Below, in pieces: positions 1 to 64,000 of a stretch of DNA of 64,000 nucleotides. Below the pieces are notes generated by a model, which was not told where the DNA came from, made no database searches, and saw nothing but the letters and a program-made list of their open reading frames with translations. The DNA comes from Undaria pinnatifida (lineage: Eukaryota > Sar > Phaeophyceae > Laminariales > Alariaceae): contig JABAKD010000002.1 in NCBI GenBank assembly GCA_012845835.1, positions 11,630,120-11,694,119 of the forward strand, written 5' to 3'. Each line of letters opens with the position of its first letter. Positions within the stretch are counted from its first letter, which is position 1. Both the position numbers and the translations under genes were made by a program.

Positions 1-44
1 TACGCTACAACAGTACTTTAAGTTAAGCAAACTCAACAGTCACT

Positions 45-3000
45 TTGGTTTATCGATTTATGCGTTTTGACACGTCGCATGGAATGCCCTTATACACAAA
101 CAGGAGCAACAGGGAGTCTGCGGCAGTAACTAAGGCCAAGACAGGCCCGGGCGGGACAGCTGCGATCGGCCACAATGAACATCGGGGTGCACAGCCTCGC
201 GAGTCACTAGTGATTGAGGACTACTACAGTGTATCCGTAGAGCCACCGGACGCTCAAATGCCACCGCCGTCGCTTCTTGTGGAAGCGCTGGACGCCGATT
301 CTCCCAAAGGATCCGATGACGTCGACATTGCACCATCTGGGCAAGACTCGTCTTTCATTTCGGAAGGCGAGGGACCCGCTCAGTGGTTGTCAGCGCCGAG
401 CTTGGGCTTGATTCATGGACAAAATCTCGCTATGGAGTCGGCGGACGAGACTTCAGAGTCCGAGGGTGAGTTGAGACAGCCGGAGCAATTGAGCTAACGG
501 CGCAGATTATGCCATTTTTCACTTCATGTTGGTGCCAGGACTGCTTTACCTTGTCCGAGCTGATCATGGTAGCTTTTGTCTCTTCAATGTGCTACGGTCA
601 GATTGTAGCGAGCACACCGTTGTACTGTAATACTTGTATTCGTATCCATCGCAAGGAGATGTTTCATTAAATCTGCATCTTTTTCACAGTTTTTTCACGG
701 CGTCTGGAAGGACTTTCACATGCAAATCAAGCACCCTGAACTCTGTTTTCAAATCCTTTTTTCGTGCTTATACTGTTGATACTGTCCATTCTCTAGATGA
801 AGCAGAAAAGGCTCACGGCGGTGCGGCTCTGAGTGCAGGCCCAGTGCAGCCAAGCGTTACCCGACGAAACAATTTCGGTTTCAGCCTGCCGGCTCCGATC
901 GAGATTGAATTGAAGGATCGGCACGACGCCGAAATCGCAGACACGAAGGAGTCCGGGAAGACGGAGGAGTCAAACGTTGCAGAACCATCATCCCCATCGA
1001 TGGTAAGGGACGACACGAGATCAGACGGAGACGAGTCTACAGGCCAGGAACAAGAGTGTTCCCCGCAAGAGGGCAGCCTGTCTCCACGACTAAGCGCGAG
1101 CGATCTGGGGCATTCCACGCCAAGCGCATCGGTGGAACCTGCTCAAGGCATCCAGCTGGGTATAGATGCACCGCTAGAACCGGAGATGCTGGTTCGCCGA
1201 GACTCTCTGCCTTTTGACGAACGGGAGGGTGCTCCTGCAATGGCCGAACGTGTCGTAGCTAGGGGATCTCCGCAAGCAGTACATGCTGGAGAATCGGCCA
1301 AGTTCAACGGTCCCGCAAAGATCGGGCCTGCGCAAGGCGAACAAGAGGCTCGTTGGCTAGGGTTGGACCGCGAGACCTCAAGTGATGGCAGCGGGGTAGT
1401 GGATGCTGGAACATCGTCCCATCAGCGTGAGGAGTTTCGCGTGTATCCACACTACATTCCTATTCCGACTACCGCCGAAGCTACCTCTCTACCCTTCTTG
1501 TCCGGCGATCCACTTGTAGCCTTGGGGCATGGCCCCGGGACTAACGCGGGCGAAGAGGACGGAGAAGCAGAGGCTGAGGGCCTCGGACACAAATTGCAGT
1601 TTCAGCTTGCGATTCACGATCTCTCCATTTGCTGGCGACTTTTCAAGGGACGAGATTGGACTGAAAAGCTTGCAACTGGCGACGATCGGACCTCCCACCA
1701 GGGAAGCGGCGAGGGTCGAAGTCGTACGGGAGTGGTGACAAGGGGCTCGTCCTCCCGTGCTCACGCTGAAGGCAAAACCGCTCGCTTGCACAGGAGGCGC
1801 GACGACGCCGACACGCACTGCGTCTCCACGGCTCAAGGCGGGCTCAAGCCCAGAAAAACGGAGCTCCTTGATGCTCTCCTGGAGAATTACCAAGATGAGC
1901 AAGGAGGTCACGGTGAGGTAAAGGCAGGGCGTCGATCCTTACGCCAGCCCAAGGTCAAGCTCTTGAAAGAAGCTGGCTCGACTAGGTCGGTCAAGCGGAC
2001 AGGGCGGGATACGTCGTGCATGCTTGAGGTCGTTCTGGAGCATTCTAGCCTAAGGCTGGACAATTACCACCCTGGACCTGCCCCGAGCCTGTTATCCAAC
2101 CTGCTGTTCACGGTCAAGAACCTCCACGCCTCTGACACGCTCACAAGCAGCCGCCCGCGCAAGACGTTGCAGCACTGGAGAGATGACGCCCGTCACCCGA
2201 GAGAGTTCCAACAGAAGATGGTGACCGCGCGCATGACTGCCCGCAGTCCATCAGACCATTTTTGTCCGGAAGATGCCCCTCTTGGAGACGAAATCATGCT
2301 GAAGGTCCGGTTGTTGCCGATACATCTCTCGTTTGGGCAGCACACGGTGGATTTCCTTCGCTCGTTTTCCTCGCAAGCTCAACCAGTCTCCGACGCACGT
2401 ACGAAGAGGGACAAGGGAGATGACGACAAGGCCGCGGAAGCGAAGGCAGCAAGTCCGTTCTTCATATCGTGCTGTGATGTTGGCGCCTGCAAGGTAAACA
2501 TCCTACCAGTTTTAATTTTTAATTTTGTTTTATCATCCCTTCTAATATCTTCGCACTTTTCCTTGCTCCTTATTCCTCCTTAGACGTAACTCAGATACGA
2601 GGTCACTACGCAGTCTCTTCTCCCCCCTCCCCACTACGGTACGTGCCGTCATTTTGGTCGCGGGAAGATCCAAGTCCAGCTATTTCTTCCCTCGTCGACT
2701 CGCATCGACTTGTGCCTACCCACGCTGCCAGGCGCTCTCAGCGGTTGGTTCGTTTTATTTTTTTGTTTTGCATGTAAACTCAAAAGTCCGGCCCGCGTGG
2801 GATTCGAACCCCAGAACCAACTCTATTATTAATAGTAGCACTCGAGGGTAATCACTATTAATAGACCACCGGGGCGACCGGTACCGTTGGAAAATTACAT
2901 ACAATCAGCACAGGGCAGGGCGTATTTATTGGAAATCAAAGCGTCCAAAGGTAGTTAATGTGACTCTACGCTTGCTTTGGCATGCTAGTATACTTGGAAG

Positions 3001-5686
3001 TATGTTTTGTCCTCGGGTGACCCCCCAAAGTATTAAATATTGAACCACGTGAGAGGTGTTCGCAAATAGCAAGGGTCGTGTTGAATAAGTATCCTTCCGA
3101 GGCTTTTCAACTACCAGGTATTGGGTTAGGGCTTGTGTGATGATGCACACATTGTGTGATGATGCACACAATACAAACGACCTCAAGGTCTGATGGTCTC
3201 GGTGTGAGTTGCTTGGGTTTTTGACTGAGCCCTGATCATTACCACCGCAAAAATGTTCGTGGTACGCGCGCCCCTTTTTTGCTCGTATCAGGTGAAAATC
3301 GACTACCAGCCACGAACGCTCAAGGTAGGGGCTTTGCAGCAGGGTGACTATTTGGAACTCCTCAACTTGTTCCCGCTCGAAGGGGTACACCTTACGCTGC
3401 AGAAGCTCCTCCTTTCCGGTGTTTCAGGATGGGGCGGTGTGACGCAACTCCTCCTTCAGGTGATGACCTGATGCCAACCCTTCGGCTCCGTAGTCCGCGT
3501 CAGTTGTAGCCGACTACGACCACGCGGTTGGGATTTGGTTGTGCCAGGTTATTGCCGAGTACCGGTGTGTTCATGAACGAAACTGAGTGTTGTTTCCGAG
3601 CTCTGGACGTTAAAGCCTTGTTTGGGTGACAGCGGCCAAGATACGGGGTGTATTGCCGTGGCGCTCCACCTCTGATTGCGTGTTTTTCGCTTGAAATTAA
3701 AGGCGCGAAAAATAAAGTTACAGCTTTGGGCCCTCGTGCATTTGGTCACCAGCTAGTCAAACCCCTTCGTAAAAAGTCCCCGAGCTCGTTGTGAACAACC
3801 CCTCCCTCTGTAATTATTATGCTTGCACTGAGCTTGCCATACTTCGTACCAATGCGAATGTTTTGTTCGGATATATAGCTGACATAAGCCGCTTTTTTCC
3901 TTTTCCATCTCACTGCTTTGACAGTCTTGGGTGCAGGACATCACGTCCAATCAACTGCACAAGTTTCTTGCTGGAACAACGGCTGTTCGCCCGCTGGTGA
4001 GTGCACATTGGTACATTTGCAGCGTGTAGTTATATCCATGACCAAAACATGTGCTTTCATCGCCTGTGGGGACTTCAGAGTGAAGAATGACTAAATTAAT
4101 TGGCGATTGATTATGGTATAGGCCACACAAAGCAACGCGGGCTGCTATCGTAGCCGCTAGGGTAAAGGATGGTACTTTTCATGTCGGTCTCCAACGCAAG
4201 GAGTTGTACGAAACAAGCGTGGCATGAAATGCCGTATGCTGCGCGCTTACACTGTGGCAATACCGCTCTTCTCGTTTATTTTGTCGCGTGTACATGAGTC
4301 CAAATATGATATTTATGCTTTGCATTATTCATTCCTCAATCTGGGTCCAGGTCTTCATAGCGTCCGTTCTTCTACACGGCGAGATCTATCGATATCCCAC
4401 ATGATACCCATCAAGAACACCGTTTAGAAAAATGCGAGGCTATTCCAGAAGTGCAGGATATTTCAAGCTCTTATTCGATTTGATTCCCCGCTCTAATCAG
4501 GTCACTGTCGGCAAAGGTGTGGCAGATCTCGTGCTTCTCCCTGTGGAGCAGTACCGACGAGACGGACGAGTGCTGCGAGGCTTGCGAAAGGGTACGCAGT
4601 CCTTCCTTCGGGCCATCACCATCGAAACGCTTCACACCTCTCACCGCGTCGCGAGCTTCGTGGCTCGAACACTGGACGATGTAGTTGCCCAGCCTGGCAG
4701 CCACGCGTCGCTGCGAGGCTTGGAGTACTACGATGAACAGCCCACGGGGGTCTTGGATAGCCTTGAGCATGCGTACGACGCACTTGCCAAGGAGGTGCAG
4801 GTGTGACAGCAATGGTTTATCTACGTCTGCATTTTCCGTAGGACGTTTCGTTTTCGCTGTCTCCTGTCATATAGGCACTCAGAGCGTCTGCTTGTGCGTG
4901 GTTAAGCAGCCTCATGGTTGCTTTGTTCCGGTCTGTAACCAGCGGAGGTTTAGAAAGGTTTCGTGTTCAAGGGGTGTCCTTGACAAGGTATCCTAATTCA
5001 GCCATTATACGTCATGCTGCTTACATAATTTGAGGTGCACGGATGATCGCAAGTTTGTTGTGCGAGAAAATCCTGTGTGATATGACAAGTTTATCTGATT
5101 CATGACTTTCAGGCGCGTCGAGCGCCTCTCTTTGACAGCCCCCAGGCTAGAACGGGGGCCAACATCTAGAGCGACGAGACATGCCAACTTTGAAGCCGCT
5201 AGTCCTTCTCGTGAACAATAAGCGAACGGGGAGGGAGCCTTACTTGTCTCTTCCACAAATTGCCCCATCGCGATATCTAGAGTCGGATGGCGTTTTTCAG
5301 TCTGGCGGCGGGACTAACATGCACAAACCCAAACGCTGAAGAAGATTACGTTTGACCTGGTAGAGTTCACGACTTGCAAACGCGCAATGCATATTGTAAC
5401 TGTAACCAACACGCTTGCGTTAATCAAGGCCGACCGCGCTCGCTCTTTTTCGTTTTTGCTCTTATAGGTGGCAGCCCAAACCATTATCGCCATTCCGTAC
5501 GAGGAGCAGGAGGAGGTCATCGGCCCACACGGGCGGTCCTACGTCCGTTCAGTTGCGCGAGCGCTCCCGGTTGCGGTACTACGACCTGTAGTTGGCGCAA
5601 GCGAGGCGTTGTCGTGTACGTTACTTGGCTTCCGGAATTACATGTCGCCAGTGATTCGCAGAGAGGAAGAGGGGAAGTGGAAATGA
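45..5686 (+). CDS. ATG2: ATG2 autophagy lipid-transfer protein, C-terminal part, six exons
   Basis: ATG2 is a long rod-shaped lipid-transfer protein that feeds lipids from the ER to the growing autophagosome. Exons that I can join in phase: about 45-465 (true start lies left of or near the window edge), 797-2493, 3292-3459, 3925-3996, 4468-4800, 5468-5686 (stop TGA 5684-5686). Introns are GT-AG; the first splits a codon (G/AT) and the rest are phase 0. Together they give roughly 970 residues, the C-terminal half of a usual ATG2. Diagnostic stretches are the CAD-region pattern ending exon 2 and opening exon 3 (VKIDYQPRTLKVGALQQGDY, then LELLNLFPLEGV), the VADLVLLPVEQYRRDGRVLR motif in exon 5, and the closing VARALPVAVLRPVVGASEAL block in the last exon. 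Exon 2 holds a long acidic, Ser/Gly-rich, probably disordered insertion before the conserved part. The acceptor at 4467/4468 is the in-phase choice among several AGs and is the least certain. No intact upstream exon can be defined at positions 1-44. Confidence 0.85.
2583..2880 (-). mobile_element. tRNA-derived SINE (family B), copy in an ATG2 intron
   Basis: The minus strand begins with a tRNA-like head (CGGTCGCCCCGGTGGTCTA) and carries a good B box (GGTTCGAATCCC) at about 2808-2821. The tail and body match a second copy at 51415-51710, including the CTGAGTTA end. The head holds two AT-rich inserts around ATTAATAG, so it would not fold as a working tRNA. It sits wholly inside the ATG2 intron 2494-3291 in antisense orientation. 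Confidence 0.7.
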
Positions 5687-6093
5687 TGCAACCAGCCTTG
5701 AAGGCGACACCCGATATGTCTGGTAATGCTCACACCACAAAACGATGGAAGTTTTTTCGCACTCTTTCGGGTGATTGATGTCCATCTCATGAAGACTATT
5801 TCTTGGTATCTCGGCCACCACAGCCATGAATGTGCGCATCATTTTTGCCTCATGGGGAAGCCTGCACATTGCAGGATGTGAGCCGCTTCAGCTATTTTGC
5901 GTTGTACCCCATTCATAGCTGAAATACGCACGAGTACCGCCGTTTGTGCAATTTGAACACCAACTTACATTCTAAAGGTGTTATGGTAGCAGAGTACCGG
6001 TAAGCTACAAGCAAACACGTTGTTGGCACGACAGCCAGAAAACTGACAAATGTCATGTTGTCCTTCCCGCAGTGCTGAAAGACACATGCCGTT
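5687..6093. other. ATG2 3' flank, nothing recognised
   Basis: The sequence after the ATG2 stop holds no convincing coding frame or RNA gene. It probably includes the ATG2 3' UTR, but I could not place a poly(A) signal with confidence. Confidence 0.4.
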
Positions 6094-6310
6094 GCCCACA
6101 TTTCGGAAGGTCAAGCCGCACTGCAAAAGTTCCTGCCGTGGCCCACTTTACGAAATATCAGGTCACCGCCCCTTCGCCGGTTCACAAACCACCGTTGGTT
6201 GTAGCCCACGTTGCGAAAAGGTAAGGTTACTCCCTCAAATTTCACAATGTTGCACCGTCGCCCGCTCTACGAATGGCCAGGTCACCCCCTCGTGCTGCTC
6301 GCGCTGTACA
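6094..6310. repeat. degenerate tandem repeat, four units
   Basis: Four diverged units start at about 6094, 6141, 6204 and 6260. Each opens with a GCCCAC-like word, followed by a TACGAA/TTGCGAA-like word and a GGTCA(C)C-like word. Spacing is uneven (47, 63 and 56 bases), so the array is old. Confidence 0.5.
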
Positions 6311-6765
6311 ACGTCCGCAGCGTGCCCGGCAACAAACAAAATGTGGCACCTAGCAATTTCTGTTTTGAAGGGGCGGTGTTCTGCCCACCCATGTACTGGT
6401 TACAGTGTTGCTGTCTAAAATGCCGCCCGTATCCAACGCCGTCATTGCAGACACGACTCGTGCTCATGCAGCTTCACTGTCTTAAAGTGTTGCCTGGACA
6501 TACCGAAGCAGGTTGAGAGAAGAGCGAAAGCCACAGAAATTACAAAGCCACCTGGAGTGCTGCTCGAATGGCTTCCGGCATACAGAGTGACTAAAAGAAA
6601 AAAATAAACCCGCGAGGAGCAAACGCTGGCACAATTCCTCCCTCCCTTTACTTCCTGTTTTTAGAGCACACACTTTGTCAACACCAATCGAACCCGTCTT
6701 ACCCCTCGGCGACAAGGTGATAACGTTATCCCGTGATCCCTCGGCAGTTTGCAAGCAGAAACTTA

Positions 6766-6815
6766 TATAGATACGCCTAGGTCAGGCAAGGTCTATGACC
6801 AGAGACCTTATTGGG
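6766..6815 (+). repeat. short relic resembling the start of the 337-bp LTR family
   Basis: The words TACGCCTAGGTCAGGCAAGG and TCTATGACCAGAGACC resemble the beginning of the terminal repeats at 16183 (minus), 55156 and 61263. The match is about 45 bases and not continued, so it may be a fragment or chance. Downstream, 6972-6993 forms a small palindromic hairpin (CCGCAACT...AGTTGCGG). Confidence 0.3.
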
Positions 6816-7575
6816 ACTATCGGGTTTGATCAAGATCTCCACTTACGAGATGATTACAATGTACCCAATAAAGTAGGGTTGACACAAGAGAAAACGTAGA
6901 TTACCTGTCAGCCCGCAACCCCGGGGAGACAGACCTTACACGGTAAGACCGACCGACGACTGACTGCCGACCCGCAACTGCGGGGAGTTGCGGTGAGACC
7001 GTTTAACACAGCCCGATTGCTGTGCGCGATGATCTCAGAGCAAGCAGCTCAATTCGTTTTACCATTAAGATGTAAATCAAAACAATGGAAACCTGGGGAT
7101 GTATTCCGAATGTCCCCTGACAACCACAGCCCCCCTAACACTAATTCTAACCCAGAGCGAACCTGCAGGCCCAAAATGACTTGGGGGACACGCAAAAAAG
7201 GAGACATGGACAGCCGGAGGCCATCCACGAAAAAGATACAACTCAAACAAGGAAGAAAGCAGAAACCACAAATCAATGTAATCTATGTCGACAAAATTCC
7301 TACCGATGGCATACATCAGTGATAATTTTGTGCTCAAACCACACTTCGTTTTAATGTGAGTTGAAATTCAAAGCAACTGATGGGCGACCTTTCTAACTTC
7401 GCAGCAGCGTCTGCACGCCACTCCTCTTTCATTATCGTGATTATTTTTTGAGACATCGGTCAAGAATTTAACATTGCACTTTCACGCACATGTGCATATA
7501 AAAACACACATAAGTAAATGATCCATCAGCTTGTTCCTGTTGCGGCCTAAGGCCATCAGTCAGGAGCAGCTCGTA
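6816..7575. other. unassigned region
   Basis: An open frame at 6993-7322 (+) encodes a basic, low-complexity sequence with no recognised motif; I do not consider it a supported gene. Nothing else stands out. Confidence 0.3.
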
Positions 7576-8079
7576 TTATAAAAAAAGTTCAGAGGGTAAC
7601 GTTCGTACTCCAGAGAAGCAAATACGGCCGGAATATTTAGTTGACGCACCCACGATCTTAATCCCAGCAGAACAACCGATTGCACCGTCAACAAACATTC
7701 CTTCGGCATCATGAGCTGTTTCGTTATGCACTCTGCCCTCTAAAACTCCGGCGTTCGTGCCGTTCTCTGATCCAACGCGAATTTGAATAAACTGTTCGTC
7801 GAGCTTAACCTCGGGCAATGGCATAGCAACTTCCGGTTCGGTATCCATCGACAAAACGGTGGGCTCAGATAACACAAACGCCTTTCCAAGAGCAATCTGT
7901 AACGAATCAAAGTTTGCAGCAAAAGGTAAACCCACATCGATCTCGTGCTTCTCACATACATCAATATTCGTTGCGATCTCATCAGATATATCATAGACAC
8001 CGGTACAACAGAAGGAACGATAACAAGTATGTTCATGTTTGTTGATCCCTACGAAGCGTAGAGGGCTTACCCATTGCAC
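7576..8079 (-). CDS. unrecognised ORF, possibly an exon
   Basis: A 167-codon open frame on the minus strand. The composition looks protein-like (balanced acidic and hydrophobic residues, few low-complexity runs, for example the stretch EIDVGLPFAANFDSLQIALG), but I recognise no family, signal peptide or membrane segment. It could be one exon of a larger minus-strand gene, or a chance frame. No function is proposed. Confidence 0.25.
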   Translation of the reverse strand: MQWVSPLRFVGINKHEHTCYRSFCCTGVYDISDEIATNIDVCEKHEIDVGLPFAANFDSLQIALGKAFVLSEPTVLSMDTEPEVAMPLPEVKLDEQFIQIRVGSENGTNAGVLEGRVHNETAHDAEGMFVDGAIGCSAGIKIVGASTKYSGRICFSGVRTLPSELFL

Positions 8080-9294
8080 AATCAGCCGTGGGGTAGTGGG
8101 TCAGCAGCAGGTAGGTAGATACATGCATCATGAATATATTATATTATCACGGGTCCATGCCGGGGCGCAACGTGGAGAGAGAAGAAGACTCCTCGGTAGA
8201 AGAAGGAGAAGACGAGTGTCGGCTAAACAGCCCGCGACATATTCCGTCATCCCGATATCCCATAAGTATAAATGGATGAAACGTACATTTTATTTGGTGA
8301 GTAGACACTTTCAACCCTACGAACCGTGTCGCACGGTTCATACAGTTTGAGGATAGGTCGGTATGCTGCCGGACACGGAAAAACAGGCCAATCGCGTCAC
8401 TGCATACAAACGTACTGATTTTAACATTTGATTTTAACATGTACGGTTCGGCATGGTTTTGGTACGGCTCGAAGGATAGATGGTGTTCGCGGTGTGCCGC
8501 GAGAATGGACTTGACATGCATAAAAAAGCAGCTATCGGGGTGTCATGAAAGTGTGTTCGAAATAGAAATCACATTTTGGAGTATTAATAGAGGACAATAG
8601 AAAATAGGACCTACGGTTCACACAAAACCTATATATTTACCTACTTTTAGACATCAAAAATTGGTTCTGTTTACTCTCGTCCTCCGTGGGTGGGTGTACC
8701 TGTTGCTGCACCATTTGTACCACAGTTTCCGCTGGCCATTCATTGGACCATACCATGTTCCACTATACAGACACTACTACTACTGAACGTACTGATGTGA
8801 TGCTGTACATTGAAATCACACCACTGTTTGTTGTTGTAGTGAGTGGGTGGATCGGTTTTGTATTTTTTTGTCGGCTACGCGTGGATGCCGGCATATATAT
8901 ATAGTGTCACTTTGCCTGATCTGCATATGGCGTTATTGGGTGTTGATCGTGGACCAGTTACTCTTTGGTATTTTCGTTTTTGTCCGCTATGCCGGCCCCG
9001 CCCTGGCGTAGTTTGGGGTACCACTTACGAAGTACATTATTTATTAGCCCCTGCTGCTGGATGAACCATTGCTTGACGTATCTCGTTGTGCGGTAAGACT
9101 GGTGTTTGTTGTTGCTGTGCCATATCCGTCGCACCCGCCGCCGCTCGGTCGACCGTGGCGGCCTTGGGCCGCCCTCGTCGATCGCCCGTCGCCGCCCTCG
9201 TCGATCACCCACCGCCGCCGCTCGCTCGGTTGCTCGCCCGCCGTCGCCCTTGTAAATGCTAAAATTGAAGTAGGGTTTACGAAACCGTTGCCAA
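8080..9294. other. unassigned region with a GC-rich CCG tract
   Basis: No supported gene. At 9125-9245 there is a CCG/CGCC-rich low-complexity tract that opens frames on both strands; these frames are composition artefacts. Confidence 0.35.
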
Positions 9295-9530
9295 GGGGCA
9301 CGCGGGATGCACACAACCAGGTACACTTCCTATTTTTTTTTTTTTTATATCCTACGGCGGATGGGGAAAAATAAAGCTTTAGCTCACCACACTTCCACGT
9401 ATTTTCATACGCGTCGTGTGTCGATTTAACTCAGTTGCTTTCGCAGCCCAACGCTAGCTGGCGCACCCTATTAATAGTCTAATCTGCATGCGTGGGGCAC
9501 GCGGGATGCACATAGCAACTAGGTACACTT
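9295..9530. repeat. direct repeat pair about 200 bp apart
   Basis: A word of about 35 bases starting GGGGCACGCGGGATGCACA and ending AGGTACACTT occurs at 9295-9328 and again at 9494-9530 with small differences. No element structure could be attached to it. Confidence 0.45.
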
Positions 9531-10064
9531 AGTCTATTTTGCATGTGTGGATCATGCGTGGAGCCTAGTGGCGCGCCATTTCAGACGCTAGTAAAAAAAC
9601 TCAGTAATCCGGCTCGCAGCATCGCACTTCAAGGGGGTTTCAGTCTGTTGTGGAACTATTGTATCAACTGCATTCGGCCGCCTCGACATTCAGCTGTTGA
9701 ACCGGAACACACCTGCTCCCAGATAAGTGCATATTTGTTTTGGGGTGATGTAGAACGAAGCAGTTGTTGGAGAAAATTCGATCGTCACTGTGCGGCTTTC
9801 AGAGTTGCCTAGAACAAAACACTCAGCCCAAAACTTGGAACCGTAAGCAAAGCGGACGATGGTAAAAACACCCGTTTCTTCAACTTTCTTACGTCCCAGG
9901 TTCCGCCGCACTGCCGTCAACAGGAACGGGTATCTTAATAACGCATACACGACAGGAAGACTTGACGCCTCCACAACTGGAAACCCTTTTGGGGATAAAT
10001 TTACTCAATATATAGGGATGGATTTTTGAGGCTCTGAAGGGTTTAGAGTCGTCGCTCGCTTCGG
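9531..10064. other. unassigned region
   Basis: A 94-codon minus-strand frame (9690-9974) is present but unrecognised. It lies just downstream of the Crinkler/RHS-like relic and may or may not be related to it. Confidence 0.25.
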
Positions 10065-11603
10065 TCAGCCAATCACCACCTTCTCATAGCTTGGTTGCCT
10101 TTTCCCATACTTCGCCGGCTGGAACCAGGTGCACGTATACACCTCTTGATTGAAGCGAGGTTGGAAACGGCAATGTCCCAGTACTTCACCACCCACTTCC
10201 CGTTCACGGCCACCACGCCTGCAGACTTCATTTGAAAAAAAACAAGGTATTGCTCCGCTCGTGCACACCGAACGAATCGATCGACGCAAATTCGGGCTGT
10301 CCGGTACATAATACGTCGACATTGCGAAAGTCTTAGGAAGAGCATTCCTGCAGCACTTCAGTGCTTCCCATCCAGTGAAATCCAAGCTCAAATGTCTGAC
10401 CCCATCCCATCTTCGCCGTCTCCACCAATAACCCCCCCCCCATTCCATCTTCTCCACCTGTCAGGAAAATCACTTAAAACTTTGGTTCGAAGCCCCCCTG
10501 CTCGCCACTGACTGGTTAACCTGCGTGCAAACTTTTAAAACACATTACCCCAAGTAGATGCTCCAAGCGCCTCTCGAAGTATTGGGTCACCGTTAACGAC
10601 CTGCACAATTTTTTCAAACATCTCCCCCTCTCGAAAACTGCTTGATAAATCAATTCTGTGGCGTACCTGCCAACGGTGACCGCGCATCTGCCAAAAACGT
10701 TTGTACCGCCCTGAACGATATAAAAGAGCGCGTCACCAATGCCTTCGGTGTCGAAGGAGGGTTTCTGATCAGACTCAACTGGGTCTCGGAGCAGATCCAA
10801 ATTTACTTTCCTTGCCGTTGACATCATTTTCCGTTTCAGAACTTCGAGCTGGTTCATATCAACGACTGGTCTAGCCACACCTCTTACATCATCAAAGGCT
10901 CTCTCGACGTCGGTACTTGACACATCAGGAAAACAAATGGCCAAGATTCCAACAGCTCATCCAGGCTCAACACTGGCACGAAAAACCGTTCGGACTTGGC
11001 TTATTTAAGAAACTCGTTCACCCTGATCGCCTTGGGCGACACCAACACAACCGTTATACCAGCGAACATCTCCTCAGGCCTGTTCTTCGGGTCACTCAAG
11101 TACCAAGCTGTTAGGTCGTTCTGCAAATACCTAGGGCGAAAAAAATCGTAAAACTCTCCTTCCTCCACCCCTTCATCACTGAACCGATACCAGGAGCCCT
11201 TCCGTTCAAACACAACAGTTTTCCCTTGGCAACGAAGCAGGTACAAAAGAAAAAACCGAACACAGAATTGCCGATCCTGGGCGTGCCTGTGACCATGATA
11301 TTCGGTAAAGTACCGCTGTTACGTATCACCGCTCAAGATAATTTCGGATAATTCCTTGTAACAAGGACGGATGAAGAGCTTGGATCTAAGCGTAGAATCG
11401 CCGAGGAAGAACGTGTCGTTTGCTAGTTCCAGGAAATTGTCGGTTATCGCTGCTCCGGTGGGTGCAGTCGCAAAATCCGTGACGTTCTTACTGGCTGCAA
11501 CGGGTAGAACATCAAAGACGGCGATGGCGGAATAGAAAGGTGTTAGACAACGTTGATGAGCAACATTATTCCGCCGGCGAAGCCGAGTACAGCTATCGCG
11601 CAA
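10065..11603 (-). pseudogene. decayed Crinkler/RHS-type P-loop ATPase
   Basis: Read on the minus strand, several frames line up into one decayed protein. An opening segment (11603 to about 11330) ends with FIRPCYKELSEIILSGD. A degenerate P-loop follows (TGTPRIGNSVFG near 11270-11310; the usual GxxGxGKS lysine is Asn here). Then comes a block with GSWYRFSDEGV and ITVVLVSPKAIRVNEFLK (11246-11001), a LSLDELLESWPF-like segment near 10930-10970, and a long helical block (10944-10516). A closing part near 10065-10345 has TYYVPDSPNF and a nearby FFFQMKSA-like string spread over frames. This order is what I know of Crinkler effectors of oomycetes and retrotransposon-hot-spot proteins. Frameshifts and a stop after FLK break it, so it is a relic. 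No toxicity or effector role can be inferred from the remains. Confidence 0.6.
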
Positions 11604-12616
11604 GGGAAAAACCCACGGGCATTTGCATCGCGCAAATAGCCTAACTGGCCCTGCTTCGTCACAGTCACGAAATGTGACAAACTAATAAAAGTTCGTGTTG
11701 CGGGTCAACAAATGAAAGAAGAGCATACAGATGAGAAGAGTATCCAAGGTTCGAAGCATGCCGTGGTAAAATATACCAAACCCACTTTCAAGGGTTCGGT
11801 AACGTTGAACAACGCACGAAACACAGACGGATAGAGCATTTGCGGCCCGTGGATGAAAAAGGACGAGGACACCGCTGCTGCAGCGCGGATTGTGCCCCAC
11901 TCTTGAGAGTATGGCATTAGGCACGAGCGAATACTTATATAGCGCACCCGTTCTTGCGAGAGACGCGGCGCGTCTCCTGGACATCTGGGTCTACGTATGT
12001 GGGTAGGAGTAGGCGCTTGACGTGGATTGGCTGAAGCCCAGCCGCGAAGCTTTTGTTCGCTACTTTTGACGCGACAACAGTAGAAGTTTGTGAACTATTG
12101 ACGCAGCTTTTCACTCCCGTTAAGTGAAGAGCATGCATAAGAAAAATTGCGGAGAAAATTTGCAGACTTCAACTTTTTTCACAACTTTAGAGGCTCCCAT
12201 CAAAGCGGCGTTTTAGGGGTCCAAACCAAAAGCAGGTTCCAAATCGAAAGTGGTTTGGACCAAAGTAGATTTAATCAAACTGCTTTTTCTTGTGTTCGCT
12301 ATGTTCGACTACAAATTGTGGGTATGCTACGCCCTGGGATCTTTCGTTCGTTCGGAGGGAAAGGCTGCACAAGCGACCGCTCGTGGTTTGTTGAAAATCT
12401 ACGCAACAAGCACGGCGACGTTTTTCATGGTTCAAGCCAGCTTCATTGCGATCAAAAGCAAACGTCGGTCGGAGGCAAAGGAAGGTCTCCAAGAAACTGA
12501 GCCTATTTTCATCCCACCCCCCTCAGCTTGTCATGGAGGAATAGGCGGTGATGGGCCACTCGTTCGGTTGAGGGGTGACGTGTGCGCAAAAACGACTCAC
12601 CGACTACGTATTTTTT
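11604..12616. other. unassigned region
   Basis: Several 60-120 codon frames on both strands overlap each other, and none has a recognisable motif. The upstream exon of the ATPase relic, if it ever existed, would fall here but cannot be identified. Confidence 0.3.
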
Positions 12617-13290
12617 ATTCGAGCGAAGCGAGTTTCTAATCTACACCTGGGCCTCGCAATATAGGCTCCCATAAAAAAAAAATAGTTTGCGTACGTGTCT
12701 TCGACTAAACTTGATTTTAGTGTGGGATCATTTGATTTTAGACTGCAGGTGGAGGCAGACCACCACGGAGCAACAAAACACATTCGAGCAAAGCGAGCTT
12801 CTAATCTACACCTGGGCCTCGCAATATAGGCTCCCATGGAAAAAAAAAGGTTTGCACGCGCGTGTCTTCGACCTAACTTGATTTTAGTGTAGGATCATTT
12901 GATTTTAGACTGAAGGTGTAGGCAGACCACCACGGAGCAACAAAACACACACATGCACACACACAGCAGACCACACGGGCAAAAACAGCAGCAAACACCG
13001 CTCGCACACCCGGCACATAGCGCTCACACAGCGGGCAGCACACAGACAACGGGCGCAGCGGGCGACAATAGTGGCCAGCGGAGAGCGGGCATGGAGAGTG
13101 TGTGCCCGCTAGGGGTGTGTCCGCTGAGTGTATCTACTGCTGTCTCGTGGTGAGAGTAGGTCATCATGGAGAGACGTCCGTTGGGGGCGATTGACCCAAG
13201 CTCGGTCCGTGCGCCAACGCCAGAAGAACGACAGCAGACACGGCGGAGGGGCTTGAGAGGGACCTCTACCTAGCTAAGGGAGCCAAGGTC

Positions 13291-13833
13291 ATGCTCACGA
13301 AGAACCTGTACCAACAAGTTGGACTCGTGAACGGCATTCGAGGCCAAGTCGTCGAGTTGGTGTTTGCAGACGACGCGCTCCCGCCGAACCTCCCCCTTTA
13401 CGTTGTCGTCAAGTTCAGAGGGTACTCAGGGGGGGAATGGTCGTCTCAGGAGAGATATAGAGGGTGTGTGCCGATTTCTCCCGTAGACACTACCTGGCAG
13501 GACGGGGGAACGCAGGTCAGGACGCAACTGCCATTGAGGCTTTACTGGGCCATCACTATGCACAAATCACAGGGGCAGACGTTAGAGAAGGCCGTCATAG
13601 ACTTGGGGCCGAAGGAGGCTTGCACAGGGCTTACTTTCGTCTGTCTCAGTAGGGCTAAAAGACTAGCGGACCTCATGGTAGAGCCAATGAGTTTCGACAG
13701 GATAGGCAAGCTTGGAAACTCCGACACCATGAAGGCTAGGTTGCGGGAAGAGGTTAGGCTGGTGGACTTAGCACAAAGCACGCGGGGTAGATACACAGGC
13801 ATGGGCGTCTTCAACGCCGTCGCGACCAACTAA
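13291..13833 (+). CDS. PIF1-type DNA helicase, C-terminal remnant
   Basis: The frame is open from about 13240 and has its first ATG at 13291. It reads through the late motifs of superfamily 1B helicases: KVMLTKNLYQQVGLVNGIRG (loop before motif V), LRLYWAITMHKSQGQTLEKA (motif V/VI region with the HKSQG signature) and TGLTFVCLSRAKRLADLMVE (motif VI with the Arg finger region). Walker A and B motifs are absent, so the N-terminal ATPase lobe is missing and the product cannot be an active helicase. Such C-terminal lobes are found in Helitron RepHel proteins and in free PIF1 genes. Its place inside a repeated element favours the former. Confidence 0.75.
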   Translation: MLTKNLYQQVGLVNGIRGQVVELVFADDALPPNLPLYVVVKFRGYSGGEWSSQERYRGCVPISPVDTTWQDGGTQVRTQLPLRLYWAITMHKSQGQTLEKAVIDLGPKEACTGLTFVCLSRAKRLADLMVEPMSFDRIGKLGNSDTMKARLREEVRLVDLAQSTRGRYTGMGVFNAVATN

Positions 13834-13954
13834 TGACCGCATCAATTGCAATACAACAAACGTCACATCGGCTCTATTCCACCTGTGGTGCCCCTCGCAA
13901 TCACACGAACCAATGGCCCGTGGACGCACACGTCTGACGACAGTTACATCTATC

Positions 13955-13980
13955 AGCTGTCGCTCGTTTTAGCGACAGCT
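13955..13980 (+). other. terminal hairpin of the Helitron-like element
   Basis: A perfect 10-bp stem (AGCTGTCGCT / AGCGACAGCT) encloses a 6-base loop. It ends seven bases before the point where the two copies of the element diverge. The copy at 62.6 kb keeps the hairpin with one stem mismatch. Confidence 0.7.
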
Positions 13981-13987
13981 ATTGTAT

Positions 13988-15552
13988 CTTTGATTTAAGG
14001 GAAAAATCTTTGGACTCATCATTCACCGCACGCACGTACGCCCGCGGGCACCACCACTGGCTAACTGTACTCAGCTGTATAGGCCTTCATCCATGTCTTC
14101 ACAGAAAGTAAGGGTGTTGGATTTGTCTCTAGGAGCTCATGGGTCGCTGCTGGCGGTGGGAGCAGCGCTGGGTGCCGGTTCTGTATCGAGTAGTGGATTT
14201 CACCGCTCTGTGATGGTGTGACGGTGCGATTGGTGCCGTGGGCTGCTGCTGGTTTGTGTGCACGTAGCGACAGGTGTCGGACACGCATGGACTCTACGCT
14301 GCTGCTGCTGCTCGTCGGAACTCGTGTTCGTGTGTGCTGCACGTGCTTTTTCCTGTATGATAAATAGGCACTGCACAGCAGCGCACGTTTTACCGCCGTG
14401 AACAGCAATATGTGAGATGCGCAGTCTAAAGTACCGTCCAACTGCTCATCGCTGTGTGTAGCTGCTGCTCGTGATCTACAGGTTCTTGAGACTCCCTGGC
14501 CTGCTGTGCTTTTGTGTCGTTTCTAAAGAGTGTGCCGCTAGCATCATCATGTGATTATCGGTGCTCAAACGTCCCACGAAATGTTTTCGCATGCACACCA
14601 TGCACCCGCACCGAATCGCCTCTGTGTGCTCATCGATTTGTTGCGCCCCGTCTGTCCCTATGATTACTACTCACGGTATCTGTTACATTAGTCGATCATT
14701 TTCTTTGCCGGCTAGGCTGCCTTGCTGCCGCTTCACACTCGGTCACCCGCGTGTGCTGCTACCTGCTTCTTCATTTCTACTATACACGCAGATCATCTGG
14801 CACCTGAAAGCCTCCCACCGTTCTTGTGCAATTTTTTTCCGACTCTTACATTCTTGAGATGAAACACCAAGTGGTTCTCCTCGATGATGAGGTTTGGGCT
14901 GAAATGAGGCCGCCTTTTGCGAAAAGCCTCGAGACTCCATTGAGGGTACCACCCCCGCGTGGACAGTCGTTGCCCACGCCGCGGTGGCGCAGAGAGTACT
15001 TGAAATGATGAGCATTCGCTGGATGTCAGGAATACACACAATGAAGCGGGAGAGAGGGCCTGTTCTTTTATCCTTCTGCCACTCCGTTCGTGTTTGGGGA
15101 GATTTGTTAAGAGTAAGCTCGCTCTTGAGCCTCAATGTGAGTGCACTTGGCTGGCCTCATCTACGGAATCCCTGTGTGGCCGGTAGGTAGTGCACGAGTC
15201 TGCTGTGTGCTCTATCGACCCGTGACGCTAAGTTTGAGTTTTTTTCGGCCTATCAGTACTCGGTTATCGCGCCCCGCGTGTTTCATACCTTGGGTGCAGG
15301 CCACTAAAGTTCTTCAGGACGCCTACGAAATGTAGCAGATACAACTTCAGAGTGCAAGCGAGCTGCTGCTTTAGGAGAGGGCTCGGGCTGTGGGTTTTGA
15401 GGGAATGTACTGGTACACGCCCAGATTTTGTTTTTAAGGTCAATGGGAAGAAATTTGACCGACGATGAACTGCCATCCCGGAGCGTTGGCGGGATGTTTT
15501 GGTTCAAACGAGAGTCTATTCGAGTCATTTGTACTACAACTCACTCAGATCA
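13988..15552. other. unassigned region
   Basis: No gene could be supported. Short frames on both strands are rich in Ser, Cys and Arg without motifs. Confidence 0.3.
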
Positions 15553-15593
15553 CCTGCAACTCTCGCTGTGTTGCGACACGCGAGAGTTGCAGG
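15553..15593. other. isolated long-stem hairpin
   Basis: CCTGCAACTCTCGC pairs perfectly with GCGAGAGTTGCAGG. The pairing extends by GTGT/ACAC past a one-base bulge to a TGCG loop. The whole is 41 bases with 18 base pairs, far more than chance in this local sequence. It is not part of any repeat that I found. Confidence 0.6.
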
Positions 15594-15848
15594 ATACACA
15601 ACTGCTGTTTGAGAATGAAGTGAGACACGCTGTTTGGAAAATGGAAGTCAGATGAAGACCGACAAAGCTCCCGCCATGCGTTTGACCCAATGCCCTCAGA
15701 GGGTCATCACCAAGAACATTTTTGGAAGCGACGGAAGGAGCAACACCAAGTGTGAAATCGAGAGGAGCTGCGAGTGGATATATTCACAGTTCCCGGGGGT
15801 AGAAAAGACGGACAAAGGCCCAAGAAAAAGCCGCGGCCATTTGATGTA

Positions 15849-16183
15849 TGTGGACAGTGGAGCACCAGAGAGTGTGTAGTGTTGTTGGTAAGACACGGTT
15901 GATCTTCTTGTTGGTGATTGACTGTTGAGGATCTGATTTGGTGTGTGAACGTTATCTAGATCTGAAGACAACTGTTGTAGTAGGGGTTTCTACTTATCCT
16001 CTTCTGGATTCTGATATGGGTATTCGGGGATGAAATTGAGATCGCTTGTTTTCTTGTGTTCGGAGCTAATTCAACAACTTATCTCTCCTTTCCTAACACC
16101 TGAATGGTGCTGACCAGCCTTCCTCAGGCCAAGGGGAAACACTTTCTGGTCAGTAGACCTTGCCTAGCTTAGGCGTGTCTACA
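15849..16183. repeat. left terminal repeat (LTR) of the 3.2-kb element
   Basis: 335 bp. It differs from 18698-19035 by a 3-base gap (after GACACG) and about a dozen substitutions, which points to insertion some time ago. Confidence 0.85.
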
Positions 16184-18697
16184 ATTATCGATAGTTCAGG
16201 TTGAACACACCGACGTTAGTCAGGGATTTCTTTCTGATACGATTGCGACAGCGGCACGCAGGTATGGATTGGGCCGCGTTTCGGCAGGAAGCCCTCTGAC
16301 CCGATGAGGGCGATGTCCATATGCTGCCTCAGGACTCCGAACGAGGTCTGCTGTGGTCGTACAAGGGGCTGCTAGAGGAGATGTTCCAGCATCGCACTCA
16401 GCGTGGAGGGGCTGCAGCAGCAAGCTCCACATCTGATGATGGCGAGGTTCGAATCAGGTTGATCGACTAGGTTATGTGAAATCTCGCAGTATAGGCACGA
16501 TTTGATTCGCTGAAGGTTCAACACGGGCAGCAAAGACACACCCACCGATCACGAGGGCTCAAGGCTTTCGGGGGGCATGCTGGCGAGGTGAACACACCAA
16601 AATGCGGCGATTCAGCGGTGCCGACTGCGGGCTGTCGCGTCGCGCGTCCCGAGAGGGAAGGCGCGGCATCACGTGCGAAGCGTGTGATTGTGCCCAACGC
16701 GGCGAGGTGCTTCAATCTCCCCATCTGCGCGTCTAGATCGTCGCGAGGATATCCACCTGGGGAGGCGGAGTGAGGAGTGAGGAAATCACACGTGCATACA
16801 GCCGTTCGAGAAAGCGGTTGCGCTTTATATTTCACAATAGGAGGAGCTGGAGAGCCGCTGAAAGGGGGTGGTTGATAACTCGAATGTTTCCAGGCGCTGA
16901 GAGCTTGGCGCTTGTTTTGCAAAGGCTATGTGCTGACTTGGTCTCCAACATGGAGCCCGCGCACGGCTTGCTTTCAAGGTGTGCGTTTGATTTGTTTTTG
17001 CAGATGCTGCTGTACCTGTAGTTGTCGCGTGCTTTGTCGTGTCGTGTATTTGAACTATTAATAGGGGCAAGTGTGCTTTGTTGTTGCTTGTGAAAATCAT
17101 ACCCCGTCTAGGTTTGTGTTGTGTTGATTGCCCATACAGCAGTATGTGGCATAATACAACGCGTGCTTTGCGACTGGTGTCAATCTGGTTTGAGTGCTTG
17201 TTGTGTGTAGCAGAATAATCTTGTCGCGAAAATTAATGCATTATGCCGCGAGTACATGCTGCATGCCTCTGTACAGAGCGAGAGTCTCGTCGTAGCTGCT
17301 GAAGGTTTATTGAAAAGGGGGGTTATTTGAATGCGTGGTGCATGCCGATGGCCTCGGCACGAGAACAAATATGTCCACGTATTACCGCAAAGAACCTGGT
17401 ACTTGCTTTCCCCGCTGCATATATATGGACGAGTCAGCCTGAAGGAGCTCGTGTTCCAAATCGTATGAAACCGTAATTTGCGTTCGAAGATTTATACACA
17501 CACATGTGCGTTATTAGCATATCGTTTTCACAGGTTTGAAGCGAGCGCGTGGGGTTTCGTGGCGCGTCCGCAAAACGAATGCAAAACCTATATTGCCGTG
17601 CGCGCGTTGTATTGAGCGTTTTTCCGCACACATTGATTCCAGAGTGAAGTATGCACGGAGTGTGTTCTGCACCGTGCGAGAAACGAAACGAAACGTTGAT
17701 TGCGTTTGACGGATTAACGTGTTTCTTAAAAAGACTTGTGTTGTTTCTGATGAACAGAGAGGAGCGGCAGCATGAGAGTCTATCGCTATGTGCATTCCGA
17801 TGTATTCTTAGTGAAAAATTGAGGAAACTTTCCAGTTGAAGGAAACTGCTTAGGCGCAAACCGTTTAGCAACAGAACCCGATGTTCAAGTTTGCTATACA
17901 GTAGTGGTAATATGTGCTTGTTGTGTGTACGAGTAATAGATATTTGTGTCTTCCGTTTTTTTTTGTATTGGTTACTTTGGCAGGGTCCTTTGTGTCACCT
18001 GTGTTTGGGCGCATGAGACGATTGTCTCGTTCTGTCGTAGTACAATGAGTGTGCTCATGTATCGCTGCTGTTTTTCGTCTCCAAACAAGCGAGGCTTGCT
18101 GAATGCGGAATGCATATTCGTGTGATGAGGTTGAATGCGTATAAGGACAAACCTGAAGCATCAATGTGGTATTAACCTGTAATTTTCTGCTGTTTCCGCA
18201 TGACTTTGAGCGAAAATCGTCCTGGAATTTTCTCATGGTGTTATTTTGCTGAGTGCATGAGTTGTGGTATAATTGTGGATAAAATTGGATGGTACTATTA
18301 ATATTCGTGTAGTCGTAAAAGGTTTTTTACGATGTTTATCTTTTGGTCGGCGGATGTTTATTTGGGCTTCCGTTTGGCTTGCCACTTTTACAAGTATGTT
18401 TTGTGAAGTTTGCGTGTGAAAACATATAGGAATTAATGTACCTGGTAGTGTTTTTTTGTGATATTGCTATGTTTTAATGCATGATTTGTGCCTGGTGATC
18501 ATGTGTGCATGTTTTTGTGAAGTATTGCAATGTTTCATGGCTCGTAATCATTGGGTATGGTATCTAGATGTATGTGGTCGTTTATCATTCAAAAACGACA
18601 TGTATGTTTTCTTTGATGTTTTTGTGTAGCTGGGGCTCACTTTTGATCAAAGCTTGTTCATGAACTACTTTGAGTAGGAACGCGCTTTTGGGGGCAT

Positions 18698-19035
18698 TGT
18701 GGACTGTGGAGCACCAGAGAGTGTGTAGTGTTGTTGGTAAGACACGACAGTTGATCTTCTTGTTGGTGATTGACTGTTGAGGATCTGATGTGGTGTGTGA
18801 ACGTTATCTAGATCTGAAGACAACTATTGTAGTAGGGGTTTCTACTTATCCTCTTCTGGATTCTGATATGGGTATTCGGGGATAAAGTTGAGATCGCTTG
18901 TTTTCTTGAGTTCGGAGCTAATTCAACAACTTATCTCTCCTTTCCTAGCACCTGAATGGTGCTGACCAGCCCTCCTCAGGCCAAGGGGGGACACTTTCTA
19001 GTCAGTAGACCTTGCCTAGCTTAGGCGTGTCTACA
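18698..19035. repeat. right terminal repeat (LTR) of the 3.2-kb element
   Basis: 338 bp, TG...CA ends. The last bases of the interior before it are CGCTTTTGGGGGCAT, the only stretch near either repeat that resembles a polypurine tract. Confidence 0.85.
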
Positions 19036-19039
19036 TGTA

Positions 19040-19851
19040 GCAGGGGTCATTACTATTGTCGATGGGATAGGCACTACGGTCAAGCTAGGCTCAACGAATT
19101 TACCCGAAGTGACTGATATTCCAGTCCCCCGTACTTGTAGATCTAGAACATCGACACGCACGGACGGCCACGATGCCGTTTCGGTGATGAAGAACAAGCA
19201 ACAAGTCGTGGGTGAAGAGTTTTGTCACGAGAAGGTATTGAAATTTACGACTCGATTGTTCCAAAACGGTCTGTTTTTTTGAGCGGGCGTGGCAAGTTAA
19301 GTTTCATAGCAGAAAATTTCGGCCTCTGAAGCGAGCACCAAGAGTGCAACTCCAAACATCAGGAGGCAAAAGTAAAACTACCCTCGAGATCCAAGCGAAC
19401 CCCCCCCAGGTATTTCAACCTTTCATGGCTTCATGCAACGGGTAACGTAGTAACTGGTCCCCTTTTTTGGCCCCGGAATATCAAGAATTACACTACAATA
19501 CGTGGAGAGAAACTCCGTGGGTAACATCGAAGAAGGTACACCCGGTGAGACAGGACTCACGGAGGAGCCTGTTGTAGAGTTCCTTTGCACACAAAAGGTT
19601 CAACCCGCTCGCGTCCAAGCCCAACAACGTTCAAGCTCTGACGCACGGACAAAGGTTCCATGAATACGCCGTTGTACCAATTCGCAGGTCAAAGACAGCA
19701 CCACAGCTCCCGAGGCAGGAACTAAACACCCTTGCTCCGAAACACGCACAAAAAACGAAGAAATAAACCTTTTTCTCTCTGACACAGCACCCGTTGTCAG
19801 GGGACCTTCTCTTCACGATTTGTCTCACAGCATATGCCTGCGTACCTGATG
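19040..19851. other. unassigned region
   Basis: Short overlapping frames only. I see nothing recognisable between the LTR element and the coiled-coil ORF. Confidence 0.3.
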
Positions 19852-20361
19852 TTAGCAACGAAGCCTGTGCTGGTAGTTGACGTTCTTTTCCTTCCGTAGC
19901 TGCTTCAAATCGCCCCGGAGCTGCTCCTTTTTCTTCCGGAGCTGCTCCTCCTTCTTCCGGTGCTGCTCCTTCTTCTTCCGGGGCTGCTCCTTTTCCTTCT
20001 GGCGGCTCTTCTTTTCATCGAAGAGGAGGTCGCGGTCAGATATGCGGAGATAAGAAGGTCCCCCAGAAAAAGCAGCATTCACAGCCCGAATGTCCTCCTC
20101 AACATCCTCGATCGTTTGGCCCACGGCCCGGATCTCCCCCTCAACAGCCTCGACCTTGGCTTCCGTCGCCGCGATGGCAGATTTCTCTAAGAGTCTGTCA
20201 CCGCGTCCTTCGTCGTCGGTACGTACGCTAATCTCGCGCGAGATCACACAACCCCGCCTTAAACCTGACAAGGCACACGATGCCGACCAAGGAGAAGCAC
20301 GCCATGCCCGACACACATGACACTGGCAATACGAAGCTTGAATGTGTAGTAGGGGTTTCAA
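19852..20361 (-). CDS. coiled-coil ORF, unassigned
   Basis: A 169-codon frame. Residues about 55-95 form an acidic helix with EAVEGEIRAVGQTIEDVEED. Residues about 115-160 are heptad-like repeats of the type QLRKKKEQLR, encoded by imperfect 15-21 base repeats of CTTCTTCCGGAGCTGCTCC. Between them lies GGPSYLRISDRDLLFDEKK. The first ~45 residues are Cys/Trp-rich and may be intron translation: an AG acceptor lies before CGTACGTACCGACG on the minus strand. Probably a structural or scaffold protein fragment; no function can be given. Confidence 0.4.
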   Translation of the reverse strand: MKPLLHIQASYCQCHVCRAWRASPWSASCALSGLRRGCVISREISVRTDDEGRGDRLLEKSAIAATEAKVEAVEGEIRAVGQTIEDVEEDIRAVNAAFSGGPSYLRISDRDLLFDEKKSRQKEKEQPRKKKEQHRKKEEQLRKKKEQLRGDLKQLRKEKNVNYQHRLRC

Positions 20362-20489
20362 CGATTGAGAACGAACTTGTCAGAGAGAATAAAGTGCACC
20401 GATTCCTTTGGCAGCAGTCGAGGAGCGCTATGTAACTCCATTGATCACAAGAGGAAATCCTGGCACGAACAGCGTGGAACAGAGCCCAC

Positions 20490-22260
20490 GAAGTTTGACT
20501 GAAACATCTTTACACTGCGCACGAAAGAAAAATCGGTTCTGGGAGCTAGAAACAAGCGGTGTAGCGGTAGGCAGAGTTATGAGGTCAGCAACAGATGCTC
20601 TAGACAGAATGTTGAGGAACAGACAGCTTTAGGGCGGGGAGAGACCTCCTCGGCTCAGGGCGGCGTCGATACGAAAACTAAGATTGATAGCTCTAGTCAG
20701 ACTTTCAGAGTGCAGAACAGCAAACAGTCGAGACCGAATGATGATGATTTCACGTCTTGGAATCCGAGAGAGACCTCTCGGGTGCCTGATACCAGTCGAG
20801 CAGAAAAGAAGAGACCTCTCCCTCTAGACAGAGTGAGAAAAATATGAATGGCAGCTCTAGTCAGTTCAGCCTTGTAGAGTGCAGAACAGCAAACATTCAA
20901 GACAAAATCACGTCTTGGAATCCGAGAGAGACCTCTCGGGTGCCTAATACCAGTCGAGCATAAAAGAAGAGACCTCTCCCTCTAGACAGAGTAAAAAAAA
21001 TATGAATGGCAGCTCTAGTCAGCCTTGCATAGTGAAGAACAGCAAACATTCGAGACCACATTATGATGATTTGACACCTGTGAATCCGAGAGAGACCTCT
21101 TGGATGCCGAATACCAGGCGAGCAGAAGAAAAGATAACTTGCTCCAGAAAGAGTGAAAGAGAGAAAAGTGGTAGATCTAGTCAGGCGTTCAGAGTGCAAA
21201 CAGCAGACGTTCGTGTCCGAATTATGGTGATTTGACACCTTTGAATCCGAGAGAGACCTCTCGGGAGCCTAGTGTAAGGCGATCAGAGAATAAGATAACT
21301 TGCTGTAGACAGTGAGAAAAAGGAAAGTGGTAGCTCTAGTCACGCTTTCAGAATGCAGAACAGAAAACATTCGAGACCGAACATAATGATGTAACACCTT
21401 TGAATCCGAAAGAGACCTCTCGGGAGCCCACGAAGTTTGACAGAACACACCTTTACTCTGTGACGAAGGAAAAGTCCAAGGAAAAAACGGTTCTGGGAAA
21501 TGAAAATAAGCGGTGCAGCGGTAGGCAGAGTGATGAGGTCGTCAACAACAGATGCTCTAGAAAGAGTGTTGAGGAGCAGACAGCCTTAGGGCGGGGAGAG
21601 GCCTCCTCGGCTCAGGGCGGCGTCGGCACGAAAACTAAGCGTGACAGCTTTAGTCAGGCTTTCAGAGTGCAGAACAGCAAACATTCGAGACCGAATTATG
21701 ATGGTTTGACTCCTGTGAATCCGAGAGAGACCTCTTGGATGCCAAATACCAGGCGAGCAGAAAAAAGATAACTTGCTCTAGAAAGAGTGAGAAAAAGAAA
21801 AGTGGTAGATCTAGTCAGGCGTTCAGAGTGCAGAGCAGAAAACATTCGAGGCCGAATTATGATGATCTGACACATTTGGATCCGAGAGAGACCTCTCGGG
21901 GGCCTAGTGTTAGGCGAGCAGAAAAAAAGATAACTTGCTCTAGACAGAGTGAGAACTTTCAGGACACCCACGGTTTTAGACGGAATTGTGAGGGTCTGAG
22001 AGAGTTCAATCGGGGAGAGACCTCTCCGGTGGAAGACAGCTTAGGAACGGAATGGAGCGTAGTAGCTCTAGGCAGAGTTATGAAAATCAGGACAGCAAAC
22101 ATTCTAGACAGGATTTTGATGTCCTGACAGCCCATAGCCCAGGAGAGTCTCCCGCGCGCAGGGCACGTTTTGTAGGAAAGAGAAGAAAGGCAGCTCTAGA
22201 CAGAGCTGCTCCGGCCAAAACAGTCGAAATTCTAGACAGAGTGACGATTATTTGACATCT
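20490..22260. repeat. minisatellite with higher-order structure
   Basis: Units of about 160-166 bp are marked by AATCCGAGAGAGACCTCTCG at roughly 20760, 20920, 21086, 21249, 21408, 21722 and 21882. Companion words are CAGAACAGCAAACATTCGAG and TCTAGACAGAGTGAGAA. A longer module with GGTTCTGGGA...GGTAGGCAGAGT...GGGCGGGGAGAG occurs at about 20490-20725 and again at 21428-21690, giving a higher-order period near 935 bp. Unit lengths are not multiples of three, so the similar peptide strings in all frames are by-products. Confidence 0.75.
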
Positions 22261-22261
22261 C

Positions 22262-22623
22262 CGTTTGCGGAGGAGACCTTTCGGGAAAGGGGTAACGCAT
22301 TTGCACCCTGCGCAAGATAGACCTCTGAGACAGAGTCAATGCAATGCTGGCGGGAGTCCTCAAAAGCAATGCAAAGAAGCGAGACCGCAAAAGAAAATTC
22401 CTAAACGAGTCGGTACTACAGGTAGCACCTATAGATGGAGTAGAACCTTACCACAGCCAAGCGCAAATACGCTAGAAATATTGCAAAGAGGACAAACAAG
22501 CAAGAATTGATGAATTGAACTGCAAATGGAATCAAACCAAAGCATCGATGGCAAGCAAAGCACATGAACTCACTACGAGTAACAAGAAGCAAACCATTCG
22601 CGGGATGGCAGAGACATGTACAT
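22262..22623. other. unassigned region
   Basis: Purine-rich sequence after the minisatellite with no recognisable gene. Confidence 0.3.
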
Positions 22624-22756
22624 AGCTGTTACACGTAAGAGAGGGTAGGGTGGGAAACGTGGCCGTCGGCATCGCAGGCACTCTGGTGTCGACTCCGCTG
22701 TCCGTCGATCAGATCAAACGCTACTTTGGGGACGTAAAAGGTTTTTCCGAAATTGG
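22624..22756 (+). pseudogene. reverse-transcriptase-like ORF, part left of the transposon
   Basis: Open frame from a TAG near 22621 up to the transposon. Its last codons (GFSEIG) continue in the same frame with the sequence right of the transposon once one copy of the 8-bp duplication is removed. The right part (30483-30892) has the retroelement string LRVAPLGAIVTHKVRNINDY. The whole looks like the N-terminal part of a retroelement RT. Confidence 0.55.
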
Positions 22757-22781
22757 GGCTCGACCCCCATGGTCTTACCTG
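22757..22781 (+). repeat. left terminal inverted repeat
   Basis: Perfect inverted copy of 30450-30474. Similarity stops at once on the inner side. Target duplication GAAATTGG abuts at 22749-22756. Confidence 0.92.
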
Positions 22782-22785
22782 CCTA

Positions 22786-23007
22786 CCCATAGTACAGACC
22801 AATCAGAAGGCTCCATTTAGGCCTTTTTTTTTTTTCTTCACAGTCCCTCCCCATAGTACACCATAGTACAGGCCAATCAGCGAGCGACACGAGGGTTGTG
22901 CGCGACGCAACTCTGGTCGGGGGTTGTGCGCGGCGCAACTCTGGTGGTACAGTAGTAGTGCTGCTGTAGTACTGCTGGTACAGTAGTAGTGCTGCTGTAG
23001 TACTGCT
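22786..23007 (+). promoter_or_regulatory. left subterminal repeats, likely promoter/transposase-binding region
   Basis: Three different words are each present twice between the left TIR and the first ATG. CCATAGTACAG(A/G)CCAATCAG ends at 22806 and at 22881, and holds a CCAAT box. GGTTGTGCGCG(G)CGCAACTCTGG occurs at about 22894 and 22922. GGTACAGTAGTAGTGCTGCT is in a perfect 31-base tandem at 22946-22976 and 22977-23007. Paired subterminal words are typical of transposase-binding sites, and the CCAAT boxes may serve the promoter; both roles are inferred. Confidence 0.5.
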
Positions 23008-23068
23008 GTGGTCAGCTCTGCCCAAGCGGCGCCCCAGCAGCGGCGGCGTACCTCTAAAGCACAAAAAC

Positions 23069-26000
23069 ATGAGGCAAATACATGTTGTCCATACGGCGAT
23101 CTTTGTGGCGCTGCTGCTATTCGCCCGGGATGGAATTCAGCGTGTGGTCGCTCCTCCTGCCCCTGTCGGGAGGCCGGCAGGGAAGCAGAATCGAACGGGT
23201 GCGGGCAAGCCAGGACCTCCATCCCAGGCCGACAAGAGACGCAAGATCATGGAGACGAAACGGCATGATAGCCGGTGGAAACGGTGGTCGGGGGTTGGAG
23301 GAGCAGAGCAGGGTAACTCCGCCGGGGGCAACAGCAGTGCTGGGCAACGTCGTTCCTCGGCCGGAGGGGATAGTGGAGGTAGCAGCGGCGGAGGTGGCGA
23401 CAGCAGTAGCAACAGCCACAGCAACAGCAACGGCGGCGGCGGCGGCGGCGGCAGCGGCAGCGGGAGCGGCAGCAGCACCGCAACTCCGCCCACACCGGCA
23501 TCCAGCGGCAGCGACAGCATAGGCGGGCAACCTTCCCCCTTGCCGGTGAGAAAAATGGATAAATTGCTCTGCTACTGCGAGGAACAGAGTATTGGTGACA
23601 CTACTGCTGTTGGCAACATGTGCGTACAAGTAGTCGTGAGGTGTGTTGCTGTAGTGTTGCCTGTGCCGCATTCCCAATGTTTGCTGTGAGGCGTCACCTG
23701 TTTGGGTTATCTTAAGTTCGCCGCAGAGGGAGAAACTGCTGTAGCTGCGATGCTCGCGGTGTACTGGATAGAGAAAAGCACTCATGGTGTGTTTTTTCGA
23801 GAGGGGAGGAAGACTCTACGAGTATAAGTTCGAAGCATGTTGTATTGTACGCAAGTGGTGGTGTGTCAGGAGACCCACGTACGTGTGACAGAACCAGCCC
23901 GATGCCCGCTTTTAGACCCGTCAGTTGTTTCATTTGCTCAATTCTGCACCTGGCCCGCCATACGCGTCAACAGAACATGCCGGTGCAGTCCTCGGGTCAG
24001 AGCAAGTTTCTGGCGCAGATCAAGGATAAGATTTCGAGGAGCGCCCCAAACCACGTCATCGGGAAATATCTTTTCGACGACCTGTGGGTTCACCCTCCAA
24101 ATCCGACGATGGTCAAGACCTTGGACTTGGAAGATCATCATCTTCGTTCTGTGTTCGTGTGGATCCCTGAGTTCACGTTCCCTGCTGCGTTCCCGGAGGG
24201 ACGGCCGCCTTGTCCGCGCTGCAAAACGACGTCTCGAGTGATTGCGAAAGGATTCACGCAGAAGGAATCCCGACGAGTTATTATGCGGAACTCCTGCTGC
24301 GATCTCCTCGGGTATTTTTACCACTGCCATGGCTGCAAGAGCAACAACAAGGGCAAGGAGAAGGTAAGACTAGCATACAATAGGTGGTCTCGTCGCTGTT
24401 TACGCTGGTGGATTTACACGAAAGACCCTTCACAATAGCAGTGGTATTGTTGTCGTGCCACAGCACATCCCATTAGCGAGGACCATGGATGTTACTGACG
24501 TGGACCCTGTTTCTTGTGTTTCCTCATCAGGTTTCTACCGTTCCTGAGAGATTCTCGAGCTGGGATGCTGGAGTTTTGTCACAGCTTCCTCTATTCGTGC
24601 GGGAGAGCTTTCCTTTCGTACTGACTCGCAAGTCCGCTATTCACGCGGACGTACTGGAAGAATCACCGACAATTTGGTGCACGCCAAAGGCTTCGCGGCG
24701 TCGCGCGCCGCTTTGGAGTAGGCGCACCTGAAGGAATTCCACGCGAGGGAGCTCAAGTACTACAACATGCTTTTGTGGCGGAAGCAGAACGTGCTTCTAC
24801 AGCCGATCACAGCAGTCAGGGACTTTGGGTCTTTCGGTGATCCCGACGGGTACAATGGCTTTGTGCCTTCGGAACACTATCTGTCCTCGGTTTGGTGCTA
24901 TGTGATGCAGAACAGGCCCGTCGCAAAGCTCGACAAGCTGGTGCAAGGAGTGGAAGGCGAGGTGAGGGTGCTTGTAGAAGTTGCAACGGTAGCGACGGAG
25001 TCAGCTGAAAAAGTTTGGTCGTCAGACCCTTGTCCAAAAGGTAGGGTTGTACGTGACAGCACATTTCACTTTATATTTCGGTTCCCCAAGCGGTACATTC
25101 GATTACAGCTTAGCGCTGTCAGTCATGGAGGCTCTGTTCCCGCCTGTTGCTCACGTAGTACTCCTTTGGCGCAAATTCTTTGGTTAAACCCTGTGATTTC
25201 CAGGAACGCTGGTCTCGGGAGTTGTTTTGCCACCTGCGCCAACAGAGCATTGACGGAAAAGTGCTGAAGGTGGACGGCTCTCACAAGTATGTCAAGCTTG
25301 TACGCGTTTTCGACTCCGGTGCTGCGGGTGGCACGAAGCCTGTCCACTGCATAGTCACGTTCTTCAACGAATTCGAGCAGGTTCGTTGCGAGTGGTTGAT
25401 AAGGGCTGAGATTCAATTTCAATACAAGATTTATCTGAGTGGTCCATTTTTTTTTTCGTATCAAAGTAGAGAACGGACTCTTGAGTACCCCTTTACGTCG
25501 TTGTCCTCGTTGACTGGAACCGTGCTCCCGCTCCGGCGGATGATGACCACTGTCTGCACGATTCGTTGAGTAGCAGGTTGGACATTGTTGTGCATTTTGT
25601 CGCATTTTCGTACCAGAGCAGTCTTTGCCTCACGTTCGTGGTCGTCTTCTCCTCGTCTGCAGGTTGTGTTTCAGAAGGCCTTGCAGTCGGCCTCTCTCAG
25701 GGAACTCAAGGCGGACGTCAAACTGTTGTTTGCAACACGATACACGGGAAGGGGGTTTCAGTTGCCAACGGTTTTGTACACTGACATGTGCTGCGAAGAC
25801 AGGGCGTTAATGGTGGAGATCTTTCGAGAGATGCGCGATGAGGGGCACGATTTTTCTGTCGATGATGATGTGCCGACTTCCTCTGACGGTCCGATATTTC
25901 AGCTTCCTCCCGATGTACGGCAAATCGGCTGCATTCACGCAAGCAGAGACACGAACCTTGTCAGGGCCGGGGTTGACAAGCTCCGGCAGGAGGCCAGGGT

Positions 26001-29000
26001 TAGCGGCCGTGTTCTTGGTCTAGACATCGAGTGGGAGGTATCTCGTGCTGGTGCCCCTCCCAATCCACCCGCCACGATCCAGTTGGCTACAGGGAAGGTA
26101 GTGGTGATCTTTCATGTCTTGCATGGTCAACGTACTCCTCCCGACAAACTGCCGCAGTCGTTAGCGGGCTTGTTGGAGGATGCTGGTCTCGCCAAGACGG
26201 GTGTCGGGATCAAGGGTGATTGCACTCGGCTTCAGCGGTTCTTTGGTGTGGAAGTACGCAATGTAGTTGATCTACCAGGACTGGCGCTGCAACGCAAGGT
26301 GAATGTGGGCCGAAGACGGAGCCTCGCGGATCTGTGCCTTCATCTCCTGGGACAACGTTTGCAGAAGGAGCAGCACCTGAGACTCGCGCTGGAACGTGGC
26401 GGAGCTCGAGGAGGAGCAGAGGGGGTAAGCTGCGTTTGAAACACATTGAAGCATCGGCTGTAGCCCAATCCTCGCATACTGCTGTTCCTTCGTGTATGTT
26501 GTCCACTTGACCATTGCGCACGCGGGTGTTGTTGTGGTGCAGAGAAAGCATACGTCGGAGGTGTTAAACGTCACCGTTGTTCCCTGCCTCGTCCTCCTTG
26601 TTTTCTCCTTGCCGAAGGTATGCTGCACGCGATGTATACGCATCATACGTCTTGTACGGGCGCATCTCGGAGCTTTCTGATCCGATTTTCAGGGAATCGG
26701 AGGAGTTGCACCCCGGGGATAGTGTTCGTCTCTACACTCGGGGCGGAGATGAGTGCGTGGGAGAAGGCTGCATCGTCGAGTACGGAAAAGAGACATGGGG
26801 TTCAACAGGCATCTTCCTCGCCCCTCGACGTGCTACCCGCGGCCTTACTCGACGGTGGGTCGTGCGGCTGTCAAAGGTGCTTGTGCCCCTCGCAAGCACC
26901 TTGTATCCCGAAGAGACCGATGCACCACGGACCCAGCTGACCACGCAGGTGGGAGGCCGGTTAGGTGAAAATCTGCTGTGGGACGCAGATCGCATGCGGA
27001 AGACAGTAGGGATGACACCCTCTCCGGCTGCACCTGCGGGTCACGGCGGCGGTCCGAATGCTGGTGGAGGAGCCGCGTCCTCAACGGCAGGAAGTTCGGG
27101 TGCGGCTGTCACGGGTTTGGCTGGATTTGTGACTCCATCTGAGCCGTTCTTCGCTGGAGAACTTGCTGGCGTCGAAGCTCTGAGCGAATCTGCGTCGTCA
27201 CTTGCTACAAGTGCAAGGGTTGGCGAAATGGGACGGAGAGAAACAGAGGTGGAGCGCAGCGGAACGGAGCGGGGTGTGGGCGAGGTGAAGCTTGACGAGC
27301 CCATGGAGGCCGACGACCATACCGTTGCGGAAGCCGGCCCCGATGGCCAAGGTGAAGCGGAAAGCCTTCTTGAGTGAGTAAAGGTTGGCTGTCGGTTGTG
27401 CCCATCAGTTTTTAGAAACCTGGCACGGATCGCAGAGGGGTGTATTACCCTTGGGCATGGCGTGCGCTTTAATGCGCCGTTTGTTTTTTTAAACTTGCAC
27501 AGTTCGGAAATCGAAGCCCTGCGGTCGCGCTCTGTGATCTAAATAACAAAAATAGTTTCGTTCCCGTGTCCTCCATCGGAAAACGCCTTTGCTACAGATG
27601 GGCCGGCTGCGCCTCAAACTGGATCCTTTTCACGCCATGCAGCGGCTGAGCAAACTTGTCCTCAAGAGCCACGGTGCGTGTGGGGCGTACATGGCGCGTC
27701 TTAGAGATGCGTTGTTCATGGTCCACTCGGAGGATCTGGCGGCCGTGGAAGCAGCGCTGCGTCTATTGGGGAAGACTCCTGCAGAGATCGAGGAAAAAAA
27801 GAAAACCGACTGGGCGTACTTTCTTCAGAGGTGCCGCAGGTACGACAAGTTGTGGGACGCGTTATAAATATGTGTAAATGTCGTTTTGTTTTCAAAAGTG
27901 TAACAGGTTTCTTTTCTAGTTTTGAGCGGGTCAATTTCGTTGACCTCCGAATTTCGACTTGTCAAAAACCAAGTGAGATTGACGTGGTTGCTGACAGTGA
28001 AAAACCAAGTTGCACCTTGCCCCCCGATGACGTTTGTAAACCCGACAGGGTGATTCCTCAATCCGACCAGCTAGCCGATCGCTTCGATTTGGTTCACCGC
28101 ATCTACGGCCACCTCCTCGATGCCAAAACCAAGCAACCTTTGCTCCGAGCAGAAGCATGGGAGGCCGTAAAGCGACTCAGAGTTCACATCAAAGCCGGTT
28201 GCTTGAGTGACCCTCCAGGTGTCGCCCTGTATTTCGAGGCAGGCAAGGATTCCGCGACGGGCTGCTCGCTGTTTCGCTGTGTTCGCGGCACCAATGACCT
28301 GGAGGGGTATCACTTGCGCATGCGCCTCCTGGCGGCATGGTGTATTTCACCACTTCTCGCTCATCTTCTGCTCCTCGAGTACAACTACAGGTGGAACCTG
28401 CGCCAGGCCGTCAACAACCGTGGCCTTGACTCATCTGTTGAGGGGTTCTACGATCAGCCGGCGCTCGAAGCCGTTCAGGTCGGATGTCCATAGAATGAGC
28501 GCGTTGTTGCTTGAAGGGTTCGGGTGATAATTTGTGTCGCGGTTTAATCGTCAAGTTTTTCCCCGCATTCATAGTATTCATTCGACGCTGCATGGTCAGT
28601 AACGATTCCCTATCGCCGGCTCCTTGTCTTGACAAAGAATGACGTCCATGCTTTTCGTAAAGGCGAAGTACTCAAGCTGGGTGCCGACCAACGCGTATAG
28701 CGATACGGGGGAACGCAGCGGGTTTGTCCGGAGTGTTCCAGAAGGGGGTGAAGGGGTCGAATCGCTTGATGATTCCGAGTTGGATGGGCAGGAGAATGAC
28801 GGCGAGGCCGTCCCGCTTCCGGACCTGACGCAGTCGGCGGCTGCCCTCGCAATCATGCAGGGAGTGCAGGTGCCCGCCATGCCGGTCAGTACCGCTTACG
28901 AGCGCAACAAGTTTGGTGAAATGTCGCTGACATTTGCTCGTGCGAGTGGGTCGCAGTCTTGCCCTGACTTCGATGCCTTCGCGATCGAGTGGAACAAGGC

Positions 29001-29695
29001 CGTATCTGCCATAGAAGGAGAAAAGAGTCCGGCGGTGCCCATCTTCAGGAAGACGGCTGCATCCTTGAAGTCCTTCTGGAAAAAGTGAGCAAGATTTAAG
29101 AACCCGGTTTGATTTTCCTTCCTGCATGCTCCGCCCGTATTCCAGCGTTGTAAGCAAGCGAATGACAGCAACCATTTTGCGCACCCTATCTCAAGGTGGC
29201 AGGCACGGCGAGAACATCAACATGAGGGACACTATGCGGCCCGCTCAAACCGTGGGAGCGTCCGTCAGGAGCCAGCTTCGTGCGCCCATGGATGTGCAAG
29301 GCGCTGCAGCCGCGCCGGCAGAGCCCTGGCTGCCGTCACCGCCAGATGGCTTTTTGTTTCCTGCGCAGATGGCGGAGGTGGGAGGAGTCAGCAGTTCATC
29401 GCAAGCTGCCGGAGCTGCTGGTTCTGATGTTAGTGCTGTGTCAGGCGCTTCTTCGGCGGCGGGTGCTAAGCGGCGGAACCAGCACTGCCGTACGTGCGGG
29501 CACAAGATGCGAGTCGGAGCCTTCAAACGTCACCACAACCAGTTCTTGTCATCTCCAGGTCCCATTTGCACCGTGCCAGAGAGTCGACGCCGCGTCAAAG
29601 TCAACCCGAGTGCCACGAGGCCCATCCGGATGTTCGGTAGCGAGTGTCACTGCGTCGAGGATGATGCTTACCCGGGGGGGTGCAGCTCGAAGTAG
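23069..29695 (+). CDS. putative DDE transposase with embedded 3'-5' exonuclease domain
   Basis: Exons joined in consistent phase: 23069-23545, 23974-24363, 24531-24961, 25204-25380, 25663-26424, 26618-27373, 27503-27533, 27598-27839, 28049-28478, about 28657-29084, 29146-29695; about 1,550 residues. Order: Gly/Ser-rich disordered start with basic KRRK; zinc ribbon (CPRC...CHGC, exon 2); FSSWDAGVLSQLPLFVRESF block; first acidic motif KVDGSHKYVK (Asp at 25273); LYTDMCCEDR (Asp at 25783). A DnaQ-type exonuclease follows: LGLDIEWE at 26014-26034, GVGIKGDCTRL, RSLADLCLHLLG, and YAARDVYASYVLY across a splice. Then LKLDPFHAMQR (Asp 27622), RGTNDLEGYH (Glu 28302), and a C-terminal zinc motif CRTCGHKMRVGAFKRHH. 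The exon 2-3 part resembles the DUF6729-type region of eukaryotic exonuclease proteins. Lesions: one base lost near 24657, TAG at 24719-24721, frameshift near 26383. The acceptor near 28657 is uncertain. Confidence 0.75.
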
Positions 29696-29915
29696 GTGGA
29701 CCATAAGTCTACGTCAATGAAAGGGTTCGCGTTTGATAGCGAGAGCACGTACCTCGAGGGCATGGTTGTCTTGGGCAGCCCATTATCGTGCCCACAGGGT
29801 AGGCGCGTTGTGCAGGCATGCGTTTATGGATGTAGCTTAAGGGAGCATGTAGTGGCATAATCTCGGTTGTACTCGGGGCTCCACTTTTGCATTCTTGAAA
29901 GAACAAATACATTGA
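29696..29915 (+). other. 3' flank of the transposase gene inside the transposon
   Basis: Non-coding stretch between the transposase stop and the 269-bp duplication. It presumably holds the 3' UTR. Confidence 0.4.
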
Positions 29916-30453
29916 CACAGATTTTATTTTCGTTCGGTCTTGGCTCTCCTCTTGGACACTGTATTCCACGTCGATCGTTCTACGTGGCATCCCAATGGGT
30001 AGAAGACATCAAACGCTTCAATCCGATACCTTGTTTGTCGACGTACTCCCATTTGATCAAAAGTTATGCAACATTTACTGCTTGTAGTTGTGATCTTTTA
30101 CACGTGCCGTTGACCAAAAAATTCGGCCAAAAAAAAAATTCTCGCTTCGCGCGAAAATAATGCAACTATCGGGCAAGGTAAGAGCACAGATTTTATTTTC
30201 GTTCGGTCTTGGCTCTCCTCTTGGCCACTATATTTCACATCGATCGTTCTACGTGGCATCCTATGAGGTAGAAGACATCAAGCGCTTCAAACCGATACCT
30301 TGTTTGCCGACGTACTCCCATTTGATCAAAAGTTATGCAACATTTACTCTGCCTGTACGTAGTTGTGATCTTTTACACGTGCCCTTGACCAAAAAATTCG
30401 GCCAAAAAAAAATTTCTCGCTTCGCGCGAAAATAATTTAACTATCGGGCCAGG
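29916..30453 (+). repeat. 269-bp tandem duplication at the right end of the transposon
   Basis: Two copies (29916-30184 and 30185-30453) begin CACAGATTTTATTTTCGTTC and each ends AACTATCGGGC(A/C)AGGTAAG. The inner copy therefore ends in a rudiment of the TIR start, and only the outer copy runs into the full TIR. Both hold TTGACCAAAAAATTCGGCC and TCTCGCTTCGCGCGAAAATAA. Confidence 0.85.
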
Positions 30454-30474
30454 TAAGACCATGGGGGTCGAGCC
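30450..30474 (-). repeat. right terminal inverted repeat
   Basis: Reverse complement of 22757-22781 without mismatch. Read on the plus strand it starts CAGGTAAGACCATGGG, which contains a consensus 5' splice site and an ATG in good context. Target duplication GAAATTGG follows at 30475-30482. Confidence 0.92.
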
Positions 30475-30482
30475 GAAATTGG

Positions 30483-30892
30483 CGAGCTCATAGATATAAT
30501 CCAGAACGGCATTCCAGGAAATTCGACAGTCACAAACTTTAACCCAACCAGAGCCTTGCAGTATGGTAATCACGGTTGTGTACGAGAGCACATGGGCTTG
30601 GTGTGGGAAAGTTGTTGGACGACATTCGACGAAATCGGGTCCTTGTGTTCAACAGAGATTCAGCGTCGTCAGTTAAGGGCCTACGTGTGGCACCCCTTGG
30701 TGCAATTGTTACACACAAAGTAAGAAATATCAACGACTACTTTTTTGAAGTACAAGCAGCCAGAAGAGAGAAGGGAGGATTGAACAAAGAGACACATACG
30801 GAAGAAATGCCGAAATACCTCTGCGGGCAAGCCCTTCTAACCCTATTGCAGGCGCTAACCGATCTCCGAATAAGGTTCCCTCAAAAACGATT
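30483..30892 (+). pseudogene. reverse-transcriptase-like ORF, part right of the transposon
   Basis: Continues the frame of 22624-22756 up to about 30608. There one base is missing in a run of A, and the frame then continues as KLLDDIRRNRVLVFNRD and LRVAPLGAIVTHKVRNINDY. It stops resembling RT after about 30892 (LRIRFPQKRFF), before the catalytic aspartates, so it was already truncated when or after the transposon inserted. Confidence 0.55.
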
Positions 30893-31150
30893 TTTTGCCG
30901 TGATCGGTACGTTGCATTGGTCCGATTGTGTGCATCTTCCCGAAGTGGCGTGGAAGCTCGCAGCCTTTGTGCTCGCCCCGCCCGTTCACTCCACTTCCCG
31001 ACTTGTCTCTCCAGATCAAGGTCTCATGAATACTATATCTCTTTCTCCAGAAATCACGGATTTACCAACACGCTATAGTCGGCTGCTGCTTTGTCCCCCT
31101 GGACTTGCTCGACTGGTCTGTCGAGGAAGGCTTGACCACCCTGCTTCATC

Positions 31151-33956
31151 ATGGCTGAAGTGGGGAACGAAAATCCTGCGGTCAACTCATCTCAGGGTGG
31201 ATCGCAGGAGGTTGGTGAGAGGATGGGTTCCTTAGAGACACAGTTGCCTGAGCTTGCGACTCTAGTGTCATCTCAGCAAGATCTACTTAAGTCGCTCGTT
31301 GATGCAGCAAGGAAAGAAAGTGGAGTCCTCTGGTTCTGAGCGTGTTTCACCTAGAGACACCGGACTCGAGGCTGGTGTGCACTAATCGGGTTGACCAAGG
31401 CTTCGGCGTCTCCAGCATGCGGGTTGGGAGTAGGAGTGTTAGCTCAGGCTTGAATCCCCATGTATCTGCTGAAAATCGTTCCTCTGTTCCTGCAGTAAAC
31501 TTTGGTTCGATTCACGGGACTGTCGGTAGGGCTGCTGTAGGTAGCCAGTCCGCTGTTCCGCCCGCTCCTTCTCTGTCGAGTGAGTGGTGGGAAAACGTCG
31601 CCAGTGGAAACATACTGATTCCTGGGGCTGACATTACCGACACGGGAGAGAAGTTGGGTAGGGGTCCTTTTAAAGTTCCCAAAGCTCCTGCTTTTGACGG
31701 CAGCGACGTGTCGTACCCCTCATGGTCATAGAATTTTCTGCTGAGTGCCCGACACAACAACCTGTATGAGGCGTTTGTTTCCGACACTGAGGTTCTGATT
31801 GCAGATATTGGTTTTGACTTGACCCCCTGGGTAGAGAAGGGTTTCAATGTGGATGCGATTCGTCATGCAGAGATCGCTTGGTGGTTTTGTTCGACTGCTT
31901 GAAGAAGAATAGTCTGAAAACCATGGCCAGGCACGCTGGTTCCCCCAGCAAGGCGTTTTGTGTGCTCCAGGATCATTTTCCGACGTTGAGCCAGAGTCAG
32001 ATTCGTGTGCAGGAGGAGAAACTGAAGTCACTGCGCGTGCGTTCGAGCGAAAATCCCGCAACCTTCTTTGCATCCATGAGAGAGACACTTGGTGTTCTGC
32101 AAATGCTTGAAGTCAAGAAAGATGACAGGGAGGTGTGTAATCTGATGCTTGAAGGGCTGTCGCACGAGTACAAGACTTTGCGTGAGACTTTTGTTGTGTT
32201 CTGTTCGAATGACCCATCGTTCATCGAGACTAAAGTGCGTGAGCGTTACCTAGACTTGCAGGCACAGGGTGGTTCGAAGAAAAACAGTAGTGTTGCTCTG
32301 GTGTCTAGGACTGAGAGGAAGAGTAGCAAGAAGCACAACAAGCCGAAGTCTAACTCCGAGTCTGAGTCGTCCAAGAAAAGTACTTTTCAGGGGAAGTGTT
32401 TCAAGTGTGGGGAGAAGGGTCACTTGAGGAAGGACTGCCTGGCTCGCATCATCGCTCACCCCACACAAACTGGGAAATCCGAGGCCGACCGGGATAAGCG
32501 CGGTGAGAAGTCTTACGTTTCTCATTTGGGGTGTCTGCTAGCACGCCGGAATGGTGTGTTTGTGCAGGCATGTGAAGAGTTGCGCAGTATGATGTACGAT
32601 GTTTCTGGTTTGAAGTATCTGCTAACATCACGAGATGATCTGATTCTGAGCGCTGTCAACAAGGATATGATTATGAACGCTGTTAACAAGTCTAAGTATT
32701 TCGAGATTGGTATGCGGACACGGGCACTGCTTTTCACATGACAGAATCTCCCGCTTGCATGAAGGATTTGAAGCCTTGCCAGAAGAACGTTAATGGGATT
32801 GGTGGCGTGTCTTCTGAGGTAGAATTCTCTGGAACACTGGAGTTGGTGTTTGTGACTTGCTGACAGCGAGTTTTCAGTAAACCTAACCCTAACCTCAAGT
32901 AGAGCTGAAGAACGTGTTGTACTCCCCCAACTTTGGATACAACCTCTTTTCTCCGAGCGCAGAGTTTGATGGCGAGTCATGGAATGGTCGTGGTGGTCCT
33001 GATGGTGTTATGACAGCTTTTCAAGGACAAGTCACTTTTCAGAACTTCGATGGCAGGCTGGTTGCGACTGCGTATTGTCTAGGAGAAGACTATTGGTACG
33101 GTGTTGGCTGCCCTCCCTCCTACAAACCCCAAGCATTAAACCACGATGGACGAGAACGAGTTCCACAACATTTATGCTCATTCGCACGAGGCATTGCTTC
33201 GTACCACTTCAAACAACTAGGTACCGAGTTGGTTGGTGACATGCATGCTTGTACGGGATGTTCAATGTCGAAGGCTATTAGGAAAGGAATTTCTCATGAA
33301 ACTAAACGTACATCAGATAAAAAGTTGGGCAGAGTTTTTGTTGACCTGGGAGGGAGGAAGAACGTTGCGTCCGTAGGAAGTAAACATTACTTCATGATTG
33401 TGACGAATGATTTCACAAGACGTGCATGGATTTATTTCCTGGGAAATAAATCAGACGCTGGCGGTGCTTTCCGAAGTTTTCTTGCGAGTGTGCGTGCTGA
33501 TGGGATCCCATTGGTTGAGATTGCTATATTTGACCATGGAGGGGGGTTTTTCGGGGGGGATTCGCGTCTGTGTGCAATGAGCTTTTGATCAAACAAGAAT
33601 TCACTCCGGCTTATAGTCCGCAATATAGTGTTGCAGAGCGTGGGTTGGGATTGATTCAGGAGGCCGCGATGGCGGCTCGTATTCAGGCGAAGGTTCTTTT
33701 TGGGCATGTGCAGTTACCCAAGACTGACAAACGCTGGGCTGAAGATAAGCACTGGGCCTGCGAAGCAATGAATCACACCGCACGATATGCTAACCCTGAC
33801 TCTAAGTCACCGTATGAGATGTGGTATGGAGAACCTCGACGCTGCCTCGACGCTGCCAGGGTCTATGCTGACATTTTTTTTCTTTGCACATGTCCGGACA
33901 GCTACTGCCCAGAGTTTACTAAAGCTCGCGGAGATACTGCGCCTTACAGCGTTTAA
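31151..33956 (+). pseudogene. Ty1/copia retrotransposon: gag, protease and integrase remnants
   Basis: ATG at 31151 opens a gag-like frame that is interrupted by a shift near 31336, a TAG at 31729-31731 and a shift near 31890. The main gag segment (31878-32741) has a CCHC zinc knuckle (CFKCGEKGHLRKDC, 32398-32439). A protease start follows with WYADTGTAFHMT near 32708. The integrase lies at about 32914-33956: GRVFVDLGGRK (first Asp), FDHGGGFFGG (second Asp) and YSVAERGLGL (Glu), split by a frameshift near 33550-33570. The copia RT and RNase H that should follow are not visible, and no LTRs of this element were found in the window. The element is dead. Confidence 0.8.
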
Positions 33957-34049
33957 TAGTGCAAGTGGGAATCGGCCCGTTTGATGCGGTACTTGGGGGC
34001 AAACAGCCTTTCTGTTCGACTGCGGGCGTACACACCTTTTCTACAGCTG

Positions 34050-34612
34050 GTCTTGGTAGTATGCTATCCTTTTTAAGGCGGTTGGTGTTGTCGTCACCCG
34101 AGGTCACAGGAGCAATCTTGCAGCAATCAGCACTACTGTAGGCTCGACCGTCCCTCTATAGTGCGGTCGGTGGGGGAACTGCCTTGTTCGGACGCTATAT
34201 TACCCACCTTGGTGCGGTTGGAACTGCCGTTACCTGTTAACAAAGCAGCGATACTACAGCAATCAGCACTACTGTAGGCGCGATCATCCCCCTATAGTGC
34301 GGATGGTGGGGAACCCGCCTTGTTCAGGGGTTGTACTGTTCATCTTCGTGCGGTTGGTACCTATGGGCACAGCAACGATAATGTAGCGAGAAAAGCACCA
34401 CTGTAGGCGCGAACGCCCCCCTATAGTGCGGTCGGTGAGGAAACTACCTTGTTCGGGGGTTATTCTGCCCATCTTGGTGCGGTTGGTATTGTCGATACCT
34501 ATGGGAACAGCAACGATAATGCAGCGAGCAGCAAGCACTGCTGTAGGCGCGACCGTCCCCCTATACTGTAGTGCAGTCGGTGGGAAAACTACTTCGTTCA
34601 AGCGTTAGTACT
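34050..34612. repeat. minisatellite, about 4.5 units of 129-140 bp
   Basis: Each unit contains CACTACTGTAGGC(G/T)CGA, CCCCTATAGTGCGG and TTGGTGCGGTTGG. Unit marks fall at 34131, 34267, 34396 and 34536; an incomplete unit precedes the first. Confidence 0.8.
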
Positions 34613-34695
34613 GACGTTGTCCTCTGATTGGCACATATACAACCCTCTACTGTGCTACCCCCCCGTACACTGCTGTTGGGGCGAATGCTGCCACA

Positions 34696-34796
34696 ACAAA
34701 AACAACAACAACAACAACGACCACAACAGGAACAGCAACAGCAACACCGACACCGACAACAGCAACGGCAACGACAACGACAACAACAGCAACAAT

Positions 34797-34847
<51 letters not shown>

Positions 34848-34858
34848 AACAACAACAC
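34696..34858. repeat. imperfect CAA/CAG trinucleotide repeat
   Basis: Runs of AAC/CAA with interspersed CAG and CGA words. It creates long Asn/Gln or Leu/Cys frames that are not genes. Confidence 0.9.
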
Positions 34859-35044
34859 AGCAAGCACCAGCAGAGATGACCGCGTTAGAGAAGTCTCTTG
34901 GTGTTGACAGGAGGTTTTCAGTAGCGAAATCGCCTTGGTCTCATGGTGCACATGCAAACTATTGAGACCCCTCGGCGATGCCCACACGATTGAAGATGGT
35001 ATACGCGGTACTCGAAAATTCTCGAGTGCCAACCCACCAGCGTC

Positions 35045-35925
35045 TGCAGACACGCCTGGAGCTAGGCAAGGTCTACTTGACCAGAAAGTATCTCCCGTTG
35101 GCTTGAGGGGGGCTGGTCAGCACCATTCAGGTGCTAGGAAAGGGGAGAGAAGTTTTGTATTAGCTCCGAATACAAGTAAACAAGCGTCCCCGAATCCCCA
35201 CATCAGAATCCAGAAAATGCTCTCAGCGCCTGGAAGCATTCGAGTTATCAACCACTCCCTTTCAGTGGCACTCCAGCTCCTCCTATTGTGAAATATGAAG
35301 CGCAACCGCATTCCCGAACGGCTGCATTCGCGTGTGATTTCCTCACTCCGCGCTCCGCCTCCCGAAGTGGATATCCTCGCGACGATCTAGACTCGCAGAT
35401 AGGGAGATTGAAGCATCTCGCCGCGTTTGGCACAATCACACGCTTCGCACGTGATGCCGCGCCTTTCCCGTCGGGACTTGCGACGCGACAGCCCGCAGTC
35501 GGCACCGCTGAATCACCTCATTTCGGTGTGTTCATCTCACCAGCATGCCCCCCGAAAGCCTTGAGCCCTCGTGATGGCGGGTGTGTCTTTGCTGCCCGAG
35601 TTGAACCTTCAGCGAATCAAATCGTGCCTATACTGCGAGATTTCACATAACCTAGTCAATCAACCTGATTCGAACCTCGCCATCATCAGATGTGGAGCCT
35701 GCTGCTGCAGCCCCTCTACGCTGGGTGCGATGCTGGGACATCGCCTCTATCGGTCCCTCGCACGACCACAGCAGACCTTGTTCGGAGTCCTGAGACAGCA
35801 TATGGACACCGCCCTCATCGGGTCAGATGGCATCCTGCCGAAACGCGGCCCAATCCACGCCTGCTTGCCGCTGTCGCAATCGTACCAAAAATATCCATGA
35901 CTCGTACACCCAAGAAGTAAGTACT
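35045..35925 (+). mobile_element. deleted fragment of the 3.2-kb LTR-type element
   Basis: A truncated terminal repeat (35045 to about 35215, starting TGCAGACACGCC) is joined directly to interior sequence (35219-35925). That interior matches the reverse complement of about 16190-16910 and also the stretch at 60721-61260. The second half of the repeat and the downstream repeat are missing. Confidence 0.75.
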
Positions 35926-37055
35926 GCGGGTAAAATGCGAAATCATTATTTTTCCGGGCATTTTTTTTTTTCATGTGTACAAACAAATGGTCATTGCGTC
36001 CGGTAGTGATAATAATGTGTCCCAGCGCCACTCCCCTAGGCACTTCCCGGAGGGAATTCTTTAAAAATCATGGTGTATTAGAATACTCATGCATGACAAG
36101 GTGTTAGGTTTGTACTACATCAATCGTCTGTATATCCAGCAACAGGAACAACAATAATACAACTTTGTTATGCTTCACGGACCTGTCGTTTTTTATTGGA
36201 GGTTAATATTCGGGGATTTTTAGCTTGAGGCAGTGTTTCCCTCCGTATCCTTCTTTCTCTCCTGAATGATCGAGCTCATCTCAACTAACTCGCTATATCG
36301 TACTAAAATATCCCTTCATAAACGCGCCTTCCAAATATATTTCAGATTTATTCCTGCTTCACAAACCTCATATTCCTACGTTCAATCGTACACGAATATT
36401 ACATTGAAACTAACAATTAAGTAGTAATGCGTTAACATCTATCTTCCAAAAACTTAACTTTGTGATAATCAGTTGCGGGAATTCCGTGCGTCGTATCACT
36501 TATTATACTAGATTTAGAGTTACATATTTTGAATATATTGGACAGTTTCAGACATCCTGGTGCTCCTTCAAACGAGGGCAAGGTGTTGTCTCTTGCTCAG
36601 CCAACCAAGTGAACGCACGGGCCAGGATAGGCACGTGCAAACACTTCGAACATGTGCAGTATAAACCCTCGTTGACGAAATTCGACAAAACCCCCCGACC
36701 GACACACTCCCGAAGTGCAGCATGTGCTTTACTCGTGTGCAGCAGCATTGCAGTGTGGAAGGATGCAAAAAAGGAGTTGCACATGTTGGTAGGCATTTGC
36801 CAATTGGCGTTACATACAGCAGTATGAGATTCGTATAATTTTATTTCGTCGTTTTCCCCCACCGACGCACTCCTCGATCTGCTTGGTTACTTGCTAATAC
36901 AAGAAGCTCCTCCAGCACCGACGTATCTTCTGAGGGAACGCCTTAGGGTTATTTATCTATCCATACCGTTTTTGCAAGCTCTTATCATCCGGTTAGTTGG
37001 ATAGATCCTGGAGGATCGATCGTTTTCGGTAGGATATTTCGTGGTGATTGATAGG
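35926..37055. other. unassigned AT-rich region
   Basis: No gene or repeat recognised. A frame at 36462-36827 has no motif. Confidence 0.3.
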
Positions 37056-37059
37056 GTTG

Positions 37060-37440
37060 TTCAGCAGATGGCTGATGCCCAGCAGAATTCGCTGAAGCAC
37101 CAGGCTGAGGAACCCACAAAGCTGGTTCAAGAGCAATAGTTCCAACTAGACGACCAGTCCAAGCCATTGCCATGGAAATGCAATCCGCTCAAGTCGCCGA
37201 GCAGACCTCGAAGCTAGCGGCAGTACAAGAGGCATGAGAAGATGCCCGCTCTAGCTCGCCGGTGCCCGATATTCGACTAGGCTCTCTCTGTCTCAGCCAG
37301 CCGTCAAAACGTGCCCAAGTTCCATGGCGAGGTACCGCAGTACCCGATGTGGCGGAAGAAGATTCTGTCGTATCTAACGATATTTGGTTATCGCGAGGCC
37401 GTTGCGCCGCGGACCTAACCAGTCCTCGTCGGCGACGACC
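37060..37440 (+). pseudogene. retrotransposon gag fragment (UBN2-like)
   Basis: Interrupted frames encode a start with MADAQQNSLKHQAEE and later VPKFHGEVPQYPMWRKKILS. The latter is the typical N-terminal part of copia-type gag, where the region around the tryptophan is conserved. Several stops are present. Confidence 0.5.
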
Positions 37441-37703
37441 GCGTATGTTAGTTTGGATCGTCACAGCACGACGGTTACAAAAGTTGTAGAGGGTTACGTA
37501 TATATTCGTGAGCGTTTTTACGCGATTTTTCCTGTGGGAGGAAGGCTCTAGCGTAGCGCTTCGCTCTCTGCTTATTCTCTCCTCTCTGTCCTCTAATCTT
37601 GAGATTCCATTCTTGGAAGTGAGTTCAGATACCAGGCGATAAGCAAGTTTGCACAGGAGACTCCTCGGATGAGATCCACCATCTGAGGAGCGAGCTTCAG
37701 CTA

Positions 37704-38545
37704 ATGATGGAGGAGAGGCAAGCATCGATGATTCAAGATATGAGGGAGATGATGGCCGAGCTCATGAGGAACAACAGCCCGTCGGAGTCCAGCAGCACTG
37801 AGGACAGCGCTGCTGTCAGGAGGAGCCCGCGAGGGGCTGAACCCACTGCTGCAAGGGGGATCAGCGCTGAGGACCGCGCTCCTGTCAGGAGGAGCCCTCG
37901 AGGGGCTGAACCCACCGCTGCACGACAAAATTCTGCTGCTGCTGCTGCCACTGCTGAAGGCGGAGCGCGAGGAGATACGACAGCAACAAGACAGACGACT
38001 TTTCGTTAAGTTCCTTCGCGTGATGCTGGAGTGACGGGACGCAGAGGAGTTGCTGTTCCTGTCGAGGTTGACCCAGCCAGGGGTCAGCCAGATCAGCCAA
38101 GAGGGGCTAGAGAATGGGGGTCATACCCCGGCGGTGACTTGAGGATAGGATACGATATGCCTCTATTCAGACAAATTGCTCTCAAACACACCGCTGTCCC
38201 ACTATTTAGTGGGAAAAATCCCGAGTTTACTGCCTGGACTATAAACGCCAGGTATTACGCCAAAGGAGTAGGTTTCCTATCTGCTCCCGTGTCGGATCCA
38301 CCGCAGTGCATTCCCACAGGGGAGTCGGACAACGAAAACTCGGTACTTGTCGACAGGAGGTACAGCCGCGAAAGTGTACATATACATGCACTCGCGTGAA
38401 ATTCCTTCTTACGGCTCTCAAGGGCAAGAACGACAAGAGCATTTTGCACCGGTGTACTTCGCCGAGGGAAGCGTGGGACGCTCTCCTTGCGTGGTACGGC
38501 CCTCAAACGACGGGGGCCAAATCCATCCTCTCCCGACGCCTTAAC
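37704..38545 (+). pseudogene. retrotransposon gag fragment with internal 63-bp repeat
   Basis: ATG 37704 opens a 101-codon frame with a twofold repeat (VRRSPRGAEPTAAR). After shifts it continues as PLFSGKNPEFTAWTINARYY and, near 38400-38545, as ALKGKNDKSILHRCTSPREA with WDALLAWYGPQTTGAKSILS. That order is copia-type gag. The foldback repeat starting at 38563 cuts it off. Confidence 0.6.
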
Positions 38546-38562
38546 AATATATATTTTGCTGG

Positions 38563-38923
38563 TTATATAGCACTACCCACTGGTCCACGTAGTCACCGTG
38601 GTGCAGTAGGTAATGTTATATAACCAAGAAAAGATGTGTCGTGGGTTCGAATCCCATCGACTTCATATTTCCGCTTTTTCCGGGAAAAGAAGAAAGGAAA
38701 TAACGCCTTTGCGAGAGTGCGCGCTGGAGACGTGAATCTGGTTATCATGGCATGTTCCTGAGTACTACGGTAGTGCGTGGCGAGGGGAAAGCCCCGAAGA
38801 TCCCTGTTACGAAGTCGGTGAGGGTCAATCGACGGACTCGCAAAATATATTTTGTTGATTATATAGCACTAACCACTGGCACACGTAGTCTGACTACGTG
38901 GGCCAGTGGGTAGTGCTATATAA
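38563..38923. mobile_element. foldback tRNA-related repeat (family C), copy 1
   Basis: It is bounded by two imperfect palindromes of about 61 and 65 bases (38563-38623 and 38859-38923). Both start TTATATAGCACTA and end in the reverse complement of that word. The left one leads into a pol III A-box-like word (TGGTGCAGTAGG) and a clean B box (GGGTTCGAATCCC, near 38643-38655). About 230 bp between the palindromes match a second copy at 49845-50095 (CGAAGTCGGTGA, CGTGCTGGAGACGT, GAGTACTAC). Confidence 0.6.
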
Positions 38924-39067
38924 CCAACAGGGTCAAAAACCAACAGGGTCAATAACCAATAGGGTCATGCCCAACGAGCTTCGTCGAATAAACTCGCCTC
39001 GCGATATACATGGCACGACACGAGCTTGGGCCATTCTGATCGAAGGAGTTGTTTACGTACCCGTGGA

Positions 39068-39473
39068 CAACAAGCTTTTTTAGGTTGGATCACCAAGCGG
39101 CGGCTGAACAGTCGACGAGAATTGGTTCAAGCCAAGCGGAGCTGCGCAGCAAGATCTGTGGCAGGACAAATTTGAAAACCTGCGAATGAAGGAATGAAGA
39201 CGGACGAAGACCCGCTGGTGTGGATCGATCGCGTTGACGATGTCGAGAACATGCTTGCGAAGGAGTTGTTTCGGGACCCCTGGCCAACAAGATTTTTTAG
39301 GCTTGATCACCGAGCGGCGGCTGAACAGTCGTCGAGGATTGGTTCAAGCCAAGCGGGGCTGCGCAGCAAGATCTGTGGCTGGACAAATTTGAAAACATGC
39401 GAATGAAAAAAGACGAAGACCCGTTGGTGTGGATCGGTCGCGTTGACGATGTCGACAACATGCTTGCGTGCCT
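39068..39473 (+). repeat. 217-bp tandem duplication of gag-like coding sequence
   Basis: Copies start at 39068 and 39285 (CAACAAG...TTTTTTAGG). The second continues to about 39590 in a frame reading EDPLVWIGRVDDVDNMLACL and KTEVMIHRQIVRYLTN, a helical gag-like segment. The first copy has the same peptide with small changes. Both are non-functional. Confidence 0.6.
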
Positions 39474-39697
39474 CGATGTCCACAAAACCGAGGTTATGAT
39501 CCACCGACAAATCGTCCGTTACCTGACCAATTAGCATAATTTGAAATGCCGTGCTCTGCTCAGGCGTCGTGAGCTCCGATGGAGTGAGTTAGAGCAAACT
39601 CTTCGGGACAGGTTTTGCCGAAATCCAAGCGGCAAAGCCAGTGGGACGCCAAAACGCTTTGTTCGCTGATAACCAAAAGGGTCATGCCTAACGAGCT

Positions 39698-41158
39698 TCG
39701 TCGACAAAGCCAGCAAGTTCTTGTTCGCCTTTCCACTCCCTACGAAAGAAGCAATCGGAGTAGCGAGGAAACTGCTCGAAGTGATGCTTACTTTTCAACT
39801 ACCGCTGTATGTTCGCAGTGATCCGGGATCCGAGTTCACGGCAGAGGTGATGCAACACTTATGTAAGTGGTTGAACGTGACCATCGCCTATGGGCCTGCC
39901 GATCGTCCACGTGCACAGGGGACGGTGGAGAGACTGAGGGGGTGGCTACACGAAGCACTAGGAGAACTGTGTAAGACCTGGCCTCGCAGATGGGACGAGT
40001 ACGTACAACCGGCACTGTGGATCCATCGTACCACGCCGGACCTGCGCTTACCGGAGAAGCCAACTCCCTTCCGTCTTTTCTTCGGTCGTGATGTACGCAC
40101 GCAACTTGATGCTACGCACCCCAAGATAGATGGTGGTGATTTCAGAGGCGGAATGCACAGTTACGTGGCCGACAAACGTCAAGCGTACAAGGAGGTACGG
40201 GATGTACGGATGACTCTATCGAAAAGACATGAAGACAGGCAGAAAAGTCGTGAGAGTCGGGTTGCTGAAATCGGTCGGACCTCGGTGGGAACCCGTGTTG
40301 TTGTCGGAGATAAGGTGCTGGTGAAGGAGGCGGAGTCTGTGATGTTAAGGGAAGGGATACATCATAAACTAGCCCACGAGCACTGGTTCGGACCTTGGGA
40401 GGTGACTGAAGTTGTCTTACCAGGACTCAGCTACATCGTCACGATGAATGGGCGAGGGATTCGCCGACGACGGGCGTCAGCATCGAATATCAAGATGTTC
40501 CACTTACGTCCGGACGACCTCCGTCACGACTTCGAAAACGAACTTGCTTACCTGGCATGGGGAGTTGACTTCGGACTGGCGGAGCCGTCGATTGTAGCGT
40601 CGCCTATGTATACCCTAATAGACAGAAAGGCTGTGATGGGTCAAGGCAACGCTTGGAAGTGGCGATACAAGGGACGATTCGTGGATGGCACAGAGTCGCA
40701 GTGGCTGTCCGAAGAGGAGGCACGAGACAGTGTCACCCCTTTACAGCTGGACGTTTTCCATGCGCTGTGGGAAACGTATCACGGAGCGGAGTGCCGGGCA
40801 AGATCAACAATGACGCTAACGCGGAAGGAAAGAGATGGGATCGACCGTGAACAAGCGTTGAAACAACACCCCGTGGGACCGTGATCTGGAGGGAATTCGC
40901 GGACGCTGAAGGAAACAAGAAGCGTCACCTTTCAAAGGTCTTAGACTACAAGTCACCGTACTGGCCGGTTCAGTACGCAGACGGAGATTGGGAGAAGCTC
41001 AACGAACGTGAAATCCTGAAAGGTAGGAGGACCGGAAATTCGCAATCCGGTTCCCCGTAAACGTGGAACGTGAAGTGGAGGCGGATGGAGAAAGGGAGAA
41101 GACGTTGGCCAAAGATCGACCAGCGAGGAGGATCAAGGCCTCGGCCTACCCGGGTTAA
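39698..41158 (+). pseudogene. Ty3/gypsy integrase and pol C-terminus
   Basis: The 3' end of a gypsy pol gene. The core domain keeps the three catalytic acids: VDKASKFLFAF (Asp near 39703), YVRSDPGSEFTAEV (Asp near 39820) and RAQGTVERLRGW (Glu near 39930). A GPF/Y-like module follows (EHWFGPWEVTEVV, near 40380), then a chromo-like tail (WKWRYKGRFVDG). The main frame stops at 40884. After a shift the protein goes on to a C-terminus KASAYPG with stop at 41158; the same C-terminus appears in the minus-strand element at 60355. Everything upstream (protease, RT, RNase H, zinc-binding HHCC) is missing. Confidence 0.8.
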
Positions 41159-41439
41159 TGGGAAAAGCCGGGAAGTGGTGGATCAGAGGCTTTCAGCTGG
41201 TGCGCTTGATGACGAATACTAGCAAGTCCAGCAGTACCGATCTGGGACCTACGCGAAAAAGCGCGAGGCCCAGGGTCCCTACCCCCTGAGAGACGCCTAT
41301 CCATGAAAATGTTAGACGCCACTCATTCGAGCCTTAGGGTAATCGAAACACGACTAAGTGTGAGAAAAGGCCCTCACTCTTACTGCAGTGTATCCGCAAC
41401 CCGGTTAGCACGGTATTCCTGGGAAGCCGTGCTGAGGGG

Positions 41440-41879
41440 TGTTGCGACGGATTGACATGACGTCACATGAAACTCCGTGGCGGAATGCTGCCTAGGTCTG
41501 TATAACCCCGATCAGTCTAGAAAGCGTGCCGCTTGCGGCATCAGTCTAAAACACACGGAACCAAACGAGGGAAAAAGGAACCTGAACTTGATCTGACACG
41601 ACCGTGAGTGACTGCGAACCGAGCTTGAGTACAGCTATCGTTACCGTCAGGCATTGTTGGAGGTTTCATCCGGAGATCTGTTATATTGTACGAGCGCTTG
41701 GAAGAGGACTGCGTGAGACGAGACTGGTGTTTGCAGGCAGCTGTTGCAACAAGCAGACGGGAGGAATCAACCTGAAGATAGACACGGAGGAAACGAACTA
41801 GAAGCGGTGAGAGAGTTGGGACAAGGGATTGGAGACTTGGGTACGTGTGACTAAAATAGCTCTTTATCCGTTCGTTACA
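41440..41879 (+). repeat. 3' LTR of the gypsy element (440 bp)
   Basis: Begins TGTTGCGACGG and ends GTTCGTTACA. Related LTRs on the minus strand are at 43242-43683, 48702-49143 and 59628-60072. A short purine run (CTGAGGGG) abuts its start, where a polypurine tract is expected. Confidence 0.85.
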
Positions 41880-41884
41880 CTTAT

Positions 41885-43170
41885 CATGTATGAACTTACT
41901 CGTCATCGGCACTGATGATAATCCCTTCCCGATGTCCTATTGGTCTTGTATCCTTTAATCTACTGTTTACATTTTATACAACTTAGTCAGCCCTTGCTAT
42001 ATTTTTCCAAAATAACCCAGCCCGTAGATTACGATTTCGCGTAGTATAAATACCAACTTGTGTACTCTTCTATACAAGGTATAATAAACAAGACCAACCT
42101 GTGTACTATTCTTCCGTACAGCAATTGCTAATACTCCAGACGAATCGATTTCTCGTGCTATACAAGGTGCAACAAACAAGTAACCCCAATGATAACGTAC
42201 ACATATAGACTAATACTCTATACTCATGCCCGCACACTGTTTTGACCATGTAGTCTTTACAGCAGTAGTAGGTATGTGTATAATATTTTTATTGCTACAT
42301 TATTTCACTAGCTCAACAGTCCATGTTACTCCTTCCTCACCATCCTGACTTCAAAAATATCCCCCCAGCTTGCATGTAGGCAAGGCTTACTAGCAGGCAG
42401 GGATACATGTATGTCTTTTCCAGTTCAAAATTTGAAAAATTAGGTTTACGGATATTGTCAAAATACATTCCAGTTGTGAGATCGCTTTGTACCATCGCTT
42501 CCTGTATGCATCCGTTATCGATTGAGTACGTACTGATACCCAAACAAGCAAGAAATATTTTTTAAAGCAAAATCAGGTGTATCCGGGCAGTTTGGTGTCA
42601 AAACTGGTGTAGCACAACAAACAAGAGGATATAAATCACAAACGACATACAGAACATATGATACGCCCGTATACAGCACGATGGCATACATACTTGGTAA
42701 AATTATGCACAAGTACTCGTCGTAAGAATAAGTACGAGCACGAAAGCAAAAATATGCATGCTCTGCGGGGCAATTTATACCATTGAGGCATACGTACCAA
42801 CGTTTATTCTGCATCGCATACAAAAAAACATTGTGTCAGTCAAAGCGGGGAGAATCTCGTTTGCTCTCTGTATGTACTGCTGTGCGTAGCATGGACTGCG
42901 TGACTCCTAATTATGTATAAACTGTCAAGCGTCTCATTCCTTGCCTCGGCTACCTAGAGATCACGACCATCGATTCTCATCACTCATGCGGCCTGATGTA
43001 CTGCTGCTTCTATTTCTGCGGTATCTGCCTGTGGTTATCCTACAGCGTGTGGGGTTCGTAATACTATTTTAAGCTGCTTCAATCGAGATTTTCAACATGA
43101 TAAAATAGAGTTGAACTGCCATGGAACTTTCTTCAACACCCTGTAAAATCCATTCATACTTCTCCCTTGC
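41885..43170. repeat. 1.3-kb repeat, copy 1
   Basis: Matches 45838-47360 in the same orientation over most of its length. Shared words include GAACTTACTCGT, ACATTTTATACAACTTAGTC, AGTTCAAAATTTGAAAAA and GATCACGACCA. It holds no coding frame. It lies between a plus-strand and a minus-strand gypsy LTR. Confidence 0.7.
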
Positions 43171-43683
43171 GCATTTACGACTGTACTTCTACCTGCGTCA
43201 AGCGAGACTATCAACCCACACGGATCCCAGCTGAAGCCCCATGTAACGAACGGATAAAGAGCTACTTTAGTCACACGTACCCAAGTTTCCAATCCCTTGT
43301 CCCAACTCTCTCACCGCTTCTAGTTCGTTTCCTCCGTGTCTATCTTCAGGCTGATTCCTCCCGTCTGCTTGTTGCAACAGCTGCCTGCAAACACCAGTCT
43401 CGTCTCACGCAGTCCTCTTCCAAGCGCTCGTACAATATAACAGATTTTTGGATGAAACCTCCAACAATGCCTGACGGTAACGATAGCTGTACTCAAGCTC
43501 GGTTCGCAGTCACTCACGGTCGTGTCAGATCAAGTTCAGGTTCCTTTTTCCCTCGTTTGGTTTCGTGTGTTTTCGGACTGAGGCCGTGAGCGGTACGCTT
43601 CCTAGACTGATCAGCGTTATACAGACCTAGGCAGCATTCCGCCACGGGGTTTCATGTAACATTCATGTCAATCCGCCGCAACA
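43171..43683 (-). mobile_element. gypsy 5' LTR with primer-binding site and leader stub
   Basis: LTR 43242-43683 (442 bp, minus strand). Directly after its end on the minus strand comes TGGGGCTTCAGCTGGGAT (43224-43241). Starting TGG, it has the form of a primer-binding site complementary to a tRNA 3' end. About 50 further bases of leader are shared with the copy at 48.6 kb, then similarity to the gypsy family ends. Confidence 0.75.
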
Positions 43684-44206
43684 TACCCACCGGAAAAAGT
43701 AACTATAACGCTGCGACAGGCTGCAAGGCTGTATCTAACCAGCGGGAAGAAAAGCATTGCTGCGTCTACAGATGGCTGCCGGGAAGGTTGGGGAGTCGCG
43801 TCCTTGGGATAGTGGCAGGCTGCACCGGGATTAAACTCGAGGAAATAGGGACGTTCAGAACGAAAGATATACATATGACTCAAGAGGAAAGCCTGGACGT
43901 GGTTGTGGCCTTGTCTTCCCGGGCACATGTTCAGGAGCTAGGCCTGTATAACGTGTGCGATGGCAGGACCTTTTCGCACTATCTACCTAATGACCCCTCA
44001 GTCATGGAGAGCTTTGCCACGAAGATAATCCAAGGTTTTACGACGGATTGGCACCGACCCAGCACCCTTGCGCGACAGGTGCTAGGGTTTCAAGCCTGGT
44101 AGCCGTGAAAAATTACCCTCGGGCGCTGAGGGTTGTCTCTGGAGGTTGTTGCTCGAAAGCGGTGATGCTTTGAGGGGCTGTATCCTGACCTCTGTGTGAC
44201 TGCTCT
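43684..44206. other. unassigned region
   Basis: A 145-codon plus-strand frame overlaps the LTR end and continues to 44102. I recognise no motif and do not support it as a gene. Confidence 0.25.
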
Positions 44207-44327
44207 CATGGGCTGTACCAAACTTACTTTTATGGAAGAAGGGGCCAGCTCCCCTGCTACCGGGCTCCCATGGACTGTGCCGAACTTACTTTCGTGGAAG
44301 AAGGGGGCAGCTCCCCTGCTACCGGGC
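44207..44327. repeat. 62-bp tandem duplication
   Basis: CATGG(G/A)CTGT...GCTCCCCTGCTACCGGGCT occurs twice head to tail (44207-44268, 44269-44327) with few differences. Confidence 0.8.
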
Positions 44328-45837
44328 TTTTGCCTGTGGGCTTCCTGCTTGCGACTTTGAGCGCTTTAACGACAAATGCAGGTAGACGTCGGGTAGCGCT
44401 CGCAACTAGGTGCTACCGCAGTGCTCTGATTCAACGGTACCCCTGCCCTTCCTTGGCACCACCGGATCTCGAATTCGGATAGAGTGAGGAAGAACCCTGT
44501 ATGTTGAGTCCGGGAGGGGCTAGCACTCTGTTCTGGAAAGTGGCTGGCTTAATGTTGTTGCTCCTGCGGCGGCCTTGGCACCATCGGAGGTCCCCACCGC
44601 GATCTTGGGTTCGGTTGTGCTCCTCTTGGGGCTGCCTGTGGACCCCATCGTCCTCCGATTCCAAAGGGCGACGGTAGGGAGGAAGGGGACATCTGATTGT
44701 ACCCGCCTCCCGCTCCTACAGGATCTCCCGGTTCTTCCTGCCATGGCCGTTTGGTGACCCGCTTATGTTCTTCCCACCAATCACTCCTCCCACCGTCCCC
44801 GGGACGTCGCCCGTTTCCCTTTGACGTGCCGTACAAGGTGAAGATTTTATCTAACGATGTAGTCTAGGGAGACGAGTGGAGTCCAGGGGATCGATGGAGT
44901 CTAATAACACCGAGATGTCCCCGCCAAACGGGTATTAACAGTGGCTTGGGACAAGGTGGGTGGGAAAAGGTTTCGAGTACATGTATATTTACCTTCCTGG
45001 TTTATTGAAAGTTGTCGCCTTATCATGATATATATGCAATCCTTCGAAAATGCTGCCCTTCGAAAGCTCGAGTCTTCACTAACAGAGGAACGTGTGGAAT
45101 CCCTTAGGTATCTAAGAAGCATCAATCTGATTGTAAGCATTAGCTATATCTGTTATTGTTGCATATCCTTTAAACATGATCTGAACAGAGTTGGAACAGC
45201 AGAATCCATCATTTTGTAAACATCTATCGAGGTATAAACATCCATACATAAAATAACAATCGATAAAAGTTTCAAGGTCTACACACATATTTATGCACAA
45301 CTATTAGTAGTAAATTCCTACGCGCCTTGAAAGTACTTGTATAGTAGCTCCCCAGATGTATGTAGCTCCGCTGTATGCAGCAATTCCCATGACGTGTATA
45401 GCTCCACTGACAACTGAAATATTATTTTGTTTCCATTTATTAATATTAATGCATTCTTTACAATCCTCAAAATTCCAACGTCGAGCTTCCCCCGTTCCCA
45501 TTCCAATACGATAATGTCTCCAAACCATGTTTCCAATTCCGGTGAGTTTTCAGTATGGCAAAGAGCAGATATAGAAAGGCTTACATTCCCCATACAAAAT
45601 TGAAAACTAGAACCAGTTTACAGTATCACTACTCTTGAAACATTTGTGAGAACGACCTTGCAGTGCCTGTGGAACCTGCACAGACATGAAATCCCCATCA
45701 CAAAGGCCAAAACCTAATTGCCTGCAAAACGCCCTTGTCTTATGATCGTCTCAGAGAATGCATCAAATGTAGACTAACTAACTGACCCAAACTCATTTTC
45801 ACCCTGTATGATGAACGCAAGCATATTCCTACAGTGA
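44328..45837. other. unassigned region
   Basis: A Gly/Pro-rich minus-strand frame (44549-44836) is the only sizeable one; it has no motif. From about 45140 the sequence is AT-rich and apparently non-coding. Confidence 0.3.
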
Positions 45838-47360
45838 TTTATCACGTACGAACTTACTCGTAATCAGTGATTATGATCCTCCTTTTCCGACGTTCTATTG
45901 GTCTTTTATTCCTTAATCTGCTTCCTACATTTTATACAACTTAGTCAGCTCTCGCAATATTTTTCCAAAATAACCCAGCCCCAGTATCGACTTTCTTTAC
46001 CCCTTTGTCGACAGATATGTAATACCACGTCTCAATATCTGGACTAAAGTTGACCGACTTCCGTTCTCGATCCTTGTTGTGGGTAGTTTTAAGAGCTGAT
46101 TTGATATTTTCCTGTACAGCAATTGCTAATCCTCCAGACCAATCGATTTCTCATACTATACAAGGTACAACAAACAAGTCTCCCCAATAATAACGTATAC
46201 ATATAACACTCTATACTCACAACCCTACACTATTTTGATCATATATACAGTAGTAGTAGGTATATGTATGAGCAAATGATGTGTAATATTATTGCTACAT
46301 TATTTTACTGGCTCAACAGTCCATGTTACTCCGTTCTCACCACCCTGTCTACATAAATACCCCCACAGTTTGCCTTTAGACAACGCTTACTAGTAGGCAG
46401 GGATGCATGTATACCTTCCCCAGTTCAAAATTTGAAAAAATTAGTTTACCATCGCTTGCTGTATGCATCTCTTGTCATTTAACCACGTGCTGATACACAA
46501 AACAAACCAAAGACGTTTTTTAGGGAAAATCAGGTATACCTGGTCAGTTTGGTGTCAAAACAAGTACATCACTAAAACCAAGTACATATCACACGCTAGG
46601 ACACCTGTCATTGGCCAGCCTTCTGGATTTGTCTACTTTGTCTAGCTTTCAACTGAATTTGGCGCATTTGAGCCAGTCAGAGGCCATACGTGCACTTTCT
46701 CCTACATGTCCAACACGAAGACATCACCACGCTACTCGTGCCACACTACGTACATACGACCTGCCACAACCTGCAACGACATACAGAACATATGATACGC
46801 ACGTATACAGCACGATATCATACATACCTGGTACAATACAGAGGTAATCGTCGTAAGAGTAAGTACGATCACGAAAGCAATGAAAGCAAAAAATGCATGC
46901 CTTGCGGAGCAATTTACACCATTGATGCATACCAATGTTTCGTCTTCATCGCATAACAACAAAAGCAGTGATTCAAAAGCGGGGGCAATCTTGTTTGCCC
47001 TCTGTACTGCTGTACGTAGCGTAGACTGCGTGACTCCCTTATTTTGTATAAACTTGATGGCGTCTCATTTCTCGCCTCCACTCTCTAGAGATCACGACCA
47101 CTGATTCTCGCCACTCATGCGGCCTGCTGTTTCTATTTCTGCGGTGTCTTCCTGTGGTTATCCTGAAGCGTGTGGGGTTCGTGAAACTTCTTCAAGCGAC
47201 ATTTTCAACGATAAAAGAGAGTTGAACTGTTATGGAACTTTCTTCAACATCCCGTAAAATCGTTCATGTTTATACTGCCCAGTTAATTTCCCATATATTA
47301 TTTTATAAATTGATTTAAAAAAAAGATGGCCCGGCTTGCTGCTGTACTTCTACCTCTTAT
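45838..47360. repeat. 1.5-kb repeat, copy 2
   Basis: Second copy of 41885-43170, longer by about 200 bp through an insertion after 45990. Similarity fades after GTAAAATCGTTCATG near 47265, with a further short match (CTGTACTTCTACCT) near 47340. No TIR or LTR could be found at its edges. Confidence 0.65.
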
Positions 47361-47710
47361 AATTCACGACTGTGTTGTTGTTGTCGCTGTTGGTCTCACA
47401 TTAACTCGCATAATCAAGTCCGTGGTCACAGGACAGGCTCCAGTCACTCTGGGGCTAAGGAATACCCCAGGGGAGAACACGAACAAACCAAGGTGGTTCA
47501 CGCATATATCGCAGCTGACTTAATTCATGCCTCCGCCAGAAACATATAATAGTGAAATCGGGAGTCAGTCTACGATGTGCCAGGTCCATACCGGCGCATA
47601 CGTCTCATTACTCGTGCCTGGAAAAACCGACTGTACCGCTTGCCACCCAAGAAAGACTACCACGTATATATTACACGTAGTATTTATCACTACGCATACG
47701 CACGACAAAC

Positions 47711-47890
47711 GCAAGTCAATTGGAAAAAAGAAACAAAGAAGAGAAAAGAAAAGAAGACAAAGGAAAGGAAAGAAAAGACAAGGAAGCGAACAAAACGAAA
47801 AAGGAAAGGAAAGATAAGAAAAAAGCAAGAAAAGAAAGAAAATGCAAGACAAGAAGAGGAAGCAAGGGAAGGAAAAGAGAAAAAAAATGT
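47711..47890. repeat. purine-rich (A/G) low-complexity tract
   Basis: Almost uninterrupted A and G on the plus strand, for example GAAAAGAAAAGAAGAC. It yields Lys/Glu/Arg frames without meaning. Confidence 0.85.
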
Positions 47891-47915
47891 CAAACTAGCA
47901 GATCCTAGGAACTGA

Positions 47916-48657
47916 CTAAAGACGGCTCATAGAGGGTATATCAAGTGCATCATCAATTGCACTGGGGAGAGAACGCAACATGGCGAAGAAATCAGGGCGG
48001 TCATACACTATCTTGTGATGGCCATTGGAAGGCCCACAACTTTCAAGAAGATGATGGCCAAACCCAGACTTCAGTCTCTTGGGCATAACGCCCCCCCTTC
48101 TCACCCCCCCCCGTTTCCCCTTTCCCCCCTCCCCCCCCCCCCCTCCCCCGCTCTCCCCTCCTCCCCCCCCCCCCCCACCCCCCCTTCCCCCTCCCCCTCG
48201 CCGCTTAGAGATGCCGACGGTGGATTGCGCTGCCGCATCCTTTGCGTGTCGCTCTGTAGCTTTGCGTCTTTCCGTTTCATGCCAATTCCGCATGAACAAC
48301 TCGGCTCCCTCCTCTTCTTGTCGAAAACGTCTCTGCCAACCTTCTGAGCAGCCTTTCGCCACCCTTCGAATTTCATTCCAAAGACCCACATATCCTCCTT
48401 CAGATGATCCATCCAGTCTTTCTCTTGCCCCCCTGAGTAGCCCTCACCCCCAACAAGCTCCCCAAACATCACCCTCTGTGGCAGACGCTCCTCTCCCATA
48501 CGGGCTACAAATCCCGCAAACAATATCCTCCGTTTGCGCACTATCGCCTCTATGCTCTCGGAAGCTGTCTTGGCAAGCGCGTCGGCGTACGATGGGGTGT
48601 GGTCGTCGCGCTTCCGTTTCCACCATCCAAGGCATCGGAGACTGTACTTCTACCTGA
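47916..48657 (-). pseudogene. non-LTR retrotransposon (LINE) 3' end
   Basis: On the minus strand the frame reads KRRILFAGFVARMGEERLPQ, then VMFGELVGGEGYSGGQEKDW. After a frameshift near 48330 it reads EGAELFMRNWHETERRKATE. This is the C-terminal tail seen after the RT of RTE-like LINEs, in which a cluster (RRRxLFAGxxxRM...LPxRxMxGEL) precedes a helical segment. RT and endonuclease are absent. The tail is interrupted by the C-rich tract at 48086-48192. Confidence 0.6.
48086..48192. repeat. C-rich low-complexity tract
   Basis: Runs of up to about 15 C separated by T. The minus strand has many G-runs and could form G-quadruplexes. Confidence 0.85.
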
Positions 48658-49143
48658 GTCAAGCGAGATTTCAACCCACACGGATTCCAGCTGAAGCCCC
48701 ATGTAACGAAGGATAAGAGCTGTTTAAGACACACGCACCCAGGTCTCCAATCCCTTGTCCCTCGTCTCTCACCGCTTCTAATTCGTTTTTTTCTCCGTGT
48801 ATCCCTTCAGACTGATTCTTCCCGTCTGCTTGTTACAACAGCTGCCAGCAAACACCAGTCTTGTCTCACGCAGTCCTCTTCCAAGCGCTAGTGCTACACA
48901 ACAAATCTCCGGATGAAACTTCCAACAATACCTTACGGTTCACGATCACTGTACTGAGGCTAGGTTCGCAGTCACTCACGCTCGTGTCAGATCAAGTTCA
49001 GGTTCCTTTTTTCCTCGTTTGGTTTTGTGTGTTCTTGGACTGGGACCGTGAGCGATACGCTTTCTAGACTGACTGGAGTCGATCAGACCTAGGCAGCATT
49101 CCGCTACGTATGTTACATGACGTCATGTCAATCCGCCGCAACA
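48643..49143 (-). mobile_element. gypsy 5' LTR with primer-binding site and leader stub
   Basis: LTR 48702-49143 (442 bp, minus strand) followed on that strand by TGGGGCTTCAGCTGGAAT and about 40 bases of leader (GTCAAGCGAG...GACTGTACTTCTACCT on the plus strand). Same structure as at 43171-43683. Confidence 0.75.
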
Positions 49144-49844
49144 GTTTTCCATCTTTCTTCAAAGAAAAATGTACCCAATTCTAGTGTAAGTATCCCACGC
49201 CCCCAATACAACACCGTTACACCCCAAAGAAAATTTTCCCTTTTATTTTGTATCCGAAAGAGGTCCGAGCGCGGAGCAGACGACACACACACGGCCCTGA
49301 CAGACATGGCATGAACCCTAATGAGGCTGTTGCTAGCGAGGTATCAGCGCCTGCTTCCAGCGACGTAGCAGCACCTACCTGCTGCCGGCGAGGCAGCAGC
49401 GCCTGCTGAAAAACTATATAAATATGATAATTATTTTTCGGGGATTCGGTCAGGAGGTTTTATTGTCTCGGCCTCAGTATGCGATTATCGGAACTGGAAT
49501 TCTCGGTCAAATAGCTCCGTTCGAGCGTCGTCTTTGGGGGGCGGCTCCAACGCCGCTCGCCCTGCGGTATCCGCTCCGCACCTCGACGTGAATGCGGATA
49601 GATGCTGAGCGAGACAAACGTGAAGTTCGATTTTTTTTGTATTTTGGGCGGTATACGCCCTAGCTACTCTTGGATCTTGGCAAATGTAAAGCTTGAACGA
49701 ATAAATAAGGGACAACATTCCGAAATTGGTACTATTTTCAAACTGGCATCTAATTTCTTTCCCGACAATGCTTTTTTCATGGCCGCCTCCAAGCGCTTGC
49801 CTTATCGTAGCTACTACTTACTGCTGTGTGTCGTTTCCTTTTGG
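49144..49844. other. unassigned region
   Basis: It includes a short imperfect repeat of GCAGCGCCTGCT words near 49330-49410. No gene was recognised. Confidence 0.3.
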
Positions 49845-50095
49845 CTCAGTGGGTATAGTGCTACATAACCAACGAAGGATGTGTCGTGAGTACGATTCTC
49901 ACCCAGATCATATTCGGTATTCAGGAGCGTGCGTGCTGGAGACGTTATGAATGGTTATGATAGTTGTTAGTGTTCTCCCGAGTACTACTAACTGTAGTAC
50001 GTGGAGAGGAGATAGCTCAGGGGATCGCTCTTACGAAGTCGGTGATAATTAATTAACGAACTCAAAAACATATTTGGTTGGTTTTTTGCATAATC
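49845..50095 (+). mobile_element. foldback tRNA-related repeat (family C), copy 2
   Basis: It starts with GGCTCAGTGGGTATAGTGCTA (A-box-like) and has a B box GAGTACGATTCTC. It then follows the same order as the copy at 38563-38923 to TACGAAGTCGGTGATAATTA. The palindromes are decayed here. Confidence 0.55.
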
Positions 50096-50115
50096 CATTC
50101 ACTCATTGTGAGTTT

Positions 50116-50222
50116 TACTGAGTCACGTGACAGTGGGTGTAGTGCTATGTGTCGTGAGTTTGATTCTCACCGACTTCATATTTGTCTTTTGCAAGCTTGC
50201 GAGCTGACATTATGAACGCTTA
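50116..50222 (+). mobile_element. family C repeat, partial copy 3
   Basis: CAGTGGGTGTAGTGCTATG followed at once by GTGTCGTGAGTTTGATTCTC and CACCGACTTCATATTTG. The first part and B box are kept, and the rest is lost. Confidence 0.5.
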
Positions 50223-50251
50223 TTTTGTTTGGTAGTTTAACATATATATGC

Positions 50252-50301
50252 AGTAGCACTACCGACTGAGCTACTGAGTAGCACTACCGACTGAGCTACT
50301 G
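50252..50301 (-). repeat. 25-bp perfect tandem duplication containing a tRNA A box
   Basis: Two identical 25-mers. On the minus strand each holds TAGCTCAGTCGGTAGTGC, a consensus pol III A box with the D-arm of an ordinary tRNA. No matching B box follows at tRNA distance. Confidence 0.7.
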
Positions 50302-50310
50302 AGTCAGGTG

Positions 50311-51091
50311 ATTAAGAAGCTCAGTGGGCAGTGTTGTAGGTTTTCTCGGTCTAATTACACTGTTCGAAGGCCGCCGCCCATGCGAGAAGCGCGCAAAATT
50401 TTGTATTTTGAACGGTACTCTCAAGTTATTCTTTGGAACTTGATGTGTGGAGAGGTCGATAAAATACTTACTCTTGGCAAGACAATATTTCCAAATTGGC
50501 CTCATATTTTGTCCCAAGAACAAATAATAATATGACTGCAAAAAAATCCCCATGGTACTGCAGTAGGGATCATAGTAGTGCATTTTTTTATTGAATTTTG
50601 GTAGGTACACGTACATATGTACATGGACATAGACGTGGCAAGCGCACGGATGACTAAACGAGGAGGAGGTAGTAGTGATTACGATTACTGCGCCAGAAAC
50701 AGCCACACAACATCATTGCGAGTGGCTGCGTCCCCGGGGCCTCGAGGGTTGTATTATACAAGTTCCTCCTGTTGTTAAGCTGCGCCACGTGAAGGTGGTA
50801 GTACGTAGACATACTGCAGTATCCACGGAGAAACCAGTGGTGGCATGCATTCGTCCCGGTATCGCATTGTTTAGTGCTTTTATTCTCCCGAGAAGACTCT
50901 TTGGAGAAATGTAGGCGGCGTGTGGATGGCGTGCTTTGTTGTTGCTGTAGTCCCTGACTCCGTTGCTGTGGTCGTTTGCCGGCCAAGTGCAAGAGGTCGT
51001 GTTGGTACGTAATTGCCAAATAAGTTTGTGTTGCTTCGTACTTGACGTGCTCTTTGCTGCTGATTGCTGATTGATCATCTCTTGAAGTGAG
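50311..51091. other. unassigned region
   Basis: Overlapping frames on both strands around 50654-51190 reach 178 codons but show no motif. Not supported as genes. Confidence 0.25.
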
Positions 51092-51398
51092 TTTTTTTTT
51101 TTGGCGCACTTCTACTTTCCAGCTTCTGGACATACAAGCCGTGGTCACAGGTGTCGTCCTTCCCTTCCCCCCCCTGGTTATTGCCTTCATTTTTTTTGGC
51201 GCATAGGGTTCAGCACCAACTGATCGTCGATTTTTAATCGAGCGTTGCTACCTCACGCTTTCTCGTTTTCCGCAAGTCAATTAATGCACAAGAAAAAGTC
51301 CCACCAAAATTTATACGAGTACGCACTCGGGGGTATTCGATTTCACACAAAGCTGACGTATACCAGGCTCGAGGATAACCTGATACGCCACCGGGGCA
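51092..51398 (-). mobile_element. tRNA-derived SINE (family A), copy 1
   Basis: Plus strand: poly(T) at 51092, a body with CTTTCCAGCTTCTGGACA and GCCGTGGTCACAGGTGTCGT, ending CCACCGGGGCA. Read on the minus strand it is a tRNA-like head (TGCCCCGGTGGCGTATCAGG, A box inside), a body and a poly(A) tail. Copy 2 is at 56046-56341. Confidence 0.75.
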
Positions 51399-51414
51399 GT
51401 GAGTGATATAGAGC

Positions 51415-51710
51415 CGGTCGCCCCGGCGGTCTAGTGGGGTTACACTCGAATACTACTAATTAATACCAGCATTGGTTCTGGAGTTAAAAAACCACCGTTG
51501 TGAGCTTTGTTGGCTTTATTTATTTGCAAAAATACATGGGAAAAAAGGACCAATTAACTGCTGAAATCGCCTAGCAGTGTGGGTAGGTACAATTCGACGC
51601 GAATCGACTAGGGAAGAAAATGCTGAATTCTTCTCGCGATGAAAATTAGGGCAGGTACCGCAGTGAGGAGGCGGGAGGGGAGCCCGCTATATGACCCCGG
51701 ATCTGAGTTA
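51415..51710 (+). mobile_element. tRNA-derived SINE (family B), copy 2
   Basis: It starts CGGTCGCCCCGGCGGTCTA 16 bases after the family A SINE and ends ATCTGAGTTA. It matches 2583-2880 in reverse. The B box is decayed to GGTTCTGGAGTTAAAAA. Confidence 0.7.
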
Positions 51711-52206
51711 TACTACCGCATTGGGAGGGCGAGAGTAATGCGAGCATCCCAAAAAATGGGATGGGAAAAATAAAAGAAGTTTATTGCTGCTGCTGTAGTA
51801 ATAAAACGATACCTAAGCAAGTTGCACCGATCGACTCGATCTGGACCAGCTGCTGTATTATGCAATTTGTTCATGTATAACTTTTCTAATCACAGGCCAC
51901 TATGAGATGATAGTCCTTGAACTTGCTGAACTTCTTAGTGAGTGGTGGTTTCCTCTATCCACGAACCCCGGCCGAGCCAATCAATCGAAGGTTGGGTTAC
52001 AGTGTGTGTGGTGGTATCGAGGCAGGGGGTCAAATGAAATGTCCGCGTACCGCAGGGTTGGGGTATACGAATAAAAATTCAGGAGTAGCGCGAGTTGCCC
52101 CATTTTTTTCTACTTGTAAATACCTTGAAGGATTTCTGAACTGGGGTTGAACCCTGTTCTGTGGTGCTGGCGTTGCATACCACCCTCAGATAGATAAGGC
52201 TCTCAC
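51711..52206. other. unassigned region
   Basis: No gene recognised between the SINE and the satellite. Confidence 0.3.
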
Positions 52207-53075
52207 ACCGTGCGGTGTGGTGTCGACCCGGGAGAAGTCGGTTTTCGTCCCCGGTTCGTTGGCGTTGTTGGGGTATGGAAGGACTTTTGGAACGGCGGTG
52301 GAGCCCTGTCCTCATCGGGTGCGTCGGAACGCCCCCCGCTCGTTTGCTGGTCTATCCCCTCACCGGGTGTCCCTGGCTCTACGTGCTGCACAGCCACTCA
52401 ACGATAAGCCAATGTGAGGAATAGATTAGTGTCACATCATCGTGCGCGGCTGTGTCGACCCGCGGGAAAAATCGGTCATCGTCCCCGGTTAGTCAGGATT
52501 TCTGAAACGGGCACAGGACTCTATATCCTCCCATGGTGGCGTTGCCCTTATGTCCGAGCCCCAGCCAATCAGCGGTAAGCGCATATGGTTGGAGTTCCAC
52601 GTCGTGCGGAGTGGTGTCAACACGGGAGGTCATTGTTATTGTTCCCGCGTTTTTGGAGCTGTAGATATTCGTGGGATTCATGACTCGGGGATAGGACCCT
52701 ATCTTGCCCGGGTGTGACGGAAATGCCCCCCATTGATGGGCCTCTATCCGCCTAGGACGGCGCTGCAGAGCTCGAACCAATCAGCGATTAGCCAACGGGA
52801 TTGGGGTTTTCTCACCGTGCAGGGTGGTGTCGACCCGAGAAAGCTTGGTTCGCTTCCCCGGTTGGGGACGTTTTAGAGATGTGGAACGACCTCTGTACCG
52901 GGGGTGGGAGCCTATATCCTCCCGAGGTGGAGCTGGCTCAACATGCAAACCATGGCCAATCCGAAAGTCAGTCGGCCGGTGGGGTTGGGATTTCCATACC
53001 GTGCGGAGAGGTATCATGTGTGGATGGATTTTGAATTCTGCGTGTGACCCTATCGCGCCCGGGTGACGCCTACCT
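52207..53075. repeat. degenerate satellite, about 200-bp units
   Basis: Five diverged units marked by CACCGTGCGG(T)GTGGTGTCGACC near 52207, 52437, 52600, 52811 and 52997. Companions are CCCCGGTT, CCTATATCCTCCC, CCCGGGTG and CCAATCAGCG. Unit length varies from about 163 to 230. Confidence 0.65.
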
Positions 53076-55155
53076 TGTGTCTATGAATCCTGGCCAATGC
53101 GCGATCAGACAAAACTGACATTTTTTTTTTTTGGTCTAATAAAACTCGAGTCTGAAATACTTAGCTGACAAAATCGTAAGCGCTGTAGTCGCGTGCTGTA
53201 TGTACAAGAAGTGAGCGATCTACACAGCTAGCAACAAGCTGCAGCATTGCAACAGCATTCGAGGAGTTCAATGACGAAGGCAGTCATACCACCGTGTTTC
53301 GCGCCTGGAACAACGTAGGCACGTTTTCTCCACGATCAGAAAATTCACGGACAGTCGATCTGGGAGGCTCGGATAAAGAAGATACTTTTATACCATGCAT
53401 TGTATTTTTTAGAAGCTGGCTCAGTGCACGTCTCTCAGTGGCTACTAAGAGGACACGCAGCGGACATACTCAGTCACCTTACTGGCCCCGGATGCTTGAT
53501 TGATGAGTAAAAATATCATAAGAAACGCACTCGACACGTTTCGTCGCCAGACTAAAGGGTCAGTCGGCGTGCGCTGGGACTTTTCCGATCGAAATCTGAT
53601 GAATGAAGCTCGGAATCGGATTCACTTAAAAACGGTAGCTATTAATAGTAGTATATTGTTATGATTATAAGTCTATGTCAAACTCTTGGCATTATCATAC
53701 ATACTGTACGTGCAGACTTTGATTGTGTGTGGCGACTTTCTTTACTTTACCAAGTATTGAATCGAACAATTTTAAGTGCTGCCCTGCCCTATCCGAAGCA
53801 TGGGTGCCGGCGACCATGCGGAGCCCTAAATTTCTCATTTTTGGTGCTGTAGTACATCCTGGAAAAATATACAGTACTATGTAATGTCTGCACCTTTTCC
53901 TTTCTGAAGTTGGATTTCCGTCGGGAAGATGATCGTAACTGAAGACCTTCCGCTTTGCGAATATAGCCCGAAATGAAAAATACTAATATTTGTCTCTTAG
54001 TAGAAAATACGCACGGCACTGTCAGCAGTCGTCATGAAAGAGATGCCGCATTTATTTTCTGAGGGGACGCGTCAGATTTAGAAAAACGTGAAACCACGCG
54101 CGAAGCAAAGACAGCAGATACACATATCCCGCCTTCCCGAGTAAAAACAGAGAAGCGTCACGCCAACATCCCGCACGAGCAAAGCCACTTCTGCGTTTAA
54201 TTTAGACAACGCCGCCGTAACGAGAAGATCGCTCTCCTCTTCTTCGTTTTGCTCCTCGTCCGCAACCACGCAAATCAGTGCGACAGCCTTCAGTCAAAGC
54301 TCTTTTTACAAACCTCTCCGGCTGACATGGCTCCATGTCCACGCTTGATCCAAACCGACTTTGCATCCTGCTGTCTTAAAACCTCCATTGCCATTGAAAC
54401 AGCAGTGCAGTTTCAGCTCCACAGCAACCCCGAGGCTCGACCGTGAACAAGGCGTCGTAGCGGCGTATGTTGGGAGCGTGGCAGCGATGATCTGTAAACG
54501 CTCTGCTGATGTTGCACCCGAGCGTATCGCCAGCTAGAAGAAGCAACGTAGTCTCCAACAGTCGAAGAGTCCGGTGCACGCCACACTCTCGGGGTAAACT
54601 TGGCCAATCCAAAGCGTCCGGAAAGTTTTCGGCCAATAGAAAACAGGTAGCTGTCGAATCTCATATCGACCATATTTTGCTCTACCATAATATACTTCCC
54701 ACATATGACTAAATTACCCATGTTTGTTCAAATTTGATTTTGGTTTGTGATTACAGCCGTCGGTAACGGGAGAATAGATAAAAAGCTGATTTGGTAGTAT
54801 GACATATTTTGCGCAGACAGTCTACTACTTGAAAAGAACTTCCAACGCGTTGTGAGCGATTGCGAGCTTTGCGTGATCGTCTTGTTTTCCCCTGCGATTT
54901 GTATACATGCCATTGACCTGGTATTTTGGAGGGGTAGTTGCTTGGAACGGGAGTTTCTAGGGACTAGTGCTTCTCTGTAAGTAAGATCTTCGTACATTGC
55001 GGAAGTAAACCGGGAGGAAGTATTGTATTTCGCGCCGAGTCGTGAGGCTGTACATGACAATGGTACGAATTAATGCTGGTCTACGGATTATATTTAAAAG
55101 TTCTTCTAAACACGTCAGCTGTGAGTTCAATATTTTGTTTGCCTTGAGTGAGGCC
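53076..55155. other. unassigned region
   Basis: Only short motif-free frames. The two overlapping minus-strand frames near 54376-54721 share sequence in different frames and are not supported. Confidence 0.3.
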
Positions 55156-57166
55156 TGTAGACGCGCCTAAGCTAGGCAAGGTCTACTGACCAGAAAGTGT
55201 CCCCCCTTGGCCTGAGGAGGGCTGGTCAGCACCATTCAGGTGCTAGAAAAGGAGAGGTAAGTTGTTGAATTAGCTCCGAACCCCCAATAAAAACGATATT
55301 AACTTCATCCCCGAACCCCCATATCAGAATCCAGAAGAGGATAATTAGAAACCCCTACGACAGTAGTTGTCTTTAGATCTAGATAACGTTCACACACCAC
55401 ATCAGATCCTCAACAGTCAATCACCGACAAGAAGATCAACTGCCGTGCCTTATCAACAACACTACACACTCTCTGGTGCTCCACTGTCCACAATGCCCCC
55501 AAAAGTGCGTTCCTACTCAAAGTAGTTCATGAACAAGCTTTGATCAAAGTTGAGCACCAGCTACACAAAAACATCAAAGCAAACATACATGTCGTTTTTG
55601 AATGATAAACGACCACATACATCTAGATACCATACCCAATGATTACGAGCTATGAAACATTGCAATACTTCACAAAAACATGCACACACGATCACCAGGC
55701 ACAAATCATGCATTAAAACATAGCAATATCACAAATAAACACTACCAGGTACATTAATTCGTATATGTTTTCACACGCAAACTTCACAAAACATACTTGT
55801 GAAAGTGGCAAGCCAAACGGAAACCCAAATAAACATCCGCCGACCAAAAGATAAACATCGTAAAAACCCTTTTACGACTACACGAATATTAATAGTATCA
55901 TCTGCTTTCATTCACAATTATACCACGACTCATGCACTCAGCAAAATAACACCGTAAGAACATTCCAAGACGATTTTCGCTTGAAGTCATGCGGAAACCG
56001 CAGAAAATTACAGCGTAATACCACATTGATGCTTCAGGTTGGTCCTTTTTTTTTTTTTTTTTTCTCGCACTTGTACTTTCCAGCTTCTGGACAAGCCGTG
56101 GTCACAGGTGTCGTCCCTTCTCCCCCCCGGTTCTTGCCTTCAATTTTTATCGCGCATAGGGTTCAGCAGTCCCACTGCTCGTCGATTTTTCATCGAGTGT
56201 TGCTAACTCACGCTCTCGCGCTTTCCGCAAGTCAATTTGTGCACAAGAAAAAGTCCCAACGAATTTATACGAGTATGCATTTGGCGGGGCTCGAACTCAC
56301 GAAACTGACCTCTACCAGGCTCGAGGATAACCTGATACGCATTGTCCTTATACGCATTCAACCTCATCAAACGAACATGCATTCCGCATTCAGCAAGCCT
56401 CGCTTGTTTGGAGACGAAAAACAGCAGCGATACATGAGCACGTACTCATTATACTACGACAGAACGAGACAATCGTCCCATGCGCCCAAAAACAGATGGC
56501 AAAATGATCTTACAAAAATAATCAATACAAAAAAATACGGAAGACACAAATATCTATTACTCGTACGCACAACAAGCACATATGTACCACTGTATAGCAA
56601 ACTTGAACATCGGGTACTGTTGCTAAACGGTTTGCGCCTAAGCAGTTTCCTTCAACTGGAAAGGTTCCTTGATTTTTCTTAGAATACATCGGAATGCACA
56701 TAGCGATAGACTCTCATGCTGCTGCTCCTCTCTGTTCATCAGGAACAACACAAGTCTGCCTACGAAACACGTTAATCCGTCAAACGCAATCAACGATTCG
56801 TTTCGTTTCTCGCACGGCGCAGAGCACACTCTGTGCATACTTTACTCTGCACTCAATGCGTGCGGAAAAACGCTCAATACAACGCGCGCACGGCAATATA
56901 GGTTTTGCACTCGTTTTGCGGACGCGCCACGAAATCCCACGCGCTCGCTTCAAACCTGTGAAAACGACATGCTAATAGCGCACATGTGTGTGTATAAATC
57001 TTCGAACGCAAATTACAGTTTCATACGATTTGGAACACGAGCTCCTTCAGGCTGACTCGTCCATATGCAGCGGGGAAAGCAAGTACCAGGTTCTTTGCGG
57101 CAATACGTGGACATATTTGTTCTTGTGCAGAGGCCATCGGCATGCACCACGCATTCAATAACCCCC
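55156..57166 (+). mobile_element. truncated inverted copy of the 3.2-kb LTR-type element
   Basis: A complete terminal repeat (55156-55492, 337 bp, TGTAGACG...TGTCCACA) is followed by about 1.67 kb of interior. Apart from a SINE insertion, the interior matches the reverse complement of about 18697 down to 17300. Similarity ends near 57166 (AATAACCCCCC), so the far half and second repeat are missing. The frames of about 130-145 codons seen in both copies have no motif and carry many changes. Confidence 0.8.
56046..56341 (-). mobile_element. tRNA-derived SINE (family A), copy 2, inside the LTR-type element
   Basis: Poly(T) at 56046-56063 and the same body as 51092-51398. Its minus-strand head has B box GAGTTCGAGCCCC and A-box-like GGTTATCC. 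It is missing in the sister element (18126-18165), where GGTTTGTCCTTATACGC is continuous. The flanks here read TTGGTCC and ATTGTCC, a 6-7 base target duplication. The last ten or so bases of the head are truncated. Confidence 0.8.
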
Positions 57167-59627
57167 CTAGGCATCGCGAGCTCAGCATCCACGCGAGTCT
57201 CGACCAGGCTCAATATATTTTTTCGGGCAGAGTGGAACCGTGGGTAGGGTTCAAGGATATATAACTCCTTATTAGCTAAATCCAAAGTCAGGCATATACG
57301 CGGTGCTGCTGTGAATCGTGTGCAGTTTTAATTCAGCGTTCGCCACGCGCCCAGGACGCTACCTGATTGGCTGGGTGAATCGGTTCTAGGTCTGTTACTA
57401 TTATCGTACACACATACATTCCCTACCGCATGCATCAAGTAGTGGCGGGTTTAGGCGGGAACATTGTATTCATCTAGCTCTACTTTATACAGGGGGATAA
57501 ACGAGGAGTACATCAAGATTTTTGGATCACACAGTACCAAAACAAAGCGTTGAGCACTCTACTGCTACCTTCAACTTATGGAAAATCCTACCACGTACGC
57601 GACACATACATACCGAAATTGTTGCCACCGACCAATCAATTTTTATTGTACACAACATCCAAGTGCGGCATTTGCTGGTCAACCCTTTCCATAACCACCA
57701 AGTAGTAAGAGTAAACACATGTAATATGTGACGTACTAGTATATAGCATCGAGAGCACTATTATTCCATGTACGGTATACACAGCATCCCCTGACCACAG
57801 GTAATTATTCGTTTGCGCGTACATCAGTGCGACAACGTGCACCCACCGCTAAATGACACTCCTCTCGCTGAGTACTACTCTTTTTTTGGAGCAAAGCACT
57901 AGATCATGCCACAAGTTTCCTCTAACAAGAGCAGTAGTAGCAGTGGGGTTTATCTATGTATATGAGTACGTAACCATTGCAATAGGTGAAAACATAATTT
58001 TTACGTGTGTTACGTGTCTCCTTTTTCGCCTTGCGACGCCCCCGGGATTTCACGTCACCCACCTCTCGAAGGGGAACCTTGTACGCGGGTATATAAATGT
58101 CGTTCAGAACTAACTTCCAGAGAAGTTCCGGGTACGGGTATGAATGCCCTGCAGAACTTACTTACAGAAGTTCTTTGTTGGGTAATAAGTTACAACCTCC
58201 GTTCCTTTTGCTGCCTCGGTAAGGCATGCTGCGAAGCATATGCCCAAGCAGGCTTGTAGCGAGTGAAGGGGGTCTTTCTAGCGGGTGTAAGGCCGGATTC
58301 ACCCTCAAGGAGTGATACCTTCTTGCTGCTGCATGTGGCCGCGAGGCTTAAACGTGGAGGTGGAGTTGGGTCGTACGTGATGCGTTAGGCACGGTCACCT
58401 ACGATACGTGCGTCTTTTTAGGCCGCAGCGGCAGAGCAGCAATTATTAATCGGGATGCTCGTGCGCGGAGGCAGGCGCCACCACGAGCCACGCTACGTCT
58501 CAGTCTCGGTTTGCGTGGAGGGAGCTGCGCCGGCAGGAGGCTGGATTCGACGACGAAGGAGGAGGGCGACTGTCCGTCGATGGGCGGGGAAGAGACGGAT
58601 TGAACTCTCCCTGAACGAGAATTTTTGTTTTTCAAATCAGCACCGCAAGCTGCGTGGAGCATTTTGTTTTTTTGAGACGGGGGAAAAAGGGAACCGATTT
58701 TTTTTTATAATTGAGTGTCAACGAGAGCAAGTGCGAAGGAGCGGGCCGAGTGAGCTGAGGCGATGAGGCGGCCATGGAGAACCACAGCGAGAGGATGGCA
58801 CGCGGAGACCCACGACCCGCACGTACAACATTATCATGAGAGCAGCGATTGTCTTTTTTTCAGGGTTTTTTTACGAGGCAGTAGTACATACAGCATGTTA
58901 CTTACCTCACTGATTTTTGTAGAGTTTGTAGAAGAGTTGTATACCCTTCATGGGAAACGACCCCCCGCAATTCTCAATTTTCAGGCACGGGCGTCGTAGC
59001 TGCGCTGCAACCTGTCAAATAACTCGGGAAGGCGGGCCGATCATAGATATTTGTATTGTGGTTTTTTGTTGGATTGCCTTTGCTTTCTCACTGCATGCCT
59101 GCGAGTCGTCACTCTGACAGCACTCCAGACAGCAGGCGCGTTCATCAGTGCTCACGATTACCGTGCAGTTTGTACGGTGCAGACAGCCCAACCGTTGTAG
59201 TTTGTAGCCGCAAGTTGGTTAGTTGTGGGAACGGGAATCTCTATGTAGTAATTGAGTGGATACCCGCGGCCATGTGAGCTCAGTTTGCACATTGGATTTT
59301 TTTACTTGTGCACCTTCTTCGTATCGTGCGTCTTAGGCGGGAAAGCGTAGTATTTCTCGGACGAATTTTGATTTTATTCGGTTTTTCGGATTTTCGTTGG
59401 GCTCCAGCACCTTTGTGTGACAACGGGCTCTAGATTTTTTTACGAGAGTTATGAGAAAACAACAACCCGGGGTAAAGACCCCGGGTATGGTTTGTGCGTC
59501 CCCTACAGAACACAACAACCTCTTGCATTAATCCACGTGGGTTAATCCACGGAAGCACCAAGTCACCGGTTCAATTTTCTCAGGTCACAAGTACAACACG
59601 TACCTGTACAAGTACGCTGTACTATTT
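57167..59627. other. unassigned region
   Basis: No gene, RNA or repeat was recognised in about 2.4 kb. Arg-rich frames near 58400-58770 are composition artefacts. Confidence 0.3.
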
Positions 59628-60072
59628 TGTTTTTTAACGGAGGATAAGAGCTATTTTAGACACACGCACCCAGGCCTCCAATCCCTTGTCCCTAGTGTCT
59701 CACCGCTTCTAGTATGTGTTCCCTCCGTGTATCCCTTCATGCTGATTCCTCCCGTCTGCTTGTTACAACAGCTGCCTGCAAACACCAGTCTTGTCTCACG
59801 CAGTCCTCTTCCAAGCGCTAGTGCTATGCAACAGATCTCAGGATGAAACCTCCAACAATTCCTTGCGGTAACGGTCGCTGTACTCAGGCTCGGTTAGCAG
59901 TCACTCACGCTCGTGTCAGATCAAGTTCAGGTTCCTTTTTCCCTCGTTTGGTTTTGTGTGTTTTTGGACTGAGACCGTGAGCGGTACTCTTTTTAGACGG
60001 ACTAGAGTTGTACAGACCTAGGCAGCATTCCGCTACGTATGTTACGTGACGTCATGTCAATCCGCCGCAACA
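59628..60072 (-). repeat. 3' LTR of the minus-strand gypsy element (445 bp)
   Basis: Ends ATCCGCCGCAACA on the plus strand, as at 43683 and 49143. The left end is slightly changed (TGTTTTTTAACGG). Confidence 0.8.
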
Positions 60073-60354
60073 CCCTCCCAGCACGGCTTCCTGAGGATAC
60101 CGTGCTAACCGGGCTGCGGATACACTGGAGTAAGAGTGAGGGCCTTGTCCCACACTTAGTCGTGTTTCGATTACCCTAAGGCTCGAATGAGTGACGTCTA
60201 CCATTTCATGGATAGGCGTCTTTCCGGGGGTAGGGACCCTGGGCCTCGCGCTTTTTCGCATTAGGTCCCAGATCGGTACTGCTGGACTTGCTAGATTTTC
60301 TCATCAAGCGCACCAGCTGAAAGCCTCATATCCACCACTTCCCGGCTTTTCCCG

Positions 60355-60718
60355 TTAACCCGGGTAGGCCGAGGCTTTGATCTTGCCCACTAGTCGACCT
60401 TCGGCTAACGTCATCTCCCATTCGGTGCAATGACAAGCTTGGCCTATTGAGTATCTGCTTCCGATGGGTCTGCGGGTGTGAATGCGACGGCTGGCTAGTA
60501 CTGCAAGACTTCGAGTACTAGTTCCGTCCACATCTTCAACTCCTAAGGTTTCGAGGTGTACGGCGTCGAGCATTGGCCCCTGTGGCTCTTTGTTTGGGAA
60601 CCGCGACATGGTGTCCGGGAGCTGATGTTGTGTCCCCGGCCTCCACTTCAAGGTTATGTCGTGCACCATCAACCTCAGAGCCCAGCGGTGGTATTTCGGT
60701 GTGAGAAATTGGCTTTTG
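60355..60718 (-). pseudogene. gypsy RNase H end fused to pol C-terminus
   Basis: Reads KSQFLTPKYHRWALRLMVHD and LKWRPGTQHQLPDTMSR, the end of the RNase H domain and its exit. It then continues to the family's C-terminus KASAYPG with no integrase between them, so an internal deletion removed at least 400 codons. Confidence 0.8.
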
Positions 60719-60720
60719 TA

Positions 60721-61600
60721 GGGGGATTGAAGCACCTCGCCGCGTTGTGCACAATCACACGCTTCGCACGTGATGCCGCGCCTTCCCCCTCGGGACGCGC
60801 GACGCGACAGCCCGCAGTTGGCACCGCTGAATCACCGCATTTCGGTATGTTCACCTCGCCAGCATGCCCCCCGAAAGCCTTGAGCCCTCGTGATCGGCGG
60901 GTGTGTCTTTGCTGCCCGACTTGAACCTTCAGCGGATCAAATTGTGCCTGTACTGCGAGATATCACAGAACCTAGTCAATCAACCCGATTCGAACCTCGC
61001 CCTCATCAGATGTGGAGCCTGCTGCTGCAGCCCCTCCACGCTGGGTGCGATGCTGGGACATCGCCTCTAGCGGCCCTTCGTACGACCACAGCAGACCTCG
61101 TTCGGAGTCCTGAGGCAGCATATATATGGACACCGCTCTCATCGGGTCAGAGGGCTTCCTGCCGAAACGCGGCCCAATGCACACCTACCTGCTGCTGTCG
61201 CAATCGTACCAGAAAGGAATCCCTGACTAACGTCGGTGTGTTCAACCTGAACTATCGATAATTGTAGACACGCCTAAGCTAGGCAAGGTCTACTGACCAG
61301 AAAGTGTCCCCCCTTAGCCTGAGGGAGGCTGGTCAGCACCATTCAGGTGCTAGGAAAGGAGAGATAAGTAGTTGTATTAGCTCCGAACACAAGAAAACAC
61401 GCGATCTTAACTTCATCCCCGAATACCCATATCAGAATCAGGAAGAGGATAAGTAGAAACCGCTATTAAAGTAGTTGTCTTCAGATCTAGATAACGTTCA
61501 CACACCACATCAGATCCTCAACAGTCAATCACCAGAAAGAAGATCAACTGTCATGTCTTACCAACAACACTACACACTCTCTGGTGCTCCACTGTCCACA
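60721..61600 (+). mobile_element. 3' part of the 3.2-kb LTR-type element inserted in gypsy pol
   Basis: Interior sequence (60721-61262) matches 35230-35900 and the reverse of 16190-16750, followed by a complete terminal repeat (61263-61600, 338 bp). It separates two parts of the gypsy RNase H, which read on at both sides. Confidence 0.8.
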
Positions 61601-61665
61601 AAAGTCAACGCCGAACAGTCGGTGATGAGCGTGACCGGCCGCCCCCAAAGAAGGGATTGGAATTT

Positions 61666-62654
<989 letters not shown>

Positions 62655-63903
62655 ATTCACTGCCCACATGACTGTCATGCATTTAAGGTCTATTGCTGGA
62701 TTTTTGGAGTCCCCTCTCGATCACATTTTGCTGCCGTACGCGATCACCTTCACCATTCCTTCGATGCATTGCGTTAGCACCGCTCCTGCTCCTATCTCAC
62801 TAGCATCGGTGGACAGCGAGAACAGTTCTGTCCACACCAGCAGGGCTAGATCTGGAGGTGACGTCAAAGCCTCGATAAGCGCATTTAAAGCCTTGTTCTG
62901 CTCTCTAAACCGTGGATCTCTCAGCAAGTCGGAAATGGACGCCACCACTGTGCTATACTGGGGTACGAATTGCCTTGGGTACCCTGTCATGCCCAGTAGC
63001 ACTCGCACTTCCTCCACCGTGTTCGGCCTTGACAGCTGCGTGATAGCATCAATCTTGTTCGGGGCCGGCCTGGTACCAAGTCTATCCACGATCATGTCGA
63101 CGAACTCCATGACCGACTGACAGAAAAGCGATTGCTGGAGATTTACGGTCAAACGTCCTTGCCGTAGACACTGACGTTTCTCGCAGCAGTCCCCATTGAT
63201 CTTCAAGGGTTTTCGACGGGATGGCGATGTCATCCAACCAGTTCTTGATTCCCCTATCCTTGACGGTTAACAGTCGCCCTCCCACGTAGTTGGCAAACGC
63301 GGATGGCACTGTCGTCAACCCGAGGCCGCAGCGAACGTGTTCGTACAGCTTTCTGTCAGCGTCTCGAAATGCCGTCAGCTGTCGATCGTCCTCATGGATC
63401 TCGAGCTGTAAGAATCCTGAAGCTAAATCGATGCTGGAGAAATACTTCGACCCTTCCATCTCATCCACAATATGCTGCAAGTCTCCGAGTCCACCACTCT
63501 GTAATTTGAAAAGCGCATTGATACCTCGAAAATCCTGCACAACCCGCACTGTCCCATCTTTCTTGTGAACCGTCGAACAATTGGCGGCCCACTCGGAAGT
63601 TGATTCCCGAATGGATCCATTCTTCAGGAGCTTCACCACCTCAGTCTGAATCATTTCGCGCTGTTCCGGGCTGTAGTGTCGAACGGGCGCCACGTATGGC
63701 TCGACGTTGGGATCTTTGAGCTTCAGTCGCATGGGCACTCCTTTGCATGCTGGTACGCTATTGGGGTTGACCGCGAACACGTCGATGTACTCGTTAAGAA
63801 TGCCTATTAGCGTGTGTGTCCTTTTTGCTCGGACTGAGCTGTCCGAAGTTGGCCTCTCCCAGGTCCACCTAGGGGGCTTCGCTTGGAATCTCTGTGATTT
63901 CAC
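62655..63903 (-). pseudogene. Ty3/gypsy reverse transcriptase and RNase H start
   Basis: The frame 63903-63082 carries the RT fingers and palm: KLLKNGSIRESTSEWAANC, KKDGTVRVVQDFRGINALF, SSIDLASGFLQLEI (first catalytic Asp) and IKNWLDDIAIPS (LDD of the YxDD box, Tyr replaced by Trp/Leu context). A frameshift near 63190 leads to LLGMTGYPRQFVPQYS and FSLSTDASEIGAGAVLTQ (RNase H first Asp). It ends at the Helitron-like insertion. Protease and gag would lie right of the window. Confidence 0.85.
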
Positions 63904-64000
63904 CCCCTTTGTTGCATTGCTCCGGTGGTTCCCCTTGGTATTTTTCCTTGATCACCTCATTCTGCTTCGGGCTTGTCGGTTTCTCCGACACCGGGTTCAT

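Follow-up and report, generated by a model that had tools for sequence, protein, structure and literature searches.

The window (the whole stretch of 64,000 nucleotides analysed here) contains a 7,718-bp element that is probably a cut-and-paste DNA transposon from the branch of Dada whose transposases bear an exonuclease; the copy is probably full-length, but its coding sequence is broken. We call it Dada-like because the layout of its enzyme is that of Dada, but three of the traits described for Dada fail: the element has perfect terminal inverted repeats (TIRs), an 8-bp target site duplication (TSD) and an insertion site that lies outside any recognised small RNA gene, with apparently relaxed targeting. 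Kinship to Dada is the best reading and is judged by the layout of the protein rather than by alignment to Dada reference proteins. On its own, the window copy is a broken transposon.

Ends, target duplication and insertion site

A preliminary description of this DNA reported a TIR transposon with perfect 25-bp inverted ends and an 8-bp target duplication, and the anatomy is as claimed (Table 1). The ends pair at 25 of 25 positions, the adjoining base is mismatched, and GAAATTGG stands directly outside both ends. An identical outer 8-mer was found for only 2 of the 1,118 exact inverted 12-mer pairs that lie 300 to 20,000 bp apart in the window, and the pairing of the element's TIR with GAAATTGG exceeds chance. 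The subterminal repeats next to the left TIR are candidate binding sites for the transposase. A 23-mer of the TIR had no match in viral contigs and none in prokaryote genomes, and the end structure is known from this one locus.

Table 1. Positions of the features of the element, numbered from the first base of the window
Feature	Position	Strand	Basis or details
TSD, left copy, GAAATTGG	22749..22756	.	direct reading
Whole element, 7,718 bp	22757..30474	+	TIR and TSD boundaries
TIR, left, 25 bp	22757..22781	+	25/25 complementary to 30450-30474
Left subterminal repeats	22787..22945	+	20-nt unit x2 (22787, 22861; 95%); 28-nt unit x2 (22890, 22918; 93%)
Exon 1, low complexity	23069..23545	+	N-terminus of P0001, 48% over 139 columns
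Exon 2, DUF6729-like zinc finger	23974..24363	+	CPRC 24211-24222, CHGC 24325-24336
Exon 3	24531..24961	+	tblastn; frameshift near 24660, in-frame stop 24719-24721
Exon 4, first catalytic Asp	25204..25380	+	VDGSHK 25270-25287
Exon 5, second catalytic Asp and start of DEDDy exonuclease	25663..26424	+	YTDMCC 25777-25794; exonuclease DxE 26020-26034 and D 26212-26229; frameshift near 26384
Exon 6, exonuclease YAARD and linker	26618..27374	+	YAARD 26619-26633; donor position without GT
Exon 7, DxxH motif	27598..27839	+	DPFH 27622-27633
Exon 8, third catalytic residue, Glu	28049..28478	+	GTNDLEGYH 28287-28313
Exon 9, C-terminal region	28639..29084	+	30% to P0004 708-867; edges uncertain, chiefly the start
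Exon 10, CCHC-type finger, then stop	29146..29695	+	finger 29486-29569; edges uncertain, the start included
Right subterminal tandem duplication, ~270 bp	29916..30458	+	29916-30183 and 30185-30458, 92% identical
TIR, right, 25 bp	30450..30474	-	exact reverse complement of left TIR
TSD, right copy, GAAATTGG	30475..30482	.	direct reading

Removal of the element together with one 8-mer leaves an open frame of 123 codons across the joint, with 43 codons to the left and 80 to the right. The flanks therefore join in frame as first described, but their designation as RT-like is not supported: a 177-aa protein read from the joined flanks, with the frame switched by eye some 100 to 135 bp to the right of the joint, had no match to any Pfam family at E<=1. 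If this by-eye change of frame is correct, the target was already a relic before the insertion. As a control, all six frames at the joint were inspected and two more are open, over 97 codons (on the reverse strand) and 55 codons. Because of these two frames the empty-site argument is only moderate; it supports a clean insertion to that extent and is not the self-contained proof that had been proposed. A search for the empty site outside the window found no relatives of the 177-aa flank protein in viral contigs.

The target does not appear to be a small RNA gene. A tRNA scan gave no genes and there were no Rfam families in the window at the gathering score; at E<=1 there were none in the 205 and 211 bases flanking the ends, a scan that covered the two flanks separately. 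Repeat-like frames that resemble one another by eye lie to the left of the element (20900-22300), and a Copia-type gag with a zinc knuckle lies to its right (31818-32738; the knuckle is above the Pfam cut-off, the gag models are below it).

The transposase gene and its relatives

The recognised coding exons, about ten in number, all lie on the + strand and make up one gene. They were modelled by tblastn-type matching of related proteins to the window (for exon 3, P0001, P0002 and P0009), and relatives matched back in this way show a single protein that spans most of the element up to a C-terminal finger. The order of motifs in the gene is CPRC/CHGC, VDGSHK, YTDMCC, the exonuclease (LDIEW, KGDCTR, YAARD), DPFH, GTNDLEGYH and CRTC...H...C. 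Pfam detects DNA_pol_A_exo1 in exon 5 of the window gene with E=2.5e-9, while the match of the window exons to DUF6729 is weak (E=0.0015) and below the cut-off. No mention of DUF6729 was found in the open-access literature searched.

Relatives were sought in three protein searches, each of which scored about 8,000 candidates. The spliced query returned at least three among the matches listed: P0001 (from eukprot, 1,178 aa), with 61% identity over 93% of the query; P0002, which is named Undpi1, a name that we take to denote Undaria pinnatifida, with 81% identity over 57% of the query; and P0003 of the chytrid Blyttiomyces (1,722 aa), with 30% identity over 97% of the query. The match to P0002 supports a brown alga as the most likely source of the window. 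A search seeded with P0003 gave at least seven proteins among the matches listed, including P0003 itself and P0001; the five that it added are a JGI protein, one from the chytrid Chytriomyces, one from Ephemerocybe (presumably a mushroom) and two more. The profile search had one new protein among its listed matches and did not relist P0003-P0008. All of P0001-P0003 contain DNA_pol_A_exo1 according to Pfam; DUF6729 and the exonuclease are both above the cut-offs in P0001 and P0003, and P0002 has the exonuclease only. P0003 also matches the sequences of solved structures of WRN and EXD2, with E=2.1e-11 and 1.3e-6, respectively. These proteins, of which WRN is a helicase fusion, share the DEDDy exonuclease domain with the element but are separate cellular enzymes in which that domain is not inserted into a transposase.

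Conservation of the motifs was read by eye from an eight-row alignment of trimmed proteins, counting only the rows that reach each site. The DxE and the next D of the exonuclease are kept in all eight rows and are also invariant in another alignment. The first D of the catalytic triad is present in 6 of 6 rows, the second in 7 of 7, DxxH in 6 of 6 and the Glu of the GTNxxE type in 5 of 5; the CxxC-CxxC finger is kept in 5 of 6, the exception being P0002. Two relatives lack parts of this set: the P0001 model departs from the reading frame immediately upstream of the Glu, and neither a DxxH nor a Glu block is seen in the whole model of the mushroom protein P0008. AlphaFold models built from eight sequences were poor, with mean pLDDT values of 42 and 48. 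Foldseek placed exonucleases in the top rows for both models, and no transposase was among the best 50 matches listed for either. To our eye, the order of the predicted secondary structure resembles that of an RNase H-like fold that the exonuclease interrupts.

Viral contigs contained no relatives of P0001, of P0004 or of a window exon piece. A related exonuclease-DDE transposase, interrupted by stops and sharing 59% identity with the exon piece from the window, is encoded at 1008-4286 of JALZUP010000133.1, a contig binned into a bacterial metagenome-assembled genome (Robiginitomaculum); this contig is most likely algal DNA that contaminates the bacterial bin. No TIR was found in it, as the best match has 10 mismatches in 25 positions and 20 mononucleotide shuffles gave minima of 8 to 11.

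The reading frame of the window gene is broken, although its catalytic and zinc residues are retained. Exon 3 carries a frameshift and a stop in comparison with P0001, P0002 and P0009, a second frameshift in exon 5 is judged against P0002, and no GT follows position 27374, where the splice donor was placed from P0001. P0009, a 381-aa reading of a 2,812-bp ENA contig, is intact at the first two of these places, and hence close family members with an intact stretch exist; it is 89% and 91% identical to the window over 81 and 150 residues, and a third, gapped stretch is 65% identical. Sequencing error may be a source of the lesions in the window. The preliminary description inferred a recent jump, a reading that rests on the 25-bp ends and the 8-mer and is unsupported because the transposase gene has two frameshifts, a stop and a missing donor GT. 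Given the broken gene, this copy was either moved by the transposase of another copy or decayed after its insertion.

Probable assignment to Dada and the competing classifications

In the definition of Kojima and Jurka (2013, PMC3706591), Dada combines a DDE triad and a DxxH motif with a CCCC finger near the N-terminus and a CCHC finger near the C-terminus. For the Dada elements of Laccaria and Ectocarpus they also reported a DEDDy (DnaQ) exonuclease, located after the second D and ahead of DxxH. All of these parts occur in the window gene, in the same order. The triad, with DxxH between the second D and the E, is recognised by motif only; the N-terminal finger corresponds to C218, C221, C256 and C259 of P0001; the C-terminal finger reads C-x2-C-x11-H-x11-C; and the DEDDy exonuclease occupies the position reported for Ectocarpus and Laccaria. 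The spacings differ from those of Dada-U6_DR, in which the first pair of the N-terminal finger (C389, C394, C429, C432) is Cx4C instead of CxxC, the intervals of the CCHC finger are x2, x9 and x8 instead of x2, x11 and x11, and the first and second D (D567, D635) are 68 residues apart as against 76 in P0001 (434, 510). Complete Dada elements are reported to span 4,666-10,979 bp (PMC3706591).

Three traits separate the element from the Dada described so far. Kojima (2022, PMC8869645) gives the Dada duplication as 6 or 7 bp and places many Dada inside multicopy RNA genes, whereas the duplication here is 8 bp and the scans described above found no such gene. Kojima and Jurka describe the Dada-U6 and Dada-U1 families as having no TIRs, and state that all clearly definable Dada termini are tied to small RNA genes (PMC3706591); the element has a perfect TIR of 25 bp. 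The C/DxxH group of transposons (hAT, P, Kolobok and MuDR) produces duplications of 4-10 bp (PMC3706591), and an 8-bp duplication is therefore not foreign to an enzyme of this kind. By their published descriptions, the closest counterparts are Dada-1_ES of Ectocarpus and Dada-1_LB/Dada-2_LB of Laccaria, which share the DDE triad with DxxH, the CCCC and CCHC fingers, the placement of the exonuclease and the presence of introns; their names carry no target, whereas both ends are visible in the element described here. Dada-U6, Dada-U1 and Dada-t, from fish and others, share the set of catalytic motifs and the zinc fingers but have a 6-7 bp duplication and insert into snRNA, tRNA or 5S genes. The available text of the 2022 paper (PMC8869645) makes no mention of an exonuclease. 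Among the papers listed in searches of an open-access library, none was seen to report a TIR-bearing Dada outside RNA genes.

The failure of these three traits, together with the spread of the relatives over chytrids, a mushroom and other sources, might instead indicate a separate, unnamed superfamily, in which a DUF6729-exonuclease-DDE transposase with its own TIR and 8-bp duplication merely resembles Dada. The preliminary description had suggested that the superfamily may be new. This is unlikely, and was dropped as the lead reading, because Kojima and Jurka already reported the layout with the exonuclease and placed Ectocarpus and Laccaria elements of the same domain order inside Dada (PMC3706591). 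We consider it more improbable again that the element belongs to the KDZ (Kyakuja-Dileera-Zisupton) transposons, a class of giant elements that is common in Ectocarpus. The genome of that alga is described as having eight KDZ families and a single Dada family with 15 copies, one of them intact (PMC12477816); the available text of that paper gives no description of Dada ends. As described for KDZ1-3 of Cryptococcus and for Ectocarpus KDZ, such elements share with ours an 8-bp duplication (4-8 bp in KDZ2/3), a large size (about 9-11 kb in Cryptococcus) and a large transposase with a zinc-chelating domain (CxC1 in KDZ, an N-terminal zinc finger here). In contrast, no KDZ or CxC model of Pfam matched P0001-P0003 at E<=10 or, at E<=1, the nine element pieces scanned, which comprise neither exon 1 nor the start of exon 3; for lack of any such domain match, KDZ was rejected as the lead identity. 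An exonuclease in this part of the transposase, after the second D and ahead of DxxH, has been reported for Dada, the word being absent from the available text of the Cryptococcus KDZ and Ectocarpus transposon papers, and the TIRs of Cryptococcus KDZ measure 139-241 bp compared to 25 bp here.

Pfam scans of the exon pieces and the three relatives agree with the earlier observation that the gene matches no transposase of the hAT, P, Merlin or KDZ groups: hAT, P, Merlin and MuDR families were listed for none of the three relatives and none of the nine element pieces. These scans also bear on a reading that we regard as the least probable, namely, that a non-Dada transposon with an 8-bp duplication (e.g., hAT, P or Merlin) captured a Dada-like gene or received a nested Dada fragment. 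A broken transposase would fit such cargo, and mobilisation in trans has been inferred for giant Ectocarpus elements whose copies have pseudogenised transposases (PMC12477816). Yet the transposase runs in one orientation across most of the element, and Pfam lists no second transposase in the nine pieces. We thus retain the exonuclease-bearing Dada lineage as the most probable source of the element.

Possible mechanism and other features of the window

The zinc fingers may bind the TIRs and the subterminal repeats, and the DDE/DxxH centre would cut the element free at its ends and attach these to the two strands of the target with a stagger of 8 bp, such that gap repair would yield GAAATTGG on each side. 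The built-in exonuclease may trim exposed 3' ends, as Kojima and Jurka suggested (PMC3706591). A broken copy could take part in such a reaction when mobilised by the transposase of another copy, or it may have decayed after inserting. It is conceivable, and we propose it only tentatively, that exonuclease-bearing Dada form a mechanistically distinct branch in which long TIRs and an 8-bp stagger were either kept or acquired and insertion is not directed to small RNA genes. In that case the exonuclease and relaxed targeting would be coupled, and the strict RNA-gene targeting of fish Dada would be a derived state of an exonuclease-free branch. A Dada-like layout that combines an extra exonuclease with TIRs, an 8-bp footprint and another kind of site would make it possible to ask which parts of the protein set the target and the stagger. 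Defined ends would also allow kelp and fungal genomes to be mined for further copies and for MITEs.

Several other features were noted in the window. The other of the two inverted pairs with identical outer 8-mers, at 41751/43370, was considered as a second element with a target duplication and was rejected: it forms part of a more extensive inverted repeat, and its 8-mer reads identically on both strands, and hence the 8-mer is not a target duplication. The inverted repeat at 41720-43400 extends over about 1.6 kb and includes the palindrome GTTGCAAC. The window also holds 1,545 pairs of exactly matching inverted 20-mers; the 40 pairs listed, from the region 15849-61600, involve 20 positions from 15849 onwards, each of which is paired near both 55.5 and 61.6 kb, and this suggests a multicopy repeat. 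An open frame at 631-2580, with a match below the Pfam cut-off to the autophagy protein ATG2, is possibly a host gene. A Pif1-type helicase 2B domain (Pfam) is found at 13195-13830; as a guess, it may derive from a Helitron. Finally, there is an integrase-like frame below the Pfam cut-off at 39673-40881 (+ strand) and a reverse transcriptase fragment above the cut-off at 63085-63951 (- strand).
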